A DNA stretch of 63,224 nt from Bacillota bacterium (GTDB taxonomy: Bacteria; Bacillota; JADQBR01): contig JADQBR010000045.1 of assembly GCA_016278515.1 (NCBI GenBank), positions 1-63,224 on the forward strand. The letters are read 5' to 3'. Below the pieces are notes generated by a model. The model did not search any database, had not been told where the DNA came from, and was given only the letters and a program-made list of their open reading frames with translations. Below are positions 1 through 63,224 of the stretch, piece by piece. Each line of letters starts with the position of its first letter. Position 1 is the stretch's first letter. The position numbers were made by a program, and so were the translations under genes.

Positions 1-136
1 AAACGTCAATTTCAGACCTCGCAAGAATTTTAAAAAAGTTCATGCGTCAGCTCTGTAAATAATTGGGTCTAATAGATATTTATGCAAATTAGTGTTACAA
101 TGACTTTAATTAATATAATCGAAAAGGAGTCTACTA

Positions 137-985
137 ATGAAACAAATTGCCCTGGTCACCGACAGTACCAGCGATATCCCGGCGTCAATCAAGGAGAAGC
201 TAAATGTTACCGTAATCCCTTTACAAATTGTCTTTGATAATAAGATATATTCAGACGGCATTGATTTAACTTCAGACAATTTCTACAAACTGCTGCAAGA
301 GAGTCCCGTACTTCCCAAGTCATCGCAACCTACTCCAGAAGACTTTATAAACGTTTACACCAAACTACTGGAACAATATAAAGAAGTCTTATCAATTCAT
401 ATTTCATCCGGACTGAGCGGCACCTTAAATGCGGCTCATCTAGCAAAACAGAAATTGGAAGATAGGATACATATTGTCGATTCTAAGTCCATCAGTCTGG
501 GCATCGGCCTCCTGGTTAATGAAGCTGCTAGGCATATTAAAGAAGGCTTAAGTGCTAAAGAAATTGTCAATAAACTGCAAAGTGTACGTAAAAATAGTGA
601 AACCTTATTTACATTAAACACTTTAGAATACCTGCACAAAGGCGGTAGAATTGGTAAAGTTTCGTCTCTTATGGGCTCTATGTTGAACATCAAACCGATT
701 ATACGGGTAAACGAAGATGGAATTTATGTTCCTTACGGCAAAGTACGTAGCCAAAATAAAGCCCTGAAGTATATTACCGAAAGTTTTCAGGAACTAGCAA
801 AAGGACGGAAGGCAATAAATATGGCGGTAGCCCATGGCGCTGCCCATGAAGCCGGCTTAAAACTTAAGGAAATGCTGGAAAATGCTTTTAGCGCAAACGC
901 CACCTTCACGCAAGTAGGCCCGGTCATCGGTGTTCATACCGGCCCAGGCACAATAGGTGCAGCCATCCAATTTGAAGACTGTTAA
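137..985 (+). CDS. DegV family fatty-acid-binding protein
   Basis: This 282-residue protein has the full length of the DegV (EDD fold) family, whose members bind a fatty acid; in Firmicutes some serve the fatty-acid kinase FakA. The N-terminal TDSTSD motif (residues 8-13), the SSQPTP segment (about 62-67) and ISSGLSGT (about 89-96) are family hallmarks, and the C-terminus ends with the usual GPGTIGAA block. The ATG is preceded by AAAGGAG at good spacing. It stands alone upstream of the thiamine operon, separated by the TPP riboswitch. A second, broken DegV tail lies near 7.1-7.3 kb. The family call is firm. The exact lipid and physiological role cannot be read from sequence. Confidence 0.93.
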   Translation: MKQIALVTDSTSDIPASIKEKLNVTVIPLQIVFDNKIYSDGIDLTSDNFYKLLQESPVLPKSSQPTPEDFINVYTKLLEQYKEVLSIHISSGLSGTLNAAHLAKQKLEDRIHIVDSKSISLGIGLLVNEAARHIKEGLSAKEIVNKLQSVRKNSETLFTLNTLEYLHKGGRIGKVSSLMGSMLNIKPIIRVNEDGIYVPYGKVRSQNKALKYITESFQELAKGRKAINMAVAHGAAHEAGLKLKEMLENAFSANATFTQVGPVIGVHTGPGTIGAAIQFEDC

Positions 986-1077
986 TCAATAATTAAAGTA
1001 AGTCTAATTGGAAACTTAGCAACATAAGACTATAAAGATTACGTAAAAAGCATAACAATCTTAAAAACCAAATAAAT

Positions 1078-1167
1078 TACAGGGGAGCTTATAGTGATAA
1101 GCTGAGAAAGAGATGTTATCTCTGACCCTTATAACCTGATGTGGGTAATGCCAACGTAGGGAAAGCA
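1078..1167 (+). promoter_or_regulatory. TPP (thi-box) riboswitch
   Basis: The stretch contains the signature elements of the thiamine pyrophosphate aptamer: GGGGAGC near its start, CTGAGA at about 1102, ACCCTTATAACCTGAT at about 1125, then a GGGTAATGCCAACGTAGGGA block. The P3-like hairpin (AGCTTAT/ATAAGCT) is perfect. It sits directly upstream of thiS and is followed by an intrinsic terminator, so TPP binding should end transcription before thiSGHCE. This is an established riboswitch class; the OFF direction follows from family knowledge. Confidence 0.96.
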
Positions 1168-1174
1168 TATTCTT

Positions 1175-1211
1175 AATGCAGCTTCTCTACTGAAGCTGCA
1201 TTCTTTATTTT
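1175..1211 (+). terminator. Riboswitch-controlled intrinsic terminator
   Basis: An 11-bp stem (AATGCAGCTTC with its complement) has a 6-base loop and is followed by CTTTATTTT. It lies between the TPP aptamer and the thiS ribosome site and is the likely expression platform. Confidence 0.9.
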
Positions 1212-1230
1212 GTTAGAAAGGAGGATCTTC

Positions 1231-1422
1231 ATGCAAGTAAACGGTAAACAGTTAGACCTAGATAACATCACCATAACAGCATTACTTGAACAATATCAGC
1301 TAAGTGCAGACAATGTAGTTATAGAATTAAATGCAGAAATCGTACCAAAAGAACAATTTAACCAAAAACTCATCTATCAAGGAGATCAAGTGGAAATAGT
1401 CAGCCTTTTCGGAGGCGGGTAA
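1231..1422 (+). CDS. thiS: Sulfur carrier protein ThiS
   Basis: A 63-residue ubiquitin-like sulfur carrier that donates sulfur as a C-terminal thiocarboxylate for thiazole formation by ThiG. The protein begins MQVNGK and ends SLFGGG, carrying the needed terminal Gly-Gly. The start at 1231 is chosen because AAAGGAGG lies 7 bases upstream; a longer in-frame reading would place the ribosome site inside the gene. First gene of the thiSGHCE operon behind the TPP riboswitch. No ThiF-type adenylyltransferase is in the window, so activation must be encoded elsewhere or done by a paralogue. Confidence 0.95.
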   Translation: MQVNGKQLDLDNITITALLEQYQLSADNVVIELNAEIVPKEQFNQKLIYQGDQVEIVSLFGGG

Positions 1423-1500
1423 AGCTAATTATTTACGTTATACTTAATAGGTGATGGTGTTTCTTTAGGCAAGAAACTTAATTTATGGGAGTTGATTATA

Positions 1501-2277
1501 ATGAGTAAATTACAAATTGGCGGTACGGATTTGGACAGCAGACTGCTAATAGGCACCGGAAAGTTTCCAAACAAACAGATTATCCCCAGGGTCGTAGCCG
1601 CATGTGGTACACAAGTAGTAACCATGGCACTGCGTCGGGTGGATCTTAGCTCTCAAGAGGAAAACATCTTAGAATATATTCCTAAGGATCGTATCCTTCT
1701 CCCCAACACCTCAGGGGCCAGAACTGCTGAGGAAGCAGTACGCATTGCCCGTATGGCCAAGGCCATGGGCTGCGGCAACTGGGTTAAAATCGAGGTGATT
1801 TCTGATAACAAATACCTGCTGCCAGACAACCAAGAAACTATTAAAGCTACTGAAACCCTTGCCAAGGAAGATTTTATTGTCCTTCCCTATATGAGCCCGG
1901 ATTTAATGGCGGCAAAACGGATGGTTGATGCAGGCGCTGCGGCAGTGATGCCTCTGGGTGCACCCATCGGTACCAACCGGGGTATTAAAACTCGAGAACT
2001 AATAGAGATCCTTATTGATGAAATAGAAGTACCCATTATCGTTGATGCCGGGATTGGAAAACCGTCAGATGCTGCAGAGGCGATGGAGATGGGCTCTGCA
2101 GCTGTGCTTGTTAACACTGCCATAGCCACTGCAGAGGATCCTGTTGCCATGGCAGAAGCATTTTCGCTGGCAGTAAAGGCTGGCCGGATTGCATATGAAG
2201 CCAGATTGGGAGTAGAAAGCCACCAAGCAAATGCCTCTTCCCCACTAACTGGCTTTTTATTCGAAGGTGGTAACTAA
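1501..2277 (+). CDS. thiG: Thiazole synthase ThiG
   Basis: Forms the thiazole phosphate of thiamine from deoxyxylulose phosphate, dehydroglycine and the ThiS thiocarboxylate. The 258-residue TIM barrel starts [22 protein letters not shown], typical of ThiG. The Schiff-base lysine is the one in WVKIEV (about residue 95), and the phosphate-binding [17 protein letters not shown] and AVLVNTAIA stretches are present. The ATG at 1501 has TGGGAG about 9 bases upstream; a TTG 9 bases earlier is also in frame but overlaps the ribosome site. Its stop overlaps the thiH start by one base (TAATG), indicating translational coupling. Confidence 0.96.
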
Positions 2278-3377
2278 TGAGTTTTTTTCACATTTACACA
2301 GAGTATAAAAACTTAGACTTTGAAAAGTACTTAGACCAAGTCACTGAAGAAGATGTTATCAGGATTATCAAAAAAAAAATTGGTCCGGATGACTTTCTCA
2401 ATCTCCTATCCCCCGCTGCCGAGGGATGCTTAGAACAAATGGCTCAGCGAGCAAGGCAGCTCTCCCTTCAGCATTTTGGTAAAGCGGTGCTACTTTATAC
2501 ACCCATGTATATAGCCAATTACTGTGTCAACAAATGTGCTTACTGTGGCTTTAATGTGGCCAACAAAATTAACAGAAAACAATTGTCCATGGACGAAATT
2601 GAAGCAGAAGCCAAAGCAATTGCCCAAACTGGTCTGAGACACATATTGGTATTAACCGGCGAATCTAAGGCAAAAACTCCTGTATCCTACATTGTCGAGG
2701 CGGTTAAGGTGCTAAAAAAACACTTTGATTCCATAACCATTGAAATTTACCCACTTACCGAGAAAGAATATGCAAAAGTTATTGCAGCTGGCGTGGACGG
2801 ACTGACTATTTACCAAGAAGTGTACGACCAAAAAATTTATGACAAAGTCCACCTAGCCGGTCCTAAAAAGGACTATAAATTTAGGTTAGACGCACCGGAA
2901 CGGGCGAGTGCAGCAAAGATACGCAACATCAACATCGGTGCCCTGCTTGGCCTTAGTAACTGGAAAAAAGAAGCATTCTTTGCCGGGATACATGCCCAGT
3001 ATCTTCAGAATAGATATACTGACGTGGAAGTGGGCTTATCACTCCCTCGTATTCGCCCTCACGTAGGTATATTTAGCGATATTATTCCGGTCACTGATCG
3101 AAATTTAGTTCAAATCATGCTCGCTTTTAGACTACTGCTACCCTATGCTTCCATAAATTTGTCCACTCGGGAAAATAAAAATTTTAGGGACCATCTTATC
3201 CCCTTAGGCGTTAACAAATTATCTGCAGGGGTATCCACTGAAGTAGGCGGCCATAGTAAATCTTCAAAGGGCGATGGCCAATTTGATATTTCTGACACAC
3301 GCAGTGTTGCTGAAATTAAAGAATCTTTGATAGGGAAAGGTTATCAACCGATATTTAAGGATTGGATGAATATATAG
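2277..3377 (+). CDS. thiH: 2-iminoacetate (dehydroglycine) synthase ThiH
   Basis: Radical-SAM enzyme that cleaves tyrosine to give dehydroglycine for ThiG, the oxygen-sensitive alternative to the glycine oxidase ThiO. The 366-residue protein carries the radical-SAM cluster motif [10 protein letters not shown] (CX3CX2C, about residues 82-91) after the lead-in ANY. The biotin/thiamine-synthase-associated C-terminal region (about 250-360) is intact. Presence of ThiH rather than ThiO fits an anaerobe. It is coupled to thiG by the TAATG overlap and is followed after 70 bases by thiC. Confidence 0.95.
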
Positions 3378-3447
3378 GCAGGCAGAACTCAGCTATCTCC
3401 TATCTTCTGTCTTTTGTATTATATTTTTTAAAAAAGGAGCCAATGTT

Positions 3448-4761
3448 ATGACTTATACGACTCAAATGGATGCCGCTAGAAAGGGTATCATCACTAAACA
3501 AATGGAAATTGTGGCTGAAAAGGAAAGAATGGATGTGGACCAATTAAGGGAACTGGTGGCCCAAGGGAAAGTAGCTATTCCCGCAAATAAGAACCATGTC
3601 TCCTTAGACCCCCAAGGTGTTGGCGAAGGTTTAAGAACTAAAATTAATGTTAACTTAGGTATTTCCAAAGACTGCTGCAATATTGACGTGGAGTTGGAAA
3701 AAGTTCAAGCCGCGTTAGATATGAACGTAGAAGCCATTATGGACCTTAGCTCCTACGGTAAAACCAAAGAGTTTAGACAACGATTGGTAAATATGTCTCC
3801 TGCTATGATAGGTACTGTCCCTGTTTACGATGCAGTCGGCTTTTATGATAAAGAATTACAAGATATTACAGCAGAAGAATTCCTGCAAGTAGTGGAAAAA
3901 CATGCTCAAGACGGCGTTGATTTTGCCACAATCCATGCCGGCATTAACCGAGAAACGGCATCCGTTTTTAAAAGAAACAAGAGACTAAATCATATTGTTT
4001 CACGTGGTGGTTCCCTTCTCTACGCTTGGATGGAACTGAATGACAAAGAAAATCCATTCTTTGAACACTTTGATGAGCTATTGGACATCTGTCAAAAATA
4101 TGACTTAACATTAAGTTTAGGAGATGCCTGCAGACCTGGTAGCATAAACGATGCAACTGATGCCAGTCAAATTAAGGAATTAATGGTTCTTGGCGAATTA
4201 ACAAAGAGAGCTTGGGAGAAGAATGTTCAAATAATAATTGAAGGCCCCGGACACATGGATCTAAAAGAAATCCAAGCCAATATGCTTATAGAGAAGAAAC
4301 TCTGCCATGGCGCTCCCTTTTATGTGTTGGGCCCCGTAGTTACAGATGTTGCTCCGGGCTACGACCATATTACCAGTGCTATCGGTGGTGCCATCGCCGC
4401 AAGTCATGGTGCAGATTTTCTCTGCTATGTTACTCCCGCAGAACACTTACGCCTGCCAAATATGGAGGATATGAAAGAAGGTATTGTTGCCACTAAGATT
4501 GCCGCTCACGCTGCTGATATTGCTAAAGGAATTAAAGGAGCAAAAGAGTGGGATTATGAAATGAGCAAAGCGCGGCAGAATTTAAATTGGGAAAGAATGT
4601 TCGAATTAGCAATTGATCCGGATAAACCCCGAAGATATAGAAAAGAGTCCATGCCTGAACACGAAGACAGCTGTACCATGTGCGGTAAAATGTGCTCCAT
4701 GCGCAATATGAACAAAATCATGGAAGGAAAAGACCTTAACCTATTAAGAGAAGATGACTAG
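3448..4761 (+). CDS. thiC: Phosphomethylpyrimidine synthase ThiC
   Basis: Radical-SAM-like enzyme that rearranges aminoimidazole ribotide into hydroxymethylpyrimidine phosphate. At 437 residues it is the short bacterial form without the N-terminal extension of enterobacterial ThiC. Conserved blocks [25 protein letters not shown] and IEGPGHM appear in order. The C-terminal cluster motif is CTMCGKMC (CX2CX3C, about residues 410-417). AAAAAGGAGC precedes the ATG. The gene ends inside the start of thiE with an 8-base overlap. Confidence 0.96.
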
Positions 4762-5383
4762 AATGCTTTATCTAATCACCAACAGGAATTTAATAACACA
4801 TGATTCCTTAGTTAAAGTAGTAGAGCAGGCTGTTAAGGGCGGCGTGGATAGAGTTATTCTTAGGGAAAAGGATCTACCCACCCCTGACTTAATCTCTATT
4901 GCCAAAGATCTTAAGAAAATCACAAACAATAATAATGCCCAAATAATTGTGAATAGCAACCTGGTTGCAGCTAATGCAGTAAACGCTGACGGCTACCATA
5001 TGTCCTTCCAAGATTTTATCACCCAGCGGCCTCAATTCAACGGACTAATTGGGGTGTCCGTACACAACCTGGAAGAGGCAACGGAAGCTGCCAAATATGC
5101 TCCCGATTATCTGTTGGCTAGCCATATCTTTGAAACAGACTGCAAAAAGGGTGCGCAACCTAGGGGTATTCAACTGTTGAATAACATTAAATCCAACACC
5201 AATATTCCTGTTATTGCCTTAGGGGGCATAAAACCTACTAATGTAAAAGAAGTACTTACAACAAAAGTACATGGTATTGCTGCAATGTCATATATTATGG
5301 AATCAAACAACCCATACCAGTCAGCCCACCTGCTTAAGAGTAGTACTATGCTGAAATGCGCCCATGCCGGGCGCACCTTATAA
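4754..5383 (+). CDS. thiE: Thiamine-phosphate synthase ThiE (ThiE/TenI family)
   Basis: Joins the pyrimidine and thiazole moieties to give thiamine phosphate. This 209-residue TIM-barrel protein carries VILREKDL near residue 36, [10 protein letters not shown] (about 99-108) and IALGGI (about 155-160). It overlaps thiC by 8 bases; a second ATG at 4763 is an equally possible start, as the same AAGAG site could serve either. The sequence is more diverged than the other thi genes, so a TenI-like role (thiazole tautomerase) is the alternative, but position at the end of a complete thiSGHC operon favours ThiE. Confidence 0.82.
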
Positions 5384-5386
5384 AAC

Positions 5387-5416
5387 AGCCTCAGGAAAAC
5401 CTGAGGCTATTTATTT
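5387..5416 (+). terminator. Intrinsic terminator of the thi operon
   Basis: AGCCTCAGG pairs with CCTGAGGCT across an AAAA loop and is followed by ATTTATTT, immediately after thiE. Confidence 0.9.
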
Positions 5417-5535
5417 AGAGTTTAAATTTACTTGTAGACTGGGAGAGTTTTTCTGCCAAACCTGCAAGTTGTGCAACTGCCTTAGCTATATTTCCTATTA
5501 ATCTATTCTGTTCGTCACTGGAAGCGGCAATAGGT
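5415..5535 (-). pseudogene. Relic of a methyl-accepting chemotaxis protein C-terminus
   Basis: Read on the minus strand the segment encodes about 38 residues ending at a TAA, with IAASSDEQNR, IAKAVAQLA and a terminal STSKFKL. This is the typical last turn of a chemoreceptor signalling domain (AASxEEQ ... I..A...L..LA..L......FK). Nothing further upstream on this strand resembles a receptor and there is no start, so it appears to be the surviving tail of a deleted gene. Similarity was judged by eye. Confidence 0.6.
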
Positions 5536-5626
5536 GTGATGTATGTCACAGATTTGTGCTTTTTCCCAATGTCTTGTAAAATATTTAGTATAAGCTAGTC
5601 TAATATTTAAAGGAAGGGTGAAATAA

Positions 5627-6040
5627 ATGAAAACCACCGTTAGTTGGAAAGGTAACATGGCCTTTGAAGGAGAAACACCGCATGGTAATAAGGTTTTAAT
5701 GGATGCTTCTGCAAAAGCAGGCGGAGAAGACCGGGGGCCTTCTCCAATGGAGACTGTCTTAATGTCCATCGGAGGCTGCACAGGCATAGACATTCTTGGT
5801 ATTTTGAAAAAAATGCGCCTGGAAGTAGTGGATATAAAGGTAGAAATTGAAGGTGACCGGACTGAAGACCACCCCCGTGTATTTAATAAGCTGAACATGG
5901 TCTACAAAATCTGGGGCAAAGATCTACCCGAGGATAAAGTAAAAAAAGCTGTTGAATTGACCCAAGAAAAATACTGCAGCGTACTGCACATGGTCAATAA
6001 AACAGCTAAAGTTACCTATACATATGAAATAAATCCTTAG
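5627..6040 (+). CDS. OsmC/Ohr family protein (YhfA-like)
   Basis: A 137-residue OsmC-fold protein. Family members are thiol peroxidases acting on organic hydroperoxides or diverged relatives of unclear role. The segment RGPSPMETVLMSIGGCTGIDI (about residues 37-57) has the conserved cysteine of the family, and YCSVLHMV (about 118-125) holds the second. This spacing and the short length fit the YhfA/OsmC-like branch rather than classical Ohr. GGAAGGGTGAAATAA precedes the ATG. Monocistronic, with its own terminator. Confidence 0.85.
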   Translation: MKTTVSWKGNMAFEGETPHGNKVLMDASAKAGGEDRGPSPMETVLMSIGGCTGIDILGILKKMRLEVVDIKVEIEGDRTEDHPRVFNKLNMVYKIWGKDLPEDKVKKAVELTQEKYCSVLHMVNKTAKVTYTYEINP

Positions 6041-6075
6041 AAGACAGGAACCTAAATTCTGTCTTCTTTCTCTTT
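6039..6075 (+). terminator. Intrinsic terminator after the OsmC gene
   Basis: AGAAGACAG pairs with CTGTCTTCT, then TTCTCTTTT. It lies between two convergent genes and slightly overlaps the stop of each. Confidence 0.85.
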
Positions 6076-6980
6076 TACACCACCCAAGCCATCAAGACAC
6101 TCAACGTAATCAAGCTCACCACTGTACTGATAAATGTTATAGACGACACCATATCTGGTTCACTGTCATATTGCAGAGCGTACATGGTGGTAATGGCAGC
6201 GCTGGGCATGGCAGCTTCTATGATCATTACCTTAGCGAGCAGTCCGCTTACAGACAGCAACGCCACTATGCCCCATGCAATGAGGGGTGAAACCAATAAC
6301 CGCAAGCCAATTGCCAGCCCCGCCTTTTCCAAACTAAGCCGAGACACCTTAATCTCCGCCAACTGCAAACCCAGTACCATCATAATAGTGGGAATTGCCG
6401 CCTCCCCAAGCATGGTAATGGTTCTTGCTATATTCTCAGGCATTGGCAGGTGAAAAAATTGCCATATTAAACCCAGCAACGCAGCATGCATAATTGGCAT
6501 CTTCGCAACAGAGAGAAGCGATTCTCTTAGAGAGAATTTCCCTTTTGCAGCATAGTAAATTCCGATGGTGCTCATGACAATAGTATGAAACAGCATAATG
6601 GCGATAGCATATTGAAATCCGGCTTCACCAAGAGCAAAAAGAATAACAGGAGCACCTAAATTGCCATTATTCATAAAAGCAGTGGATAAAATTAAGCCGC
6701 TGGTTTCCGATTGACTGTAATTTCTTACCGTAGCCACAGCCTGAACAATCAGGATAATAACACCTGTCAGCAGAACACTGTAAATAATAATATTTAGATA
6801 AGTACTATCGAGCTTCGCTTTGTAAAATGTGTCAAAAATTAGTGCCGGGGTCATTATGTAAAGAGCCGCCGTAGAAACAGACTTCACATCAAGTTTCAAT
6901 ACTCGCTGCGCTCCATAACCGGCTAAAAAAACCAAAAATACCGGTAATATAACCTGAAAAAATAAATCTAACATCTTCAA
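6075..6980 (-). CDS. AEC family transporter (auxin efflux carrier type)
   Basis: A 301-residue integral membrane protein with about ten hydrophobic segments, beginning MKMLDLFFQVILPVFLVFLAGY. The family contains bacterial dicarboxylate and malate permeases and uncharacterised exporters. AFMNNGNLGAP (about residues 101-111) is the conserved mid-protein signature, and EAAMPSAAITTMYALQY (about 254-270) is the second helix-break block. Substrate is not deducible. It is convergent with the OsmC gene and flanked upstream by a DegV relic. Confidence 0.85.
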   Translation of the reverse strand: MKMLDLFFQVILPVFLVFLAGYGAQRVLKLDVKSVSTAALYIMTPALIFDTFYKAKLDSTYLNIIIYSVLLTGVIILIVQAVATVRNYSQSETSGLILSTAFMNNGNLGAPVILFALGEAGFQYAIAIMLFHTIVMSTIGIYYAAKGKFSLRESLLSVAKMPIMHAALLGLIWQFFHLPMPENIARTITMLGEAAIPTIMMVLGLQLAEIKVSRLSLEKAGLAIGLRLLVSPLIAWGIVALLSVSGLLAKVMIIEAAMPSAAITTMYALQYDSEPDMVSSITFISTVVSLITLSVLMAWVV

Positions 6981-7084
6981 TCTCCTAAGTCATAATTTGC
7001 ATGTGCTGAATTATTTATTCAACATGAAGTTACGAATTCCTTTAAAAATAAGAACCAATACCACGGTGTCCGTATGAGCAATAC

Positions 7085-7348
7085 AGCGAATTTGATCCAC
7101 TGGGGAAAGCTCGGACTCAAAATAAGGCATTACAAGATTTAAAAACTCGCTTTGGGGAGTTAGCTAAAGATAAAAAACCGGTTAGAATGGCAGTGGCCCA
7201 TGCTGCATCACCGGAACGGGCAAATAAATTTAGATCAGACCTGGAAAACTTATTGCAAATCGAGACATCCATCTTCACCCAATTAGGACCCCTTGTTGGC
7301 ACATATTCCGGTCCCGGCCTGATAGGTGCCGCAATACAGTTTTCGTAA
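7085..7348 (+). pseudogene. Degenerate DegV gene, C-terminal third only
   Basis: The plus-strand frame gives about 87 residues aligned by eye to the C-terminus of the intact DegV protein at the start of the window: GKARTQNKAL against GKVRSQNKAL, MAVAHAAS against MAVAHGAA, and FTQLGPLVGTYSGPGLIGAAIQF against FTQVGPVIGVHTGPGTIGAAIQF. The frame stays open to a TAA but has no start codon or ribosome site upstream, and the N-terminal two thirds are missing. It still owns a good terminator. Best read as the remnant of a deleted paralogue. Confidence 0.85.
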
Positions 7349-7350
7349 CC

Positions 7351-7374
7351 AAAAAGACCCCAAGGGTCTTTTTT
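7351..7374 (+). terminator. Intrinsic terminator after the DegV relic
   Basis: AAAAAGACCC pairs with GGGTCTTTTT across a 3-base loop and ends in a T tract. It could work in either direction. Confidence 0.88.
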
Positions 7375-7440
7375 CTTCACCCTGAAGCCGGTGTGTTTCT
7401 CTGTGGAAGTATAAGTGTAACTAACTTATTTTTAATACTT

Positions 7441-7635
7441 CTAAAACTTCTTAATCGTAAAAAATTTTCTTATATCGCCGGCCAAAGTAAGGGATGTGAT
7501 AGAAACTACTAACACAAATAACCACGTCTGGTAGAAATCACTGCTGTTATCGTAGTAACGAAAAAAACTCAAGACTAGAACTACCGTTAAACCGCAGCTG
7601 AAAATGCTTCTTATCATTTCATGAACACGTTTCAT
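7441..7635 (-). CDS. Small hypothetical membrane protein (64 aa)
   Basis: The product has two hydrophobic segments (about residues 10-22 and 36-52) and a basic tail, so a small two-span membrane protein is likely. I do not recognise a family. The start at 7635 is chosen because GGGGG lies 5 bases upstream of that ATG; a start 36 bases earlier has no ribosome site. It stands alone between the DegV relic and the aldehyde oxidoreductase gene, which is divergent from it. Confidence 0.6.
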   Translation of the reverse strand: MKRVHEMIRSIFSCGLTVVLVLSFFRYYDNSSDFYQTWLFVLVVSITSLTLAGDIRKFFTIKKF

Positions 7636-7881
7636 AGGTACCCCCTTACTTCGTAGGCGCATGTTAGACACAAATTAGCTGTACCAATATCTCTCATGCT
7701 TTTTACCTTCACCCAGATTATATGAAAAGTTCAAGAAAATAATTGTAATTTTGTGTAATACGCTGTTATTAATTTACTACAAATATGTATAACGTTCGGT
7801 TGTTTTAAGAAGTAAAAACCCCAAAACTGGACAAACTAACAGGAAATGTTGAAAATATTTGTATTTGAGGGGGTATTTAGT

Positions 7882-9606
7882 TTGAAGATTTATAGAGTAA
7901 ACATGACTGAAGGAAAGGTGACCAGCGAAGAAGTCAAGGAACAGTATGCCATGCTGGGTGGGCGGGGACTGACTTCACAAATTGTGGCTGAAGAGGTTGA
8001 TCCCCTCTGTCATCCGTTAGGTGCAAAAAACAAAATGGTGATTTCCCCGGGTTTATTATCAGGCACCAATGCACCTAGTTCAGGGCGCTTATCAATAGGT
8101 TTTAAAAGTCCCTTAACCGGGGGAATAAAGGAAAGTAATGCCGGTGGGACTGCAGCTCAGAAGCTGGCTAAGCTAGGTATTAAAGCAATAATTATCGAGG
8201 GGAAACCTAAAGAAGACAAGTATTATTTGTTGAAAATATCCAATGATGGGATAGAACTGGATAGTGCTGACGATTTAGTGGGTAAGAAGAACTACGACAT
8301 TAGTGAGAGCCTCCGGAAGAAATTTGGTGATAAGGTTGGTGTAATGTCAATCGGACCTGCTGGGGAGTATCGCTTGACTGCTGCCAGTGTAGCAGTTATA
8401 GACCCTGAAGGTCGACCTGTCCGTCACTGCGGGCGGGGCGGCGGTGGTGCTGTGCTCGGTTCAAAGGGTATTAAAGCTATCGTTATAGACGATAGCGATG
8501 CACCAGGTGTTTTAGTACACGATAAAGGGAAATTTAAAGAAGCAGCAAAAGACTTTAGTAAAATGCTGACCAGCCACCCAGTCAGCGGGCAAGGGCTACC
8601 AATGTACGGCACAGCGGTGTTAATTAATATTCTTAACGAGGCCGGCGGATTACCAACGAGGAATTTCCGCCATGGCCGTTTTGAATTTGCCGAAAAAATC
8701 AGCGGTGAAATGGTGCATGATACTATTGAGGAACGCAAAGGCAATCCTACCCATGGCTGTCATGCGGGGTGCGTCATTCGTTGCTCCCAAGTTTATCATG
8801 ATAAGGAAGGTAAGTATTTAACCGCCGGTTTTGAATACGAAACTATTTGGGGCTTTGGTGCCAACTGCGAGATTGACGATATTGATGCCATTGCTAAGAT
8901 GGACTTCCTCTGTGATGACATTGGCGTGGATACAATCGAAATGGGGGTCACTTTAGGCGTAGCCATGGAGGGCGGTGTTATTGATTTCGGAGATTCTGCC
9001 GGGGCAATTAAGTTACTGGAACAAATCAGTCAAGGCACCGATTTGGGGCGCATAATAGGTAACGGTGCCGGTTTTACCGGTAAAGCCTTTGGGGTAACTA
9101 GAATTCCGACGGTTAAAAACCAGGGCATCCCCGCTTATGACCCCCGAGCAGTTAAGGGTATTGGCGTAACTTATGCGACCACTCCCATGGGTGCTGACCA
9201 TACTGCCGGTTATAGTGTTACGGCCAACATCTTAAAAGTGGGCGGTCTTATTGACCCTCTTAAAACGGAAGGTCAAGTAGAGTTGTCTAGAAATCTGCAA
9301 ATCGCCACTGCGGCAGTAGACAGTACCGGATTATGCTTATTCGTCGCTTTCGCCGTATTGGATGAACCGAAAGCCTTAGAGCGAATTGTTGATATGCTTA
9401 ATGCCCAATATAATCTGAAATTAACTACTGATGATGTTACGGAATTGGGCAAGTCCATCTTAAAGACTGAACGCCGATTTAATAAAAATGCGGGCTTTAA
9501 TGATGCTGATGACCGTCTCCCGGAATTCTTTGAAGAAGAATTAGAGCCCCATGGGGCAGTTTTTGATATACCGCACCAAGAATTAGACCAAGTCTGGGAC
9601 TTCTAG
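7882..9606 (+). CDS. Aldehyde:ferredoxin oxidoreductase (tungsten enzyme)
   Basis: Oxidises aldehydes to carboxylic acids with ferredoxin as acceptor, using a tungsten bis-pterin cofactor and one [4Fe-4S] cluster. The 574-residue protein carries LGGRGL near residue 28, PSSGRLSIGFKSP (about 79-91) and GRGGGGAVLGSKG (about 188-200), all family blocks for the pterin-binding N-terminal domain. Cluster ligands are GCHAGCVIRC (CX3CX3C, about 295-304) with a fourth Cys in TGLCLF near residue 490. The TTG start is chosen because GAGGGGGT lies 8 bases upstream. The CX3CX3C spacing differs from the CX2CX3C of the archaeal enzyme, so this is one of the diverged bacterial subfamilies and the substrate is open. 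A MoaD-like gene follows. Confidence 0.9.
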   Translation: MKIYRVNMTEGKVTSEEVKEQYAMLGGRGLTSQIVAEEVDPLCHPLGAKNKMVISPGLLSGTNAPSSGRLSIGFKSPLTGGIKESNAGGTAAQKLAKLGIKAIIIEGKPKEDKYYLLKISNDGIELDSADDLVGKKNYDISESLRKKFGDKVGVMSIGPAGEYRLTAASVAVIDPEGRPVRHCGRGGGGAVLGSKGIKAIVIDDSDAPGVLVHDKGKFKEAAKDFSKMLTSHPVSGQGLPMYGTAVLINILNEAGGLPTRNFRHGRFEFAEKISGEMVHDTIEERKGNPTHGCHAGCVIRCSQVYHDKEGKYLTAGFEYETIWGFGANCEIDDIDAIAKMDFLCDDIGVDTIEMGVTLGVAMEGGVIDFGDSAGAIKLLEQISQGTDLGRIIGNGAGFTGKAFGVTRIPTVKNQGIPAYDPRAVKGIGVTYATTPMGADHTAGYSVTANILKVGGLIDPLKTEGQVELSRNLQIATAAVDSTGLCLFVAFAVLDEPKALERIVDMLNAQYNLKLTTDDVTELGKSILKTERRFNKNAGFNDADDRLPEFFEEELEPHGAVFDIPHQELDQVWDF

Positions 9607-9617
9607 CGGTAAAAAAA

Positions 9618-9855
9618 ATGAAACTAGAGATTAGGTTATTTGCAAATTTTAAGGGATCTGCTTGCTAAGGAAAACAAAGGCCAAACCCATGTGGAACTGC
9701 CTGAAGGCAGCACGGCAGATGATTTGGTTAAAATGTTAAATATTCCGGAAGAACTACCGTTAATAATTATGATAAATGGTAGACGGGAAACGGAAGACAC
9801 TAAATTGAAGAAAAACGATCGTATCGGTATTTTCCCACCCGTTGGCGGAGGGTAG
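9618..9855 (+). CDS. MoaD/ThiS-family sulfur carrier, apparent +1 frameshift
   Basis: A ubiquitin-like protein ending GIFPPVGGG, the C-terminal Gly-Gly needed for thiocarboxylation in pterin synthesis; such genes often follow aldehyde oxidoreductase genes. The expected first strand, MKLEIRLFANF, is encoded from the ATG at 9618, but that frame stops at a TAA about 50 bases later. The rest (RDLLAKENKG onward) is in the +1 frame from about 9652. Skipping one A at 9651 joins the two into a normal 78-residue protein. A TTG at 9640 could start the second frame but would lose strand one and has no clear ribosome site. It could be a real mutation, a programmed shift or a base-call error. Confidence 0.75.
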
Positions 9856-9923
9856 AATAAAATCTGGCTAGCAATGTTTTAGCGCTAAGCCTTGGTTAAA
9901 TTTATGCACTTGGGTGAATTTAT

Positions 9924-9952
9924 AAGGCAGCCATAAGGCTGCCTTTTTATTT
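9924..9952 (+). terminator. Intrinsic terminator after the oxidoreductase operon
   Basis: AGGCAGCC/GGCTGCCT stem with an ATAA loop followed by TTTTTATTT. Confidence 0.93.
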
Positions 9953-10013
9953 ATACTCATTAAGTTTACGGTAGATCTCCACCACCTCATCCAACTTCAT
10001 GCGGACCAGTCCG

Positions 10014-11858
10014 CTACATGTTTATCACTTCATAAACAACCTTGCTTAATTCTTCTATTTCATATGGTTTTGACACACGAGCAATAAAACCGTAATCTGC
10101 ATAATTGGCCATAACCGGATCATTGAAATAACCGCTGGATACAATAGCCTTGACTTGAGAATCAAACTTTTTAAGTTCCCGCACTGTTTCTTTACCGCCC
10201 ATCCCTCCCGGAATGGTTAAATCCATTATAACCGTATCGAATGGCTGTTCTTTTTCCTTTTCTGTCTTGTAAAGTTTTAACGCTTCCGCACCACTTCGGG
10301 CATACATTACTTGGTATCCCAGATAGTGCAACATCTCTCCCACTACCTGGCGCAAGGCTAGATCATCATCCATTAGCAACACCCTGCCAGAGCCAACCTT
10401 CAAGTTATTATCGTCTTTCTCCAGGGTCTGCAAAGCCGCTTTTACCGCTGGCAAGTAGACATTAAAGGTGGTTCCCTCACCCACTCGAGACTCAACAAAT
10501 ATGTATCCACCATGCTTCTTTATTATTGAATAAGTTGTTGCCAGACCTAACCCGCTGCCGTCCTGTTTGGTAGTAAAATAGGGATCAAAAATTTTAGTTA
10601 TGTTTTCATCTGAGATACCTTCCCCATGATCCGCAACCAGTAATCTTACGTAATCTCCTTCTTTTAGGGGAATAGGATCAGTAGAGTCAATTGAGCAGTT
10701 TATTATCTCAACTTCCAAAATGCCACCCCTAGGCATAGCCTGAACAGCATTAATAACCAGGTTATTAATTACTTGATTTATCTGTCCAATATCTACTTCC
10801 ACCGGCCATATGTCATCTGAAATCCTAAAGTTACTTTGGACATTAGTACCACTAAGGACTAAATCCACAGCATTTTTAACCAAATCACCTACTGTCGTGA
10901 CCGTCTTAACTGGAGACCCGCCTTTCGCAAATGTTAATAACTGCTGAGTCAAGTCCTTGGCTTGATTAGCAGCTTTTTCAGTTTCTTCTAATCTTTCAGT
11001 TAATTTGATATTGTTATCCACTTTTGATTTTGCCAGTGAGACATTTCCTAAAATTACTGTCAACAAGTTATTAAAATCGTGAGCAATTCCTCCGGCCAAA
11101 AAACCAATGGCCTCCAGTTTACTCGCCTTTAAATCCTCTTCATCCAACATTTTTCGAGTGGTAATATCCCGGGCAATAACCTGTACAGAGGGCTTACCAC
11201 GATACCTAAAGGGCAGCGAACATATTTCTATGTCCTTAATTTCTCCTTTTAATGAAAATACCTTATTTTCTGTTGTAGGTATATACTCGCCGGCCAATGA
11301 TTTCTTAACCCGATCTTCAGCAAGCAGTCGATAGTCAGGTAATAAAAAATCCAACGGGGATTTTCCTACGATATCCCCCTCTTTCTCTGCACCAAGCAGC
11401 TCGACAGCCGTTGCGTTGGCGTAAACAAAGCTACCATCGCAATGTACTAAAATTGCATCAGGTGAATGTTCCACTAACCGTCGATACCTTTCTTCACTCT
11501 CCCGTAGCGCATATTCCATGGCTTCTCTTTCCCTAAATTTTTGTTTAAGCTGCTGGTTTGCAATTTGTAGTTCTTCGGTGCGTTGTTCCACTAACTGTTC
11601 CAGTTTCAATCGATGGGTTTTGAGATCTTGTTCAATTTTCCAACGGATATTAAATTCACGACTTAGTATGAGCAGCAGTAACCCGCCGGTGACAATAACA
11701 AAGAGCCATCCTTTGTATGTTTGAAAACGGGTCAATAACAAGGGGTCCTTAAACAATGTCCCTATGAGATAATCCGACAGCAGTATCCACAAACCTGCAA
11801 CGGAAACGTAAGCTAGGCTAATACGTATCGACGCCGGCAATTGGAATTTTCTCTTCAA
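10014..11858 (-). CDS. PAS-domain hybrid histidine kinase with C-terminal receiver
   Basis: A 614-residue sensor kinase. Two N-terminal membrane spans (about residues 10-35 and 50-70) enclose a short external loop; a coiled coil (about 75-120) leads to one PAS domain (about 125-235). The phospho-acceptor is the His in GIAHDFNN (about 264), followed by an ATPase domain with NLVINAVQAM, DHGEGI and GSGLGLAT, then a receiver domain (about 490-610) with LLMDDD, the phospho-Asp in VIMDLT and the Lys of SKPYE. The TTG start is chosen because AAGGAG lies 8 bases upstream; the earlier in-frame GTG overlaps that site. No DNA-binding partner is adjacent, so its target is unknown. Confidence 0.88.
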   Translation of the reverse strand: MKRKFQLPASIRISLAYVSVAGLWILLSDYLIGTLFKDPLLLTRFQTYKGWLFVIVTGGLLLLILSREFNIRWKIEQDLKTHRLKLEQLVEQRTEELQIANQQLKQKFREREAMEYALRESEERYRRLVEHSPDAILVHCDGSFVYANATAVELLGAEKEGDIVGKSPLDFLLPDYRLLAEDRVKKSLAGEYIPTTENKVFSLKGEIKDIEICSLPFRYRGKPSVQVIARDITTRKMLDEEDLKASKLEAIGFLAGGIAHDFNNLLTVILGNVSLAKSKVDNNIKLTERLEETEKAANQAKDLTQQLLTFAKGGSPVKTVTTVGDLVKNAVDLVLSGTNVQSNFRISDDIWPVEVDIGQINQVINNLVINAVQAMPRGGILEVEIINCSIDSTDPIPLKEGDYVRLLVADHGEGISDENITKIFDPYFTTKQDGSGLGLATTYSIIKKHGGYIFVESRVGEGTTFNVYLPAVKAALQTLEKDDNNLKVGSGRVLLMDDDLALRQVVGEMLHYLGYQVMYARSGAEALKLYKTEKEKEQPFDTVIMDLTIPGGMGGKETVRELKKFDSQVKAIVSSGYFNDPVMANYADYGFIARVSKPYEIEELSKVVYEVINM

Positions 11859-11988
11859 ACGAGTCACTCCTTACATTTCCAGTTTTAACCTACTTTTTCC
11901 CTTTCTCCAATATATGAGGTAATTCCTTGTTTTCCGCTCTCTCGCAACAACAGCTAAAAAAATATGGCCGCCAAACGGCGACCAACTA

Positions 11989-12162
11989 TTATCCGAAATA
12001 TACTATAAAAAGAATCCACATGACTAAATAACTGACCACAACGGCACCTATTGCACTGGCAATAATGCCGATCACCCAATAAGACATTGATCGCGGTTTC
12101 TTTCTCGCTACCACTAAAAACATTAAAAAGAATAAGGCCAATATTAATAAATAGATCCACAA
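11989..12162 (-). CDS. Tiny membrane protein (57 aa), TTG start
   Basis: Minus-strand frame WIYLLILALFFLMFLVVARK ... followed by a second hydrophobic stretch (about residues 30-53) ending IVYFG and a stop. Two membrane helices separated by a basic loop (RKKPRS) make a credible small membrane protein, better than the overlapping longer frame on the same strand, which reads as cysteine-rich nonsense. The start is a TTG with AGAGGTGA about 13 bases upstream, a long spacing, so the start is uncertain. It follows another small two-span protein by 27 bases, suggesting a pair. Family unknown. Confidence 0.55.
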   Translation of the reverse strand: MWIYLLILALFFLMFLVVARKKPRSMSYWVIGIIASAIGAVVVSYLVMWILFIVYFG

Positions 12163-12189
12163 TACACGATTTACTTCACCTCTTATTTT

Positions 12190-12405
12190 TCAATCGTTTC
12201 GGATAACCAGATACACTATAATTCCAATAATTGGGAAGAATAAAGTTCCTACCAAGACAATTAGTGAATACTCCTTAGTGTTCCCTCTCGCCAAGGAATC
12301 ACGATAGGCCCAAATACTGGTGATGACATTAAGTATTAAGCCTCCGAATATGATAATGAAAATAAAGATGACAAAAAACGGAACGCCAATTGCAGCAGAC
12401 ATCAT
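12190..12405 (-). CDS. Small membrane protein, PLDc_N-like
   Basis: A 71-residue protein with two hydrophobic helices (about residues 5-30 and 45-67) separated by SIWAYRDSLARGNT; the WAYxDAxxRG-type linker is reminiscent of the small PLDc_N (phospholipase-D nuclease N-terminal) membrane domain family. The ATG at 12405 is chosen since GTGAGG lies 5 bases upstream. A perfect palindrome lies 34-57 bases upstream of the start. Probably cotranscribed with the following 57-residue membrane protein. Function unknown. Confidence 0.65.
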   Translation of the reverse strand: MMSAAIGVPFFVIFIFIIIFGGLILNVITSIWAYRDSLARGNTKEYSLIVLVGTLFFPIIGIIVYLVIRND

Positions 12406-12438
12406 TTTAACCTCACCCACCTTTTACCTTTTTAATCT

Positions 12439-12462
12439 ACTTTAGATTATGCAATCTAAAGT
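12439..12462. promoter_or_regulatory. Perfect palindrome upstream of the small membrane genes
   Basis: ACTTTAGATT, four bases, then its exact reverse complement, so 10-bp arms. A further copy of the half-core ACTTTAGA lies about 35 bases upstream at 12483-12490. The position in the promoter region of the minus-strand small membrane gene suggests an operator. No T tract follows on either strand, so it is not a terminator. Confidence 0.5.
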
Positions 12463-12523
12463 ATCATATGTGTTAATAATCCTTTACTTTAGACGACAAT
12501 GCCAAAAATTTAGTTCCTAAGAT

Positions 12524-13159
12524 CTAAATGAACTTCACGCCGGAATAGATAAAATATATAGCTAGCCCAATTAAAAAAAAGCCGCAAACCAAGAGAATCC
12601 CCCGATATACTTTATCGGATATGAATTTCTTGCCGGATGTAATTCCTAGGGAAACCAATGTGTACCATAAAAAATCCGCACTAATATGCCCTAAATAAAA
12701 TATCATTAACGCCCCAATGCCTTGACTGAAGGCAACAGTAATATATCCTAATCCTATGGTGGCCCACCAGATAGTCCAATAGGGATTAGAAAGTGATACT
12801 AAAATTCCTGTTAATTCAAGCGGTATTGATTGGGTAGCCCCTGTTGCTGCAAATTCCAACTTTACCTTGCTAAAGCCTGCATCTTTTAAAATACCCCAAC
12901 CCATCCAGAGTAAAAACAAACCGCCCACAAATGCTATGACGGCTTTAACGCCAGTAAGCACCAAAACATTTCCCAAACCCATAATTAGCCCAATAACCAG
13001 CATCAATTCCAGTAGACTATGACCCAGTATTAACCTTGGACCCGCAAAAAACCCCCTATGATAGGTTTCATTAATTGTTGCCGTCAACAATGGCCCGGGC
13101 ATCATTGCCCCGGATAAACCTAGAATGAGAGCCGAAAAAAATAGTGCGACTAACCCCAT
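12524..13159 (-). CDS. LysE/RhtB family amino-acid exporter
   Basis: An integral membrane protein of about 211 residues with six hydrophobic segments. The first holds the LysE-family signature LSGAMMPGPLLTATI (about residues 16-30), and SNPYWTIWWATIGLG (about 130-144) is the second conserved block. Family members export lysine, homoserine, threonine or other small solutes; the substrate here is not deducible. The ATG at 13159 has GGGGG about 7 bases upstream; an in-frame TTG two codons earlier is the alternative. It is monocistronic. Confidence 0.85.
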   Translation of the reverse strand: MGLVALFFSALILGLSGAMMPGPLLTATINETYHRGFFAGPRLILGHSLLELMLVIGLIMGLGNVLVLTGVKAVIAFVGGLFLLWMGWGILKDAGFSKVKLEFAATGATQSIPLELTGILVSLSNPYWTIWWATIGLGYITVAFSQGIGALMIFYLGHISADFLWYTLVSLGITSGKKFISDKVYRGILLVCGFFLIGLAIYFIYSGVKFI

Positions 13160-13235
13160 AACCAAACCCCCATATTACTTCACCTAAAAGATAATAATAG
13201 TATATCAGCCACCCATACAATAGTGTGTCTATATA

Positions 13236-14378
13236 TTATTTTAAACTAGATCCGATCTTTATAGTGCGCATTATTTGCTCCGTTCGATCTGATAATAATC
13301 CGTAAGCCTGCTCCATTGCCGTGTCCAGGTTAGTAATTCCTGGAACAATGGAAAAATACGCGTCTATCCCCTTTTCCAATACTTTCTCCACACCGGGCTG
13401 CAAAGAGCCGGCCAAAGCAATTACTGGAATTTGAAACTCTTTTGCAGCTTGAGCGACTCCTACAGGCAGCTTGCCATAAGCGGTTTGACTGTCCATCATT
13501 CCCTCACCGGTAATTACTAAATCAGCAGAGCGAGCCTTTTCACGAAAACGGGCCGCTTCCAAGACAACGTCAATCCCGCTTCTTAGGGTTCCGCCCAGGA
13601 AAGCACATGCTCCAGCACCGGCCCCTCCGGCAGCTCCACCGCCGGGAACGGTTAAGACGTCTATACCCAAATCTCGCTTAACAATCGCAGCTAAACCGAA
13701 TAAGGCCTTGTCCAGACGCGCAACCATCAGTTCATCTGCTCCTTTTTGAGGACCATAGACATAAGCGGCCCCTGTTGGGCCACACAGCGGGTTATCTACA
13801 TCACATGCTACCAAGACCTCAATCGCCTTTATCCTAGGATCTAAACTGCTTAGATCAATTCGCACTAAATCCTCCAGGGCCTTTCCTCCAGGCCCTATCT
13901 CTTGACCCTGATCATTAAGAAACTTGCCGCCAAGTGCTTGGGCAATACCAACAGCGCCATCATTAGTGGCACTCCCCCCCAATCCAATCACCAGCCGTTT
14001 GCAGCCATGATCTAGTGCACTTTTGATTAGTTCCCCGGTACCATAAGTGGTAGCAGCTAATGGATTTAAGTCTGCCTTTGGTACTAAAGTAAGACCCGAT
14101 GCGGACGCTAGCTCTACTACGGCAGTGTTGCCATCCGACAGATATGCCCAGGTCGCTTCTATCTTATCACCCAAAGGGCCAGCGACTGTCTGAGAATAAT
14201 ATTCCCCGCCAAGCGCCTGTACCAGCGCCTCTGCAATACCTTCCCCACCATCGGATAATGGTAGTTTCTCAATCTCTACATCAGGAAATACCCTATGAAT
14301 TCCTACTGAAATTGCTTCAACTGCTTCTTTACTAGTAAGACTGCCCTTAAAAGAATCCGGGGCTACAACTATTCTCAA
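13236..14378 (-). CDS. glxK: Glycerate kinase (GarK/GlxK type)
   Basis: Phosphorylates D-glycerate to phosphoglycerate. The 380-residue protein starts LRIVVAPDSFKGSLTSKEA, the family N-terminus, and carries LSDGGEG (about 44-50), GLGGSATNDGAVG (about 122-134), PGGGAAGGAGAG (about 256-267) and VITGEGMMD (about 293-301). The TTG start is chosen because AAGGAGG lies 8 bases upstream and the sequence before it does not match the family; this trims a spurious 56-residue extension. It lies next to the molybdenum operon but points into its own terminal region. Glycerate is not an obvious product of the purine pathway downstream. Confidence 0.92.
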   Translation of the reverse strand: MRIVVAPDSFKGSLTSKEAVEAISVGIHRVFPDVEIEKLPLSDGGEGIAEALVQALGGEYYSQTVAGPLGDKIEATWAYLSDGNTAVVELASASGLTLVPKADLNPLAATTYGTGELIKSALDHGCKRLVIGLGGSATNDGAVGIAQALGGKFLNDQGQEIGPGGKALEDLVRIDLSSLDPRIKAIEVLVACDVDNPLCGPTGAAYVYGPQKGADELMVARLDKALFGLAAIVKRDLGIDVLTVPGGGAAGGAGAGACAFLGGTLRSGIDVVLEAARFREKARSADLVITGEGMMDSQTAYGKLPVGVAQAAKEFQIPVIALAGSLQPGVEKVLEKGIDAYFSIVPGITNLDTAMEQAYGLLSDRTEQIMRTIKIGSSLK

Positions 14379-14610
14379 TGCACTTTCCTCCTTAAAAATT
14401 GTGAAACACCTAAAGCCTACCAGCCCTAAAAATACATCGGACTGCTTTGGGTGCTTTATAACAATATTTATATACTCATATAATGACCCATTGTCTTTTT
14501 TAACTAATTCCAAAATGAGAACCGCACAAAAAATAGTATACACCATTAACCATGATATTGAAATATTAGTGACTAAGGTAAGGTTCTATTATTACAAGCC
14601 AGCGGGATAA

Positions 14611-15681
14611 TTAATCCTTTATAATATGCAATGATCTCCTTTGAAGAGATACTCTGCAAAAATCCCCGGCTTTTAACCCCCGTTTATCTACCACATGTCG
14701 CGGTAAAAGCATTTCGACATCATAATAGTCTGCAGTAACCCTGAGCAGCAGTCTGCATAGGGATTTCTCATCAATTATGTCAACAATTCTAGCTTTCAAG
14801 GTATTTATCTTGATACTCAAGTCTCTATCCGGCCTTAAGTAAAGCACATCCTCAGGACGTATTCCGAATACTACTTTTGTCCCCTCTGTAACAGGAAAAT
14901 AAGGAACCTCCACATCAAATTTTATTCCTTCTATTAGTACTCTTTTGTTGGGCACTGTTTCCTTTACCCTGCCTTGGTAAATATTTTTCATTCCTACAAA
15001 CCTGGCGACTTTGCGGTTTGCGGGCCGAGAAAAAATTTCTTTTGCCAATCCGTACTGTAAAATATTACCTTCATCCATTACCGCAATCTTATCACCAAGC
15101 ATCAGTGCCTCTTCTAAATCATGGGTAACCAAAATTCCTGGTATGTTATATTCCTTAAGCACGTTCATTAAGTCAACTCGCACTTTCTGACGAACGAAAT
15201 TATCTAATGAAGAGAACGGTTCATCTAATAACAGAATGTTGGGTTTTGTTATTAAGGCTCGGGCTAGAGCTACTCTCTGCGCCTGCCCGCCGGATATTTG
15301 TGCAGGCATTCGTTCTTCAAGCTTTTCTATGCGTAAGAGAGACAATAAGTGTTGAAGTTCTTTCTCGGCCTGCCTGCCTACACCATAAAGTATATTTTCC
15401 TTTACAGTAAGATGAGGAAATAATGTGGGGGCCTGAAACACATAACCTACACTGCGTTTGTATACTGGAACATGGGATTTTGTTTCGGAATGATAATACA
15501 CTTTATTTCCGAAGATTATCTCTCCTTTATCAGGCACTATCAGTCCCGCTATCAAATTCAAGAGGGTTGTTTTGCCACAGCCGGAAGGGCCTAACAGTAC
15601 CGTTAACCCTTTGCCAATCTGCAGGTCCACTTGCAAATAAAGTTTATCAAGCTGTTTGCTTACATTTATTGAAAGCGTCAT
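14611..15681 (-). CDS. modC: Molybdate ABC transporter ATPase ModC
   Basis: ATP-binding subunit of the molybdate (possibly also tungstate) importer. The 356-residue protein has Walker A GPSGCGKTT (about residues 31-39), the signature ISGGQAQR (about 128-135), Walker B ILLLDEP (about 150-156) and the H-loop VTHD, followed by a C-terminal regulatory TOBE-type domain (about 285-350). The ATG at 15681 is used since AAGGTG precedes it at 6 bases. Last gene of the mobA-moeA/mobB/modABC operon. Confidence 0.93.
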   Translation of the reverse strand: MTLSINVSKQLDKLYLQVDLQIGKGLTVLLGPSGCGKTTLLNLIAGLIVPDKGEIIFGNKVYYHSETKSHVPVYKRSVGYVFQAPTLFPHLTVKENILYGVGRQAEKELQHLLSLLRIEKLEERMPAQISGGQAQRVALARALITKPNILLLDEPFSSLDNFVRQKVRVDLMNVLKEYNIPGILVTHDLEEALMLGDKIAVMDEGNILQYGLAKEIFSRPANRKVARFVGMKNIYQGRVKETVPNKRVLIEGIKFDVEVPYFPVTEGTKVVFGIRPEDVLYLRPDRDLSIKINTLKARIVDIIDEKSLCRLLLRVTADYYDVEMLLPRHVVDKRGLKAGDFCRVSLQRRSLHIIKD

Positions 15682-15712
15682 ATTAATCACCTTGTCTATT
15701 TTAATTACAATA

Positions 15713-16468
15713 TTATTGATTTATCAGACGTTTAACTAATATCAATACTGCCAAAGAGATAATTACCATTAGAGACGAAATAACCATGGCAGCTTGGAAG
15801 TCACTTTCCATTGCCGTGTATATTGCCAGTGGTAATGTCTGGGTGACCCCGCGAAAATTACCTGCAAACATTATAGTGGCACCGAATTCCCCCAATGCTC
15901 TGGCCCAACTCATAACAAGGCCGCCCATTAGACCGGTTGCGCTTAAAGGCAGGGTAACCCGCCAAAAGGTACGCCATGGTGTTACTCCTAAGGTTAGCGA
16001 AGCACTCTTCAATTCTTTAGGTACCGCTTGAAAACTGCTTTTTGCCGCCCTGACAAAAAAGGGTGCTGCAACAAATATCTGTGCAAGCACTACGGCCACA
16101 AAAGAGAATGAAATATTTAATCCGAAACTCTGACCGATAAGTCCTCTTCTTCCGAAAGACATTAATAAAGCAACCCCCGCAACGGCCGGTGGTAGTACCA
16201 TGGGTAAATCTACCAAGGAATCTAAGAGTCTTTTCCCTTTAAAGTCTTTACTGGCTAGAACATAGGCGAAAGGTGTACCTGAAATTACAACTAGTAGGAT
16301 ACTTATTAAACTGGTGCTGAAACTGACGCGCAGTGCTTCATATACAATTGGCTGGTTGATTTCACTTATAATCGTGCCTATCTCCAAATTGAGAAATATG
16401 GAAATGATAGGTATGATGATAAACAGCGGCAAAAGTACTGCCGGCAAAACCCACCATAAATTTTTCAT
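15713..16468 (-). CDS. modB: Molybdate ABC transporter permease ModB
   Basis: A 251-residue inner-membrane permease with about five to six spanning helices. The ATPase-coupling EAA-type loop is visible as VPKELKSASLTLGVTPWRTFWRVTLP (about residues 155-180). RALGEFGATIMFAGN (about 198-212) is the conserved ModB block. The ATG at 16468 is preferred because GGGGGAG lies 6 bases upstream. It sits between modA and modC. Confidence 0.94.
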   Translation of the reverse strand: MKNLWWVLPAVLLPLFIIIPIISIFLNLEIGTIISEINQPIVYEALRVSFSTSLISILLVVISGTPFAYVLASKDFKGKRLLDSLVDLPMVLPPAVAGVALLMSFGRRGLIGQSFGLNISFSFVAVVLAQIFVAAPFFVRAAKSSFQAVPKELKSASLTLGVTPWRTFWRVTLPLSATGLMGGLVMSWARALGEFGATIMFAGNFRGVTQTLPLAIYTAMESDFQAAMVISSLMVIISLAVLILVKRLINQ

Positions 16469-16519
16469 ACTTATCTCCCCCGCTAACAAAAGCATTTCAT
16501 ACCTTTCGGCTTTATGTAG

Positions 16520-17302
16520 TTAATAAAAGCCAAACTGCTTTAATACTTTTTTACCTTCGGAACTTATTATGAATTCAATAAACTGTCGAGCAGCTTCACT
16601 ATTGGAATTACTAATTCTACTGATGTAGTATTCAGCTTCAAAATTATATTTGGCAGGTATATCGATATCAGTCACTGTCTTGGTCGTCACGCCTTTTAAA
16701 TCACTACTGTAAACAATTCCGGCATCCGCTTCGCCTAAAGCTACTTTTGCCATAACACTTTTTACGTTAGTTTCCTCAGACACTAAGTTATTTAGCACTT
16801 TGCTGCTAAAATTCTGACCTAGGTCTGCCTCTATTTTTTTCAATACCTGTCTACTGTAGCCCCCTACGGGAACATTATCTGCTGCCAACACCAAACGATT
16901 TGGTTTCACTAAATCAGTAACGGTATAAATTTTTCCGGGATTATCTTTGGGCACCACCAAGACAAGCTTATTGCGTGCAAATACTCGAGGCTTCTGAACC
17001 AATCCTTGCTCCTTTAATTCTTCAATATGATGATAATTGGCCGCAGTAAAAACATCGGCTTTTGCGCCTTGTTCAATTTGAGTACGCAGAATTTGTGTTC
17101 CGGCAAAATTCAATCGTATATTTATATCGGTATGGCCGGCTTCGAATTGTTCAGCCAATTGTTGAAAGCTTTCCGTTAGCGAGGATGCTGCCATCACGAC
17201 AACTGTCTCCTCTGTCCCCGCTTTGGGTGAAATGTATTTCGATCCCCAGAAAATAAAGGCACCAACCAGTAATACAATTAGCAAGTATCTACCCTTAATC
17301 AT
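16520..17302 (-). CDS. modA: Molybdate-binding protein ModA
   Basis: Periplasmic-type binding protein, 260 residues, that captures molybdate for ModBC. An N-terminal hydrophobic stretch (about residues 5-22) without a lipobox cysteine suggests an uncleaved anchor or ordinary signal peptide. AASSLTESFQQLA (about 38-50) and FNFAGTQ-like NFAGTQILRTQIEQGAKADVF (about 67-87) are oxyanion-binding family blocks. Tungstate specificity cannot be excluded, and a tungsten-type oxidoreductase is encoded nearby. Confidence 0.92.
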   Translation of the reverse strand: MIKGRYLLIVLLVGAFIFWGSKYISPKAGTEETVVVMAASSLTESFQQLAEQFEAGHTDINIRLNFAGTQILRTQIEQGAKADVFTAANYHHIEELKEQGLVQKPRVFARNKLVLVVPKDNPGKIYTVTDLVKPNRLVLAADNVPVGGYSRQVLKKIEADLGQNFSSKVLNNLVSEETNVKSVMAKVALGEADAGIVYSSDLKGVTTKTVTDIDIPAKYNFEAEYYISRISNSNSEAARQFIEFIISSEGKKVLKQFGFY

Positions 17303-17340
17303 TCTAAGTTCACCTCAGACCAAATGATGTATCTGGTTTT

Positions 17341-17829
17341 TTACTTCAAAAATTTATCTTCTATTACATCAACAATTCTTCTAGCATCGTTAATATCAAA
17401 ACATGGCACATTGATTTCCAGTTCTTCATTTGTGGCTACACAAATTAATTCTTCGGCGGTACATAAGAGTCCCCGCTTAAGTTCTTTTCGATGCACCTCT
17501 ATCTTAGGCTTGTCTCCACTTTTATACCCTTCCGTCAGAACTAAATCCATCGACGGCAATTTTTTAACCAATTCGTCCAGAGGCATTTCCTCGCCATAGG
17601 TTCGGGCAATCATAGCCATTTTCTCCTTGGAGGCTATCATTGTAACATCTGCGCCTGCTTGAAAATGTCTGTAGGTATCTTTTCCCGGTTTATCAATGTC
17701 AAACCTATGTGCATCATGCTTAACGGTTGCCACCTTATAGCCCCTTTTTTTTATTTCCGGTATTAATTTTTCTAGAAGGGTGGTTTTTCCAGAACCTGAT
17801 TTTCCTACTACACTAATTATTGGTAACAT
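17341..17829 (-). CDS. mobB: Molybdopterin-guanine dinucleotide biosynthesis protein MobB
   Basis: A 162-residue P-loop GTPase-like adapter for MGD synthesis. Walker A is VGKSGSGKTTLLEKLI (about residues 8-23), TVKHDAH (about 40-46) and DLVLTEGYK (about 95-103) are MobB landmarks. It overlaps the end of the upstream mobA-moeA gene by 17 bases and precedes modA by 38 bases. Presence of MobA/MobB implies use of dinucleotide pterin cofactors. Confidence 0.93.
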   Translation of the reverse strand: MLPIISVVGKSGSGKTTLLEKLIPEIKKRGYKVATVKHDAHRFDIDKPGKDTYRHFQAGADVTMIASKEKMAMIARTYGEEMPLDELVKKLPSMDLVLTEGYKSGDKPKIEVHRKELKRGLLCTAEELICVATNEELEINVPCFDINDARRIVDVIEDKFLK

Positions 17830-19636
17830 TTAACTCACTCCCTAAATAAATTATGTTTACTAAGTCACCTTTCTGCAGCGGCTTACTTTCGGCAGGTATT
17901 TCTACCAAGGCATTGTAGCCCAAAAGCGAATTCATCTTTTTATCGTTTTTATGTGTCACTTTCCATTCATCGTTAAAAATTGCCTGAGCCCATAAATACC
18001 GGGTCCTATCTCCTGATCCCTTATTAAAATCATTTTGTAGCCTGGCTTTAAATCTGGCAGGCAGATAGGTTAACCTGCCGCTTAACTTATTAATTGTAGG
18101 TTGGGCTAGCAAGTAAAAATTCAGCAGTGCTCCGCTGGGTTTTCCCGACAACCCTAGAAATACGGTGTTGCCCTTCTTCGCTGCAAACACGGGCATCCCA
18201 GGCTTTATCTTGGCCTTCCAAAAAAGCACTTCATCAGCAATGTCTGTTAAAGCCTTTCTTACCAAATCAAAGTCACCCATGGACACGCCACCGGTACTAA
18301 TTACCAGGTCAGCTTCTATCTCCGCCTGCATGAGCAACTCCTTGGTTTCCTCTAATTTATCCGGGACAGATGGATAGATAATAGGCTCAGCCCCTATTTC
18401 CATCACTGCCGCCGCCATCATGTACCGATTACTATTCCTGATTTTTCCCGGAACAAGAGTTTCATGGACTTCCAACAATTCATCGCCAGTAATAACAATG
18501 GCCACCTTCGGCTTTTTATATACTGAGACACTGCTATAACCTTGGGATGCCAGTATCGCTAATTCCCCCGGTCCCAGGTAAGCACCCGAATTTAATAGCT
18601 TTTCTCCTTGTGACACGTCGCTGGCAATCGGGTCAATATTTAGCCCTTTCTTGACCTGTTGGGCAAAAATAGCTTTATTACCCACCCTTTTCACATCTTC
18701 TCTTTTAACAACGGTGTCTGCCCCTTTTGGCACCGGGGCTCCCGTCATTAACATAACCGCCGTTCCCTTTGTCACTTCCTGCTCTGATACCTTGCCAGCC
18801 GGTAAGTCTTCGATAATCTCCAGCGTTACCTCCTTATTAGCCAGATCATCGGATCTAAGTGCATATCCATCCATGGCTGAACGGTCAAACGGTGGTAAAG
18901 AATCACGTGCGTTCACTTCCTCCGCTAAAATCCGCCCGGATGCTTGGAGCAATTTCACGTCCTCCCTAGGCAATTTGGATATCTCAGATAAAACCAATTG
19001 TTGTGCCTCTTTTATAGGAAGCATTGTTTTCATGTTGGCCCCTCCCAATAAACTGTTTCTCAAGCGGCGGGCTTTTTGAAGATCTTTAGGTGTATTAACA
19101 TTAAAAAAAACGTCTTCTGTGCCCACCAATTCTGAAATCATGTCCCAAGATAAATAATTTACTTTTACTTTTGGATAAAAATCTATGATCTTTGAAATGC
19201 TGTTCCTTAAACATGCTTCTATGTGTTTTACGCAAGTCTTATCATACACTGCAAATAAAGGCTCCAAGTGTTTATCCAACTTAGGTATTGCTATATCATA
19301 CCCCTGCGACTCCTGAACTAGCAATTCCGCTAACTGCATATCTAAAAAGGGCATATCGCATGCTAGTATCAGACTCTTTTCAAATGTCGCCTTTTGCAAT
19401 GCGGAGTGCATGCCACTTAAGGGCCCTAAGCCAGGAATAATATCCTTGACGATCTTGACTTGCAAGTAATCATATAGTTCTGGCTCATTACTACTTATTA
19501 TTATTTCGCTAAAAGAAGTTTTGAGGTCATTTACCAGCCCATCAATAATTGTTTTCTGCCCCACCTGCAAAAATGCCTTATTCTTTCCCATTCGGGAGTT
19601 TTTACCACCTGCCAAGATAATCGCCGTAGCTTCCAT
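17813..19636 (-). CDS. MobA-MoeA fusion protein
   Basis: One 607-residue frame joins two cofactor enzymes. Residues about 1-190 are a MobA-type guanylyltransferase (AIILAGGKNSRMGKNKAFL, then LACDMPFLD near 95). Residues about 205-607 are a MoeA molybdenum insertase (DSLPPFDRSAMDGYAL, MLMTGAPVPKGADTVV, ITGDELLE, STGGVSMGDFD, LSGKPSGALLNFYLLA). The start at ATG 19636 is set by AAAGGAGG upstream; a longer in-frame extension runs back through the leader terminator and is rejected. At the domain junction an internal GGGAGGGG lies 5 bases before an ATG (19033), so a separate MoeA could also be made. First gene of the mob/mod operon behind the riboswitch. Confidence 0.9.
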   Translation of the reverse strand: MEATAIILAGGKNSRMGKNKAFLQVGQKTIIDGLVNDLKTSFSEIIISSNEPELYDYLQVKIVKDIIPGLGPLSGMHSALQKATFEKSLILACDMPFLDMQLAELLVQESQGYDIAIPKLDKHLEPLFAVYDKTCVKHIEACLRNSISKIIDFYPKVKVNYLSWDMISELVGTEDVFFNVNTPKDLQKARRLRNSLLGGANMKTMLPIKEAQQLVLSEISKLPREDVKLLQASGRILAEEVNARDSLPPFDRSAMDGYALRSDDLANKEVTLEIIEDLPAGKVSEQEVTKGTAVMLMTGAPVPKGADTVVKREDVKRVGNKAIFAQQVKKGLNIDPIASDVSQGEKLLNSGAYLGPGELAILASQGYSSVSVYKKPKVAIVITGDELLEVHETLVPGKIRNSNRYMMAAAVMEIGAEPIIYPSVPDKLEETKELLMQAEIEADLVISTGGVSMGDFDLVRKALTDIADEVLFWKAKIKPGMPVFAAKKGNTVFLGLSGKPSGALLNFYLLAQPTINKLSGRLTYLPARFKARLQNDFNKGSGDRTRYLWAQAIFNDEWKVTHKNDKKMNSLLGYNALVEIPAESKPLQKGDLVNIIYLGSELNVTNN

Positions 19637-19661
19637 TTCTTGCCTCCTTTCTTTACAGTCA

Positions 19662-19701
19662 TAATAAAAACCCTTGTCTTTGCTATGCAAATGACAAGGG
19701 T
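19662..19701 (-). terminator. Intrinsic terminator in the mobA-moeA leader
   Basis: On the minus strand ACCCTTGTC pairs with GACAAGGGT, with an inner TTTGC/GCAAA extension, followed by TTTTTATT. It sits between the structured leader RNA and the mobA ribosome site and is the likely expression platform of the riboswitch. Confidence 0.88.
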
Positions 19702-19716
19702 CCCTTTATCCCATTG

Positions 19717-19833
19717 TTTCTCTTTTGCCTAGCGAGCAGGTATGAAAGTTTCCTATCATACCCCGTGGGCTCTTGGCCCAGGCCACGTTCCGTAAGTCAG
19801 GTCTGACTATTAGGCTGCATGGCTTCAGAGAAA
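19717..19833 (-). promoter_or_regulatory. Probable molybdenum cofactor (Moco) riboswitch
   Basis: The minus-strand leader folds into a multi-stem RNA: outer TTTCTCT/AGAGAAA, inner GCCTA/TAGGC, a hairpin AGTCA/TGACT, a GGGC/GCCC hairpin, and a hairpin GGTATGA...TCATACC capped by a GAAA-type loop. Such a layout with a GNRA-capped arm near the 3' side, just before a cofactor synthesis gene and with a terminator following, matches the Moco RNA motif as I know it. The presence of the AGTCA hairpin would favour Moco over the tungsten-cofactor variant. Assignment is by fold and context, not by a covariance search. Confidence 0.68.
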
Positions 19834-20168
19834 AATATTTAATTTTTTAAGTATACATTATCATCTAGAACAATGGTATTACCTATTTATTATTTACACA
19901 TTTTTATTAAAATTCCTGTCAATTTTTAAAAAAATGCACTATTGTTTATATCACCCCTAAAAATAGATGGTTCTCACCTGCCACATTATACCATATGTTA
20001 GTGAAAAATAGTCTAAAGAAAACCTAAAGAAACTTGGCTTTGCCGTAGAAGCACTAATTTAAGCCTTTTCAGAATTAATTACACCTTAGAGAAGGTTTTT
20101 ACGGCTAAAAAGCAGTATACTAGTTATAAAAAGATTAATACATATCTATCATTTAAGGGGGACTTAAT

Positions 20169-20921
20169 ATGAGATTTACTAAATTTTCAACAGCGACTGG
20201 AGAAAAATACGGAGTAATTGAAGGTAATTTAGTTAAAGAAATTGGGGACAACGTGTTTGGCGACTGGTCTTTTACAGGCAATTCCTACTCTTTAGAAGAG
20301 CTAGATTTCTGTCCTTTTGTTAAACCTGGTAAAGTAATCGCCATCGGTCTTAACTACCGTTCCCACGCCGAAGAGTTAAATATGGCTCTACCCGATGAAC
20401 CGATGATGTTTATGGTATCGCCTTCAGCAGTCATAACCGAAGGTGATACGGTTATACTTCCTCACCCGGATCACCAGATTGATCATGAAGCTGAATTAGT
20501 AATTGTTATCGGGAAAAAAGGCCGCGACATATCTGAAGAAAATGCCTTTGATTATGTTTTTGGCTATACTATTGGTAATGATGTATCAGACAGGGTACTA
20601 CAGCAGAAAGATCAACAGTTTACTCGGGCCAAATCCTTTCACACATTTAAGCCAATCGGTCCTATTGTGGAAACGGAACTTAACCCATCTAACTTAGCGA
20701 TTCAATTAAAGGTTAACGGTGAAATAAAACAAGATTCCAATACAGACCAATTTATTCACGATATTCCAAAGTTGATTAAATTTGTTTCAGAAGTCATGAC
20801 GCTAGAACCCGGCGACCTCATTTTTACCGGCACACCCGAAGGCGTAGCTCCCATCAAACCTGGTGACACTATGGAAATTTCTATCGAAAATATTGGCACC
20901 CTAACTAACCCGGTAAAATAA
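20169..20921 (+). CDS. Fumarylacetoacetate hydrolase family protein
   Basis: A 250-residue FAH-fold enzyme; relatives hydrolyse acylpyruvates or act as hydratases/decarboxylases on 2-oxo acids. The metal-binding acidic residues are in DHEAELVIVIGKKGRDI (about residues 99-115), followed by GYTIGNDVSDRVLQ, KSFHTFKPIGP and TGTPEGV (about 224-230). GGGGG lies 8 bases before the ATG. The gene is alone on the plus strand between the mob/mod leader and the convergent molybdenum maturation genes, so its role is unclear. The 532-base gap upstream holds the Moco riboswitch and, nearer this gene, an AT-rich promoter region with TATACT/TATAAA-like boxes at about 20117-20129. Confidence 0.88.
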   Translation: MRFTKFSTATGEKYGVIEGNLVKEIGDNVFGDWSFTGNSYSLEELDFCPFVKPGKVIAIGLNYRSHAEELNMALPDEPMMFMVSPSAVITEGDTVILPHPDHQIDHEAELVIVIGKKGRDISEENAFDYVFGYTIGNDVSDRVLQQKDQQFTRAKSFHTFKPIGPIVETELNPSNLAIQLKVNGEIKQDSNTDQFIHDIPKLIKFVSEVMTLEPGDLIFTGTPEGVAPIKPGDTMEISIENIGTLTNPVK

Positions 20922-20933
20922 AGCGAATCTTGC

Positions 20934-20966
20934 ATCAGGTGGGGTATATAACCCACCTGATTTTTT
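20934..20966 (+). terminator. Intrinsic terminator after the FAH gene
   Basis: ATCAGGTGGG pairs with CCCACCTGAT across an 8-base loop, then TTTTT. It could also stop the convergent minus-strand operon. Confidence 0.93.
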
Positions 20967-21016
20967 AATTAAGCATATCCAGGAGCTAACCGCCAACTTT
21001 TTTCCTTGAGCCTAAC

Positions 21017-22039
21017 CTACCCCACGCCAAAGCTGCAATTGGGAAAATGACATTGGTCGCAGTCACGACATAAACCACCAACACCTAAAGTCGCAATTTG
21101 TTTCTTAGTGATAACTTCCTTTGCTAAAATGCGTGGAAGAAATTTATCAAAAGCGGTTGCCGGTGAATACATCACACAACCGGGCAGTCCAAGGATAGTT
21201 GCGTCCCCAAGATAGGCAAGCATAAACATTGCACCTGGAAAAACAGGCGTCCCATAAGTAATTATATTTGCCCCGGTTGCTTTAATTGCCCCGGGGGTGG
21301 CATCATCCGGGTCAACAGACATTCCACCGCTGACAAGGACCAGCTCTTGTCCACCTTCTGCCTGATTTATGATTTCATTAGTTATTTCTGACGGCCTATC
21401 TGGGACATAAACTTTCCTAGTAAGCTCTACGTCCATCTCTGCCAGTATTTGCTTAACCTTCGGGCTAAATTTATCTTTAATCCGTCCATAGTATACCTCA
21501 TTACCCGTAACTATCATGCCGGCTTTTTTTATCTGAAAAGACACTACCTTCATTATCCAATCGGAAGTGGCAGCCATTCTTTCAACCGCTGCTACTTTCT
21601 CTTCTTTTACGGCTAGCGGAATCACCCTCATACTAGCGACCTTGTCGCCGGACCTAATACTTGAGTAATCTGGAAGAGTTGATATAGCGATTTCACCAAG
21701 CATATTCCATTCAGTAATCATCTGTACATCTATGCGCAGCAGTCCGTCTTTTAAAGAAATAAGGTCTATCTTGCCTTCTTTAGGACCGACTGCTTGAAAA
21801 TCCCCCTTATTAATTGCCTCAGCTAGTCGTTGTCCTGCTTCGTCCTCATGTATTAGTCCTGGCTGGTCTTCCCAAACATATAGGTGATCTTTTCCCATTG
21901 ACAAAAGGGCGGGAATGTCATCTTCCTTAACTACATGGCCCTTCTTAAAGCCAACACCCTTAAACTCTCCGGGAACTATTTTCGTAAGATCATGACACAA
22001 TATCATGCCGACCGCGGTTTCTGTTTTAATCTTCTTCAT
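21017..22039 (-). CDS. Molybdopterin-binding protein with Cys-rich tail
   Basis: A 340-residue protein with a MoaB/MoeA-like molybdopterin-binding domain in its second half (MIVTGNEVYYGRIKD near residue 175, VLVSGGMSVDPDDATPGAIK near 230, FPGAMFMLA and LPGCVMYSP near 265-290). It ends with a short cysteine cluster, CRDCDQCHFPNC (about 324-335), that could bind a metal. Proteins of this layout travel with XdhC and YqeB in Clostridia that make selenium-dependent molybdenum hydroxylases, so a maturation role in cofactor handling is inferred. Its start overlaps the xdhC stop by 4 bases. Not a full MoeA; that function is in the fusion gene. Confidence 0.82.
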   Translation of the reverse strand: MKKIKTETAVGMILCHDLTKIVPGEFKGVGFKKGHVVKEDDIPALLSMGKDHLYVWEDQPGLIHEDEAGQRLAEAINKGDFQAVGPKEGKIDLISLKDGLLRIDVQMITEWNMLGEIAISTLPDYSSIRSGDKVASMRVIPLAVKEEKVAAVERMAATSDWIMKVVSFQIKKAGMIVTGNEVYYGRIKDKFSPKVKQILAEMDVELTRKVYVPDRPSEITNEIINQAEGGQELVLVSGGMSVDPDDATPGAIKATGANIITYGTPVFPGAMFMLAYLGDATILGLPGCVMYSPATAFDKFLPRILAKEVITKKQIATLGVGGLCRDCDQCHFPNCSFGVG

Positions 22040-23040
22040 TTTTCTAACACTCCTACCGGCTCAAGCAGCACTTTCATTATCCCGCCGCAAGCCATGCCGT
22101 CTTCTGCTGCGGCCTCAGCTGTCATATCTAGTTGGTAAATAGCTGCAATACCATCGTAATATACATTTAGTGCTTGACGTTTTACCTCAGCCTCACCACA
22201 GCCGCCGCCAATAGTTCCAATTACTTTTCCATCTGGAAAAACCAACATGCGCGCTCCCGCCTTTCGCGGACTGGAACCTTTTGTTTGCACAATAGTCGCA
22301 AGAACTGCCTTTTCCCCGGTATGGTAGAGTGCTTCAATCTTCTTAAAGACTTCCAAATCTGCTTCTTCAGCAGGAAAAATAGTGCGCTTCTCCTGGATTA
22401 TTTCTGCAATAATACTAACAGCAATTTCAGTCGGACTCTTTGCCTTGATGTCTAAGCCTATTGGCGAGTGAAGATTTTCCAACTGTTCCGAAGTTATTCC
22501 CATCTCCTCTAGGTTCTTCTTTAGACCACGGACCCGCCTTTTACTACCGACCATACCAATATATGAAAGTTTCTTTTTGAGAAGAAATTCTAAACATTCC
22601 TGATCATAGCGATGTCCTCTAGTTGCTACAACCACAAAGCTGCTTGGATTTAACCGAATACTGGATAAAGCTGTCAAAAAATCCTGACAAATAACTTCTG
22701 CATTAGGAAACCTTACTTCATTGGCAAATTCTGGCCGATCTTCAATTACCACCACCGGTAAACCTATCAGATCTGCCATTTGTGCCAGTGAGTGGGATAT
22801 ATGCCCGCCCCCCAGCAGGTAGAGCATTACCGGCGGATAAAAGACCTCCGCCTTGACCCAGTTTTCCTGTTCTTCCTGCCAAACCAGTTCTTTTTTCTTC
22901 CAGGCCTTTTGTGCCGCTTCAGGCATATTTTGGCCGGGAAACATTAATTCATGTTTCACTTTTTTTTCTTTGCTTTTGGTTACCAACAGTACTGGCTGGT
23001 CCTTTTTTAGATGAGTAATTAACTCTTGATATTTGTCCAA
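22036..23040 (-). CDS. xdhC: XdhC/CoxI family hydroxylase maturation factor
   Basis: A 334-residue member of the family that carries or sulfurates the molybdenum cofactor before its insertion into xanthine dehydrogenase-type enzymes. The domain order is unusual: the Rossmann part (LYLLGGGHISHSLAQMA near residue 82, VVVATRGHRYDQECLE near 145, GMVGSKRR near 170) comes first, and the CoxI-type part (VLATIVQTKGSSPRKAGARML and GTIGGGCGEAEV, about 235-275) comes last, the reverse of the common XdhC. It sits between yqeB and the molybdopterin-binding protein in a tight operon. A role in serving the three hydroxylases of this island is inferred. Confidence 0.87.
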   Translation of the reverse strand: MDKYQELITHLKKDQPVLLVTKSKEKKVKHELMFPGQNMPEAAQKAWKKKELVWQEEQENWVKAEVFYPPVMLYLLGGGHISHSLAQMADLIGLPVVVIEDRPEFANEVRFPNAEVICQDFLTALSSIRLNPSSFVVVATRGHRYDQECLEFLLKKKLSYIGMVGSKRRVRGLKKNLEEMGITSEQLENLHSPIGLDIKAKSPTEIAVSIIAEIIQEKRTIFPAEEADLEVFKKIEALYHTGEKAVLATIVQTKGSSPRKAGARMLVFPDGKVIGTIGGGCGEAEVKRQALNVYYDGIAAIYQLDMTAEAAAEDGMACGGIMKVLLEPVGVLEK

Positions 23041-23055
23041 TTGGCAGCCCTCCTA

Positions 23056-23877
23056 CTATCTTAAATCAGGGTTCAAGAGACCATGCATCACAGCCTCTAA
23101 AACTCCTCCTGCTACGGCACGCGCCTTATCCGATATGGTGAAACAGTGTTCCCTAGTCACCCGTGAGTCCACATCGCCAACCTTCATTCCGGCATGGACC
23201 GTCAAACCGGGATAAAGCAGGCCTCGAACAATGCCTGCAATTGATGCCCTTACCTCGGCCCCATTAACTCTTGCAACGAGCTGATCTTTTTCAACCTTGT
23301 TGCCGATTTGGACAAGCGGGTTCCAAATACCGTCAGATGATGCCCTTAACAATCGTTCCTCACTAAATCCACCAACTTCACCAGGAACACCCGTATTTGG
23401 AATTGCGCATCCTTCCCAAATAACTTTACCTAAATAGTGTCCGCGCATTGTTTCAACCACAGCATCCACATCTTTTCCTGCAGTAAACCCGGGACCTATT
23501 GCTACCACCAACGGGGCCATCTGCCTGTTAGTTCCGATATTCCTTTTAGCCATTATGGCATCCACTAAAATCCTTGGCCCCAGGTCCTTAATAGTTTCGC
23601 CAGCAGGATCTACCAGTACGGGCACCTTAGCTCCTGCTAGTACCGACCTAACTGATGAAACCCCCTCTGTCTTAACTGCAGTTATGCCTTCCACTGTAAC
23701 CTTGCCGATATATACACTATCGGCAAAAGAGACTGTGCGCCTGACCACGGTGGGCTTGTCAACTTCCAGCATGACCACCTTAAAGCCTGCCTGCTTTAAG
23801 CGATGAGCAACGCCGGTAGCCAAATCTCCAGCACCTCTGATTACAACTAATGGTGACGTATTAATAAAATTCAGCAT
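23056..23877 (-). CDS. yqeB: YqeB, selenium-dependent molybdenum hydroxylase accessory protein
   Basis: A 273-residue protein of the YqeB (EF2570-type) family, known as a genomic marker of selenium-dependent molybdenum hydroxylases. It starts with a Rossmann-like VVIRGAGDLATGVAHRL (about residues 11-27) and ends with a biotinyl-lipoyl-like region (VQIGNKVEKDQLVARVNGAEVRA, about 200-222) and RVTREHCFTISDKARAVAGGVLEAV. GGGTGG precedes the ATG. Its presence is the best evidence that some hydroxylases in this island carry labile selenium. A ModE-like palindrome lies 19-42 bases upstream of its start. The partner genes yqeC and selD are not in the window. Confidence 0.9.
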   Translation of the reverse strand: MLNFINTSPLVVIRGAGDLATGVAHRLKQAGFKVVMLEVDKPTVVRRTVSFADSVYIGKVTVEGITAVKTEGVSSVRSVLAGAKVPVLVDPAGETIKDLGPRILVDAIMAKRNIGTNRQMAPLVVAIGPGFTAGKDVDAVVETMRGHYLGKVIWEGCAIPNTGVPGEVGGFSEERLLRASSDGIWNPLVQIGNKVEKDQLVARVNGAEVRASIAGIVRGLLYPGLTVHAGMKVGDVDSRVTREHCFTISDKARAVAGGVLEAVMHGLLNPDLR

Positions 23878-23895
23878 TATTGTCCACCCCTAATC

Positions 23896-23919
23896 CGTTA
23901 TATGCATCTTAGGATAACG
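23896..23919. promoter_or_regulatory. ModE-box-like palindrome upstream of yqeB
   Basis: CGTTAT, 12 bases, ATAACG. It shares CGTTATATG and the exact spacing with a second copy 391 bases away that precedes the ModE-like gene. The shape resembles the known ModE operator (CG.TATA ... TATA.CG). It overlaps the last codons of the ModE-like gene. Confidence 0.65.
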
Positions 23920-24268
23920 AAAGGTAATGAAATGTTTCAAAGTATTTACGAAATAATCTATCAAGCTCAATCGTTGCTTCTTGACGAAATCCATCAAAAC
24001 ATTCAACCAACTGCTTACCCCGCTCAGTCAGAACCGACCCTCCGCCGGAACTTCCGCCAACCTTTCTTTCTAGAAGAGCAAACCCAAGTCGGTTTTCCAA
24101 GGTATTAAGAAGTTCCCAGGCCTGACTGTAAGACATGCCAATCTCCTTGGCGGCCTGTCTAAGAGAGCCGTGACGCTCCACGCGGTTTAATAAGTCGAAA
24201 GGGCCGTCGCCAAACACCTTGCCATCTTCCTCCAGCCATAACTTACTCCTCAGTTTTATTTTTAACAC
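23909..24268 (-). CDS. ModE-like winged-helix molybdate regulator (DNA-binding domain only)
   Basis: A 119-residue protein that matches the N-terminal half of ModE: FGDGPFDLLNRVERHGSLRQAAKEIGMSYSQAWELLNTLENRLGFALLERKVGGSSGGGSVLTERGKQLVE, a LysR-like winged helix (about residues 18-90). The two molybdate-binding TOBE domains of E. coli ModE are absent, so molybdate sensing must come from elsewhere or be lacking. Stand-alone domains of this kind are common in Clostridia. Two matching palindromes flank the gene, one in its own promoter and one before yqeB, suggesting autoregulation and control of the maturation genes. Confidence 0.88.
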   Translation of the reverse strand: MLKIKLRSKLWLEEDGKVFGDGPFDLLNRVERHGSLRQAAKEIGMSYSQAWELLNTLENRLGFALLERKVGGSSGGGSVLTERGKQLVECFDGFRQEATIELDRLFRKYFETFHYLSLS

Positions 24269-24286
24269 CTCCTGAAATACTAATAC

Positions 24287-24310
24287 CGTTATATGTTTCT
24301 ACGCATAACG
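24287..24310. promoter_or_regulatory. ModE-box-like palindrome in the ModE-like gene promoter
   Basis: CGTTAT, 12 bases, ATAACG, about 20-40 bases upstream of the ModE-like start codon; flanking A-C/G-T bases extend the symmetry (TACCGTTAT...ATAACGGTA). Same spacing and same first nine bases as the copy before yqeB. Consistent with autoregulation. Confidence 0.7.
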
Positions 24311-24358
24311 GTATTTACCCTTTTTCTGTTTTAGAATATTATTTAGTGCTTAAATATT

Positions 24359-25237
24359 TCAAGACTTATGTAGCTTCGATTGAATGTTCAGTGCAGTAGG
24401 AGTCACTGCCAAACCGCCTTCTGCTGTTTCACGCAAGGAACATGGAAGTGCCCTTCCTATGTCCTGCATTGCATCGATAACTTCATCAACTGGAATAGTA
24501 CTGGTCACTCCTGCTATGGCTAATTCAATAGCCATAGCAGCTACTGAAGCCCCACCGGCATTCCGTTTTACACAGGGTACTTCTACAAGACCCGCTACCG
24601 GGTCACAAACTAACCCCAATAAATTTTTCAGGGCCAATGCAGCAGCAGCTGCAGCTTGACGCGGGCTGCCCCCGGTAATCTCAACTCCGGCAGCGGCAGC
24701 CATGGCAGCCGCAGATCCAACTTCTGCCTGACAGCCTCCTTCAGCACCGGATAGGGTTGCACGATGGGCAATTACCAAGCCAATTCCGGCGGCGGTCAAC
24801 AGTGCTTCCACAAGAGTCTCTTCTGGTGCGTTTAGCTGCTCCCCCACAGTAAAAATGACAGATGGAAGTACACCGCAGGAACCAGCAGTGGGAGCAGCAA
24901 CAATTCGGCCCATACCGGCATTAACTTCTGCAACGGCCATAGCTCGAGCTATCAGCAAACTGAATGGCAATCCAAAAACTGTTTTCCCTTGTTGGGCCGA
25001 CTGAGCCAATTGATGAGCATCGCCGCCAACTAATCCGCTAGCTGATTTTATTTCCCCTACCATTCCTTCGTTAAGAGAATCTTTCATTACTTGCCACTTG
25101 CCTGCGAAGTCCTGCCAGATATCCTCCACAGTCACTCCCAACTCGTGGGACTGTTGTTCAATAACCACTTGTGCTATTTTTTTATTACCCTTTTCAGCCT
25201 CTAAAACAAGTCCTTCTACTGATGTTATTTTACCCAT
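24359..25237 (-). CDS. sdaAA: L-serine dehydratase, iron-sulfur-dependent, alpha subunit
   Basis: Deaminates serine to pyruvate and ammonia with a [4Fe-4S] cluster. The 292-residue alpha chain shows AAPTAGSCGVLPSVIF (about residues 115-130), SGAEGGCQAEVGSAAAMAAAAG (about 163-184) and CDPVAGLVEVPCVKRNAGG (about 211-229), giving the cluster cysteines. It follows the beta-subunit gene by 7 bases, the two-gene form typical of Gram-positive anaerobes. Its place at the end of a purine island with glyA suggests it turns serine made from purine-derived glycine into pyruvate. Confidence 0.95.
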   Translation of the reverse strand: MGKITSVEGLVLEAEKGNKKIAQVVIEQQSHELGVTVEDIWQDFAGKWQVMKDSLNEGMVGEIKSASGLVGGDAHQLAQSAQQGKTVFGLPFSLLIARAMAVAEVNAGMGRIVAAPTAGSCGVLPSVIFTVGEQLNAPEETLVEALLTAAGIGLVIAHRATLSGAEGGCQAEVGSAAAMAAAAGVEITGGSPRQAAAAAALALKNLLGLVCDPVAGLVEVPCVKRNAGGASVAAMAIELAIAGVTSTIPVDEVIDAMQDIGRALPCSLRETAEGGLAVTPTALNIQSKLHKS

Positions 25238-25244
25238 TGTTTTA

Positions 25245-25943
25245 TTACACTCCCATGCTTGTCAGTGGCTGCAGCAATAAAGCATCTTCAACCACCAGGC
25301 TAGATCTAATTTCTTCGGCGACGCTGTAAGGCGGCAGTTCATCCATTTCTATCAGCATCATTGCTTTAGCACCCCTGCTCTCTCTCGACACGCGCATAGA
25401 AGAAATGTTCACATTATGCCCCCCAAGTATCTCTGTCACTGTCGCAACAGCCCCGGGACGGTCTTGGTGAGAGATGACCAAAGTAGCATGCGCTCCTGAA
25501 AGTTCCACGTTAAATTCGTTAATTCTTGTGATTAGAATTTTCCCGCCGCCTATAGAGCTACCTTGAATCTCTAAATATCTTTTACCTTTCTTCAGGCAAA
25601 GCAGCACCGTATTAGGATGAGCATCGCCTAAATCCGTGCTTTTAAAAATAATATTAACGCCCATTTCCCTGGCTGTTTCTAGAGATCTCACCAGGCGAGC
25701 ATCATCTGGCCGCCAGCCCAAAAGACCTGCCGCTAAAGCCCGGTCAGTTCCGTGTCCGACACCTGTAGAAGCAAAGGAACCATGTAGCAAAATCTCTACC
25801 TTTTCCGGTTTCATCCCAAAAATGTTTCTCGCCATTGAACCTAACCTTACAGCCCCGGCCGTATGGGAACTGCTCGGGCCGACCATCACCGGTCCTATTA
25901 TATCAAAAATTCCGCCTTCACCTGCCACAGCTAAACCCTCCAT
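25245..25943 (-). CDS. sdaAB: L-serine dehydratase, beta subunit
   Basis: A 232-residue beta chain with the family start FDIIGPVMVGPSSSHTAGAVRLG (about residues 13-35), GSFASTGVGHGTDRALAAGLLG (about 55-76) and a C-terminal ACT domain (about 155-230). It forms the active enzyme with the alpha chain directly downstream. A 152-bp repeat element is inserted just upstream of its start codon, so its expression may depend on sequence supplied by that element or on readthrough. Confidence 0.95.
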   Translation of the reverse strand: MEGLAVAGEGGIFDIIGPVMVGPSSSHTAGAVRLGSMARNIFGMKPEKVEILLHGSFASTGVGHGTDRALAAGLLGWRPDDARLVRSLETAREMGVNIIFKSTDLGDAHPNTVLLCLKKGKRYLEIQGSSIGGGKILITRINEFNVELSGAHATLVISHQDRPGAVATVTEILGGHNVNISSMRVSRESRGAKAMMLIEMDELPPYSVAEEIRSSLVVEDALLLQPLTSMGV

Positions 25944-25955
25944 TCTTCTTTAAGT

Positions 25956-26107
25956 ACGTGTTCGAAAAGTACATCGTAGCAGGAACAATAAGTTCAAGGC
26001 GCGAAGGCTTTGAAGCGCAGAGCGTACTAGGTAGCCGTACGTGAGCATCCAAAGACAGAGGAACACAGAAATTCGCCGCTCACCTGCGGTAAACTTTTCG
26101 AACATCA
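25956..26107. mobile_element. MITE-like non-autonomous element with target-site duplication
   Basis: A 152-bp element bounded 3 bases in from each end by perfect 12-bp inverted repeats (TGTTCGAAAAGT and ACTTTTCGAACA). It is flanked on both sides by the 9-bp direct repeat TCTTTAAGT (25947-25955 and 26108-26116), as expected of a transposition duplication. It encodes no protein. The interior is rich in short inverted segments (for example GTACTAGGTAGCCGTAC). I recall similar dispersed palindromic elements in other Firmicutes but cannot name the family. It separates the serine dehydratase genes from the ABC importer genes. Confidence 0.78.
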
Positions 26108-26120
26108 TCTTTAAGTCAAG

Positions 26121-27056
26121 TTATCTTTCCTCTCTATCGTAAGGAAGACCTAGCGCACCAGGAGCCCCAATGTGCTTCTTAAGCGATTTTCTAGTAGCAA
26201 TGATTAATACTATAACAGTAAAAATATAGGGAAGCATTTTTAGAAAGAAAGGTGATATAACATTAATTCCCATGGCCTGGAGACGAAATCCCATAGCATC
26301 GATACCGCCGAAAAGGTAAGAACCCAGCATTGCCTTTACGGGATCCCACATAGCAAAAATGACCAACGCTACAGCTATCCAACCTCTCCCGGCGGTCATG
26401 TTCTCCAACCACGTGGGCGCATAGGCCAGTGAAAGATACGCCCCGCCAACACCTGCAAAAGCGCCACCTACAACAGTATATACATATCTAAGAAAAAATA
26501 CGTTAATTCCAACTGAATCCGCAGCTGCCGGATTTTCACCAATGGCTCGCATATTAAGCCCACCTCTGGTCCGGTAAAAGTAACACCACAATAATGGAAC
26601 TATTAGATAGCTTAGATAAACCAAAGCATCCTGTCTAAATAAAATTGGGCCGAGCCAAGGAATGGAACTTAAAGCAGGAACATTTATAACTGCTAATGTT
26701 TTAGGAGCAACAATTCCAACCATAGGTTTTCCCAGGAATCCGCTTAAGCCAGTCCCAAAGATAGTTAATGCTAAGCCGCTCACCACCTGGTTAGCCCGCA
26801 AAGAAATTGTGAGAAACGCATGTATCGAAGCCATTGCTCCACCGGCAGCAGCGGCTGCCATTACCCCAAACCAAGGATTTCCCGTTCCAACCGCAACCGT
26901 AAAACCGCTTACGGCACCTACTAGCATCATGCCTTCCACGCCCAGGTTTATAACCCCGGCCCGCTCGGTGATAATTTCGCCAAGGGCAGCATAGAGTAAT
27001 GGCGTTCCGGCAACTATTGCTGCAGCTAAAATAGCAATTATCTGATCAGATGTCAT
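26121..27056 (-). CDS. BMP-type nucleoside ABC transporter permease 2
   Basis: A 311-residue integral membrane protein with about eight helices, of the branched-chain/ribose-like permease family used by nucleoside importers (NupQ/YufQ type). ERAGVINLGVEGMMLVGAVSGF (about residues 29-50) and the EAA-type region GLNMRAIGENPAAADSVGIN (about 170-189) are typical. It starts one base inside the stop of permease 1. With the second permease, the double ATPase and the BMP lipoprotein it forms a complete importer, here most likely for purine nucleosides or bases. Confidence 0.9.
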   Translation of the reverse strand: MTSDQIIAILAAAIVAGTPLLYAALGEIITERAGVINLGVEGMMLVGAVSGFTVAVGTGNPWFGVMAAAAAGGAMASIHAFLTISLRANQVVSGLALTIFGTGLSGFLGKPMVGIVAPKTLAVINVPALSSIPWLGPILFRQDALVYLSYLIVPLLWCYFYRTRGGLNMRAIGENPAAADSVGINVFFLRYVYTVVGGAFAGVGGAYLSLAYAPTWLENMTAGRGWIAVALVIFAMWDPVKAMLGSYLFGGIDAMGFRLQAMGINVISPFFLKMLPYIFTVIVLIIATRKSLKKHIGAPGALGLPYDREER

Positions 27057-28159
27057 TAGCTATTCTCCCCTTTCCTAGTGAAGTAGATGCGATATCGAGT
27101 CAAAAGTTCTCCCCCAAGCAAAAAGAAAAGAATAGCGCCTTGTATCATAGAAACCGTAGCGGAAGGTACTCCCATGGTTTGAGTATTATACCCTCCAACC
27201 AAAAGACCACCCAATAGAAAGGCAACGACAATGATCATAAAAGGATTAAGTTTGGAAAGCCAGGCCACAATAATGGCTGTATAACCGTAACCCGAAGAGA
27301 TACCATGCTGCAGGCGATGCGTTATTCCACTTACCTCACTCATCCCCGCTAGGCCTGCAAAACCCCCACTCAAAAACATGACAAGCATAATATTTTTTGT
27401 AATACTCATACCGGCATAACGTGCGGCCGCCTGATTTTCTCCTATCACCCTGATTTCATAGCCCCATTTTGTCCGCTGTAAAACAATATAAATTATTACC
27501 GCGCCAACTAGTGCAAAGATCAAACCGAAATGGACCCTGGTAGTACCGTAGACAGGTAGCTGAGCAGCCGCTGAAAAAGGTGCTGTCAACGGAAAATTAA
27601 AACCCGCTGGATCCCGCCATGGGCCGTAGACTAAGTAATCTACCCAAAGAATTGCCACGTAATTTAGCATCAATGTTGTAATTGTTTCATTAACGCCTAG
27701 AACAGCCCTAGGTATCGCAGGAATTAAGGCCCAAAGTCCTCCGGCTAGTGCACCTGCCAGGAACATGGCCGGCAACATTATCTGTGTTGGTAAGTCGGGA
27801 AACGTTAACGCCACCCAACTGGCAGCAAATGCTCCCATATAAAACTGCCCTTCAGCGCCAATATTCCATAACAGCATCCTGAAAGCAAGCGCTACGCCGA
27901 GTCCCGCAAGCGCTAAAGGAATAGCCTTCACTAAGGTTTCGGAGATTCCGTAGGCAGAACCAAAAGCTCCATCAAGCATGGCTCCGTAAATCTCCAATGG
28001 ATTAAATCCTGTTGCCGCCAAAAAGGCTCCTGATAGAAATAGTGCCATAAATACTGAAAAAATCGGTATTGCCACACTAAGCCAAGGAGAAGGCAACTGC
28101 CTTTTTTCCCAGGCTAAGGTGAGCTTCCCCGATGTAAGCTCAGCCTGTTTATTGCTCAC
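27056..28159 (-). CDS. BMP-type nucleoside ABC transporter permease 1
   Basis: A 367-residue permease (NupP/YufP type) with about ten hydrophobic segments. ILWNIGAEGQFYMGAFAASW (about residues 91-110) and YEIRVIGENQAAARYAGMSI (about 230-249) are the conserved membrane and ATPase-contact blocks. Its ATG overlaps the ATPase stop by 4 bases, indicating coupling. The pair of unlike permeases is the normal arrangement in this importer class. Confidence 0.9.
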   Translation of the reverse strand: MSNKQAELTSGKLTLAWEKRQLPSPWLSVAIPIFSVFMALFLSGAFLAATGFNPLEIYGAMLDGAFGSAYGISETLVKAIPLALAGLGVALAFRMLLWNIGAEGQFYMGAFAASWVALTFPDLPTQIMLPAMFLAGALAGGLWALIPAIPRAVLGVNETITTLMLNYVAILWVDYLVYGPWRDPAGFNFPLTAPFSAAAQLPVYGTTRVHFGLIFALVGAVIIYIVLQRTKWGYEIRVIGENQAAARYAGMSITKNIMLVMFLSGGFAGLAGMSEVSGITHRLQHGISSGYGYTAIIVAWLSKLNPFMIIVVAFLLGGLLVGGYNTQTMGVPSATVSMIQGAILFFLLGGELLTRYRIYFTRKGENS

Positions 28160-29676
28160 ACTCCCACCTCCTCACATTTACTGCCTGCCATCAATAGTCC
28201 AATAGTTTCTAAATTGTCATAGGTCGGAGGCAATATATCCATAATTTCACCTTCATACATAACAGCGATTTTATCTGCTAGTTCCATTAGTTCATCCAGG
28301 TCTTCAGAGATGAGCAAAATGGCCGCTCCTTGTTCTCTTTGTTCCAAAAGCAGCTGCCGCACAGCACGAGTTGCCCCGATGTCCAGACCCCTCACAGGAT
28401 ATACAGTAACGATTAGCTTAGGTTCACTGTGAAATTCCCTTGCTAACAGCATCTTCTGCAGATTACCACCGGACATAAGCTTAATGGGATCATCGATAGA
28501 TGAAAGCTTAATTTGAAAATCCTCTACCATCTTTTCCGCTAACTTGCGGCTTTCCTTCAAATCTAAAAAATGGCCGCGATGGTTTCTATAGTTTTTAAGC
28601 AAAATGTTATCAACAGCATTAAGATTTGGCACCAACCCAGTTCCAAGCCGATCTTCGGGAACATGGGCTACACCGGCAGAGATATATTCTTTAGGAGAAC
28701 GGTCGGTATAATCCTCTCCTAAAATAATGATTTTTCCCGCACTGGTTTCCCTCAAGCCAGTGACAATTTCCGCCAATTCCCGCTGCCCGTTACCGGCCAC
28801 ACCAGCAATGCCTAAAATTTCACCTGCGCGGATTTCGGTGGAAATGCTCTGGAGCGCCAGCATTCCTTTGTCGTTAAACGCCTCAACTTCATCAAGCTTT
28901 AATACCACTTCTCCCGGCTGACCTTTTTTCTCTAACGGTTTCGCCGTCATTTCTCGACCCACCATCAAGTGTGCCAATTTATTTTGATCTGTCTCACTTG
29001 TTTTAACTGTTGCTACGTTCTGTCCATTCCGTAGCACTGTGATAGTGTCACTGCCTGCCATAACTTCCTTAAACTTGTGGGTAATAAAGATCACCGCACA
29101 GCCGGCATTTGCCATCTGTCCGAGTGTTTCAAAAAGATCGTCCACTTCTTGAGGGGTCAGCACCGCCGTCGGTTCGTCTAGAATCAATATTTCAGCGCCG
29201 CGATATAGCATCTTTATAATTTCTACCCGTTGCTGCTCTCCCACCGACAGCTGCCAGACTTTGGCTCGCGGATCAACTTTCATGCCGTATTTTTCTGCTA
29301 AGGAAACTATCTCTGCTTCCACTTTATCCATATTCAATAAAAAGGGCGTTGTACTGGCACCTAAGGCAATGTTTTCGGTTACAGTGAAAGGTTTGACTAG
29401 TTTAAAATGCTGGTGCACCATGCCAATCCCATGTTCAATTGCATCACGAGGAGATTTTAATTCTATAGTCTTATCTCTTAATCTGATTTCACCGCTATCC
29501 GGGCGATATAATCCTGTTAATGCGCTCATTAACGTACTCTTGCCCGCTCCATTTTCGCCTAATAACGCGTGCACTTCTCCGCATCTTGCAATAAAGTCCA
29601 CCTTATCATTGGCCAGGTTTCCTGAAAAACTTTTAGTTATCTTTTTCATTTCGACCATAACTTGATGCTTTTTCAA
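28156..29676 (-). CDS. BMP-type nucleoside ABC transporter ATPase (double domain)
   Basis: A 506-residue protein with two ABC cassettes, as in NupO/YufO and RbsA. The first has Walker A GENGAGKSTL (about residues 41-50), signature LSVGEQQRVEI and Walker B ILILDEPTAVLTP. The second has a degenerate Walker A (GIAGVAGNGQRELAE), signature LMSGGNLQKMLLARE and a replaced Walker B (LIVTVYPVRGLDIGA); the loss of DEP there is common in this family. The TTG start is chosen because AGGAGG lies 9 bases upstream; the next in-frame candidate upstream would put the ribosome site inside the gene. Confidence 0.9.
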   Translation of the reverse strand: MKKHQVMVEMKKITKSFSGNLANDKVDFIARCGEVHALLGENGAGKSTLMSALTGLYRPDSGEIRLRDKTIELKSPRDAIEHGIGMVHQHFKLVKPFTVTENIALGASTTPFLLNMDKVEAEIVSLAEKYGMKVDPRAKVWQLSVGEQQRVEIIKMLYRGAEILILDEPTAVLTPQEVDDLFETLGQMANAGCAVIFITHKFKEVMAGSDTITVLRNGQNVATVKTSETDQNKLAHLMVGREMTAKPLEKKGQPGEVVLKLDEVEAFNDKGMLALQSISTEIRAGEILGIAGVAGNGQRELAEIVTGLRETSAGKIIILGEDYTDRSPKEYISAGVAHVPEDRLGTGLVPNLNAVDNILLKNYRNHRGHFLDLKESRKLAEKMVEDFQIKLSSIDDPIKLMSGGNLQKMLLAREFHSEPKLIVTVYPVRGLDIGATRAVRQLLLEQREQGAAILLISEDLDELMELADKIAVMYEGEIMDILPPTYDNLETIGLLMAGSKCEEVGV

Positions 29677-29700
29677 GGATGAATACCTCCTGGTTTTAAT

Positions 29701-29727
29701 ATGGCCGGACAAAATTCATCCGGCCAT
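29701..29727 (-). terminator. Intercistronic hairpin between lipoprotein and ATPase genes
   Basis: ATGGCCGGA pairs with TCCGGCCAT across a 9-base loop, with no strong T tract. Hairpins at this point in ABC importer operons usually give partial termination or protect the upstream mRNA, so that the binding protein outnumbers the membrane complex. Inference from position. Confidence 0.55.
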
Positions 29728-29749
29728 TTAACTACAATCATTTTTTTAT

Positions 29750-30910
29750 TTACTGAGGAATTTTACCTTCGACGCCTTCGACAAACCAGTCAAAGGATAA
29801 CAAGTCGCCATCGGACATAACTTCGCCGTCGGCTACCTTAACCGTACCACTTTGATCCTTAATCGGACCTGCGAAAACCGTCACCTTACCGTCGATGATA
29901 TCCTGTTTCTTCGCCATGATTTCATCCTGTAATTCCTTAGATACTAAATCTTCATTGAACGGACCAACATCTACTACATTGTCGGCTAAACCGCCCCAAT
30001 ATTGATCGTTTTTCCATGTACCATCTTCAACACCTTGTGCAACTTCTAGCATATAGGGACCCCAATTCCAAATAGGTGAAGTCAGTGTCGCCTGAGGAGC
30101 AAATTGACGCATATCAGCATTGTAACCGATAGCATAAGCCCCTGCTTCTTGTGCCGCCTGTTGAGGACCTGGAGTATCTTGGTGCTGAGCAATAACGTCT
30201 GCACCTGATTCTAATAAGCTCTTAGCCGCTTCTTTTTCAGTAGCAGGGTCATACCAAGTATTAGTCCATACTACTTTAACAATAGCATCCGGATTAACTG
30301 CACGAACTCCCAGGGTAAACGAATTAATTCCGCGAATTACTTCTGGAATTGGATGAGCAGCTACATAACCGATAGTATTACTCTCAGTCATCTCACCTGC
30401 TAAAATACCTGTTAGATATCTTGGTTGATACATTCTACCGAAATAGGTTCCTGCATTATCTTGGGTTTTAAACCCGGAACAATGCATAAAAACAACATCC
30501 GGATATTTCTTCGCAACGTTTTGAACGTAATCCATATAACCAAAGCTAGTAGCAAAAATCAGTTTGTTACCTTGCTCTGCTAATTGAGTCAATGCACGTT
30601 CTGCATCTGCATTCTCGGGCACATTCTCGATAAACGTTGTTTCAACGTTCATATTCTCTTCCAGATACTGGCGCCCTAAGTCTTGAGCGTAGGTCCAACC
30701 GGCGTCACCCACTGGGCCAATATAGATAAATCCAATCTTTAATGGTTCATCCTTAGCCTCATTATTCTCACCGGTTGAAGCATTATTTTCTTCTGCAGGT
30801 TGCTTGTTAGCGGATTGGTTATCGGAAGAACCGCCGCCACAACCAGCCACTAGAAACACAGCCAATAATAGTACCCCAGCTAATAACAGTAACTTTTTCT
30901 TGCCTTTCAT
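29750..30910 (-). CDS. BMP family substrate-binding lipoprotein (nucleoside/purine)
   Basis: A 386-residue extracellular lipoprotein of the BMP (PnrA/Med-like) family, which binds nucleosides. A signal peptide with lipobox LVAGC (Cys about residue 23) is followed by a low-complexity Ser/Asn/Glu linker (about 26-55) and the binding domain (IGFIYIGPVGDAGWTYAQDLG near 60, GADVIAQHQDTPGPQQAAQEAG near 230, IGYNADM near 255). The ATG at 30910 follows GGGAGG at 6 bases. The context of purine deaminases and permeases points to purine nucleosides or bases as ligand. Confidence 0.92.
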   Translation of the reverse strand: MKGKKKLLLLAGVLLLAVFLVAGCGGGSSDNQSANKQPAEENNASTGENNEAKDEPLKIGFIYIGPVGDAGWTYAQDLGRQYLEENMNVETTFIENVPENADAERALTQLAEQGNKLIFATSFGYMDYVQNVAKKYPDVVFMHCSGFKTQDNAGTYFGRMYQPRYLTGILAGEMTESNTIGYVAAHPIPEVIRGINSFTLGVRAVNPDAIVKVVWTNTWYDPATEKEAAKSLLESGADVIAQHQDTPGPQQAAQEAGAYAIGYNADMRQFAPQATLTSPIWNWGPYMLEVAQGVEDGTWKNDQYWGGLADNVVDVGPFNEDLVSKELQDEIMAKKQDIIDGKVTVFAGPIKDQSGTVKVADGEVMSDGDLLSFDWFVEGVEGKIPQ

Positions 30911-31061
30911 AATAGACCTCCCTTTAAATTGAACTCTCATTACATGCTACCAAACAAAACTCATACGTTTTGAAGCCTCACCTCCTCCATCTACTGCTCA
31001 ATAATAATACCTATAACAAACTCATATACGCAATAGGCATAAAACTAAGACTTAAGAAAAT

Positions 31062-32753
31062 CTAATTGTTTTCAGATACTGAGACTATCCTGGCTTTACT
31101 GACATCCACAAGACCCCTGTTGGTAACCTTTAGTTCCGGTATAACAGCTAGAGATAGAAAGGCCATGGTGAGAAATGGATCAAAATAATTCTTTATACCA
31201 AGGCTCCTGGCCTTTTCAGCCAAATCACTCAATTTCCCTTCCACTATTTCCAAGTTTTGAGTACTCATTAAACCTGCTATTTCCAACGGTAAACAGCCCA
31301 AAACCTTTCCATCGCGTACGACTGCCAACCCCCCACCTATTTCGGAAACCTTTTCAGCGGCAAGAAGCATGTCCTTGGAGTTAATACCAATAACCACTAA
31401 ATTATGTGCATCATGAGCTATGGTGGAAGCTACAGCTCCCTCTTTTATGCCAAACCCCTTGATAATCCCTTTTCCTATCTGCCCGGAGGCACGATGGCGT
31501 TCAATGACAACAAGTTTGGCCATATCTTCTTCGTTAGCTATCTGAAATTCTCCTTCAGAATGTGCTATTTTTTGTATAATTTTACGGGTGACTACCTGAT
31601 GCGGAACCAATTCCATCACTTTGGCAGAATTTCCAGAAGCCCGTATCTTAAAATCTTTAACCGATAAAGGTGCTATGTTACAGGTGTTTTGAACAGCTTC
31701 AGAGTTTACATCAGTTACTTCAAATAAAGCCTCACCCTTATCCGCTGCTAATTTTCCGGCACAATATACCTTGTCCACTATAAAATTCTCAAGATCATTT
31801 AACACAACCAAATCAGCTTGATAGCCAGGTGATATTGCCCCTAAATTTTTAAGGCCATAGTATTCTGCAGTATTGATAGTAGCCATGCGTACCGCACTCA
31901 CCGGGTCAAGACCGCTTTCTACCGCCAGACGAACTAGATGATCTAGCTGCCCTTCCCGCAGCAAATCGGTTGGATGCCGGTCATCAGTTACCAATAAACA
32001 ATAGGGGAGGGTACCAGCCGTGACTACAGGAAGAAGACTGACAAGGTTTTTTGTAGCCGTACCTTCACGGAGCATTAACCTAAACCCGAGGCCAAGCTTC
32101 TCTTCTGCTTCTTCAGGTAACATACATTCGTGATCCGAGCCTATTCCAAAGCTACGGTATTTCATTAAGGCTTGACCAGAAAGGCCGGGGGCATGCCCAT
32201 TAATTACTTTGCCAAATTCTTTTGCTAACTGAAGTTTTTTGAGCATATCGGCATCTTCATTGAGCACAGCCGAAACATCCATAACCTCACCCAACCCTAC
32301 GGTTTTCGGGTGCCCCATCCACTGAGCAACATCATCGGCGTCCAACCTCGCACCACTATCTTCCATGGGAGTGGCGGGAACGCAGGAAGGAACGTCTAGA
32401 AAAACCCTTAGCGGAAGATTCTCAGCTGCATCCAAAATATATTTAATGCCTGCGTGACCACAAACATTTGCTATTTCATGAGGATCTGCTATTACTGCAG
32501 TCGTCCCCCGGGGCACGACTGCCCGAGCAAATTGCCCCGGTGATACCATGCTGCTTTCCAGATGAACATGGCCATCTATCAAGCCAGGTATAACTATTTT
32601 TTCCTGCAGGTCGACCTCTTCCTTTCCGGCATACCGACCCCAGCCAATTATTCGCTCGCCTTTAATTGCCAAGTCACTTGGTTCAAGAATAGCCCCAGTA
32701 AAAACGTTTAGAATTCGGGCATTCTTTAAAACCAGGTCTGCCGTTTCTAACAT
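31062..32753 (-). CDS. adeC: Adenine deaminase
   Basis: Deaminates adenine to hypoxanthine with a dinuclear metal site. The 563-residue amidohydrolase shows VIPGLIDGHVHLESSMVSP (about residues 53-71), PRGTTAVIADPHEIANVCG (about 82-100), NGHAPGL (about 186-192), VTDDRHP (about 277-283) and the C-terminal adenine-deaminase-specific domain (about 410-560) with IAHDAHNLVVIGI. Length and domain order fit the Firmicute AdeC. It sits between SsnA and the importer operon and feeds the hypoxanthine/xanthine hydroxylases. Confidence 0.95.
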   Translation of the reverse strand: MLETADLVLKNARILNVFTGAILEPSDLAIKGERIIGWGRYAGKEEVDLQEKIVIPGLIDGHVHLESSMVSPGQFARAVVPRGTTAVIADPHEIANVCGHAGIKYILDAAENLPLRVFLDVPSCVPATPMEDSGARLDADDVAQWMGHPKTVGLGEVMDVSAVLNEDADMLKKLQLAKEFGKVINGHAPGLSGQALMKYRSFGIGSDHECMLPEEAEEKLGLGFRLMLREGTATKNLVSLLPVVTAGTLPYCLLVTDDRHPTDLLREGQLDHLVRLAVESGLDPVSAVRMATINTAEYYGLKNLGAISPGYQADLVVLNDLENFIVDKVYCAGKLAADKGEALFEVTDVNSEAVQNTCNIAPLSVKDFKIRASGNSAKVMELVPHQVVTRKIIQKIAHSEGEFQIANEEDMAKLVVIERHRASGQIGKGIIKGFGIKEGAVASTIAHDAHNLVVIGINSKDMLLAAEKVSEIGGGLAVVRDGKVLGCLPLEIAGLMSTQNLEIVEGKLSDLAEKARSLGIKNYFDPFLTMAFLSLAVIPELKVTNRGLVDVSKARIVSVSENN

Positions 32754-32800
32754 AACAAATTACCCCCCTATGCGCTGGAGTTGAAAATATTCACAAAGAC

Positions 32801-32850
32801 ACTAAGAACCCTTTACAAAAGGAAAATACCTTTTTCCAAGGGCTCTTAGT
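32801..32850 (-). terminator. Long hairpin between ssnA and adeC
   Basis: ACTAAGA(A)CCC pairs with GGG(C)TCTTAGT, with an inner AAGG/CCTT extension. The T tract is weak on the minus strand and slightly better (TTTT) on the plus strand. It may be a terminator behind ssnA or a processing/attenuation structure. Confidence 0.5.
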
Positions 32851-32930
32851 TTTAAAGATAATGCGTCGCGTGTTTTAAAATTTAGATATTGTTGATCGGC
32901 TGCCCTGGTCAGTATTAAATTGCATTCTAA

Positions 32931-34256
32931 CTAAAATCTATCCCAGAGACCAGCTGCCAGACTGCGGGCCTTAGCAGCAACAGCAGTAGTATCTATTCCT
33001 TCAATCTTACGGTGTAACATTCGGACTTTGCCATTGATAATTGTCGTATCTACCATCCCGCCTGAGACACCAAACAACAGATGCGGATAAGCTGTATCCT
33101 CATTGAACGGAGTAGCAGGGTCATAATCCACTAAGATAATGTCAGCAGTCGCACCTTCGCGTAGGACTCCCAGGTCCTTTCCAAATATTCGCCGCGCTAT
33201 TTCCTTATTATTATCAAAAATCATCTTAGGGACTTCGGCCCATGCAGCACCAGGGTCCTTCTGTTCAAGCTTATGTAAAACATTAGCAACCTTGACGCTT
33301 TCAAACATATCAGCAGTAAAACCGTCCGTTCCTAAGCCCACAAGTACACCTTGATCCATCATTTTCATAACAGGTGCTACGCCAACAGCATTTCCCATGT
33401 TTGATTCAGGGTTATGCACAACCATGGTATCGGTTTCCCGAAGGATATTAATCTCATTGTCATTAACGTGAACACAATGAACGGCAATGGTTTTAGGGCC
33501 TAAGATGCCAGCATCCCCAAGCCGTTCCACCACCCGTTTCCCGTATCGCTCTAAACTGTCTTCAACGTCCTGAATCCCTTCAGCCGTATGAATATGAAAA
33601 CCGACATTGCGTTTGCCTACTGCATCTTTACAGCGTTTTAATGTGTCATCACTTAAGGTTAGTGAGGCATGCAACCCGAAGAGAGCCCCAAGCAGGGGGT
33701 GGTCTCCACCAGCATATTTTTCAATTGCTCTAATATTTTCCTCTATACCCGCATCACAGATTTCCTTACCATCACGGTCAGACACTTCGTATGCTAACGC
33801 CGTGCGAACACCGGTTGTTTCAACAGCACGCACTATTTCTTCCAAGCTGCCGGAAGCCGCATAAGGGCTGGCATGATGGTCAATAATTGTCGTGGTTCCC
33901 GCCTTAATGCAATCTATTAATGGTACCATAGCGCTATAATACACATCTTCTAAAGACAAAACCTTATCCAATTTCCACCAGAGCTTCTCCAATATTTCAA
34001 TAAAATTAGCCGGCGGGTCCGCTAGAGCCAAACCTCGGGCAAAAGTGCTATATAGATGCATATGGCCGTTAATCATACCTGGCATAATCAGACGTCCCTC
34101 AGCATCGATGAACTGTGCAGACGGATAATCATTACGTAATTTCTCAGTATCATCTACCTTAACAATTGTCTCTCCCTCAACCAACACTGCTCCATCCTTT
34201 AACACTCCGAGTTTCTTATCCATCGTTAACACAAGGCCGTTACCTATTAACAGCAT
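32931..34256 (-). CDS. ssnA: SsnA-type aminohydrolase
   Basis: A 441-residue metal-dependent amidohydrolase closely matching SsnA of the anaerobic purine clusters. It begins MLLIGNGLVLTMDKKLGVL and carries the metal-binding PGMINGHMHLYSTFARGLA (about residues 58-76), HIHTAEG (about 220-226), VHCVHVND (about 258-265) and the Asp in LGTDGF (about 318-323). The biochemical substrate of SsnA is debated; a deaminase or ring-opening step on an oxidised purine is likely. GAGGTGATTAA precedes the ATG. Confidence 0.9.
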   Translation of the reverse strand: MLLIGNGLVLTMDKKLGVLKDGAVLVEGETIVKVDDTEKLRNDYPSAQFIDAEGRLIMPGMINGHMHLYSTFARGLALADPPANFIEILEKLWWKLDKVLSLEDVYYSAMVPLIDCIKAGTTTIIDHHASPYAASGSLEEIVRAVETTGVRTALAYEVSDRDGKEICDAGIEENIRAIEKYAGGDHPLLGALFGLHASLTLSDDTLKRCKDAVGKRNVGFHIHTAEGIQDVEDSLERYGKRVVERLGDAGILGPKTIAVHCVHVNDNEINILRETDTMVVHNPESNMGNAVGVAPVMKMMDQGVLVGLGTDGFTADMFESVKVANVLHKLEQKDPGAAWAEVPKMIFDNNKEIARRIFGKDLGVLREGATADIILVDYDPATPFNEDTAYPHLLFGVSGGMVDTTIINGKVRMLHRKIEGIDTTAVAAKARSLAAGLWDRF

Positions 34257-34450
34257 TTAATCACCTCATTATCCCAAAGAGGATGTTCAAACTAGTTTGG
34301 CATACTCTAGTTTATGAACTTAACCCCAATGTAAAAATTAACTAACTTACCCATTATGTTACTGTCGCTAAATTATGCTTTATCAATTTAACTCTTACTT
34401 AATCATTTCGTCATTATTGTGAAAACTCCTTTAATTTTACCAAAAATTGA

Positions 34451-35779
34451 TTAGGCTATGATACCAGCAGATTTGGCAATGCGAGCAATATCCTTTTCAG
34501 CCTGTTTCATCACTTTATCTTCCTCAATTGTCAGTAATTTTCTATCGCGCATTAATACTTTGCCATTAACAATTGTAGTTTCCACATCTTGAGCTTTAGC
34601 CTCATAAACCAAGCGGCTATAAATATTGCTGCCATACGAAGGCACTGCGTGCAGCTGATTGAGATTAATAATAGCTAGATCAGCCTTTTTACCAACTTCT
34701 AAGCTTCCGATTTGTTCTTCCAATCCCATTGCTCGCGCACCACCTAGGGTAGCAAGTTCAAAAACTGTTTGGGCTGGCATTACGGTTGGCCCATGCAGCG
34801 GTTTCTGAATGAGTGCTGCAAAACGCATTTCCATCCAGCCGTCTAGGTTATTATTACAAGGAGCTCCATCGGCAGCAATAGACACATCTCCGCCCTTAGC
34901 CAATAGCTCAGGTACATTAGCTATACCTGAAGCAAGTTTTAAATTGGATGAAGGGCAGTGAACCACCTTGGTTTTCGTCTCTGTGATGATTTTCATCTCT
35001 TGTTCGTCCAGCCAGATACAATGTGCAAGTATTAAATCTGGCCCCGTCAAACCAATATGCTCAAGATAAAGCACATTACGCATATTATGTCTTTCCATCA
35101 CAAGTTGACATTCACCCTGGTTTTCGGATGCATGGGTATGAATTTTGACCTGGTACTGATTAGCCAACTTTCCAACTTCTTTTAATAAGTCTTCGGTGCA
35201 AGATACGACAAAGCGGGGTGCAAAAGCGTATTGCAAAAGTCCGTCATTGAAGCCATGCCACTTTTCTAACAGTTCGACACTTTGTTTTAAAGATATGTCT
35301 GTAGTTTCTCTCAATGAATTGGGTACGTCATCACCGTAGTCCATCATTACTTTACCCGTTATTGCCCTCATACCACTTTCTGCAATTGCTTGAATTGCGG
35401 AATCAGTGTGATGAACCGTTTCCATATCAACGATAGCTGTAGTACCGCTTTTGATTAATTCCCCCAGACCCAATAGGGCGGAGGTTCTTATTGATTCTTG
35501 ATCGTGAGCCCCTTCAAGCGGCCAAATCCTCAGCTTTAACCAGTCCAACAATTCCAAGTCATCTGCCTGACCCCGAAAAAGCGACTGGCAAAGATGTATA
35601 TGCGGTTGAATTAGGCCTGGGATTATTATTTTGTTAGTTGCATCAATTATCTCATCCGCCGTATCTCTGGCGTTTCCTATCTCCACGATGCGGCCTTCTT
35701 TTATATAGATGTCTCCTTGTAAAACTTCTCTTTCAGCATTCATAGTCACAATAGTACCATTTTTTATCAATGTACTCAT
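34451..35779 (-). CDS. Amidohydrolase, nucleobase deaminase type (guanine deaminase/MTA deaminase-like)
   Basis: A 442-residue TrzA/AtzB/guanine-deaminase-superfamily enzyme. Metal ligands are in IIPGLIQPHIHLCQSLFRGQADD (about residues 50-72), KIHTHASENQGE (about 215-226), LAHCIWLDE (about 255-263) and the Asp of SIAADGAPCNN (about 310-320). The SLFRG and ENQGE segments also occur in 5'-deoxyadenosine/methylthioadenosine deaminases, so a nucleoside substrate cannot be excluded. Placed between a purine permease and SsnA, guanine deamination to xanthine is a reasonable guess, since no other dedicated guanine deaminase is in the window. Confidence 0.82.
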   Translation of the reverse strand: MSTLIKNGTIVTMNAEREVLQGDIYIKEGRIVEIGNARDTADEIIDATNKIIIPGLIQPHIHLCQSLFRGQADDLELLDWLKLRIWPLEGAHDQESIRTSALLGLGELIKSGTTAIVDMETVHHTDSAIQAIAESGMRAITGKVMMDYGDDVPNSLRETTDISLKQSVELLEKWHGFNDGLLQYAFAPRFVVSCTEDLLKEVGKLANQYQVKIHTHASENQGECQLVMERHNMRNVLYLEHIGLTGPDLILAHCIWLDEQEMKIITETKTKVVHCPSSNLKLASGIANVPELLAKGGDVSIAADGAPCNNNLDGWMEMRFAALIQKPLHGPTVMPAQTVFELATLGGARAMGLEEQIGSLEVGKKADLAIINLNQLHAVPSYGSNIYSRLVYEAKAQDVETTIVNGKVLMRDRKLLTIEEDKVMKQAEKDIARIAKSAGIIA

Positions 35780-35855
35780 GAGGCTTCCTCCCCCGAAGAT
35801 GCACGACGGTATGCACCGCCGTGCATTTATCTCAGCTAGGTCTGTGGTTCAAAAA

Positions 35856-37187
35856 CTACACGAAAAACCAAATAATGAAAAGTAATGTAAGTATCCACAT
35901 TGTTGTACTTACCTCTTTCCCTTTACCAGTAAAGAGATGCAGCAGACTGTAAGCCAATGTCCCGAAAATAATTCCATCAGCTATGCTGTAGGCAAATGGC
36001 ATCATAACAATAGCGAAAAATGCCGGGATCGCTTCTAAATAATCAGTGAAATCAATCTTCATCACAGGCTCCATCATGAAGATACCTACGATAATTAATA
36101 TCGGTGCAGTAGCAGCCCCTGGCACAATACCGATAAGCGGTGAAAAGAAAATAGCCACTAAGAACAGCATTGCTGTTGTGACAGCTGTTAAACCAGTCCG
36201 CCCGCCTTCTGCGACACCCGAGGCGCTTTCCACGTAGGTAGTGGTGGTACTGGTACCAAGGATAGCTCCAGCTGTGGTTGCTACAGCATCAGCAGTTAAG
36301 GCTTTATTAGCATTGGGTAATCTGCCGTCTTTATCGAGCATACCCGCTTTGCTGGAGACGCCGATTAATGTGCCAATAGTGTCAAACATGTCTACGAAAG
36401 TGAAGGAAAAAATAACAGGAATTAAGCCGATAGCCAAAAGTTCCTTCAAACCGCCGGCAAACGCACCGAAGGTTGGAGCAAGGCTGGGAGGTGCACTGAC
36501 AATCCCAAAATTTGATATATCAGTCACTCCCATGGGAATACCGATAATGGTGGTCCCAATAATACCTATTAGAAGTGCGCCTCTAACCTTTAAAATCACT
36601 AAAACGGCAGTAAGTATCAGTCCAATCGCAGTAAGAAGCACCGCTGTTTCCTTAAAATTACCTAGCGATACTAATGTATCCGGGTTAGCTACAACAATAC
36701 CTGAGTTATGAAACCCTATCAGCGCTATGAAAAGGCCGATACCAGCACTAACGGCCATCTTAAGGCTCATGGGAATTGCATCCACTATTGCTTGACGAAT
36801 GCTGGTAAATGTCAACACTAAAAAGATTATACCGTTCATAAACACTGCTGCTAATGCAACTTCCCAACTATATCCCATTTGCCCTACTACAGTAAAGGCG
36901 AAAAAGGCGTTCAATCCCATTCCGGGAGCCAGCGCAAAGGGGTAGTTTGCATATAGCCCCATAACCAAGGTACCTATGGCAGCTGCCAAACATGTAGCCA
37001 CCAATACTGCCCCAAAGTCCATACCCGTACTGCTCAGTATGTCGGGATTAACAAAAATTATATATGCCATGGTCATAAATGTGGTCAGCCCTGCTAGTAT
37101 TTCCGTCCGGGCATCCGTACCATGCTCGGACAACTTAAATACCCTTTCCAAAAACCCTTGGTTTGCCGTTGAAACTGTCTTTGACAT
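35856..37187 (-). CDS. NCS2 family purine permease (AzgA/PbuG type)
   Basis: A 443-residue membrane permease with about 12-14 helices for adenine, guanine or hypoxanthine. It begins FLERVFKLSEHGTDARTEILAGLTTFMTMAYIIFVNP (residues about 12-48), the AzgA-branch signature, and contains ALAPGMGLNAFFAFTVV (about 87-103), FSFTFVDMFDTIGTLIG (about 260-276) and TTTYVESASGVAEGGRTGL (about 315-333). It follows the split hydroxylase genes by 51 bases and is likely cotranscribed. Distinct in branch from the xanthine/uracil-type permease at the end of the island. Confidence 0.93.
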   Translation of the reverse strand: MSKTVSTANQGFLERVFKLSEHGTDARTEILAGLTTFMTMAYIIFVNPDILSSTGMDFGAVLVATCLAAAIGTLVMGLYANYPFALAPGMGLNAFFAFTVVGQMGYSWEVALAAVFMNGIIFLVLTFTSIRQAIVDAIPMSLKMAVSAGIGLFIALIGFHNSGIVVANPDTLVSLGNFKETAVLLTAIGLILTAVLVILKVRGALLIGIIGTTIIGIPMGVTDISNFGIVSAPPSLAPTFGAFAGGLKELLAIGLIPVIFSFTFVDMFDTIGTLIGVSSKAGMLDKDGRLPNANKALTADAVATTAGAILGTSTTTTYVESASGVAEGGRTGLTAVTTAMLFLVAIFFSPLIGIVPGAATAPILIIVGIFMMEPVMKIDFTDYLEAIPAFFAIVMMPFAYSIADGIIFGTLAYSLLHLFTGKGKEVSTTMWILTLLFIIWFFV

Positions 37188-37238
37188 CTAAATATAGCCT
37201 CCTTAAGTATAATTTAACTTTTCTGCATTCTTTTATTA

Positions 37239-38234
37239 TTACTCTTGTTTAGAAACTAATAAGTCCAATACTTTTTCCGGCGTAGCCGGTAAGCTGTTTA
37301 ACCGAATGCCTACTGCATCATAGATAGCGTTTAATATGGCAGGTGCAGTCGGCAGCATGGCTGGTTCCCCGATTCCTTTAGCCCCGTAAGGACCGGTAGG
37401 CTCATCACTTTCAACTATTAGGGGTTCTATTTCAGCCATATCCATTGAGGTGGGAAGCAAGTATTGGCTAAAGTTAGGGTTATTTATCCTCCCTTCGCCC
37501 AAGTTCACCTCTTCCATCAAAGCATAACCGATCCCTTGAGCAACTGCTCCTGCAATTTGCCCTCGTACATTCTGGGGGTTAATAGCCTTACCAACATCGT
37601 GAGAGGCAATAGCTTTAATGATATCTACTTTTCCGGTTTTCGTATCCACCTCCACTTCAACTATCTGGGTACCAAATGCATAGGGCCAGTAAGGTGCTCC
37701 CTGACCTGTGTCCGGGTCAACCTCGGTAGTATGGGTGACAAAAGTTCCTTCTCCCAGCAGCCGCACGCCGCTAAACCTAGCCTGGAAAGCAAGTTCTGCC
37801 ACAGACATTTGCTTTTGGGGATATCCCTTAACAGAAACAACTCCCTTAACCATTTCCAATCCTTCGGGAGTATTGACACCCAAAACAGAGGCTCCGTACT
37901 GTAAAAGTTTTTGTTTTGCCACCCTAACTGCTCGTAAAACAGCATTCCCTGACGCGTATGTTTGCCTGGTCGCTGCAGTTGTCCCCGCATCAGGCGTGCT
38001 ATCGGTGTCTCCAGTAATCAAAGTAATATTTTCGGTACTCACCCCTAACTCTTGGGCAGCAATTTGGATTAATGTGGTATCAGAGCCTTGACCGCAATCC
38101 ACTGCGCCCGTGTGTACCGTAGCTGAACCATCGTCATGGATTTCAACCGTGGCACTGGAAACATCAGGGAAACCGTTTCCATAACCGGTACCATAAATAA
38201 TGGCTGCAATACCTTGACCCCTTTTCTTAGCCAT
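37239..38234 (-). CDS. ndhM: Molybdenum hydroxylase, C-terminal half of the catalytic subunit (NdhM-like)
   Basis: A 331-residue protein equal to the last two domains of a xanthine-dehydrogenase large chain: VDCGQGSDTTLIQIAAQELG (about residues 43-62), GTTAATRQTYASG (about 79-91) and the catalytic-glutamate loop GAKGIGEPAMLPTAPAILNAI (about 285-305). With the upstream NdhL-like protein it makes up 763 residues, the size of an undivided catalytic subunit. The same split and near-identical sizes occur in the selenium-containing nicotinate dehydrogenase of Eubacterium barkeri (ndhFSLM). In this purine context the substrate is probably a purine rather than nicotinate. Its ATG overlaps ndhL by 8 bases with a strong GGGGAGGTG site inside ndhL. 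Confidence 0.88.
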   Translation of the reverse strand: MAKKRGQGIAAIIYGTGYGNGFPDVSSATVEIHDDGSATVHTGAVDCGQGSDTTLIQIAAQELGVSTENITLITGDTDSTPDAGTTAATRQTYASGNAVLRAVRVAKQKLLQYGASVLGVNTPEGLEMVKGVVSVKGYPQKQMSVAELAFQARFSGVRLLGEGTFVTHTTEVDPDTGQGAPYWPYAFGTQIVEVEVDTKTGKVDIIKAIASHDVGKAINPQNVRGQIAGAVAQGIGYALMEEVNLGEGRINNPNFSQYLLPTSMDMAEIEPLIVESDEPTGPYGAKGIGEPAMLPTAPAILNAIYDAVGIRLNSLPATPEKVLDLLVSKQE

Positions 38235-39525
38235 AGCTATTCACCTCCCCTGTCTGGTCATCAATAGTCCAGCCTGCTGCCCGAGCCGCCTGAAGCATCG
38301 TTTCCTTCAAACCGACACTACTACCCAAAAACTGTCCCGTAGCTGTAGTGTCTCCTTCTTCCAACGCATTCCGCCAGCGAATGGTCAATGGATGCATTGC
38401 AAGTTTTTCCGCCATGCGATCCATTTGGCTCTCCATAGCAACCGGCGGCTGGGCGGCACCAAAGCCGCGCATTGCGCCAGCAAAGGGGTTGTTGGTATAG
38501 ACGGCATAAGAATCTATCTCTACGTTGGGACATTTGTAAGGACCTACAGCATGGATGGCTGCTTTGCGTAGTATATTGGGAGCCCAAGAAGCATAGGCCC
38601 CGGTATCGCCGATAATTTTCGCCTTGACTGCAATTAACTGTCCTTTATTATCAACGCCTGTTTTATATGACATAACCATCGGATGCCTTTTACTATGAGC
38701 AGCAAAAGATTCCTTGCGATTTAATATCATCTTGACCGGCCTGCCTGTTTTTAATGCAGCCAATGCTACCAGCGGTTGGAGAGACATATCCTCCCTGCCG
38801 CCGAATGCACCGCCAACGGCAGTACAGACCACCTGTACCCGGTTTTCCGTCCAACCAAGGACCCTGGCTATCTCTACCCTGTCCCAATGTACATACTGAG
38901 TAGCTACATTGATTACCAGGTGGCCCCGTTGGTCTTGATAAGCTAGGGCAGCTTCAGGCTGCAAAAAGGCATGGTCCACCATCTGGGTTCTATATGTGTC
39001 CTCGATTATTACCTGAGACTTTTCGAAACCCTCTTCAACATTTCCCCGGCGAATGGGTAGATGATACAACACGTTCGTCTTTAACTCGGGATGAACATGA
39101 GGCGCATCTTCCTGCATTGCTGTTTCGGGATCAAAGACTGCCGGCAGCACTTCATAATCAACTTTAATTAATTTTGATGCCTTACTAGCAATTTCTTCCG
39201 TATCAGCAACCACTACTGCCAATGCGTCATTTACTGACCGCACCTCTTTATCAGCCAGAACATGCATATCAGTATACAAAACACCTTGGGAGTTTTCTCC
39301 CGGTACATCCTTAGCAGTAACCACTGAACGAACACCCGGCATTTCTTCCGCTTCCCTAACATGCATATCCTTAATACGGGCATGGCCGTGAATACTGCGC
39401 AGCACTTTACCATACAACATATGGGGTCTACTCAAATCAGCGGGGAAGCTGGTTTTTCCTAATAGTTTGCCAACGGCATCTATTCTGGGGGTGGACGCCC
39501 CAACAGCATCATTAGTTTCTTTCAC
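38227..39525 (-). CDS. ndhL: Molybdenum hydroxylase, N-terminal half of the catalytic subunit (NdhL-like)
   Basis: A 432-residue protein equal to the first two domains of the large chain: PRIDAVGKLLGKTSFPADLSRPHMLYGKVLRS (about residues 13-44), AVGGAFGGREDMSLQPLVAL (about 235-254) for cofactor binding, and GAMRGFGAAQPPVAMESQMD (about 355-374), whose Arg corresponds to the substrate-orienting arginine of xanthine oxidase. It stops cleanly at TAA after a linker, where the next gene begins. Start is a GTG inside the end of ndhS. Subunit order F-S-L-M equals that of E. barkeri nicotinate dehydrogenase. Confidence 0.88.
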   Translation of the reverse strand: MKETNDAVGASTPRIDAVGKLLGKTSFPADLSRPHMLYGKVLRSIHGHARIKDMHVREAEEMPGVRSVVTAKDVPGENSQGVLYTDMHVLADKEVRSVNDALAVVVADTEEIASKASKLIKVDYEVLPAVFDPETAMQEDAPHVHPELKTNVLYHLPIRRGNVEEGFEKSQVIIEDTYRTQMVDHAFLQPEAALAYQDQRGHLVINVATQYVHWDRVEIARVLGWTENRVQVVCTAVGGAFGGREDMSLQPLVALAALKTGRPVKMILNRKESFAAHSKRHPMVMSYKTGVDNKGQLIAVKAKIIGDTGAYASWAPNILRKAAIHAVGPYKCPNVEIDSYAVYTNNPFAGAMRGFGAAQPPVAMESQMDRMAEKLAMHPLTIRWRNALEEGDTTATGQFLGSSVGLKETMLQAARAAGWTIDDQTGEVNSYG

Positions 39526-39985
39526 GGGCTTTCACCACACTTTCTACTGCCCTAATAATTTGATCATAACCGGTACAACGGCATATGTTACCCGAGATAG
39601 CCAATTTAATTTCTTCTTTCGTTGGACTGGAGTTTGAATCTAAAAGTGCTTTTGCTGCTAGCAACATACCCGGGGTGCAATAGCCGCATTGCACAGCCCC
39701 CTCTTTCATAAAAGCCTGCTGTAGCGGATGCAGCTTGCCGTTTTCAGCTAAACCTTCAACAGTCAAAATATCAGCTTTATCAGCCTGTAAGGCCAGAACT
39801 AAGCAGGAATTCACCAGCTTACCATTTAAAATCACGCTGCAGGTTCCACATTCACCCTCACCGCAACCCTCTTTGGTACCCGTCAACCCAAGATCTTCCC
39901 GTAATACATCAAGGAGACGTTTAGCGGGATCCACTTTAATTTGGTATTCCTGACCATTGACCTTTAAATTCAAGTTTGCTGCCAT
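39512..39985 (-). CDS. ndhS: Molybdenum hydroxylase, [2Fe-2S] subunit (NdhS-like)
   Basis: A 157-residue electron-transfer subunit with two [2Fe-2S] clusters. The plant-type cluster is in GCGEGECGTCSV with a fourth Cys in NSC (about residues 39-62), and the helical cluster is in QCGYCTPGM (about 99-107) plus CRCTGY (about 135-140). It links the molybdenum centre to the FAD subunit and ends inside the NdhL-like gene with a 14-base overlap. Confidence 0.95.
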   Translation of the reverse strand: MAANLNLKVNGQEYQIKVDPAKRLLDVLREDLGLTGTKEGCGEGECGTCSVILNGKLVNSCLVLALQADKADILTVEGLAENGKLHPLQQAFMKEGAVQCGYCTPGMLLAAKALLDSNSSPTKEEIKLAISGNICRCTGYDQIIRAVESVVKARERN

Positions 39986-39987
39986 CT

Positions 39988-40857
39988 TTACACCTCCATG
40001 TTAAGTGACATTCCTGCAACCAATCTTTCCCAAGCTGCCGAAACCACACCCTTGACAGCTTGGCGTTTGTATGGCGCTGAAGCTCTATCACCGAGCTTTT
40101 CAGCTACCTGAGCCGAAAGTGCTTCTTCTATGTCAGGCCACAACTCACGGGCAGGCCGTCTCCCGACCAGCATCTTTTCCACCGCTTCGACCCGATAGGC
40201 CTTAGGACCAACCGCGCCTAACGCCAGCGTCCCTGCTACAATTTCTCCCCCTGACATAGCCACAGTTATCCCTACACTAATTCGTGCAATTGCTAATGCA
40301 TTGCGCCTGCCCAGTTTTGCAAAGGCACTATACTTAGATTGATCAAACGGTATACGAAAATAGGTTATCAATTCATGGGGTGTCAAATTTGTAAATCCTA
40401 CTCCCCCTAATAATTTCTCCAATTTCACTTCACGTACTCCATGGGCGGAAGCAACACCTACTTGCGCCTCCAAAGCCATTAAAGCAGGAATACTGTCCGC
40501 TGCCGGTGAACCATTGGCAAGGTTTCCACCCAATGTCCCCTGGTTGCGTATTTGCGGCGATCCAACAGCAGCCGAAGCTTGAGCCAGCGCTGCAGCATAC
40601 TTTACAATTAAAGACGATTTGCAAAGATCATCAAACGTGCACAGGCTGCCGACGATCAGACTGTCATTCGTTCGCTCTATCTTACGCATTTCGTCAAGCC
40701 GGGAAATGTCTATCAATACATTTGAATTATACTTGTCTGCCTGCAGTTGAATTACCAGGTCCGTTCCGCCCGCTAGAAGTTTAGCATCATTTCCCAACTC
40801 TCCTAATAAGGAAACAGCCTCGGAAATACTTGCTGGAACTTGGTAGCTAAAGCTCAC
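39988..40857 (-). CDS. ndhF: Molybdenum hydroxylase, FAD subunit (NdhF-like)
   Basis: A 289-residue CoxM-type flavoprotein. FAD contacts are LLAGGTDLVIQL (about residues 27-38) and IRNQGTLGGNLANGSPAADSIPALMALEA (about 103-131), the latter including the TIGGN-like TLGGN signature. Start is a GTG preceded by GGGGGTAAGAGGT. First gene of the F-S-L-M operon, 106 bases downstream of a riboswitch terminator. Electrons would pass to NAD(P)+ through this subunit. Confidence 0.93.
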   Translation of the reverse strand: MSFSYQVPASISEAVSLLGELGNDAKLLAGGTDLVIQLQADKYNSNVLIDISRLDEMRKIERTNDSLIVGSLCTFDDLCKSSLIVKYAAALAQASAAVGSPQIRNQGTLGGNLANGSPAADSIPALMALEAQVGVASAHGVREVKLEKLLGGVGFTNLTPHELITYFRIPFDQSKYSAFAKLGRRNALAIARISVGITVAMSGGEIVAGTLALGAVGPKAYRVEAVEKMLVGRRPARELWPDIEEALSAQVAEKLGDRASAPYKRQAVKGVVSAAWERLVAGMSLNMEV

Positions 40858-40962
40858 ACCTCTTACCCCCTTGCAAAAATGATAATAAATCTCAAAAATA
40901 TTCAGAAAACCAACCTCGCATTTCGGCCTACCTTAAATGCCCATATAAAACCAGGCAAACGT

Positions 40963-41014
40963 AAAAAGCTACCAGAGCGCACTAGAATAATCATTCTAGA
41001 TGCGCCCTCGTAGC
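40963..41014 (-). terminator. Riboswitch-controlled terminator before ndhF
   Basis: On the minus strand GCTAC-AGGGCGCA-CTAGAAT pairs with ATTCTAG-TGCGCTCT-GTAGC with one mismatch and one bulge, a stem of about 20 bp, then TTTTT. Its 5' arm contains the P1 3' strand of the adjacent purine aptamer (41006-41012), so the two folds exclude each other and ligand binding should prevent termination. Confidence 0.92.
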
Positions 41015-41074
41015 TTAGCAATTTACGGTCGCCTGGTAGAAACCCCCGGTCCATATCACCAAGGATATACGAGG
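41006..41074 (-). promoter_or_regulatory. Guanine-class purine riboswitch, predicted ON switch (ndhF operon)
   Basis: The minus strand shows the purine aptamer: P1 CCTCGTA/TACGAGG, P2 CCTTGGT/ACCGGGG with loop GATATGG, the conserved GTTTCTACC, and P3 with loop CCGTAAA, the kissing-loop sequences being those of the B. subtilis xpt aptamer. The base that sets specificity is C (CTA before P1 closes), predicting guanine, hypoxanthine or xanthine rather than adenine. P3 closes less well than usual and the base before the C is G, a small departure from the consensus. The 338-base gap around it holds only this device and AT-rich promoter-like sequence. Confidence 0.93.
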
Positions 41075-41195
41075 TTATTTATATTAATATAGTTATTCGA
41101 CATCTGGTATTGAAATCCTGCCCCAGACTCTTTTTTTTACAATAAAATATTACTGGAAAGTTTGTTTAATTTAAGCAAATTTTATTGCCTCTGCC

Positions 41196-44100
41196 CTAAA
41201 ACAGATATGGATAATCGACATAAACTGCCCAAACGAGGTTTAATATCTCTGGGCTAACCTGCGCATCATCAGACTTGCCAATGGAATTAAATGTAGTTGT
41301 AAGTTCCTTGCCGCTTATTCTTATATTAAAGATTGGAGCTTCCCCATCCTCCAAAAGAAGGAACCCACTATTTTTACTGTTAGCGAAATCCTCTTCAGTC
41401 CAGAAGAGTGTCAGTTTATCCAGATAGGGCGCGCCATCATACGGGCAAAATGATGCACAGTTTCCGCATTCATTACACATTCCGTCAACATGAACAATTT
41501 GGTTAAGATTTTTAAAGCCATCTTCCACCTTAATCATGATATTTGCCCTGTTTGGACATACCTCCGAACAGATATTACAGCTTATATTGCATTCTAAACA
41601 TCTTGAAGGTTCTTCTGTTTCTTGAGTAACACATTTCAACTTACCTTTTTTGGCGATGATCTCTGCCAGACGTTTATCACCGTCAAACCTTATATCTGCC
41701 GGTCCCGTGTTGCCAATGACTTCTTCCTTATCCATAATTACATCTGCAACCTTACGCCCATGGGCAATTGCTTCCACTACAGTTGAAGGCCCTGATAAAG
41801 CGTCGCCACCTAAAAAGACATTTTCCAAATTAGTTTCATATGTCGCTAAATTCACAGCCACTTTGCCATGGGAATCTACAGATATACCATTTGTTTTGAG
41901 GATATCATAATCGACCAGTTCACCAATAGCTGTTAGGACAGTATCAATCCCCAGGTCTTCAAGTTTATTCTCTATAGCAATCGGTTTTTTCCTACCGGAA
42001 GCATCAGCCTGTCCCAACTCCATCTTTTGGCACTTAAGAATACCCTTTTTTAGAGAAACTGGCGACAGAAGTTCTTTGAATATCACGCCGTCTTCCAGTG
42101 CAGCTTCCAGTTCTTCTTTATCCGCCGGCATATATCTTTTAGTTCTTCTATAGACTATATGAACATTTTCTACACCCTCAAGTTTTAGGGCTGCTCTTGC
42201 TGCATCCATGGCAGAATTACCGCCACCTATTACTGCCACATTTTTGCCTAGATTAAGGGCATTTTTATCCTTGTTGTAATCTTCGAGAAAATCAATAGCA
42301 CCTCTGACGGACGAACTACTCTGACCTAAATCCAATGAGTTAGTCTTTCCTGCACCTATGGCTAGATAAATATAGTCAAAGCCCTCAGACCTTAATTGCC
42401 CTACTGAGAATTCAGGATCTACCCCCAGCTTGAACTTGACACCGGTTTGTTTAATTAAGTCAATATCGTTTTCAATTGATGTCCTGGCTATACGAAACTC
42501 CGGGATGACGTGTTCTACTGTGCCGCCGGCTTTTTCTCTCTTATCAAAAATAGTAACATCTATTCCTGCTTTAGCTAAAAAATAGCCTGCAGCCAACCCA
42601 GACGGTCCTGCGCCAATAATCGCAACTTTTGACTTACTGGTACGCTCGGTATTAGATATTTTCTTCAAATAGTCTTTATAACCATTTTCCGCCGCTACTC
42701 TTTTCATCTCGCGTATTAAGACAGACTCATCATAGTCTAGACGAGTGCATTTGGTCATGCACTGATGATTGCAAATAGTGCCGGTAATAAACGGAAGCGG
42801 GTTTTTGCTGACAATAAGTTCATAGGCCTCATTGTACCTGCCTTCCCCTACCAGTCTAATATATTCCGGCACGTCTTGATCAATAGGACATCCAACAGTA
42901 CAAGGAGCAATAAAACAATCCGTTAATGGCAATTGTTCATCGATTTTACGGCTTTTAACCGGTCTTTTTTCTTTTAGATGATTGGGATCATCAAAGGCAC
43001 CGTCAGCAAGTTTCTGCAGCTTTTCTAGATCAATTGAACCTGATTTCTGATTTTGCATCAGTGGTTCCAATTCCTCTGCCATTTGCGCCATACGCAGATA
43101 ACCGCCCGGTTTCAATAGAGTTGTAGCTACTGTTATCGGTTGTATACCGGTTTCGAAGATGCTGCCAATGTTAAAGAAATCAGCACCGCCGGAATAGGAA
43201 ATTTGCAGCTCCCCATCAAATTCTGCGGCGATTTTTGCGGCTAAATTAATAGTCAAGGGATAAAGTGACCTGCCCGACATATACATTTCTTCACCAGGCA
43301 ATTCCCCTCTAGTTATTTTAGTTGGTAAAGTATTAGAAAGTTTTACACCGAAAGCTCTGCCCTGTTCTTTAGCAAAAGCCTTGAGCCTTTTTAGCATCGC
43401 CACACCGTCAGCGTACTGCAAATCATGGGTAAAAGATTCTTCTTTAAGCTCTATATATTTATAGCCCATTTTATCAAAGGCGTTTCTAACATATTCATAT
43501 CCCAATAATGTGGGATTCATTTTAACAAATGTATGAAGCTCCTTATCCGAAAGAAGGTACCTAGAAATGGCTTCGATTTCATCCGGAGGACATCCGTGCA
43601 TGGTAGACAAAGTAATAGAGTCGCAGATATTAGGCGAAATGTTGTCGATAAACGCTTGGTCAACAAAAGAAAACTTCCCGACTTCATCTTTTAGAATTGT
43701 CTTACACTCTTGGAAAATATCAGTGTCTGACGCATCCTTTAACCCCTCTATGAATTTGTTTACTTTATCTGATTTAATTCCTTCCAGATCATAACCAATG
43801 CTCATATTAAAGACATAGGAAGACTGGTCTGATTGAAATATTTCCTTTTCTAAAACATGGATCAAAAACCAGCCTTTGACATACTCTTCAAAGGCAGCTT
43901 CAACAGATAATTCAGTAGACCATTCCGTGTTATAGCATTCATCTTCTGCCAGAATACACGGTTTGGGAAACTCAAGCTTATCCAAAATTTGTACCGTTTT
44001 AAGTTCAAAGAAGCGGCTACCACTAAGGTAAGCAGCTACAATATTTTGAGTCAGCTGCGTATTCGGACCCGCTGCAGGACCAACTGGTGTATCAAGTTTA

Positions 44101-44246
44101 CCGCCAAATAATTCAATTTGGCTGCTACCCGTTTTTGTGAAGAATTTTTCTTTGGCTATGCCTAAAATCGTATTTTTTGTCTCGTATTCTTCCAATATCC
44201 AATTAACCAGTTTTTTGAAGGGTATCGACCGCATTATGTCACTCAT
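41196..44246 (-). CDS. ygfK: YgfK-type iron-sulfur flavoprotein (putative selenate reductase subunit family)
   Basis: A 1016-residue oxidoreductase. Residues about 1-430 form a dihydropyrimidine-dehydrogenase-like barrel (GGKLDTPVGPAAGPNTQLTQN near 48, CPPDEIEAISRYLLS near 222). An N-terminal-GltD-like cluster domain follows (CFIAPCTVGCPIDQDVPEYI near 440, CNHQCMTKC near 490), then a nucleotide-binding pair (AIIGAGPSGLAAGYFLAKAG near 550, AVIGGGNSAMDAARAAL near 675) and C-terminal ferredoxin-like motifs (CLECNISCNICSEVCPN near 890, CNECGNCASFCPYDG near 930). Named for a selenate reductase link in E. coli, the family is a constant member of anaerobic purine clusters, where reduction of an oxidised purine or an electron-transfer role is likely. 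Confidence 0.92.
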   Translation of the reverse strand: MSDIMRSIPFKKLVNWILEEYETKNTILGIAKEKFFTKTGSSQIELFGGKLDTPVGPAAGPNTQLTQNIVAAYLSGSRFFELKTVQILDKLEFPKPCILAEDECYNTEWSTELSVEAAFEEYVKGWFLIHVLEKEIFQSDQSSYVFNMSIGYDLEGIKSDKVNKFIEGLKDASDTDIFQECKTILKDEVGKFSFVDQAFIDNISPNICDSITLSTMHGCPPDEIEAISRYLLSDKELHTFVKMNPTLLGYEYVRNAFDKMGYKYIELKEESFTHDLQYADGVAMLKRLKAFAKEQGRAFGVKLSNTLPTKITRGELPGEEMYMSGRSLYPLTINLAAKIAAEFDGELQISYSGGADFFNIGSIFETGIQPITVATTLLKPGGYLRMAQMAEELEPLMQNQKSGSIDLEKLQKLADGAFDDPNHLKEKRPVKSRKIDEQLPLTDCFIAPCTVGCPIDQDVPEYIRLVGEGRYNEAYELIVSKNPLPFITGTICNHQCMTKCTRLDYDESVLIREMKRVAAENGYKDYLKKISNTERTSKSKVAIIGAGPSGLAAGYFLAKAGIDVTIFDKREKAGGTVEHVIPEFRIARTSIENDIDLIKQTGVKFKLGVDPEFSVGQLRSEGFDYIYLAIGAGKTNSLDLGQSSSSVRGAIDFLEDYNKDKNALNLGKNVAVIGGGNSAMDAARAALKLEGVENVHIVYRRTKRYMPADKEELEAALEDGVIFKELLSPVSLKKGILKCQKMELGQADASGRKKPIAIENKLEDLGIDTVLTAIGELVDYDILKTNGISVDSHGKVAVNLATYETNLENVFLGGDALSGPSTVVEAIAHGRKVADVIMDKEEVIGNTGPADIRFDGDKRLAEIIAKKGKLKCVTQETEEPSRCLECNISCNICSEVCPNRANIMIKVEDGFKNLNQIVHVDGMCNECGNCASFCPYDGAPYLDKLTLFWTEEDFANSKNSGFLLLEDGEAPIFNIRISGKELTTTFNSIGKSDDAQVSPEILNLVWAVYVDYPYLF

Positions 44247-44294
44247 CGTATTCCCCCTTTATATTTTTGTGATTTTTTACTGAACAGAGAATTT

Positions 44295-44326
44295 TTCCTC
44301 GGTTCCTGCTTAAGTGAACCGAGGAA
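44295..44326 (-). terminator. Perfect hairpin between carbamate kinase and ygfK
   Basis: An 11-bp perfect stem, TTCCTCGGTTC with GAACCGAGGAA, and a 10-base loop. On the minus strand it is followed by an A-rich run, not T, so it is not a standard intrinsic terminator; it may tune or process the mRNA within the operon. Confidence 0.5.
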
Positions 44327-44342
44327 TGCTCCGTTTTAAAGG

Positions 44343-45293
44343 TTATCCGTAAATATGGGTGCCGGTTTCTCCTTTAATAGCTCTTCCCAAAGACTCAGGA
44401 TTGGTAATTATGGCCTTTTCCCCACCGTTATCTAAGAATTTTATTACTGCTTGCATCTTAGGCAGCATACTGCCGGCCGCAAAATGACCTTCTTCAACAT
44501 ATTTCCTTGCCTCTTCCAAAGAAATTTTATCTAGTTCTTTTTGGTCAGGCTTGCCAAAGTTTAAACATACTTTTTCAACACCAGTAGAAACGATAAAGGT
44601 ATCCGCTTTAATCTTTGAAGCAAGCAAACTTGTAGCAAAGTCTTTATCTATAACTGCGTCTATTCCTTCCAAAATACCGTTTCCATTTCTGATTACAGGG
44701 ATACCTCCGCCTCCAGCAGCAATAACGCAGTAATTACTTTCTACTAACTGCTCTACTGCATCTAGCTCAATAATCCGTTTCGGCAAAGGGGACGGTACAA
44801 CTCTTCTATATCCACGTCCAGCATCGTTAACCATAGTCCAGTCGGCATGCTCTGCCTGGTTTCTCTTAGCCTCTTCCTCTGTGTAGAAGGTGCCGATAGG
44901 TTTCCCCGGCTTAGAAAAGGCAGAGTCGTCTTTGTCTACTTCCACCTGGGTCACTACTGTAGCGGCTTTTTTTATAATTCCGCGTTTTAGGAATTCGTTA
45001 GTTAAAGCCTGTTGTATTTGATAGCCTATAGCTCCTTGGGTGTCTGCAACACAGCTTACTAAGGAAACAAGATGCAATCCTTCCTCCTTAAAAGCAATCT
45101 CGCCCCTTCTTAAAATGAAGCCAACCTGGGGTCCGTTGCCATGGGTTATGATAACTTCATAACCCTGTTCAATAATGTCAACAATATACTCGACAGTATC
45201 ACATACTGCTTTGTATTGATCTTCCACCCTTTGGTGCTGTTTGTCTTTTATTAATGAGTTGCCGCCAATCGCTACAACTGCTACTTTCTTCAT
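44343..45293 (-). CDS. arcC: Carbamate kinase
   Basis: Converts carbamoyl phosphate plus ADP to ATP, CO2 and ammonia. The 316-residue protein carries AIGGNSLIKD (about residues 8-17), THGNGPQVGF (about 50-59), NDAGRGYRRVVPSP (about 152-165), AAGGGGIPV (about 194-202) and AGSMLPKMQA (about 275-284). It starts 3 bases after the YgeW-like carbamoyltransferase stop, so it would take carbamoyl phosphate released from that enzyme and give the pathway a substrate-level ATP. Confidence 0.96.
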   Translation of the reverse strand: MKKVAVVAIGGNSLIKDKQHQRVEDQYKAVCDTVEYIVDIIEQGYEVIITHGNGPQVGFILRRGEIAFKEEGLHLVSLVSCVADTQGAIGYQIQQALTNEFLKRGIIKKAATVVTQVEVDKDDSAFSKPGKPIGTFYTEEEAKRNQAEHADWTMVNDAGRGYRRVVPSPLPKRIIELDAVEQLVESNYCVIAAGGGGIPVIRNGNGILEGIDAVIDKDFATSLLASKIKADTFIVSTGVEKVCLNFGKPDQKELDKISLEEARKYVEEGHFAAGSMLPKMQAVIKFLDNGGEKAIITNPESLGRAIKGETGTHIYG

Positions 45294-45296
45294 ACT

Positions 45297-46280
45297 TTAC
45301 TTACCACCCATCACTAGCGTCATTAGGGCTTTTGAAGTATGAAGTCTGTTTTCTGCCTCGTCATAAACTATTGAGTGAGGCCCATCAATAACTGAATCCA
45401 CTACTTCGTTTCCACGGTCAGCTGGCAGTGCGTGCATGTATTTTACGTCTTTATTGGCTGAAGCGATTTTTTCTTCCGTACAGATCCAACCCTTACTGGC
45501 TTCAAGCAAATCGTCGATTACATCGCTGCTCTGATTAGTGACCCAACTACCCCAATTCTTAGGTATAACGACATCTGCATCTTTATATGCTTCTGCCTCA
45601 TCATGAGTAATAGTAAGGGTCCCGCCATTGTCCTCAGCATTTTTCCTGGCTTGTTCAATAGCCCAATCAGGTAGTTCATACCCTTTAGGATATGCCAACC
45701 AAACATCCATGCCGTATCTTGGGAATAACAGTACCTGAGATAGGGGAACAGAAATAGGTTTCTTATGACTTTTGGCATAAGCCCAAATGATGGAAACTTT
45801 TTTGCGTTTCAAGTCATCCAGTTTTTCTTTCATGGTCATTAAGTCCGCAACTGCTTGCAGTGGATGATACAAGTCACACTGCATATTGATTACCGGAACA
45901 GAAGTGTGCTCAGCTACTTCTCTCAAATACTTATTACCTATTTCCCAGAAGCAATTACGAATGGCAATACCATGTCCAAATCTTCCGAGGATAACACCTG
46001 TATCCTTTCCGACTTCACCATGAGATATTTGCATAGTACTTGTGTCAAGAAAGTTTGCATGACCGCCCAATTGAGCAAGCCCGGCCTCCATAGAGTTTCT
46101 TGTTCTGGTAGATTGTTCAAAAAACATCAAAAACATAGACTTGTTTGTAAGATAAGATGTGTCAAGGCCCATGGCAAACTTTCTTTTTAAATCAAATGAT
46201 ACATCCAACAAAGTGTCTAGTTCTTCCTTGCTCCACTCTTGACAAGTAATAAAGTGTTTCCCTTTAAAAATCGTTTGCAT
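45297..46280 (-). CDS. ygeW: YgeW-like (knotted) carbamoyltransferase, compact form
   Basis: A 327-residue member of the ornithine/aspartate carbamoyltransferase superfamily. Carbamoyl phosphate is bound by EQSTRTRNSMEAG (about residues 54-66), ISHGEVGKDT (about 84-93) and HPLQAVADL (about 138-146). The knot-region motif IIWAYAKSHKKPISVP (about 163-178) matches the WAY..SY.KP.SVP segment of E. coli YgeW. The C-terminal ligand motif is MHALPADRGNEV (about 286-297). E. coli YgeW is near 396 residues, so this one is about 70 shorter and lacks the insertion in the mid-region. A ureido compound derived from the purine is the likely carbamoyl donor; the substrate is unproven. Confidence 0.85.
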   Translation of the reverse strand: MQTIFKGKHFITCQEWSKEELDTLLDVSFDLKRKFAMGLDTSYLTNKSMFLMFFEQSTRTRNSMEAGLAQLGGHANFLDTSTMQISHGEVGKDTGVILGRFGHGIAIRNCFWEIGNKYLREVAEHTSVPVINMQCDLYHPLQAVADLMTMKEKLDDLKRKKVSIIWAYAKSHKKPISVPLSQVLLFPRYGMDVWLAYPKGYELPDWAIEQARKNAEDNGGTLTITHDEAEAYKDADVVIPKNWGSWVTNQSSDVIDDLLEASKGWICTEEKIASANKDVKYMHALPADRGNEVVDSVIDGPHSIVYDEAENRLHTSKALMTLVMGGK

Positions 46281-46301
46281 ATTTTATATCCCCCTTAGTT
46301 T

Positions 46302-47549
46302 TTATTTTTTGTCCGCTACTAAATTATCGGTCCCTTCAGGCATCTTATCGGCATATTTCTGGACATAAATTGTAGGAATCGTTGCATAGATAGCCGCCGC
46401 TTTGACCAGTTCGTTTTTCCATGTTTTCTCGTTAGGTGCATGGGCTTGATCCTCGTGACCCGGCCCAAAACCAATACATGGTATGCCGTACCTGCCCATG
46501 ATGGAAACTCCATTGGTAGAAAATGTCCACTTATCTACTAGCGGTTTCTGTTCAAATAAATTCTCGAAGGACTCCACTAAGGTCTGAGTCGCAGGATGAT
46601 CTTCTTCAATCAACCAGCTTGGGAAATACGCTTCTGTGGGATATACAAGACCGGTGTATGCAGGTTCTTTGTAATCATACATTTCCACTTTTGCATCGGC
46701 CGCTTTCACAGAGGGGAGATTCTTGATCTGTTGAATTGCAAATTCACCAGTCTCTCCGGCAGTTAGCCTTCTGTCAACGGAAATACTGCAACCGTCTGCA
46801 ACAGCACAGCGCGATGGGGAACTAAAAAATATTTCCGAAACAGCGAGTGTTCCTTTGCCAAGAAAATCATGATTCGTTAGATTTTCGTTCAAGGCTTTTA
46901 ATTCGGTAAGAATGGGTGCCATTTTAAATATTGCATTATCTCCCCGTTCAGGTGCTGAACCATGGCAGCTAAGTCCTTTTGTGCTTACTTTAATTTCCAT
47001 TCTACCTCTATGCCCACGGTAAATGTTACAGGAGGTGGGTTCCGTTATTACTACGAATTCAGGCTTGATTTTATCTTCATTTATAATATATTGCCAGCAT
47101 AAGCCGTCACAATCCTCTTCCTGTACAGTGCCTGTGACAACCAATGTATAATCTTCCTCTAGACCAAGGTCCTTAATAATTTTTCCGGCATAAACCATGG
47201 AAGCCATTCCACCCAATTGATCTGAGGCACCTCTGCCAAGAATCACTTGATCATCTTCATATCCTTCATAAGGATCATACTCCCAAAGGTCCGGATCTCC
47301 GATGCCTACGGTATCAATATGAGCATCCATTGCTATTAAATGTTTACCGTGGCCTACATACCCCAAAACGTTTCCCATAGGGTCTATTTCCACTTTGTCA
47401 AACCCGACCCTTTCCATCTCTTCCTTAATCCTTTTTATTACGCCCTCTTCCTGACAGCTTTCGCCAGGTATTCTAATTAAATCTCTTAAAAAAATGGACA
47501 TTTCTGTTTGATATTCTTCAGCTTTGGCTAGTATTTTTTTGAAATCCAC
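46302..47549 (-). CDS. ygeY: YgeY family M20 metallopeptidase/amidohydrolase
   Basis: A 415-residue M20-fold hydrolase. Metal ligands are in [14 protein letters not shown] (about residues 73-86), [19 protein letters not shown] (about 105-123), [12 protein letters not shown] (about 140-151) and [15 protein letters not shown] (about 367-381). The GTG start at 47549 is chosen because AAGGGGG lies 9 bases upstream; the longer frame before it does not look like protein. YgeY is a regular partner of YgeW and YgfK in purine clusters and probably hydrolyses an amide or ureide intermediate, not a peptide. It is separated from ygeW by 21 bases. Confidence 0.9.
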
Positions 47550-47645
47550 TTGTAAAATCCCCCTTGATAAATTTTGGAAATGCACAGATGAAAAAACTAA
47601 GTAGTTGAACATCTCTAATATGGAAAGCAGATTAATACTTTATCA

Positions 47646-48368
47646 TTATCTGCTCCTTACCAAATTAAATTGATACTTATCTCCGCGAAAGTACTGATAC
47701 CCATAGTTAATGGGAACCCCGCCTTCGTCATACATTACTCCGCTCAAGTAAATCATAGGAGCATGGGTCTTTATTTTTAGTAATCGCGAAATATTTGCCG
47801 GCGCCAATACGGCGTTGACAGTAGACATAAATTGTTTAGGCTTATACTGAGTATAGAGGTCAAAAAAATCAGTAAGAGATTCGCATTTATATCTCAGATT
47901 TATAAGTTCTTTTTCACTTAAGACAGTCAACGGGACAACATCATAACAATAAACAACAGGACTGCCGTCAGCAATTCTTAAGCTTTCAATGGCATAGGCA
48001 GAAGCGTTCTCTTCAACTTCCAACGTGGCGGCCAATTCAGAATTAATTAATATTTCCTCGACAGATATCACTTGATCCTCTGCTGTCTGGCCTGAACTTC
48101 TGATGGTGGACATTAAACTGTCAAGCCGCTCAAGACCGGCCACAATTCTAGAAGAGTTTTTATTAACAAAAGCACCCTTGCCATGCTTTCTAGTAATAAC
48201 CCCTTCATTTTCGAGACTAGTAAGAGCTTCCCGCAGCGTACCTCTGCTGACCCCCAAAATCTTTGCCAGTTCCGGTTCAGCTGTCAACTTTTCTCCCGGT
48301 TTGTAAACACCATTTTCAATTCTTTGCTTAATCTCTCTGGCCACATCAACATAAAGTGATTTTCTCAT
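47646..48368 (-). CDS. GntR-family (HutC subfamily) transcriptional regulator
   Basis: A 240-residue regulator: a winged helix-turn-helix at the N-terminus ([35 protein letters not shown], about residues 34-68) and a UTRA effector-binding domain (about 95-235) as in HutC, DasR and PhnF. The ATG at 48368 has GGGGG upstream; an in-frame TTG two codons earlier overlaps it. It is directly upstream of ygeY, ygeW and arcC and likely controls this part of the island. A perfect palindrome 65-79 bases before the start is a candidate autoregulatory site. Confidence 0.88.
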
Positions 48369-48432
48369 TATCAACCCCCCGGCATTAGTTGCAACCTGCT
48401 AAGCCGCAAGTTGTCTTATTGTTAAATTGTAC

Positions 48433-48447
48433 GATTGTTGAACAATC
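48433..48447. promoter_or_regulatory. Candidate GntR operator
   Basis: GATTGTT-G-AACAATC, a perfect 7-1-7 palindrome containing TTGT...ACAA, located just upstream of the GntR gene. Assignment to this regulator is from position and symmetry only. Confidence 0.5.
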
Positions 48448-48534
48448 TTATATTAGAGGTATTCTATTTGGTTACATTGAACTCCTCTTTTTTAGATAAA
48501 AAAACCTTTAAAAAAACAAACTGCATATCTAACC

Positions 48535-48585
48535 AAATAATAGAGCAGAAAGGAGACCATCAGTCTGCTTCCTGCTCTATTATTT
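48535..48585 (-). terminator. Long hairpin downstream of glyA
   Basis: A 14-bp perfect stem (AAATAATAGAGCAG and its complement) with a 23-base loop that itself has a 4-bp AGAC/GTCT stem. It lies behind the glyA stop on the minus strand; a T-rich stretch follows only about 20 bases later. Probably ends the xdh-glyA transcript or sets the boundary to the gntR unit. The rest of the 301-base gap has a tandem repeat and the candidate operator. Confidence 0.6.
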
Positions 48586-48596
48586 AAAGTGATTAG

Positions 48597-48628
48597 TTGG
48601 TCAGTTGGTCAGTTGGTCAGTTGGTCAG
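48597..48628. repeat. Tandem repeat, four copies of TTGGTCAG
   Basis: Four exact head-to-tail copies of the 8-bp unit in the gap behind glyA. Such units vary in copy number by slippage. No function evident. Confidence 0.9.
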
Positions 48629-48669
48629 GTGAAAGGCATAAGAACCTAACCAACTTTTAGCTAACCAGC

Positions 48670-49896
48670 TTAATACAAGGGGAATTTAGCACATAATTCT
48701 TTAACCTCTAGAGCCAATTGTTCCTTTTCTTTCTCGAATTCATAAGACAGAGCCCTTTGGATGATATCTCCCACCTGTTGCATTTCTTTCTCTTTAAAAC
48801 CTCTAGTCGTTACGGCGGGACTACCGATACGCACACCGCTGGTAATTGTTGGCGGATTAGGGTCAAAGGGAATGGCATTTTTATTAACTGTAATGCCAAT
48901 TTCTTCAAGTCTTCCCTCTGTTTCTTTACCGGTCAGTTCACGCGGTTGTACATCAACCAGCATGAGGTGATTATCTGTTCCACCCGAAACAAGTTTTAAA
49001 CCGCTTTCCACTAGTTTATCAGCCAGGCTCCGTGCATTTTTGACAACCTGTTGTTGATAGTCTTTGAATTCGGGTTCAAGCGCCTCTTTAAAGGCCACAG
49101 CTTTAGCAGCAATTACATGCATCAAAGGTCCGCCTTGAATACCTGGGAAAATGGCTTTATCTACGGCCTTGGCATATTCTTCCCGGCAGAGAATAATACC
49201 GCCCCTCGGTCCCCTCAGGGTTTTATGTGTTGTAGAAGTTACAAAATCGGCGTAGGGTACTGGGTTAGGATGAAGTCCTGCTGCTACTAGACCGGCGATA
49301 TGTGCCATATCTACCATAAATAGAGCCCCGACTTCATCAGCAATCTCACGAAAGGCGGCAAAATCAATTGTACGCGGGTAAGCACTAGCACCTGCTACTA
49401 TCAGTTTTGGCTGATGGGCCTTGGCCTGATCCCGAACCTCTTCGTAATCAATACACCCTGTCTCTTTTTTAACACCATAAGGAACAAAATTATAGTATTT
49501 TCCTGACATATTAACTGGACTGCCATGGGTCAAGTGCCCGCCATGGGCTAATTTCATGCCTAATACAGTATCTCCAGGATCTAAAATGCTAAAATAAACG
49601 GCCGCATTGGCCTGGGCGCCGGAATGGGGTTGAACGTTCGCATGTTCAGCCCCAAACAATTTCTTCACGCGTTGGCGTGCCAGTTCTTCAGCCACATCCA
49701 CATACTCACACCCGCCATAATAACGTTTCCCAGGGTATCCTTCAGCATATTTGTTTGTTAGAACTGACCCCTGCACCTCCATGACTGCTTTACTGGTAAA
49801 GTTTTCTGACGCAATAAGTTCGATTGTCGTCCGCTGCCTGTTCAATTCCTTATCTAAAACTGCAGCAATTTCCGGATCTACTTTTTTCAATTCCAT
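48670..49896 (-). CDS. glyA: Serine hydroxymethyltransferase
   Basis: PLP enzyme that interconverts glycine plus methylene-tetrahydrofolate and serine. The 408-residue protein shows [10 protein letters not shown] (about residues 26-35), [15 protein letters not shown] (about 55-69), [11 protein letters not shown] (about 91-101) and the PLP lysine in [14 protein letters not shown] (about 221-234). It is 33 bases downstream of an xanthine dehydrogenase subunit gene in the same direction, an unusual location for a housekeeping gene; it would convert purine-derived glycine and C1 units into serine for SdaAB. Confidence 0.97.
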
Positions 49897-49929
49897 TGTA
49901 TAGAACCTCCCTTTTCAGATGATAGCAAA

Positions 49930-50439
49930 CTACTCGGTCTGTTTATGGCAGTTACAAGTTCCTTTTTTACTGTGATTAAGGGCTTTATCAGCTGCCTTTG
50001 TAATATTTTGATAACCTGTACAACGGCACAGGTGTCCAGACAATTCTCGCTTTATTTCTTCCTTAGTATATTGTTTATCTTTTGCCGCTAAAGCTGTTGT
50101 GGTCAGCACAAGGCCGGGAGTGCAGAAACCGCATTGAATAGCTCCTTCATCAACAAAAGCTTTTTGTACGCCGGACAGCTCCCCCTTTTCAGATACACCT
50201 TCTATAGTTAGTACACTTTTACCATCAGCCCACACCGCCAAGAAAATACAGGAGTCAATGGGGGTACCATCAATCAAAACGGTACAAGCTCCACACTCAC
50301 CAACACCACATCCCTTTTTAGCCCCTGTGTAACCCAAGCGGTTCCTCAATACTTCCAATAGTGTTTCACCAACGTTAATCTCTATGGTTTCGAGCCTGCC
50401 GTTTACTTTAAAGGAAATCTTTCTAAGCAATTTCTCCAC
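49930..50439 (-). CDS. Xanthine dehydrogenase-type [2Fe-2S] subunit
   Basis: A 169-residue two-cluster subunit: GCGVGECGACTV with a fourth Cys in DSC (about residues 43-66), QCGFCTPGLVL (about 103-113) and CRCTGYQ (about 139-145). It ends with a small CNCHK tail after the usual C-terminus. It overlaps the FAD subunit by 17 bases and belongs to the three-gene hydroxylase. Confidence 0.95.
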   Translation of the reverse strand: MEKLLRKISFKVNGRLETIEINVGETLLEVLRNRLGYTGAKKGCGVGECGACTVLIDGTPIDSCIFLAVWADGKSVLTIEGVSEKGELSGVQKAFVDEGAIQCGFCTPGLVLTTTALAAKDKQYTKEEIKRELSGHLCRCTGYQNITKAADKALNHSKKGTCNCHKQTE

Positions 50440-51316
50440 CTCCTGCTTTGGCTACTGCCACTTTTAACGCCCTTTGAGTTAATTCCTGTACAAGATGTTC
50501 TCGATATTCTTTAGACGCTCTCCAGGAAGTTCTAGCTTTAGCAGCTTTAACCGCGGTCTTACCTATTTCAGCAATGGTTTCTAACGAGATTACCTTTCCT
50601 TTAGCGAAATCCTCCGCCTCTTGACACCTAATGGGGGTCGGCCCAGCAACTCCCAATCCAATCCTCACATCTTCAAAGACATTTTTATCTTTAAGTTTAC
50701 AAACAACCGCAACGCCTAAAGTGGCAATATCCATGGCATTACGCAAACTATATTTAATATAATGGCCGCTAAAGCCAGTATAGTTTTCCGGCGAAATAAG
50801 TATTTCAGTAAGCATTTCTCCGGGCTTTAAAGCTACTTTTCCGGGACCAAGATAAAACTCCTGAATGGGCACCAAACGCTCATTTTGGCTGGATTGCAGC
50901 TTTAAAACAGCATTAAACGCAAATAATGTTGAAGCACTGTCAGCAGAGGTAACTCCGTTGCAAATATTGCCGCCGATGGTTGCAATATTACGAATTTGCG
51001 GCCCGCCCATGGAAGTGGCGGCCTCCGCTAAAATTGGTATATTACCACCAACAACCACATCTACAGCAATGTCTGAAAACGTCCCAAGGGCTCCAATGCT
51101 AATTGTCCCGTCTTGGAGCATTTTAATACCCTCTAAAGATTTAATTTTTCTAATACTTAGTATGTCTGCCTCTTCAATTCTTCCTCCATGCATCTTTACA
51201 AGAACATCAGTGCCGCCAGCAACAATTGTTAAATTAGGCTTTTCTGCCAACAGTCCAGCCGCTTCTTTGATAGTTTCAGCCTCGAAGTAATTCTTAATAT
51301 TGTAAATGATCGCCAC
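50423..51316 (-). CDS. Xanthine dehydrogenase-type FAD subunit
   Basis: A 297-residue CoxM-like FAD subunit with TIVAGGTDVLVKMHGG (about residues 30-45) and IRNIATIGGNICNGVTSADSASTLFAFNA (about 107-135), where TIGGN is the flavin motif. It sits 7 bases after the catalytic-subunit stop, so the order is Moco subunit, FAD, [2Fe-2S], which differs from the F-S-L-M operon. Confidence 0.94.
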   Translation of the reverse strand: MAIIYNIKNYFEAETIKEAAGLLAEKPNLTIVAGGTDVLVKMHGGRIEEADILSIRKIKSLEGIKMLQDGTISIGALGTFSDIAVDVVVGGNIPILAEAATSMGGPQIRNIATIGGNICNGVTSADSASTLFAFNAVLKLQSSQNERLVPIQEFYLGPGKVALKPGEMLTEILISPENYTGFSGHYIKYSLRNAMDIATLGVAVVCKLKDKNVFEDVRIGLGVAGPTPIRCQEAEDFAKGKVISLETIAEIGKTAVKAAKARTSWRASKEYREHLVQELTQRALKVAVAKAGGGEIA

Positions 51317-51323
51317 CCCCTTC

Positions 51324-53612
51324 CTAAATCAAACCGCTTTCCTTAAATTTCTCAAAGACTCGTTGTGGGTACAAAGGCAGTGCCTGAAATGCCACGCCTG
51401 TCGCATCCAATACAGCATTACGAATTGCCGGAGCCGGAGAGATAATAGGTGGCTCCCCCAATGACTTGCTGCCAAACGGTCCTGTCGGGTCAGAGGTTTC
51501 AGCGAATGCCACTCCGATATCCGGAATATCCATTATGGTCGGCAATTTATAATCAAGCAAATTGTTATTTAAAGGCTTTCCTGTTTGGTCAAAAAGCATC
51601 TGTTCCGAGAGAGCATATCCTAACGCCATTCCTACTCCTCCGTGTACCTGGGCTTCTGCCAGCTGAGGGTTGATTATTTTACCGGAGTCATGAACATTAT
51701 ATATTTCTATTACCTCTATTTTCCCAGTTTTCATATCCACTTCAACCTCTACAAAGGTTGCACCGAAAGAAAAAGCATTGATCCTGGCATTGTTGGAAAC
51801 ATCACTGGTAATCGGTTTTGCCAAAGCAGTGTCATAATAAGTTTGCAGTGCCAGATCAGACAATGGCATTATAGTTTCCCCAGACTGTCTATATACTATC
51901 TTTCCATCTTTAATATCTAGAGCTTCGACCGGTAGGTCCGTCATTCCTTGAGCAAAACTAAGAATCTTGTCCTTAACATCCATTGCGGCCTTCCTAACAG
52001 CCATGCCTGAAACATAAGTCTGTCTTGAAGCATATGACCCGGTGTCAAAGGGAGTTATATCCGTATCTTGCGTAGAAATGACATGAACCATGCCTTCAGA
52101 AATCCCCAATACTTCAGCTGCCATCTGACCAAAGACAGTATCACTTCCCTGCCCAATCTCAGTAGCTCCGATTTGCAGCTGCAAAGATGCGTCTTGATTG
52201 AGGATAATCCTTGCCCCGGCTATCTCCAACCCTGCCGGGTAAGTTCCTGAACCATAACTGAAGCAAGCCATTCCCAGTCCTTTACGTTTCATTCCCGATT
52301 GATCCCCATACATTCTCTTTTTATTTTCCCAGTTGATTAGCTCTTCACCCTTCTCAATACATTCGCGAATACCGCAACTGAGCACTTTATTTCTATTTAA
52401 AGGATCTTCATAACCTTTTTTAACATGGTTTTTCTTTCGAAATTCAATGGAATCAATGCCAAGTTTATTTGCTATCTCTTCCAAGTGAGATTCAAGAGCA
52501 AATACTATCTGCGGCGATCCATATCCTCGCATGGCCCCGCCAACAGGGAGATTTGTATATACTGTGACCGGATCAAATTTTATCGCTTCCATCGGATAGA
52601 GCACCCTGAATTTCGAACCGCCGGCCATAGCAATAGAATGACCATGGGATGCATAAGCACCGGTATTGGATATTGCCTCTATATGCATTCCCAGTAAATT
52701 TCCATCTTTAGAAACTCCTGTCTTAATTTTAAACTTTATGGCATGGCGGGTACGAGTATCAATCATGCATTCTTCACGGGACAATTCCAGCTTAACCGGT
52801 CTACCGCCTATGGCTAGAGTCATCAGCGCGTTTAAAGGCTCAATGCAAACGTCCTGCTTACTGCCAAATCCCCCCCCGACATAGGGTTTAATTACGCGTA
52901 TCTTCCCCCAAGACATATCCAAAGCCTGTCCCACAATCCTTCTGACGATATGCGGAATTTGCGTAGACGTGACAATTACAATCCGGTCCTGACTATCTAC
53001 ATAGGAATAAGATATATGATTTTCTAATTGACAGTGCTGTACGATACTTGTCTCATACACACCTTCGAATATATGATCAGCTTCACCTAAAACTCTTTCA
53101 ATATCTCCGAACTGATAGCCTTCGGAAGCAATGATATTTCGCTCGCATTCCTCATGTATCAGCGGTGCATCTTCCTTTAATGCCGCTTCAGACGTTAATA
53201 CTGCTGGCAATACTTCGTATTCTACCTTGATTAAACCTAAAGCCTTTTCAGCGGTCAGTTGATCTGTAGCAACCACCGCAGCCACAGAGTCGCCGACGAA
53301 ACGTGCCTTATCAGTTAAAATATGGCGGTCAGCGCGATCTCGGTGTCCAGGATCCAAGGAATATGGATGCCCTGCAGTAGAATATGGCTTGTCCGGAACA
53401 TCTTTATAAGTCAGCACAGCTTCTACACCGGACAAAGCCTTGGCTTCACTAGCATCTATGCTTTTAACGATGGCATGGGCATGAGGACTTCTCAAAATCT
53501 TACCCACTAGCATGTCTCTTTCAAAAAAATCGTCAGTATACTTTGCTTTCCCTGTAACCTTTGCAACAGCGTCCACTCGCCTTACGCTCTTCCCGACTAC
53601 TTCGTTAGCCAT
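51324..53612 (-). CDS. Xanthine dehydrogenase-type molybdenum catalytic subunit, undivided
   Basis: A 762-residue catalytic subunit. Cofactor and substrate regions: VGGGFGSKQDVCIEP (about residues 243-257), GGAMRGYGSPQIVFALESHLE (about 355-375), ATEIGQGSDTVFGQMAAEVLG (about 480-500), DTGSYASRQTYVSG (about 518-531) and the catalytic-glutamate loop FGSKSLGEPPIISPAPAIRNA (about 714-734). The intact chain is what the NdhL/NdhM pair equals when joined. Whether the molybdenum site carries selenium cannot be told from sequence. Purine hydroxylation is inferred from context. Confidence 0.93.
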   Translation of the reverse strand: MANEVVGKSVRRVDAVAKVTGKAKYTDDFFERDMLVGKILRSPHAHAIVKSIDASEAKALSGVEAVLTYKDVPDKPYSTAGHPYSLDPGHRDRADRHILTDKARFVGDSVAAVVATDQLTAEKALGLIKVEYEVLPAVLTSEAALKEDAPLIHEECERNIIASEGYQFGDIERVLGEADHIFEGVYETSIVQHCQLENHISYSYVDSQDRIVIVTSTQIPHIVRRIVGQALDMSWGKIRVIKPYVGGGFGSKQDVCIEPLNALMTLAIGGRPVKLELSREECMIDTRTRHAIKFKIKTGVSKDGNLLGMHIEAISNTGAYASHGHSIAMAGGSKFRVLYPMEAIKFDPVTVYTNLPVGGAMRGYGSPQIVFALESHLEEIANKLGIDSIEFRKKNHVKKGYEDPLNRNKVLSCGIRECIEKGEELINWENKKRMYGDQSGMKRKGLGMACFSYGSGTYPAGLEIAGARIILNQDASLQLQIGATEIGQGSDTVFGQMAAEVLGISEGMVHVISTQDTDITPFDTGSYASRQTYVSGMAVRKAAMDVKDKILSFAQGMTDLPVEALDIKDGKIVYRQSGETIMPLSDLALQTYYDTALAKPITSDVSNNARINAFSFGATFVEVEVDMKTGKIEVIEIYNVHDSGKIINPQLAEAQVHGGVGMALGYALSEQMLFDQTGKPLNNNLLDYKLPTIMDIPDIGVAFAETSDPTGPFGSKSLGEPPIISPAPAIRNAVLDATGVAFQALPLYPQRVFEKFKESGLI

Positions 53613-53642
53613 GGTCTCCCCCCATTTCTTTAAGAACTATTA

Positions 53643-55031
53643 TTAGAGGTTATCCGAACACTCATTATATGCAGCACTTACACTTTCTGCTTTAACAAAC
53701 CGTCCTTGACCGGCAGTACCAATAAATTCGCCATTGTGATATATTAAGTTGCCTCGAAGAATTGTGGTCTCGGGATACCCCTTCACTTCCTTGCCATCAA
53801 AGGGCGTATACTTAGAAGCCGAATGCAGCTTTCGTCCATCAAGCACAACCCTTTTTCCAGGATCAAAAATCACCAAATCAGCATCACTCCCCGGTTTGAT
53901 GCTTCCCTTTCGCGGGTACAGACCAAAAATCTTTGCCGGGTTAGTAGATAATAGATGCGCTAAATAACACGGATCAAAACGATCTCCGTTTACTCCATAA
54001 TTATATAGCAAGGGTAACATGGTTTCACTACCGGGAATACCTGGAATCGTCGTAAAACAATCCTTACCTAATGCTTTTTGTTCTAAAGTATACGCACAGT
54101 GATCAGTGGCCACTACCTGTAATGTACCGTCAATTATTGACTGCCATAATAAATCTTGGTTACCCTTAGGGCGAAGCGGCGGCGTCATAATATAAGGCCG
54201 AGGGTCCTTTCGGGCATAAAGACTGTCATCCAGCAATAAATAATGAGGACAAGTTTCCCCCAAAACTTTTTGCCCGGCCTTTTGGGCCTCCGCAATTCTC
54301 CTGGCTCCCTGTCCGCTTGACACATGAACAAAATAGATGGGGACTCCCACTCTTCGGGCAGTTTCCAATACACCGCAAATGGCTTGTTCCTCAGCTTTCG
54401 CCGGCCGGCTCTCGCCGTGTCTAGCCGGCGAAATTTCCCCTTTTTCTTCTAAATCAATGTGTATTTTCTCAACCAAGGAATCATCTTCGGCGTGGACAGT
54501 GACCAGCATATTATGAGACGTTACATCGGCCAAGAGTGCTTCCAAATCTTTTTCCGGCAAACGCTGGTTATAAGTGGTAAATATTTTCAGGCTTTCAATT
54601 CCCAATTCTTTCAGGAGTGCCAACTGTGGTTTCATTTTCTCATCCCAACGGTGAATAACCATGTGAACAGTATAGTCAATCAATGCTTTTCCATCAGCTT
54701 CGGCCAGCCGCTGTTTTGCTCCATTAACCAGTGGCTTCCCAGACAAAGGATCGGCATAATCTATGCAGGTTGTCACACCGCCGCAGGCTGCTGAAAGAGT
54801 TCCTTCTTCCCAACCATCTGCAGTAACTGCCCCTTTTGTAACCAAGCCGTAATGGGTATGGGCGTCTATAACGCCTGGGAAAACCAATTTTCCTGCGGCA
54901 TCCAGCACTCTATCAGCCTTATCCGTTGGGAAAACTCCTATTGCTTCGATTCTTCCAGCGCAAACAGCTAGATCAGCCTTAATTAAACCCTTTTCTGTCA
55001 CCAGACTACCATTTTTAATCAACAAATCCAC
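53643..55031 (-). CDS. hyuA: Dihydropyrimidinase/hydantoinase-like cyclic amidohydrolase (YgeZ/HyuA type)
   Basis: Opens cyclic amide or ureide rings. The 462-residue protein shows PGVIDAHTHYGL (about residues 51-62) with the HxH metal pair, the carbamylated-lysine position in SLKIFTTYN (about 145-153), VTVHAED (about 177-183), YFVHVSSGQGA (about 232-242) and the Asp in ATDHCAYT (about 309-316). The GTG start at 55031 is set by AAAGGAGA 7 bases upstream. In a purine island the probable substrate is a pyrimidine or imidazole-type ring intermediate rather than dihydrouracil. Confidence 0.9.
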   Translation of the reverse strand: MDLLIKNGSLVTEKGLIKADLAVCAGRIEAIGVFPTDKADRVLDAAGKLVFPGVIDAHTHYGLVTKGAVTADGWEEGTLSAACGGVTTCIDYADPLSGKPLVNGAKQRLAEADGKALIDYTVHMVIHRWDEKMKPQLALLKELGIESLKIFTTYNQRLPEKDLEALLADVTSHNMLVTVHAEDDSLVEKIHIDLEEKGEISPARHGESRPAKAEEQAICGVLETARRVGVPIYFVHVSSGQGARRIAEAQKAGQKVLGETCPHYLLLDDSLYARKDPRPYIMTPPLRPKGNQDLLWQSIIDGTLQVVATDHCAYTLEQKALGKDCFTTIPGIPGSETMLPLLYNYGVNGDRFDPCYLAHLLSTNPAKIFGLYPRKGSIKPGSDADLVIFDPGKRVVLDGRKLHSASKYTPFDGKEVKGYPETTILRGNLIYHNGEFIGTAGQGRFVKAESVSAAYNECSDNL

Positions 55032-55048
55032 AATGGGCTCTCCTTTCA

Positions 55049-56284
55049 CTACCCTCGTTCGGAAAGGGCCTTTACTAATAAATCCATATCCGGAGGTACC
55101 TTGATAGGTTCACTCACCGCACGAATAGCATTCTGTACGTCTTTTAGACCGTTGCCCGTCACAACAAAAGCAACGCTTTCATCTTGGTCGATAATTCCTT
55201 CCGCTACCGCTTTTTGAATTCCCGCCAATCCGGTCACTCCGGCAGGTTCTCCGAAAACACCGGTTGTGCTGCCTAAAAGACGCATAGCCTCAAGTATCTG
55301 AGTATCGCTAACATTAATCATCGTACCATGAGAGTCTCTGATGGCCCTTAGTGCTTTATCTGGATTACGGGGCACACCGACTGCAATACTATCAGCCAGA
55401 GTATTTTCTTCTGAAGGTCGGATTGGTTCATTATTGACAAATGCTGTTGTAATCGGGCAGCAACCCTCAGCCTGAACCCCCAGCACTTTTGGCAGACGGT
55501 CGATGAAACCGGTTTCGTACAAATCAACCAGGCCCTTCCAAGCACCTCCAATGGTGCACCCGTCTCCGACGGATAACACAATCCAATCGGGAACATGCCA
55601 ATTCAATTGTTCACAAAGCTCCATAGAGACAGTCTTTTTACCCTCAACCATGTACGGATTTATGCCGGCGTTACGATTATACCAACCCCAGCGGTCAATT
55701 GCCTCAGCCGACAGCTTAAAGGCATCCTCATAAGAGCCTTGAACACTAACCACCGTGGCACCAAATACTAATAGCTGGGCTATTTTTCCTTCAGGCGCCC
55801 TGCCGGGAACAAAGATATAACTCTTCAATCCCACCGAGGCTGCATTACCGGCCAGCGATGAAGCTGCATTACCGGTAGACGAACAAGCAATGGTATCGGC
55901 ACCGGTTTCAACTGCTTTAGCCACTGCTACTGCCGAAGCTCTGTCTTTAAGAGATGCAGTAGGATTTAAACCATCATCCTTAACATATAATGTTTTTAGC
56001 CCTATCACATCAGCTAAGCGTTCAGCATTATAGACAGGCGTCCAACCCACTCTTAACGGCGGGATTGTTTCCGGTATTATAGGCATCCAAGGCAAATAGC
56101 GCCACATAGAGTAATTTTGATTGTTTTTAAGTTTTTCTTTTGAAACATTAGCCGAAATAGCTTTGTAATCGTAGATAACATCAAGAATGCCTTCACTGCC
56201 GCAGCTTGGGCAAGTATAACTATCAGGCATCGCCGGATAGGTCTTACCACATTTAAGGCATTCTAAATTTTTTACATAAGACAT
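55049..56284 (-). CDS. Threonine-synthase-like PLP lyase with N-terminal zinc ribbon
   Basis: A 411-residue fold-type II PLP enzyme. Four cysteines, LECLKCG and CPSCG (about residues 8-29), form a small zinc-ribbon. The PLP lysine lies in PTASLKDRAS (about 109-118), the phosphate loop in SSTGNAASS (about 135-143), and a Ser/Gly C-terminal site at VVTGNGLKD (about 383-391). It looks like ThrC, but sits between the fused xanthine dehydrogenase and the hydantoinase, where E. coli and Clostridia carry the diaminopropionate ammonia-lyase YgeX. It may take over that eliminating step; true threonine synthase is the alternative. Confidence 0.82.
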   Translation of the reverse strand: MSYVKNLECLKCGKTYPAMPDSYTCPSCGSEGILDVIYDYKAISANVSKEKLKNNQNYSMWRYLPWMPIIPETIPPLRVGWTPVYNAERLADVIGLKTLYVKDDGLNPTASLKDRASAVAVAKAVETGADTIACSSTGNAASSLAGNAASVGLKSYIFVPGRAPEGKIAQLLVFGATVVSVQGSYEDAFKLSAEAIDRWGWYNRNAGINPYMVEGKKTVSMELCEQLNWHVPDWIVLSVGDGCTIGGAWKGLVDLYETGFIDRLPKVLGVQAEGCCPITTAFVNNEPIRPSEENTLADSIAVGVPRNPDKALRAIRDSHGTMINVSDTQILEAMRLLGSTTGVFGEPAGVTGLAGIQKAVAEGIIDQDESVAFVVTGNGLKDVQNAIRAVSEPIKVPPDMDLLVKALSERG

Positions 56285-56290
56285 CTTTGT

Positions 56291-58855
56291 TCACCTCCTA
56301 TTTCGTTTATACGGTGTATTTTCTAAAGGTAAAGATAACCTTCTTTCACCATCCCAAACGCGATATGCATTGGCCACTGCCGCTGCTGTCGGAATTGTGG
56401 CAATCTCACCAATTCCCTTTGCGCCGTAGGCATACTCCAAGTCGCCGCCTTCATGGATCAACACCTCAATTTTAGGCGTCTCGTTCGCTTTCCAAAGTCC
56501 CAGGGAGGCCATTTTTTGCTGCTTTGGAACACCACGTTCAGTAGCAAAATCTTCCCGCAGAGCATAGCCCAATCCCATGACTACAGCTCCTTCTATTTGA
56601 CCTTCGAGGGAAAGCGGATTTAGTGCCTTACCCACATCATGGGAAGCTAGCACTTTTTCCAACCTACCTTCTTCATTAAGAACCACTACTTGCGTGGCAA
56701 AGCCATAGGCAATATGAGTGATAGGATCTTCTTTTTCACTGGTTAGGCTGTCTGTGACTCCCTCAAATTCCGCATCAAAGTCCATTCCTTCCAATGCTAA
56801 CAAGTTCCCGTCACCCATGGCATCTTTCACTTTCACCGCTGCACGGCGTACAGCTTCCCCGGTAAAGAGGCTTTGACGAGAGGCAGTAGTGGTACCTGAT
56901 GCCGGTGTAGAACCGCTGTCCGCTATACGAATCTCTACTAGTTTAGCCGGCAAACCGGAAGTCTGGCAAAAAATCTGTAATAATGTTACCGCCAGGCCCT
57001 GTCCAATACAGGCTGCCCCTGTTCCAAGAATAACTTTTCCATCTTTAATATCCACTTTCACTCGGCCAACGTCCGGCGTACCTACGCCAAGTCCAATACT
57101 CTTCATTCCGCAGGCAATACCTACATGAGGATTTTCTTTACAAACCTCCCGCACTGCTTCAAGAGTCTTTTTCAAACCTACGTTATTATCAATCTTTTGT
57201 CCCGTAGCCAGCCTATCCCCTGGTTCCAATGCGTTGCGATAGCGAATTTCCCAAGGGTCAATGCCAACAAGTTCCGCCAATTGATCCATTTGACTTTCAT
57301 TGGCAAAAGCAGCTTGGGGCACACCAAAACCCCTAAACGCTCCTGCCGGAGGGTTATTAGTATATATAGCAGACCCCTCAATTTCCAGATTATCTATTTT
57401 ATAAGGTCCAGTTGCGTGGGTGCAGGCTCTTTCAAGTACTTGGGCACCCATGGATGCGTAAGCACCGGTATCTGCAAGTATCCGTGCCTTTAGTCCCGTC
57501 AATCTTCCGTCGGCATCCACCCCGGTTGTCATTTCAATCTTCATGGCGTGTCTTTTCGGATGTACCATAAGACTCTCCCGGCGACTGAGTGTTAACTTGA
57601 CCGGCCGTTTAGTCTTCCATGCCAGCAGCGCCGCATGATGTTGAACGCTTAAATCTTCTTTTCCACCGAAAGCGCCTCCCACGAAACAATTGACAACTCT
57701 CAGTTTCTCAGGCTCAATATTAAGAATTTCCGCAGCCTGATGTTGATCCTCAAAAACGCTTTGTGTACCGACATAAATTGTCATCTCTTGGTCCTTTGGT
57801 ACCGCAACAGCACTTTCCGGTTCTAAGAATGCGTGCTCAGTGAATGGAACCTCATAAGTACAACTTACCAGATGAGCAGAATCATTAAGAGCAGTCTCAA
57901 CGTCTCCACGTTTTAAACTGGTAGTGCTTAAAATGTTTCCTTTCGGGTGGAGTGCAGGAGCACCCTCTTTAATTGCAGACTCTACGTCAGTAACAGGCTC
58001 AAGTTCTTTGTATGCCATTTTAATTGCCTGTACTGCCATTGCAGCAGCTTCCGGCGTCTCGGCAGCCACTAATGCAAGAGCATCCCCCACATAATGCGTC
58101 TCACAACCCACCTCAATTAGAGTAGGCCAATCCTTAAATATTAGGCCATGATTACGGCTGCCGGGAATGTCTTTAGCAGTTAAAACAGCTGCCACACCCG
58201 GCATCTTCTCTGCTTCTGAAATGTCTATGGAAATTATCTTTGCTCTGGCGGCCGGGCTTCTTAATACAGCGCCATAAAGCATATTTGGAAAGGACAAGTC
58301 ATCGGCAAAGACTGCTTTTCCGGCAGTTTTTTCATAAGCATCCCGGCGTGGGTACCGTTCGCCTATCCGTGGCTCCGGCAATGGGCCAAACTTCTCTTCT
58401 CCGCGCATAGCGCGCCCTGTCAGCTCTACCGCATCAATTATTTTTTGATAACCGGTACAGCGGCAAAGGTTTTTGCGTAGATTCTTAGCTATTTCTTCCC
58501 GGGTCGGACTGGGATTCTGATCCAAAATTCCTTTGGCGGAAATAACCATGCCGGGCGTACAGAAACCGCATTGAACTGCGCCTGCTCTGGCAAACGCCTC
58601 AGTATAGATTGTAAGTTCCTCTGCTTCAATGCCCTCAACTGTCACAACCGGTTTATCTCCAAGTTTCTTAAGAGAAAGACTGCATGATTGACGTGTCTTT
58701 CCGTCAACTAGCACCATACAGGCACCGCAGACGCCCTCATTACAGCCATTCTTAACAGAAGTAATTTTTAAATGCTGTCTCAACACGGTCAATAAAGTGG
58801 TTTCAGGACTGACATCAAGTTCAAACTGCTGGTTATTTACATTTACGGACACCAT
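56291..58855 (-). CDS. Selenium-dependent-type xanthine dehydrogenase, fused [2Fe-2S]-Moco chain (XdhD-like)
   Basis: An 854-residue single chain: two [2Fe-2S] clusters at the N-terminus (GCNEGVCGACMV and QSC, about residues 38-61; QCGFCTPGM and CRCTGYQ, about 97-140), then a full catalytic part with CFVGGAFGGKEDLSVQHHAAL (about 395-415), PAGAFRGFGVPQAAF (about 511-525), GTTTASRQSLFTGEAV (about 645-660) and GAKGIGEIATIPTAAAV (about 814-830). Size and fusion match the family annotated as selenium-dependent xanthine dehydrogenase and E. coli XdhD. No FAD subunit is attached, so another protein such as YgfK may accept the electrons. First gene behind the second purine riboswitch. Confidence 0.92.
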   Translation of the reverse strand: MVSVNVNNQQFELDVSPETTLLTVLRQHLKITSVKNGCNEGVCGACMVLVDGKTRQSCSLSLKKLGDKPVVTVEGIEAEELTIYTEAFARAGAVQCGFCTPGMVISAKGILDQNPSPTREEIAKNLRKNLCRCTGYQKIIDAVELTGRAMRGEEKFGPLPEPRIGERYPRRDAYEKTAGKAVFADDLSFPNMLYGAVLRSPAARAKIISIDISEAEKMPGVAAVLTAKDIPGSRNHGLIFKDWPTLIEVGCETHYVGDALALVAAETPEAAAMAVQAIKMAYKELEPVTDVESAIKEGAPALHPKGNILSTTSLKRGDVETALNDSAHLVSCTYEVPFTEHAFLEPESAVAVPKDQEMTIYVGTQSVFEDQHQAAEILNIEPEKLRVVNCFVGGAFGGKEDLSVQHHAALLAWKTKRPVKLTLSRRESLMVHPKRHAMKIEMTTGVDADGRLTGLKARILADTGAYASMGAQVLERACTHATGPYKIDNLEIEGSAIYTNNPPAGAFRGFGVPQAAFANESQMDQLAELVGIDPWEIRYRNALEPGDRLATGQKIDNNVGLKKTLEAVREVCKENPHVGIACGMKSIGLGVGTPDVGRVKVDIKDGKVILGTGAACIGQGLAVTLLQIFCQTSGLPAKLVEIRIADSGSTPASGTTTASRQSLFTGEAVRRAAVKVKDAMGDGNLLALEGMDFDAEFEGVTDSLTSEKEDPITHIAYGFATQVVVLNEEGRLEKVLASHDVGKALNPLSLEGQIEGAVVMGLGYALREDFATERGVPKQQKMASLGLWKANETPKIEVLIHEGGDLEYAYGAKGIGEIATIPTAAAVANAYRVWDGERRLSLPLENTPYKRNRR

Positions 58856-58962
58856 TATTTTTTCACCTCAGTTTACTCGGGGTTTACCCCTGATAAGACG
58901 TCTCCTTGATATGTGTTCAAAGGCCTCCGAAACAAAATAAGTGTTAAAACTTTCCGAATATC

Positions 58963-59014
58963 AAATAAAATGCCCGACTAAAACCAGGAGTCCCCTCCAA
59001 GTTCGTAGTCGGGC
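58963..59014 (-). terminator. Riboswitch-controlled terminator before the fused xanthine dehydrogenase
   Basis: On the minus strand GCCCGACT pairs with AGTCGGGC, extended by AAC.TGGAG/CTCC.GGTT with one mismatch, followed by ATTTTATTT. The 5' arm contains the P3 and P1 3' strands of the purine aptamer, so termination and ligand binding exclude each other. Confidence 0.92.
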
Positions 59015-59068
59015 AATTTCCGGTTGCCTGGTAGAAACTCCCACACCGTATTTGCAGGGATATACGAA
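59002..59068 (-). promoter_or_regulatory. Guanine-class purine riboswitch, predicted ON switch (fused XDH operon)
   Basis: Minus-strand aptamer: P1 TTCGTA/TACGAA, P2 CCC(T)GCA/TGTGGG with loop AATACGG, conserved GTTTCTACC, P3 GGCAA/TTGCC with loop CCGGAAA, and ACTAC before P1 closes. The specificity base is C, so guanine, hypoxanthine or xanthine is expected as ligand. Sequence differs from the other copy in stems but keeps the core. The 300-base gap around it contains only this element and AT-rich sequence with a TTGAAA box near 59120. Confidence 0.94.
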
Positions 59069-59155
59069 AAGTAAAATAAAATCCTGTAGGGGCTTTCGAA
59101 AGACTCTATTTAAGCAGTATTTCAAGCACACATTGTTATCATAGACTAGTCTGCA

Positions 59156-60520
59156 TTAGCCTCTACGGTTTTTAATTTTTTTATTATATTCCTCCGTTAA
59201 AGCATATTCTTTCTCCCAAAATTCCGGATCTTTCATGCTGTCAAGGTATTCTTGGCTGTAACCGAAAGGCAGCCAATCTTGCTCCTTTTGCTTAAAAAGC
59301 TGTTCCTTAACATCCGCTCTCCGGTAATCATAAACATCTTGATCGTCGGCCTTAAGGAAAATATCATTTGCCCAGCGTTTTAATACTTCATCAGAAAGCT
59401 CTAATTCTCGACATTCTAGATCTTCCAGGACGGAAGGATACCGATCAAAACCATCTGTGGCGACGGTAACAACGTTATCGTCAGGTCCAAGACGTAAATG
59501 TTTGGCCATCTTAATAGCACCGAGGATATTACAAATACCGGAAACCCCAAACAAGTTCTTCATACTTTCAGCTACTTCTCTCTTAACTCCCATGCTCACT
59601 AATGTTTCAGTACCATCTTGAATTAATTTCAGACCCTTAACAGTGTCATCATCAGGAATTAAAGTGACAAAATCAGTGGTCAGGAGATTATGAATTAATG
59701 TACACATCTTATCTCCAATTCCTTCGATGCGGTGTTGTCCGCGACCGCCGTTAGCCAACGTGGAACATTCATAAGGCTCAAGGGCTGTAATCTTAGCCTC
59801 AGGGAAGGCCTTCTTAATCTCATCTCCAGCTGAAATAGTGCCGGCGGATCCTGGAGCAGAAGTAAAACAGGCTATTCTTCCGTTACCAATGCCCTTTACG
59901 GCTTCAATTGCCGAATTCCCGGTCACATAACGGTGGAAACGGTAGTTAGGCATTAGTTCGAACTGGGCCAGAGGTTTATTCTTAGGATCCTTCTTCAGTT
60001 CATAGGTCCTTTGCAGTGTTAAAATAACATCAGATTCGGTGCCAGGCGTTAAATCCAGCTCTGCTCCGTACTTCTGAATGCGTTCGTATCGTTCTTTGCT
60101 CATGTTGTCCGGCATAATAACAACAGCTTTATAGCCCATTAGGTTACAAATGTAAGAAACACCAATGCCAAAGTTACCCGTTGACGGCCCTAAGATAGTA
60201 TGTTCACCCGGTACAATATCTCCATCCACACAACCTTCGATCAATGTTGCATACGCCGGCCCAACCTTATGAGAACCGGAGGGAAAATAAGTACCCAACA
60301 TAACCACAATATTAGCGTCTACTCCTGTCAATTCCTTTGGAAGAACTATTTTTCTTACTTGGTTCTCTTCATCCTTCCACGTAATGTTAAAAAGGTTTAT
60401 GGCATCAAGCTCATTTTCCTTTAAAGCCTTAACAGCTTTTTCTCTTACCTCCGGATCAATCCTTTCCGGATAAAGCATTTCTTCATAGGTCGGCCCGAAA
60501 GGCACTTTTACATCTGACAT
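59156..60520 (-). CDS. Cysteine-synthase-like PLP-dependent enzyme
   Basis: A 454-residue fold-type II PLP protein. The PLP lysine is in YFPSGSHKVGPAYA (about residues 76-89), the phosphate-binding loop is GPSTGNFGIGVSY (about 110-122), and the distal phosphate-contact region is SAPGSAGTISAGDEI (about 219-233). It is about 130-150 residues longer than CysK, with an N-terminal lead and a C-terminal extension (about 360-454) rich in charged residues. I do not know a characterised member. Together with the ThrC-like gene it is one of two candidates for an ammonia-lyase or C-N lyase step in purine-nitrogen release. It has its own start region, upstream of the riboswitch. Confidence 0.78.
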   Translation of the reverse strand: MSDVKVPFGPTYEEMLYPERIDPEVREKAVKALKENELDAINLFNITWKDEENQVRKIVLPKELTGVDANIVVMLGTYFPSGSHKVGPAYATLIEGCVDGDIVPGEHTILGPSTGNFGIGVSYICNLMGYKAVVIMPDNMSKERYERIQKYGAELDLTPGTESDVILTLQRTYELKKDPKNKPLAQFELMPNYRFHRYVTGNSAIEAVKGIGNGRIACFTSAPGSAGTISAGDEIKKAFPEAKITALEPYECSTLANGGRGQHRIEGIGDKMCTLIHNLLTTDFVTLIPDDDTVKGLKLIQDGTETLVSMGVKREVAESMKNLFGVSGICNILGAIKMAKHLRLGPDDNVVTVATDGFDRYPSVLEDLECRELELSDEVLKRWANDIFLKADDQDVYDYRRADVKEQLFKQKEQDWLPFGYSQEYLDSMKDPEFWEKEYALTEEYNKKIKNRRG

Positions 60521-60646
60521 ACTGTATTCCTCCCTAAATATTCTTATAATATTGTTAATAATACTATAGCGTGAAATTGTTGAAATTGTTGGTTAGTTGG
60601 CAAGGATTCCGTTTTCAACTTTACGCTCTCTGATAGATCTTGCTTC

Positions 60647-61183
60647 CTAAAACATAGGCGGTGTAATGGCAGAAAGATAAACCAATTCACTATCGCCGCA
60701 GCTAATCAATTGATGAGGCAGCGAAGCGAAGTAATAAATACTATCCCCTTCTTCCAATAAGTACTCTTCATTTCCAACTATCACCTTCATCGAACCCTCA
60801 AGCACCAGAATACATTCTTCACCCGGGTGCCCAGCCGGTTTCTCTACACTGCAAGCGCCCGCAGCCAACCGGCCAATCATCAATTCCATTTGTCTATTAA
60901 GATCCGGCGAGAGCAATTCGTAGATAAGATTAGATTTAGGTAATTTTAAAACCTTACGCTCATCTTTTCTGACAACAGGATTGAATTTCTTATCATCCAT
61001 TAAGAAAAAGAAAATTGGCACACCCAACGCCTCGGCAATATTGCGTAGGGATGTAATAGACGGTTCGGCTAAATCTCTTTCTAATTGACTTAAAAAACTT
61101 GCCGTCAAATTTGTTTTTTCGGCCAGTTCTTTTAAGCTCAGTCCTTGACTTGAGCGTATACTACGGATTTTTCCTCCAATCAA
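60647..61183 (-). CDS. XRE-family regulator with cupin domain
   Basis: A 178-residue repressor type: helix-turn-helix at residues about 5-60 (GLSLKELAEKTNLTASFLSQLERDLAEPSITSLRNIAEALGV) and a C-terminal cupin (about 108-175, with HPGEECILVLEGSMKVIVGNEEYLLEEGDSIYY). Related proteins such as PuuR sense small catabolites. The TTG start is supported by GGGAGGAG 6 bases upstream. It is divergent from the xanthine/uracil-type permease, with 259 bases between, and is likely to control that permease and perhaps the PLP gene downstream. Confidence 0.9.
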   Translation of the reverse strand: MIGGKIRSIRSSQGLSLKELAEKTNLTASFLSQLERDLAEPSITSLRNIAEALGVPIFFFLMDDKKFNPVVRKDERKVLKLPKSNLIYELLSPDLNRQMELMIGRLAAGACSVEKPAGHPGEECILVLEGSMKVIVGNEEYLLEEGDSIYYFASLPHQLISCGDSELVYLSAITPPMF

Positions 61184-61442
61184 TCCAACTCCTCCCTTCC
61201 TAAAGAGATAATGGTTTACCTCTGTTTAATAAAAGTTAAGTAATGAATAATAATTTAAACCATGTTTTACATCTTGTAAGATTACTTCGGCATTTAAATA
61301 TTGAATCCTTCTCTGAAACTTAAAATATTGAAGTAAATTTTAACCACATCAAACTTTTTTCTGAAAATTTGCAGGAATTTAAGAGATTATAGGGAATTGT
61401 GTCGATAAGTTTAATGAAAATTAATAAAAGGGGGAAAATTAA

Positions 61443-62786
61443 ATGGAAATTGAAAAGCAAGGTATATCTCAAGGTTTTATTACCCCAGTGTACGATGTTG
61501 AAGACAAACCACCACTTAAAGAAGCGGTCCCTTTAGGCCTTCAACACGTACTAGCAATGTTTGCCGGAAATATTACTGTTCCAATTATTATCGCGGGCGC
61601 TCTAGGATTAGGGACAGGAGAGACTGGTTTTCTTATCCAAATGGCCATGTTCGTCGCTGGTCTGGCAACACTTTTACAGACCATCTCTATAGGTCGTGTC
61701 GGAGGCAAGCTTCCTATTGTGATGGGTACAAGTTTCGGTTTTGTACCGACGTCTATCGCCATTGGCGGCCAATTTGGTATAGCAGGCATCCTGGGTGCTT
61801 CTTTTGTTGCCGGGTGGTTCGAAGTAGTTTTGGGTTATTTTTTGAAGCCTCTTCGCAAATGGTTTCCCCCGTTAGTGACGGGAACAGTGGTTTTAACAAT
61901 CGGTTTATCTCTCCTGCCGGTTGGTATAAATTATGCCGCCGGTGGCGTAGGGGCTGAGGATTTCGGCGCATTTCATAATCTATTTTTAGCAGGTTTAGTG
62001 TTAATAATCACCGTTGTTTTAAACCAATATGGAAAAGGCATTTGGAGTCAGGCATCTATTCTGATAGGAATGATAGTTGGTTATTTGATAGCTATTCCAA
62101 TGGGATTAGTAAGCTTTGCCAGTGTAGCATCTGCTTCTTGGTTTGAGTTTCCTAGACCGTTTGCTTTTGGCATGGAATTTCATCTTTCAGCGATTTTCGC
62201 CATGCTTATCCTTTATATTGTAACCACAGTAGAGACTGTTGGTGACATCTCCGGTATCACCATGGGAGGTGCGGGGCGTGAAGCAACGGACCGCGAGCTC
62301 TCCGGTGGAGTAATGGCAGACGGTGTAGGAAGCATTTTTGCTGCAGTTTTCAACGCACTTCCTAACACTTCTTTCAGTCAAAACGTTGGATTAGTTTCGT
62401 TTACTGGTGTCATGAGCCGCTATGTTGTCAGCATCGGCGCTCTCTTTCTAGTAGCTGCCGGCTTTATACCAAAGCTTGGTGCTGTTTTAGCAGTTATGCC
62501 TCAAGCTGTTCTGGGTGGGGGCGCAATCATCATGTTTGCTACTATTGCAACTTCCGGCATAGTACTTATCAGTAGTTCGGACCTTAACAGACGTAATCTT
62601 TTGGTGGTGGCAGTATCCCTAGGACTCGGTTTAGGGTTAGGCCAGGTCCCGGATGCTTTACAATACCTTCCGAATTCTGTTAATTTAATTTTTAGTGGTT
62701 CCGGAATTACAGTTAGCTGTCTTGTTGCTCTTTTATTAAATTCGGTTTTACCAAAGGAAACCTCAAAATCAGTAAATGATGCGTAA
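61443..62786 (+). CDS. NCS2 family xanthine/uracil-type permease
   Basis: A 447-residue permease with about 14 helices, of the UraA/PbuX/UacT branch. PLGLQHVLAMFAGNITVPIII (about residues 31-51) is the helix-1 signature, GTSFGFVPTSIAIGG (about 95-109) the third-helix site, VETVGDISGITMGGAGREATDRELSGGVMADG (about 262-293) the substrate-binding helix 8 with its Glu, and NTSFSQNVGLVSFTGVMSR (about 306-324) the helix-10 motif. AAAGGGGGAAAATTAA precedes the ATG. Likely substrate is xanthine, urate or uracil; the setting favours xanthine or urate. Confidence 0.93.
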   Translation: MEIEKQGISQGFITPVYDVEDKPPLKEAVPLGLQHVLAMFAGNITVPIIIAGALGLGTGETGFLIQMAMFVAGLATLLQTISIGRVGGKLPIVMGTSFGFVPTSIAIGGQFGIAGILGASFVAGWFEVVLGYFLKPLRKWFPPLVTGTVVLTIGLSLLPVGINYAAGGVGAEDFGAFHNLFLAGLVLIITVVLNQYGKGIWSQASILIGMIVGYLIAIPMGLVSFASVASASWFEFPRPFAFGMEFHLSAIFAMLILYIVTTVETVGDISGITMGGAGREATDRELSGGVMADGVGSIFAAVFNALPNTSFSQNVGLVSFTGVMSRYVVSIGALFLVAAGFIPKLGAVLAVMPQAVLGGGAIIMFATIATSGIVLISSSDLNRRNLLVVAVSLGLGLGLGQVPDALQYLPNSVNLIFSGSGITVSCLVALLLNSVLPKETSKSVNDA

Positions 62787-62827
62787 ATAATACTGATTTT
62801 TTTGTACCACTGTTTAATGAAGCTTAA

Positions 62828-62885
62828 CATAAGACCCCTTTTCAAGGCAAACACGCAACGCGTCCTTCGATAAAGGGGTCTTATG
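62828..62885 (+). terminator. Strong hairpin behind the permease
   Basis: A 14-bp perfect stem (CATAAGACCCCTTT and its complement) with a 30-base loop; the trailing TATTTC is only weakly T-rich, so termination strength is uncertain. Confidence 0.65.
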
Positions 62886-63032
62886 TATTTCAGCAAATCC
62901 TTGGCAGCATGGGCCCCTCTAACTTTGAAACTAACCGCTTAACCCCTAATGAATTTTCCAATAGTACTCTGCCATTTTTATCCTCAGCCGTTACCTGGCC
63001 GATAACTTCACTACCGTTACGCTAGTGTGGCA

Positions 63033-63063
63033 TAAAAAAAGGGTAACGTATAATCGCCACCCC
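63033..63063 (-). terminator. Intrinsic terminator of the partial gene at the window end
   Basis: Minus-strand GGGTGGCG pairs with CGTTACCC using two G-T pairs, followed by TTTTTTT. It lies about 60 bases after the stop of the truncated membrane protein gene. Confidence 0.8.
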
Positions 63064-63125
63064 TTACATTTCCATCAGCCGTATTAGATTGTACATTTAA
63101 AAAGTGCTTCTTTCTCCTCTTAATT

Positions 63126-63224
63126 TAAATAATCAACAGACTCAATCCGATGATTATGCCGCTTGCAATTAAGGCCATAACACAATAACCCATAATGTCT
63201 CTAGCGCCAAGACCTGCAATACCT
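63126..63224 (-). CDS. Partial membrane transporter, C-terminus only (perhaps short-chain fatty acid transporter)
   Basis: The minus strand encodes about 32 residues up to a TAA: IAGLGARDIMGYCVMALIASG followed by a last hydrophobic helix ending LLII. The gene runs off the window. The ARDIMGY turn before a final helix resembles the C-terminus of AtoE-type short-chain fatty acid transporters, but this is a short match made by eye. A terminator follows. Confidence 0.5.

Follow-up and report, generated by a model that had tools for sequence, protein, structure and literature searches.

A guanine-class riboswitch with ON architecture ahead of a purine-oxidation gene cluster in a Bacillota bacterium

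A close series of purine-oxidation genes lies on the minus strand of the 63,224-nucleotide contig analyzed here (JADQBR010000045.1, hereafter the window), and the leader ahead of it, at 59 kb, raises the question of whether an RNA switches these genes and in which direction. The initial annotation had proposed a second guanine-type aptamer with stem sequences of its own at 58963-59068, a span that opens at the first P1 base (59068) and closes where a U tract ends (58963). A purine riboswitch match does lie there on the minus strand (RF00167 in Rfam, 59087-58986, 68.6 bits against a gathering threshold of 37, E = 5.8e-10), and its aptamer shares 67% identity over 78 nt with the copy at 41 kb, which equals the mean of all sampled pairs. 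Using RF00167, our own covariance model R1 (73.9 bits) and the pocket residues in the alignment, we placed the core of this purine (guanine-type) aptamer at 59072-58995 (minus strand), with P1 at 59068-59063/59007-59002, P2 at 59059-59053/59045-59039, P3 at 59030-59024/59016-59010 and the pocket residue C74 at 59008.

Alignment columns place the guanine pocket residues U22, U47, U51 and C74 in both the 59 kb and the 41 kb aptamers, and this pocket, together with the aptamer fold, is the likeness to guanine-I (RF00167, as in xpt). The adenine riboswitch of B. subtilis pbuE activates expression, its ligand disrupting a terminator that overlaps the aptamer. The 59 kb element appears to share this terminator disruption and differs in having C74, where the adenine class has U and binds adenine. 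Among relatives of the guanine class, ON logic has been predicted for guanine-II, the guanosine/2'-dG variant and some members of xanthine-II (PMC9295807). Xanthine-II, a guanine-class variant, is associated with genes for dioxygenase, allantoinase and xanthine dehydrogenase, and it is marked by U51G together with insertions in J2-3 and J3-1 (PMC9295807). The 59 kb aptamer, in contrast, keeps U51, its J2-3 is GUUUCUAC and its J3-1 is AC. Guanine-II senses guanine and is predicted to be ON (PMC9295807), as we predict for the 59 kb switch, but it has a one-nucleotide J2-3 insertion and precedes mostly phosphoribosyltransferase genes, while the 78 nt of the 59 kb core match model positions 1-78 with no insertion. 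The guanosine/2'-dG variant, which precedes a gene for a purine nucleoside hydrolase and is predicted to be ON, resembles the 59 kb switch in its logic and differs in its nucleoside ligand and, by description, its pocket (PMC9295807). Judged by sequence, the 59 kb element belongs to the guanine class of riboswitches and has an ON architecture; its ligand and direction of control we infer.

The aptamer has irregularities, namely a six-pair P1, one mismatch in P3 and two loop positions off the consensus (AAUACGG and CCGGAAA), which could suggest that the aptamer has decayed or that the leader now acts as a constitutive attenuator, blind to ligand. We consider this very unlikely, as the pocket is intact, the L2 sequence AAUACGG is also present in other sampled purine aptamers and the G in L3 is shared by 18 of the 48 ON-type aptamers.

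The direction of control is suggested by the expression platform. A terminator hairpin predicted by folding at 58971-59015 (minus strand, 10 contiguous pairs) overlaps the aptamer: its 5' arm, UGCCCGACUA (59015-59006), is made of the P3 3' strand, J3-1 and the first P1 3' bases, and its 3' arm, UAGUCGGGCA (58980-58971), is separated from it by an inner hairpin and followed by an interrupted U tract, UUUUAUUU (58963-58970). A terminator 5' arm built from aptamer strands is what is expected of a transcriptional ON riboswitch, and the overlap claimed in the initial annotation holds up in both statistics, with a leader fold of z = -4.7 and a Watson-Crick helix of at least 10 pairs between the aptamer 3' half and the 80 nt that follow it in only 7 of 2000 dinucleotide shuffles. 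An earlier, alternative terminator may exist at 58980-59032 (minus strand), where ACCAGG (59032-59027) could pair with CCUGGU (58988-58983) ahead of U bases, and our leader comparison found it to resemble the CCTGG-T-run arm of many other ON-type leaders.

Because aptamer and terminator are mutually exclusive, ligand binding should permit read-through. Guanine-I switches commonly lower expression and stand before synthesis, salvage and uptake genes (PMC9295807), unlike the 59 kb switch with its ON architecture and purine-oxidation genes, and a third copy in this genome looks OFF; an OFF switch at 59 kb, in which the ligand promotes termination, is nevertheless highly improbable, since the sole terminator-like site found by a consensus scan of the leader's strand sits inside the hairpin that uses aptamer strands, and in leaders of the OFF class the whole terminator is located beyond P1.

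Very probably, the 59 kb element is an ON riboswitch that works through transcription termination, has a canonical guanine-I aptamer and induces a purine-oxidation operon. RNA polymerase would make the aptamer first, and guanine (hypoxanthine and xanthine less tightly) would bind at once and lock P1 and P3. With the 3' strands of P3 and P1 tied up, the terminator would be blocked and the operon transcribed, switching on the xanthine dehydrogenase, the PLP enzyme, the hydantoinase, XdhABC and probably GlyA; with no ligand, the far more stable terminator would take these strands and stop transcription ahead of the first gene. Forcing the aptamer costs 1.8 kcal/mol with P1 just complete, 8.0 kcal/mol at 10 nt past P1 and 2.8 at 20 nt, and it rises to about 18-19 kcal/mol at 31-40 nt, by which point the terminator arm has been transcribed. 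We infer a kinetic decision that leaves the ligand some 20-30 nt of transcription in which to bind.

The same ON device could respond in the cell to xanthine or hypoxanthine, the enzyme substrates, instead of guanine. The preference of guanine-I aptamers for guanine over hypoxanthine and xanthine is reported to be no more than about 10-fold (PMC9295807), and one C. difficile purine riboswitch has been reported as specific for xanthine (PMC11477304); on the other side, the pocket here is that of the guanine class and the marks of xanthine-II (U51G and the insertions) are absent, so we give this ligand assignment an appreciable but less than even chance.

The downstream genes had been named correctly in the initial annotation, from the fused xanthine dehydrogenase to glyA, as family matches confirm. 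The first gene after the switch encodes a fused (FeS and Mo) xanthine dehydrogenase (56291-58855, minus strand like all genes of this series; TIGR03311, 1230 bits, cut-off 830) of a family whose name suggests selenium dependence. It is followed by a threonine-synthase-like PLP-dependent enzyme (55049-56284; TIGR00260, 217.6 bits, cut-off 167.1; PF00291), for which gene context suggests a YgeX-like role, and by a HyuA-like D-hydantoinase/dihydropyrimidinase (53643-55049; TIGR02033, 434.7 bits, over its cut-off). A three-gene xanthine dehydrogenase, xdhABC, comes next (49930-53612; xdhA 53612-51324, xdhB 51316-50423, xdhC 50439-49930; NF043082, NF043083 and NF043084, each over its cut-off), and then glyA, encoding serine hydroxymethyltransferase (48670-49896; NF000586, 665.9 bits). 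The series is close-packed, with gaps of at most 33 nt, the last being that between xdhC and glyA, and then 295 nt to a GntR regulator gene; glyA is likely to be the last gene of the operon, to judge from this spacing. Beyond glyA lie genes for YgeY, a carbamoyltransferase, carbamate kinase and YgfK, and then the 41 kb switch. The gene cluster resembles the reductive uric-acid pathway, which biochemical work established in E. coli (PMC12507026); riboswitches did not turn up in a term search of that paper. Two genes of the xanthine/uracil permease family flank the purine cluster, at 61443-62786 (plus strand) and 35856-37187 (minus strand).

A gene for a PLP-enzyme homologue (59156-60520, same strand) ends about 70 nt before the 59 kb leader, and a consensus scan found no sigma-70-like promoter just upstream of the leader on the minus strand; the 41 kb copy likewise lies about 100 nt after ygfK with no promoter-like site in the gap by the same type of scan. 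The 59 kb element might then be an intra-operon attenuator with no promoter of its own, acting on read-through from the upstream gene, which would be compatible with ON logic. We hold this only tentatively, as the scan covered sigma-70-like sites and other promoter types would be missed.

The switch at 41 kb, a purine aptamer with an overlapping terminator that ends in CCUGG-UUUU (40947-41092, minus strand), has the same ON wiring, as had been claimed. RF00167 matches at 41092-40991 with 75.3 bits, model R1 places the core at 41077-41000, and an xdhB-like FAD subunit gene follows (40857-39988). The longest single helix of this terminator has 7 pairs and is unremarkable alone (372 of 2000 shuffles), but the whole leader fold is unusual (z = -8.5), and the cost of forcing the aptamer stays at 3-4 kcal/mol as far as 35 nt, then reaches 12.8 kcal/mol by 40 nt. 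The Mo subunit that comes after (37239-39525, minus strand) is split into overlapping frames, 39525-38227 and 38234-37239, and may be a real two-gene subunit or a frameshift. Nicotinate dehydrogenase has a two-gene Mo subunit, and in several ON-controlled relatives, too, the first Mo frame spans about 430 codons.

The only other matches in the window at Rfam gathering thresholds are a TPP riboswitch near the window start (1071-1180, plus strand) and a molybdenum-cofactor riboswitch (19704-19842, minus strand) ahead of the gene at 19690-17813; a ykkC-like (PRPP) aptamer is absent from the window's four matches. Elsewhere in the genome, a third purine switch (L001, C67:3297-3399) precedes a purE-like gene and has a downstream terminator that does not overlap the aptamer, so that it looks OFF-type, and the genome seems to hold both logics. 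L001 is followed by a stretch that resembles a PRPP aptamer, and a similar leader is found in both genomes of the same family (L004 and L005); a ykkC-type aptamer reaches the Rfam gathering threshold in L004 and not in L001. A guanine aptamer of the kind known from tandem guanine/PRPP arrangements seems present before purE in this genome. Tandem arrangements of this kind are OFF with guanine and pair it with a PRPP aptamer (PMC9481103), whereas no such second aptamer was reported for the 59 kb leader at gathering threshold.

Comparison with related genomes, which the initial annotation had proposed, shows that ON-type purine switches recur before xanthine-dehydrogenase-type genes. Of 398 genomes of the phylum, 170 have an RF00167 match; the matches listed come from 38 genomes picked for their xanthine-dehydrogenase matches, so carriers of such genes are over-represented among the 148 distinct leaders obtained from these genomes and the window. 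We clustered the downstream genes with BLAST and took their names from reading representative sequences, not from family scans. A leader was called ON when its terminator uses aptamer strands, by a script that went through several versions: an early one admitted long spurious hairpins, spotted at matches before GuaA, GuaB, Xpt and permease genes, which led to a stricter basal-stem rule, and an interim pairing rule was dropped since it failed on most ON-type leaders. As hairpins were inspected alongside the downstream genes, the classifier was revised with gene identity in view. The gene was also known when leaders were reset by reading, five to ON (L078, L084, L102 and, as weak cases, L107 and L126) and four to unclear (L146, L149 before GuaA, L160 and L174); two leaders have no call.

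Scripted counts for the 35 leaders before xanthine-dehydrogenase-type subunits gave 27 ON, 7 OFF and 1 with none, against 2 ON (L149 before GuaA and L174 before PurL) and 36 OFF for the 38 before synthesis or salvage genes. After hand edits, the former became 31 ON (4 of them added by hand) and 4 OFF, and the latter (Pur, GuaA, GuaB and Xpt genes) 0 ON, 36 OFF and 2 unclear. The difference is large under either count; Fisher's test on the hand-edited counts gives p = 4e-16, or 2e-7 without the over-sampled family f14, values that ignore relatedness and are only descriptive, given the non-blind reading and the related genomes. ON leaders precede xanthine-dehydrogenase-type genes in families f1 (that of the source genome), f4, f14, f34, f35, f42 and f74, and an amidohydrolase gene in f101, while the four OFF cases (L093, L096, L097 and L159) all precede FAD subunits that look YgfM-like. 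Terminator arms track changes in P3, in examples judged by eye (AGGCAA with UUGCCU, AGGUGA with UCACCU). In an extra batch of 20 leaders outside these counts, L224 and L215 have overlapping terminators and suggest ON switches before an amidohydrolase and an FtcD-like gene, which are further candidates for purine breakdown; L210, L212 and L214 suggest the same before permeases.

Two copies with the same logic had been taken as independently diverged and as a sign of separate selection, and here the tree points the other way. The tree of the 148 aptamers has few columns and a large number of long branches, which makes it weak in detail. On it, 4 changes of the ON label suffice, where shuffled labels take about 40, and the figures are 7 and 38 when the terminator-constrained columns of P1 and P3 are left out. 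Since ON aptamers cluster in this way, and the window copies group with ON-type aptamers of other families and are up to 81% identical to ON-type copies elsewhere, one or few origins of the ON logic are suggested, and the two copies are more likely to have diverged within a single ON lineage than to have arisen separately. A model built from ON-type aptamers gave no clean separation of ON from OFF in a genome search.

ON wiring recurs before other genes of the xanthine-dehydrogenase type, but no Rfam family reached its gathering threshold in 30 Se_dep_XDH loci of other genomes (with 1.5 kb flanks) or in one Fusobacterium locus, so the pairing of switch and this enzyme is seen only at the window locus. 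A xanthine dehydrogenase search of genome contigs returned a single relative, from Fusobacterium mortiferum, and the order- and class-level searches spanned three genomes. We lean slightly toward a broader reading, in which a sublineage of canonical guanine-I switches with reversed logic is widespread in the phylum, lets substrates induce anaerobic purine catabolism (xanthine dehydrogenases, transporters and amidohydrolases) and has moved between families with the operons.

A search confined to open-licence papers returned no report of ON-type switches with canonical guanine aptamers ahead of genes for purine oxidation. If the ON reading is true, one aptamer type would serve opposite logics in one genome with no change of its pocket, and guanine would close purine synthesis and open purine breakdown. 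Anaerobic degradation of uric acid and purines by bacteria bears on gout (PMC12507026), and the control of such gene clusters would become directly testable.

The surveyed leaders also vary in detail. In family f14 (L081, L113, L130, L137 and others), many ON-type aptamers have an L2 that is one nucleotide short, and in several L3 is short as well. In the purK and purC leaders L208, L209, L211, L222 and L223, the J2-3 sequence UCUCUACC complements GGUAGAGA of a downstream terminator, possibly a different switching strand.
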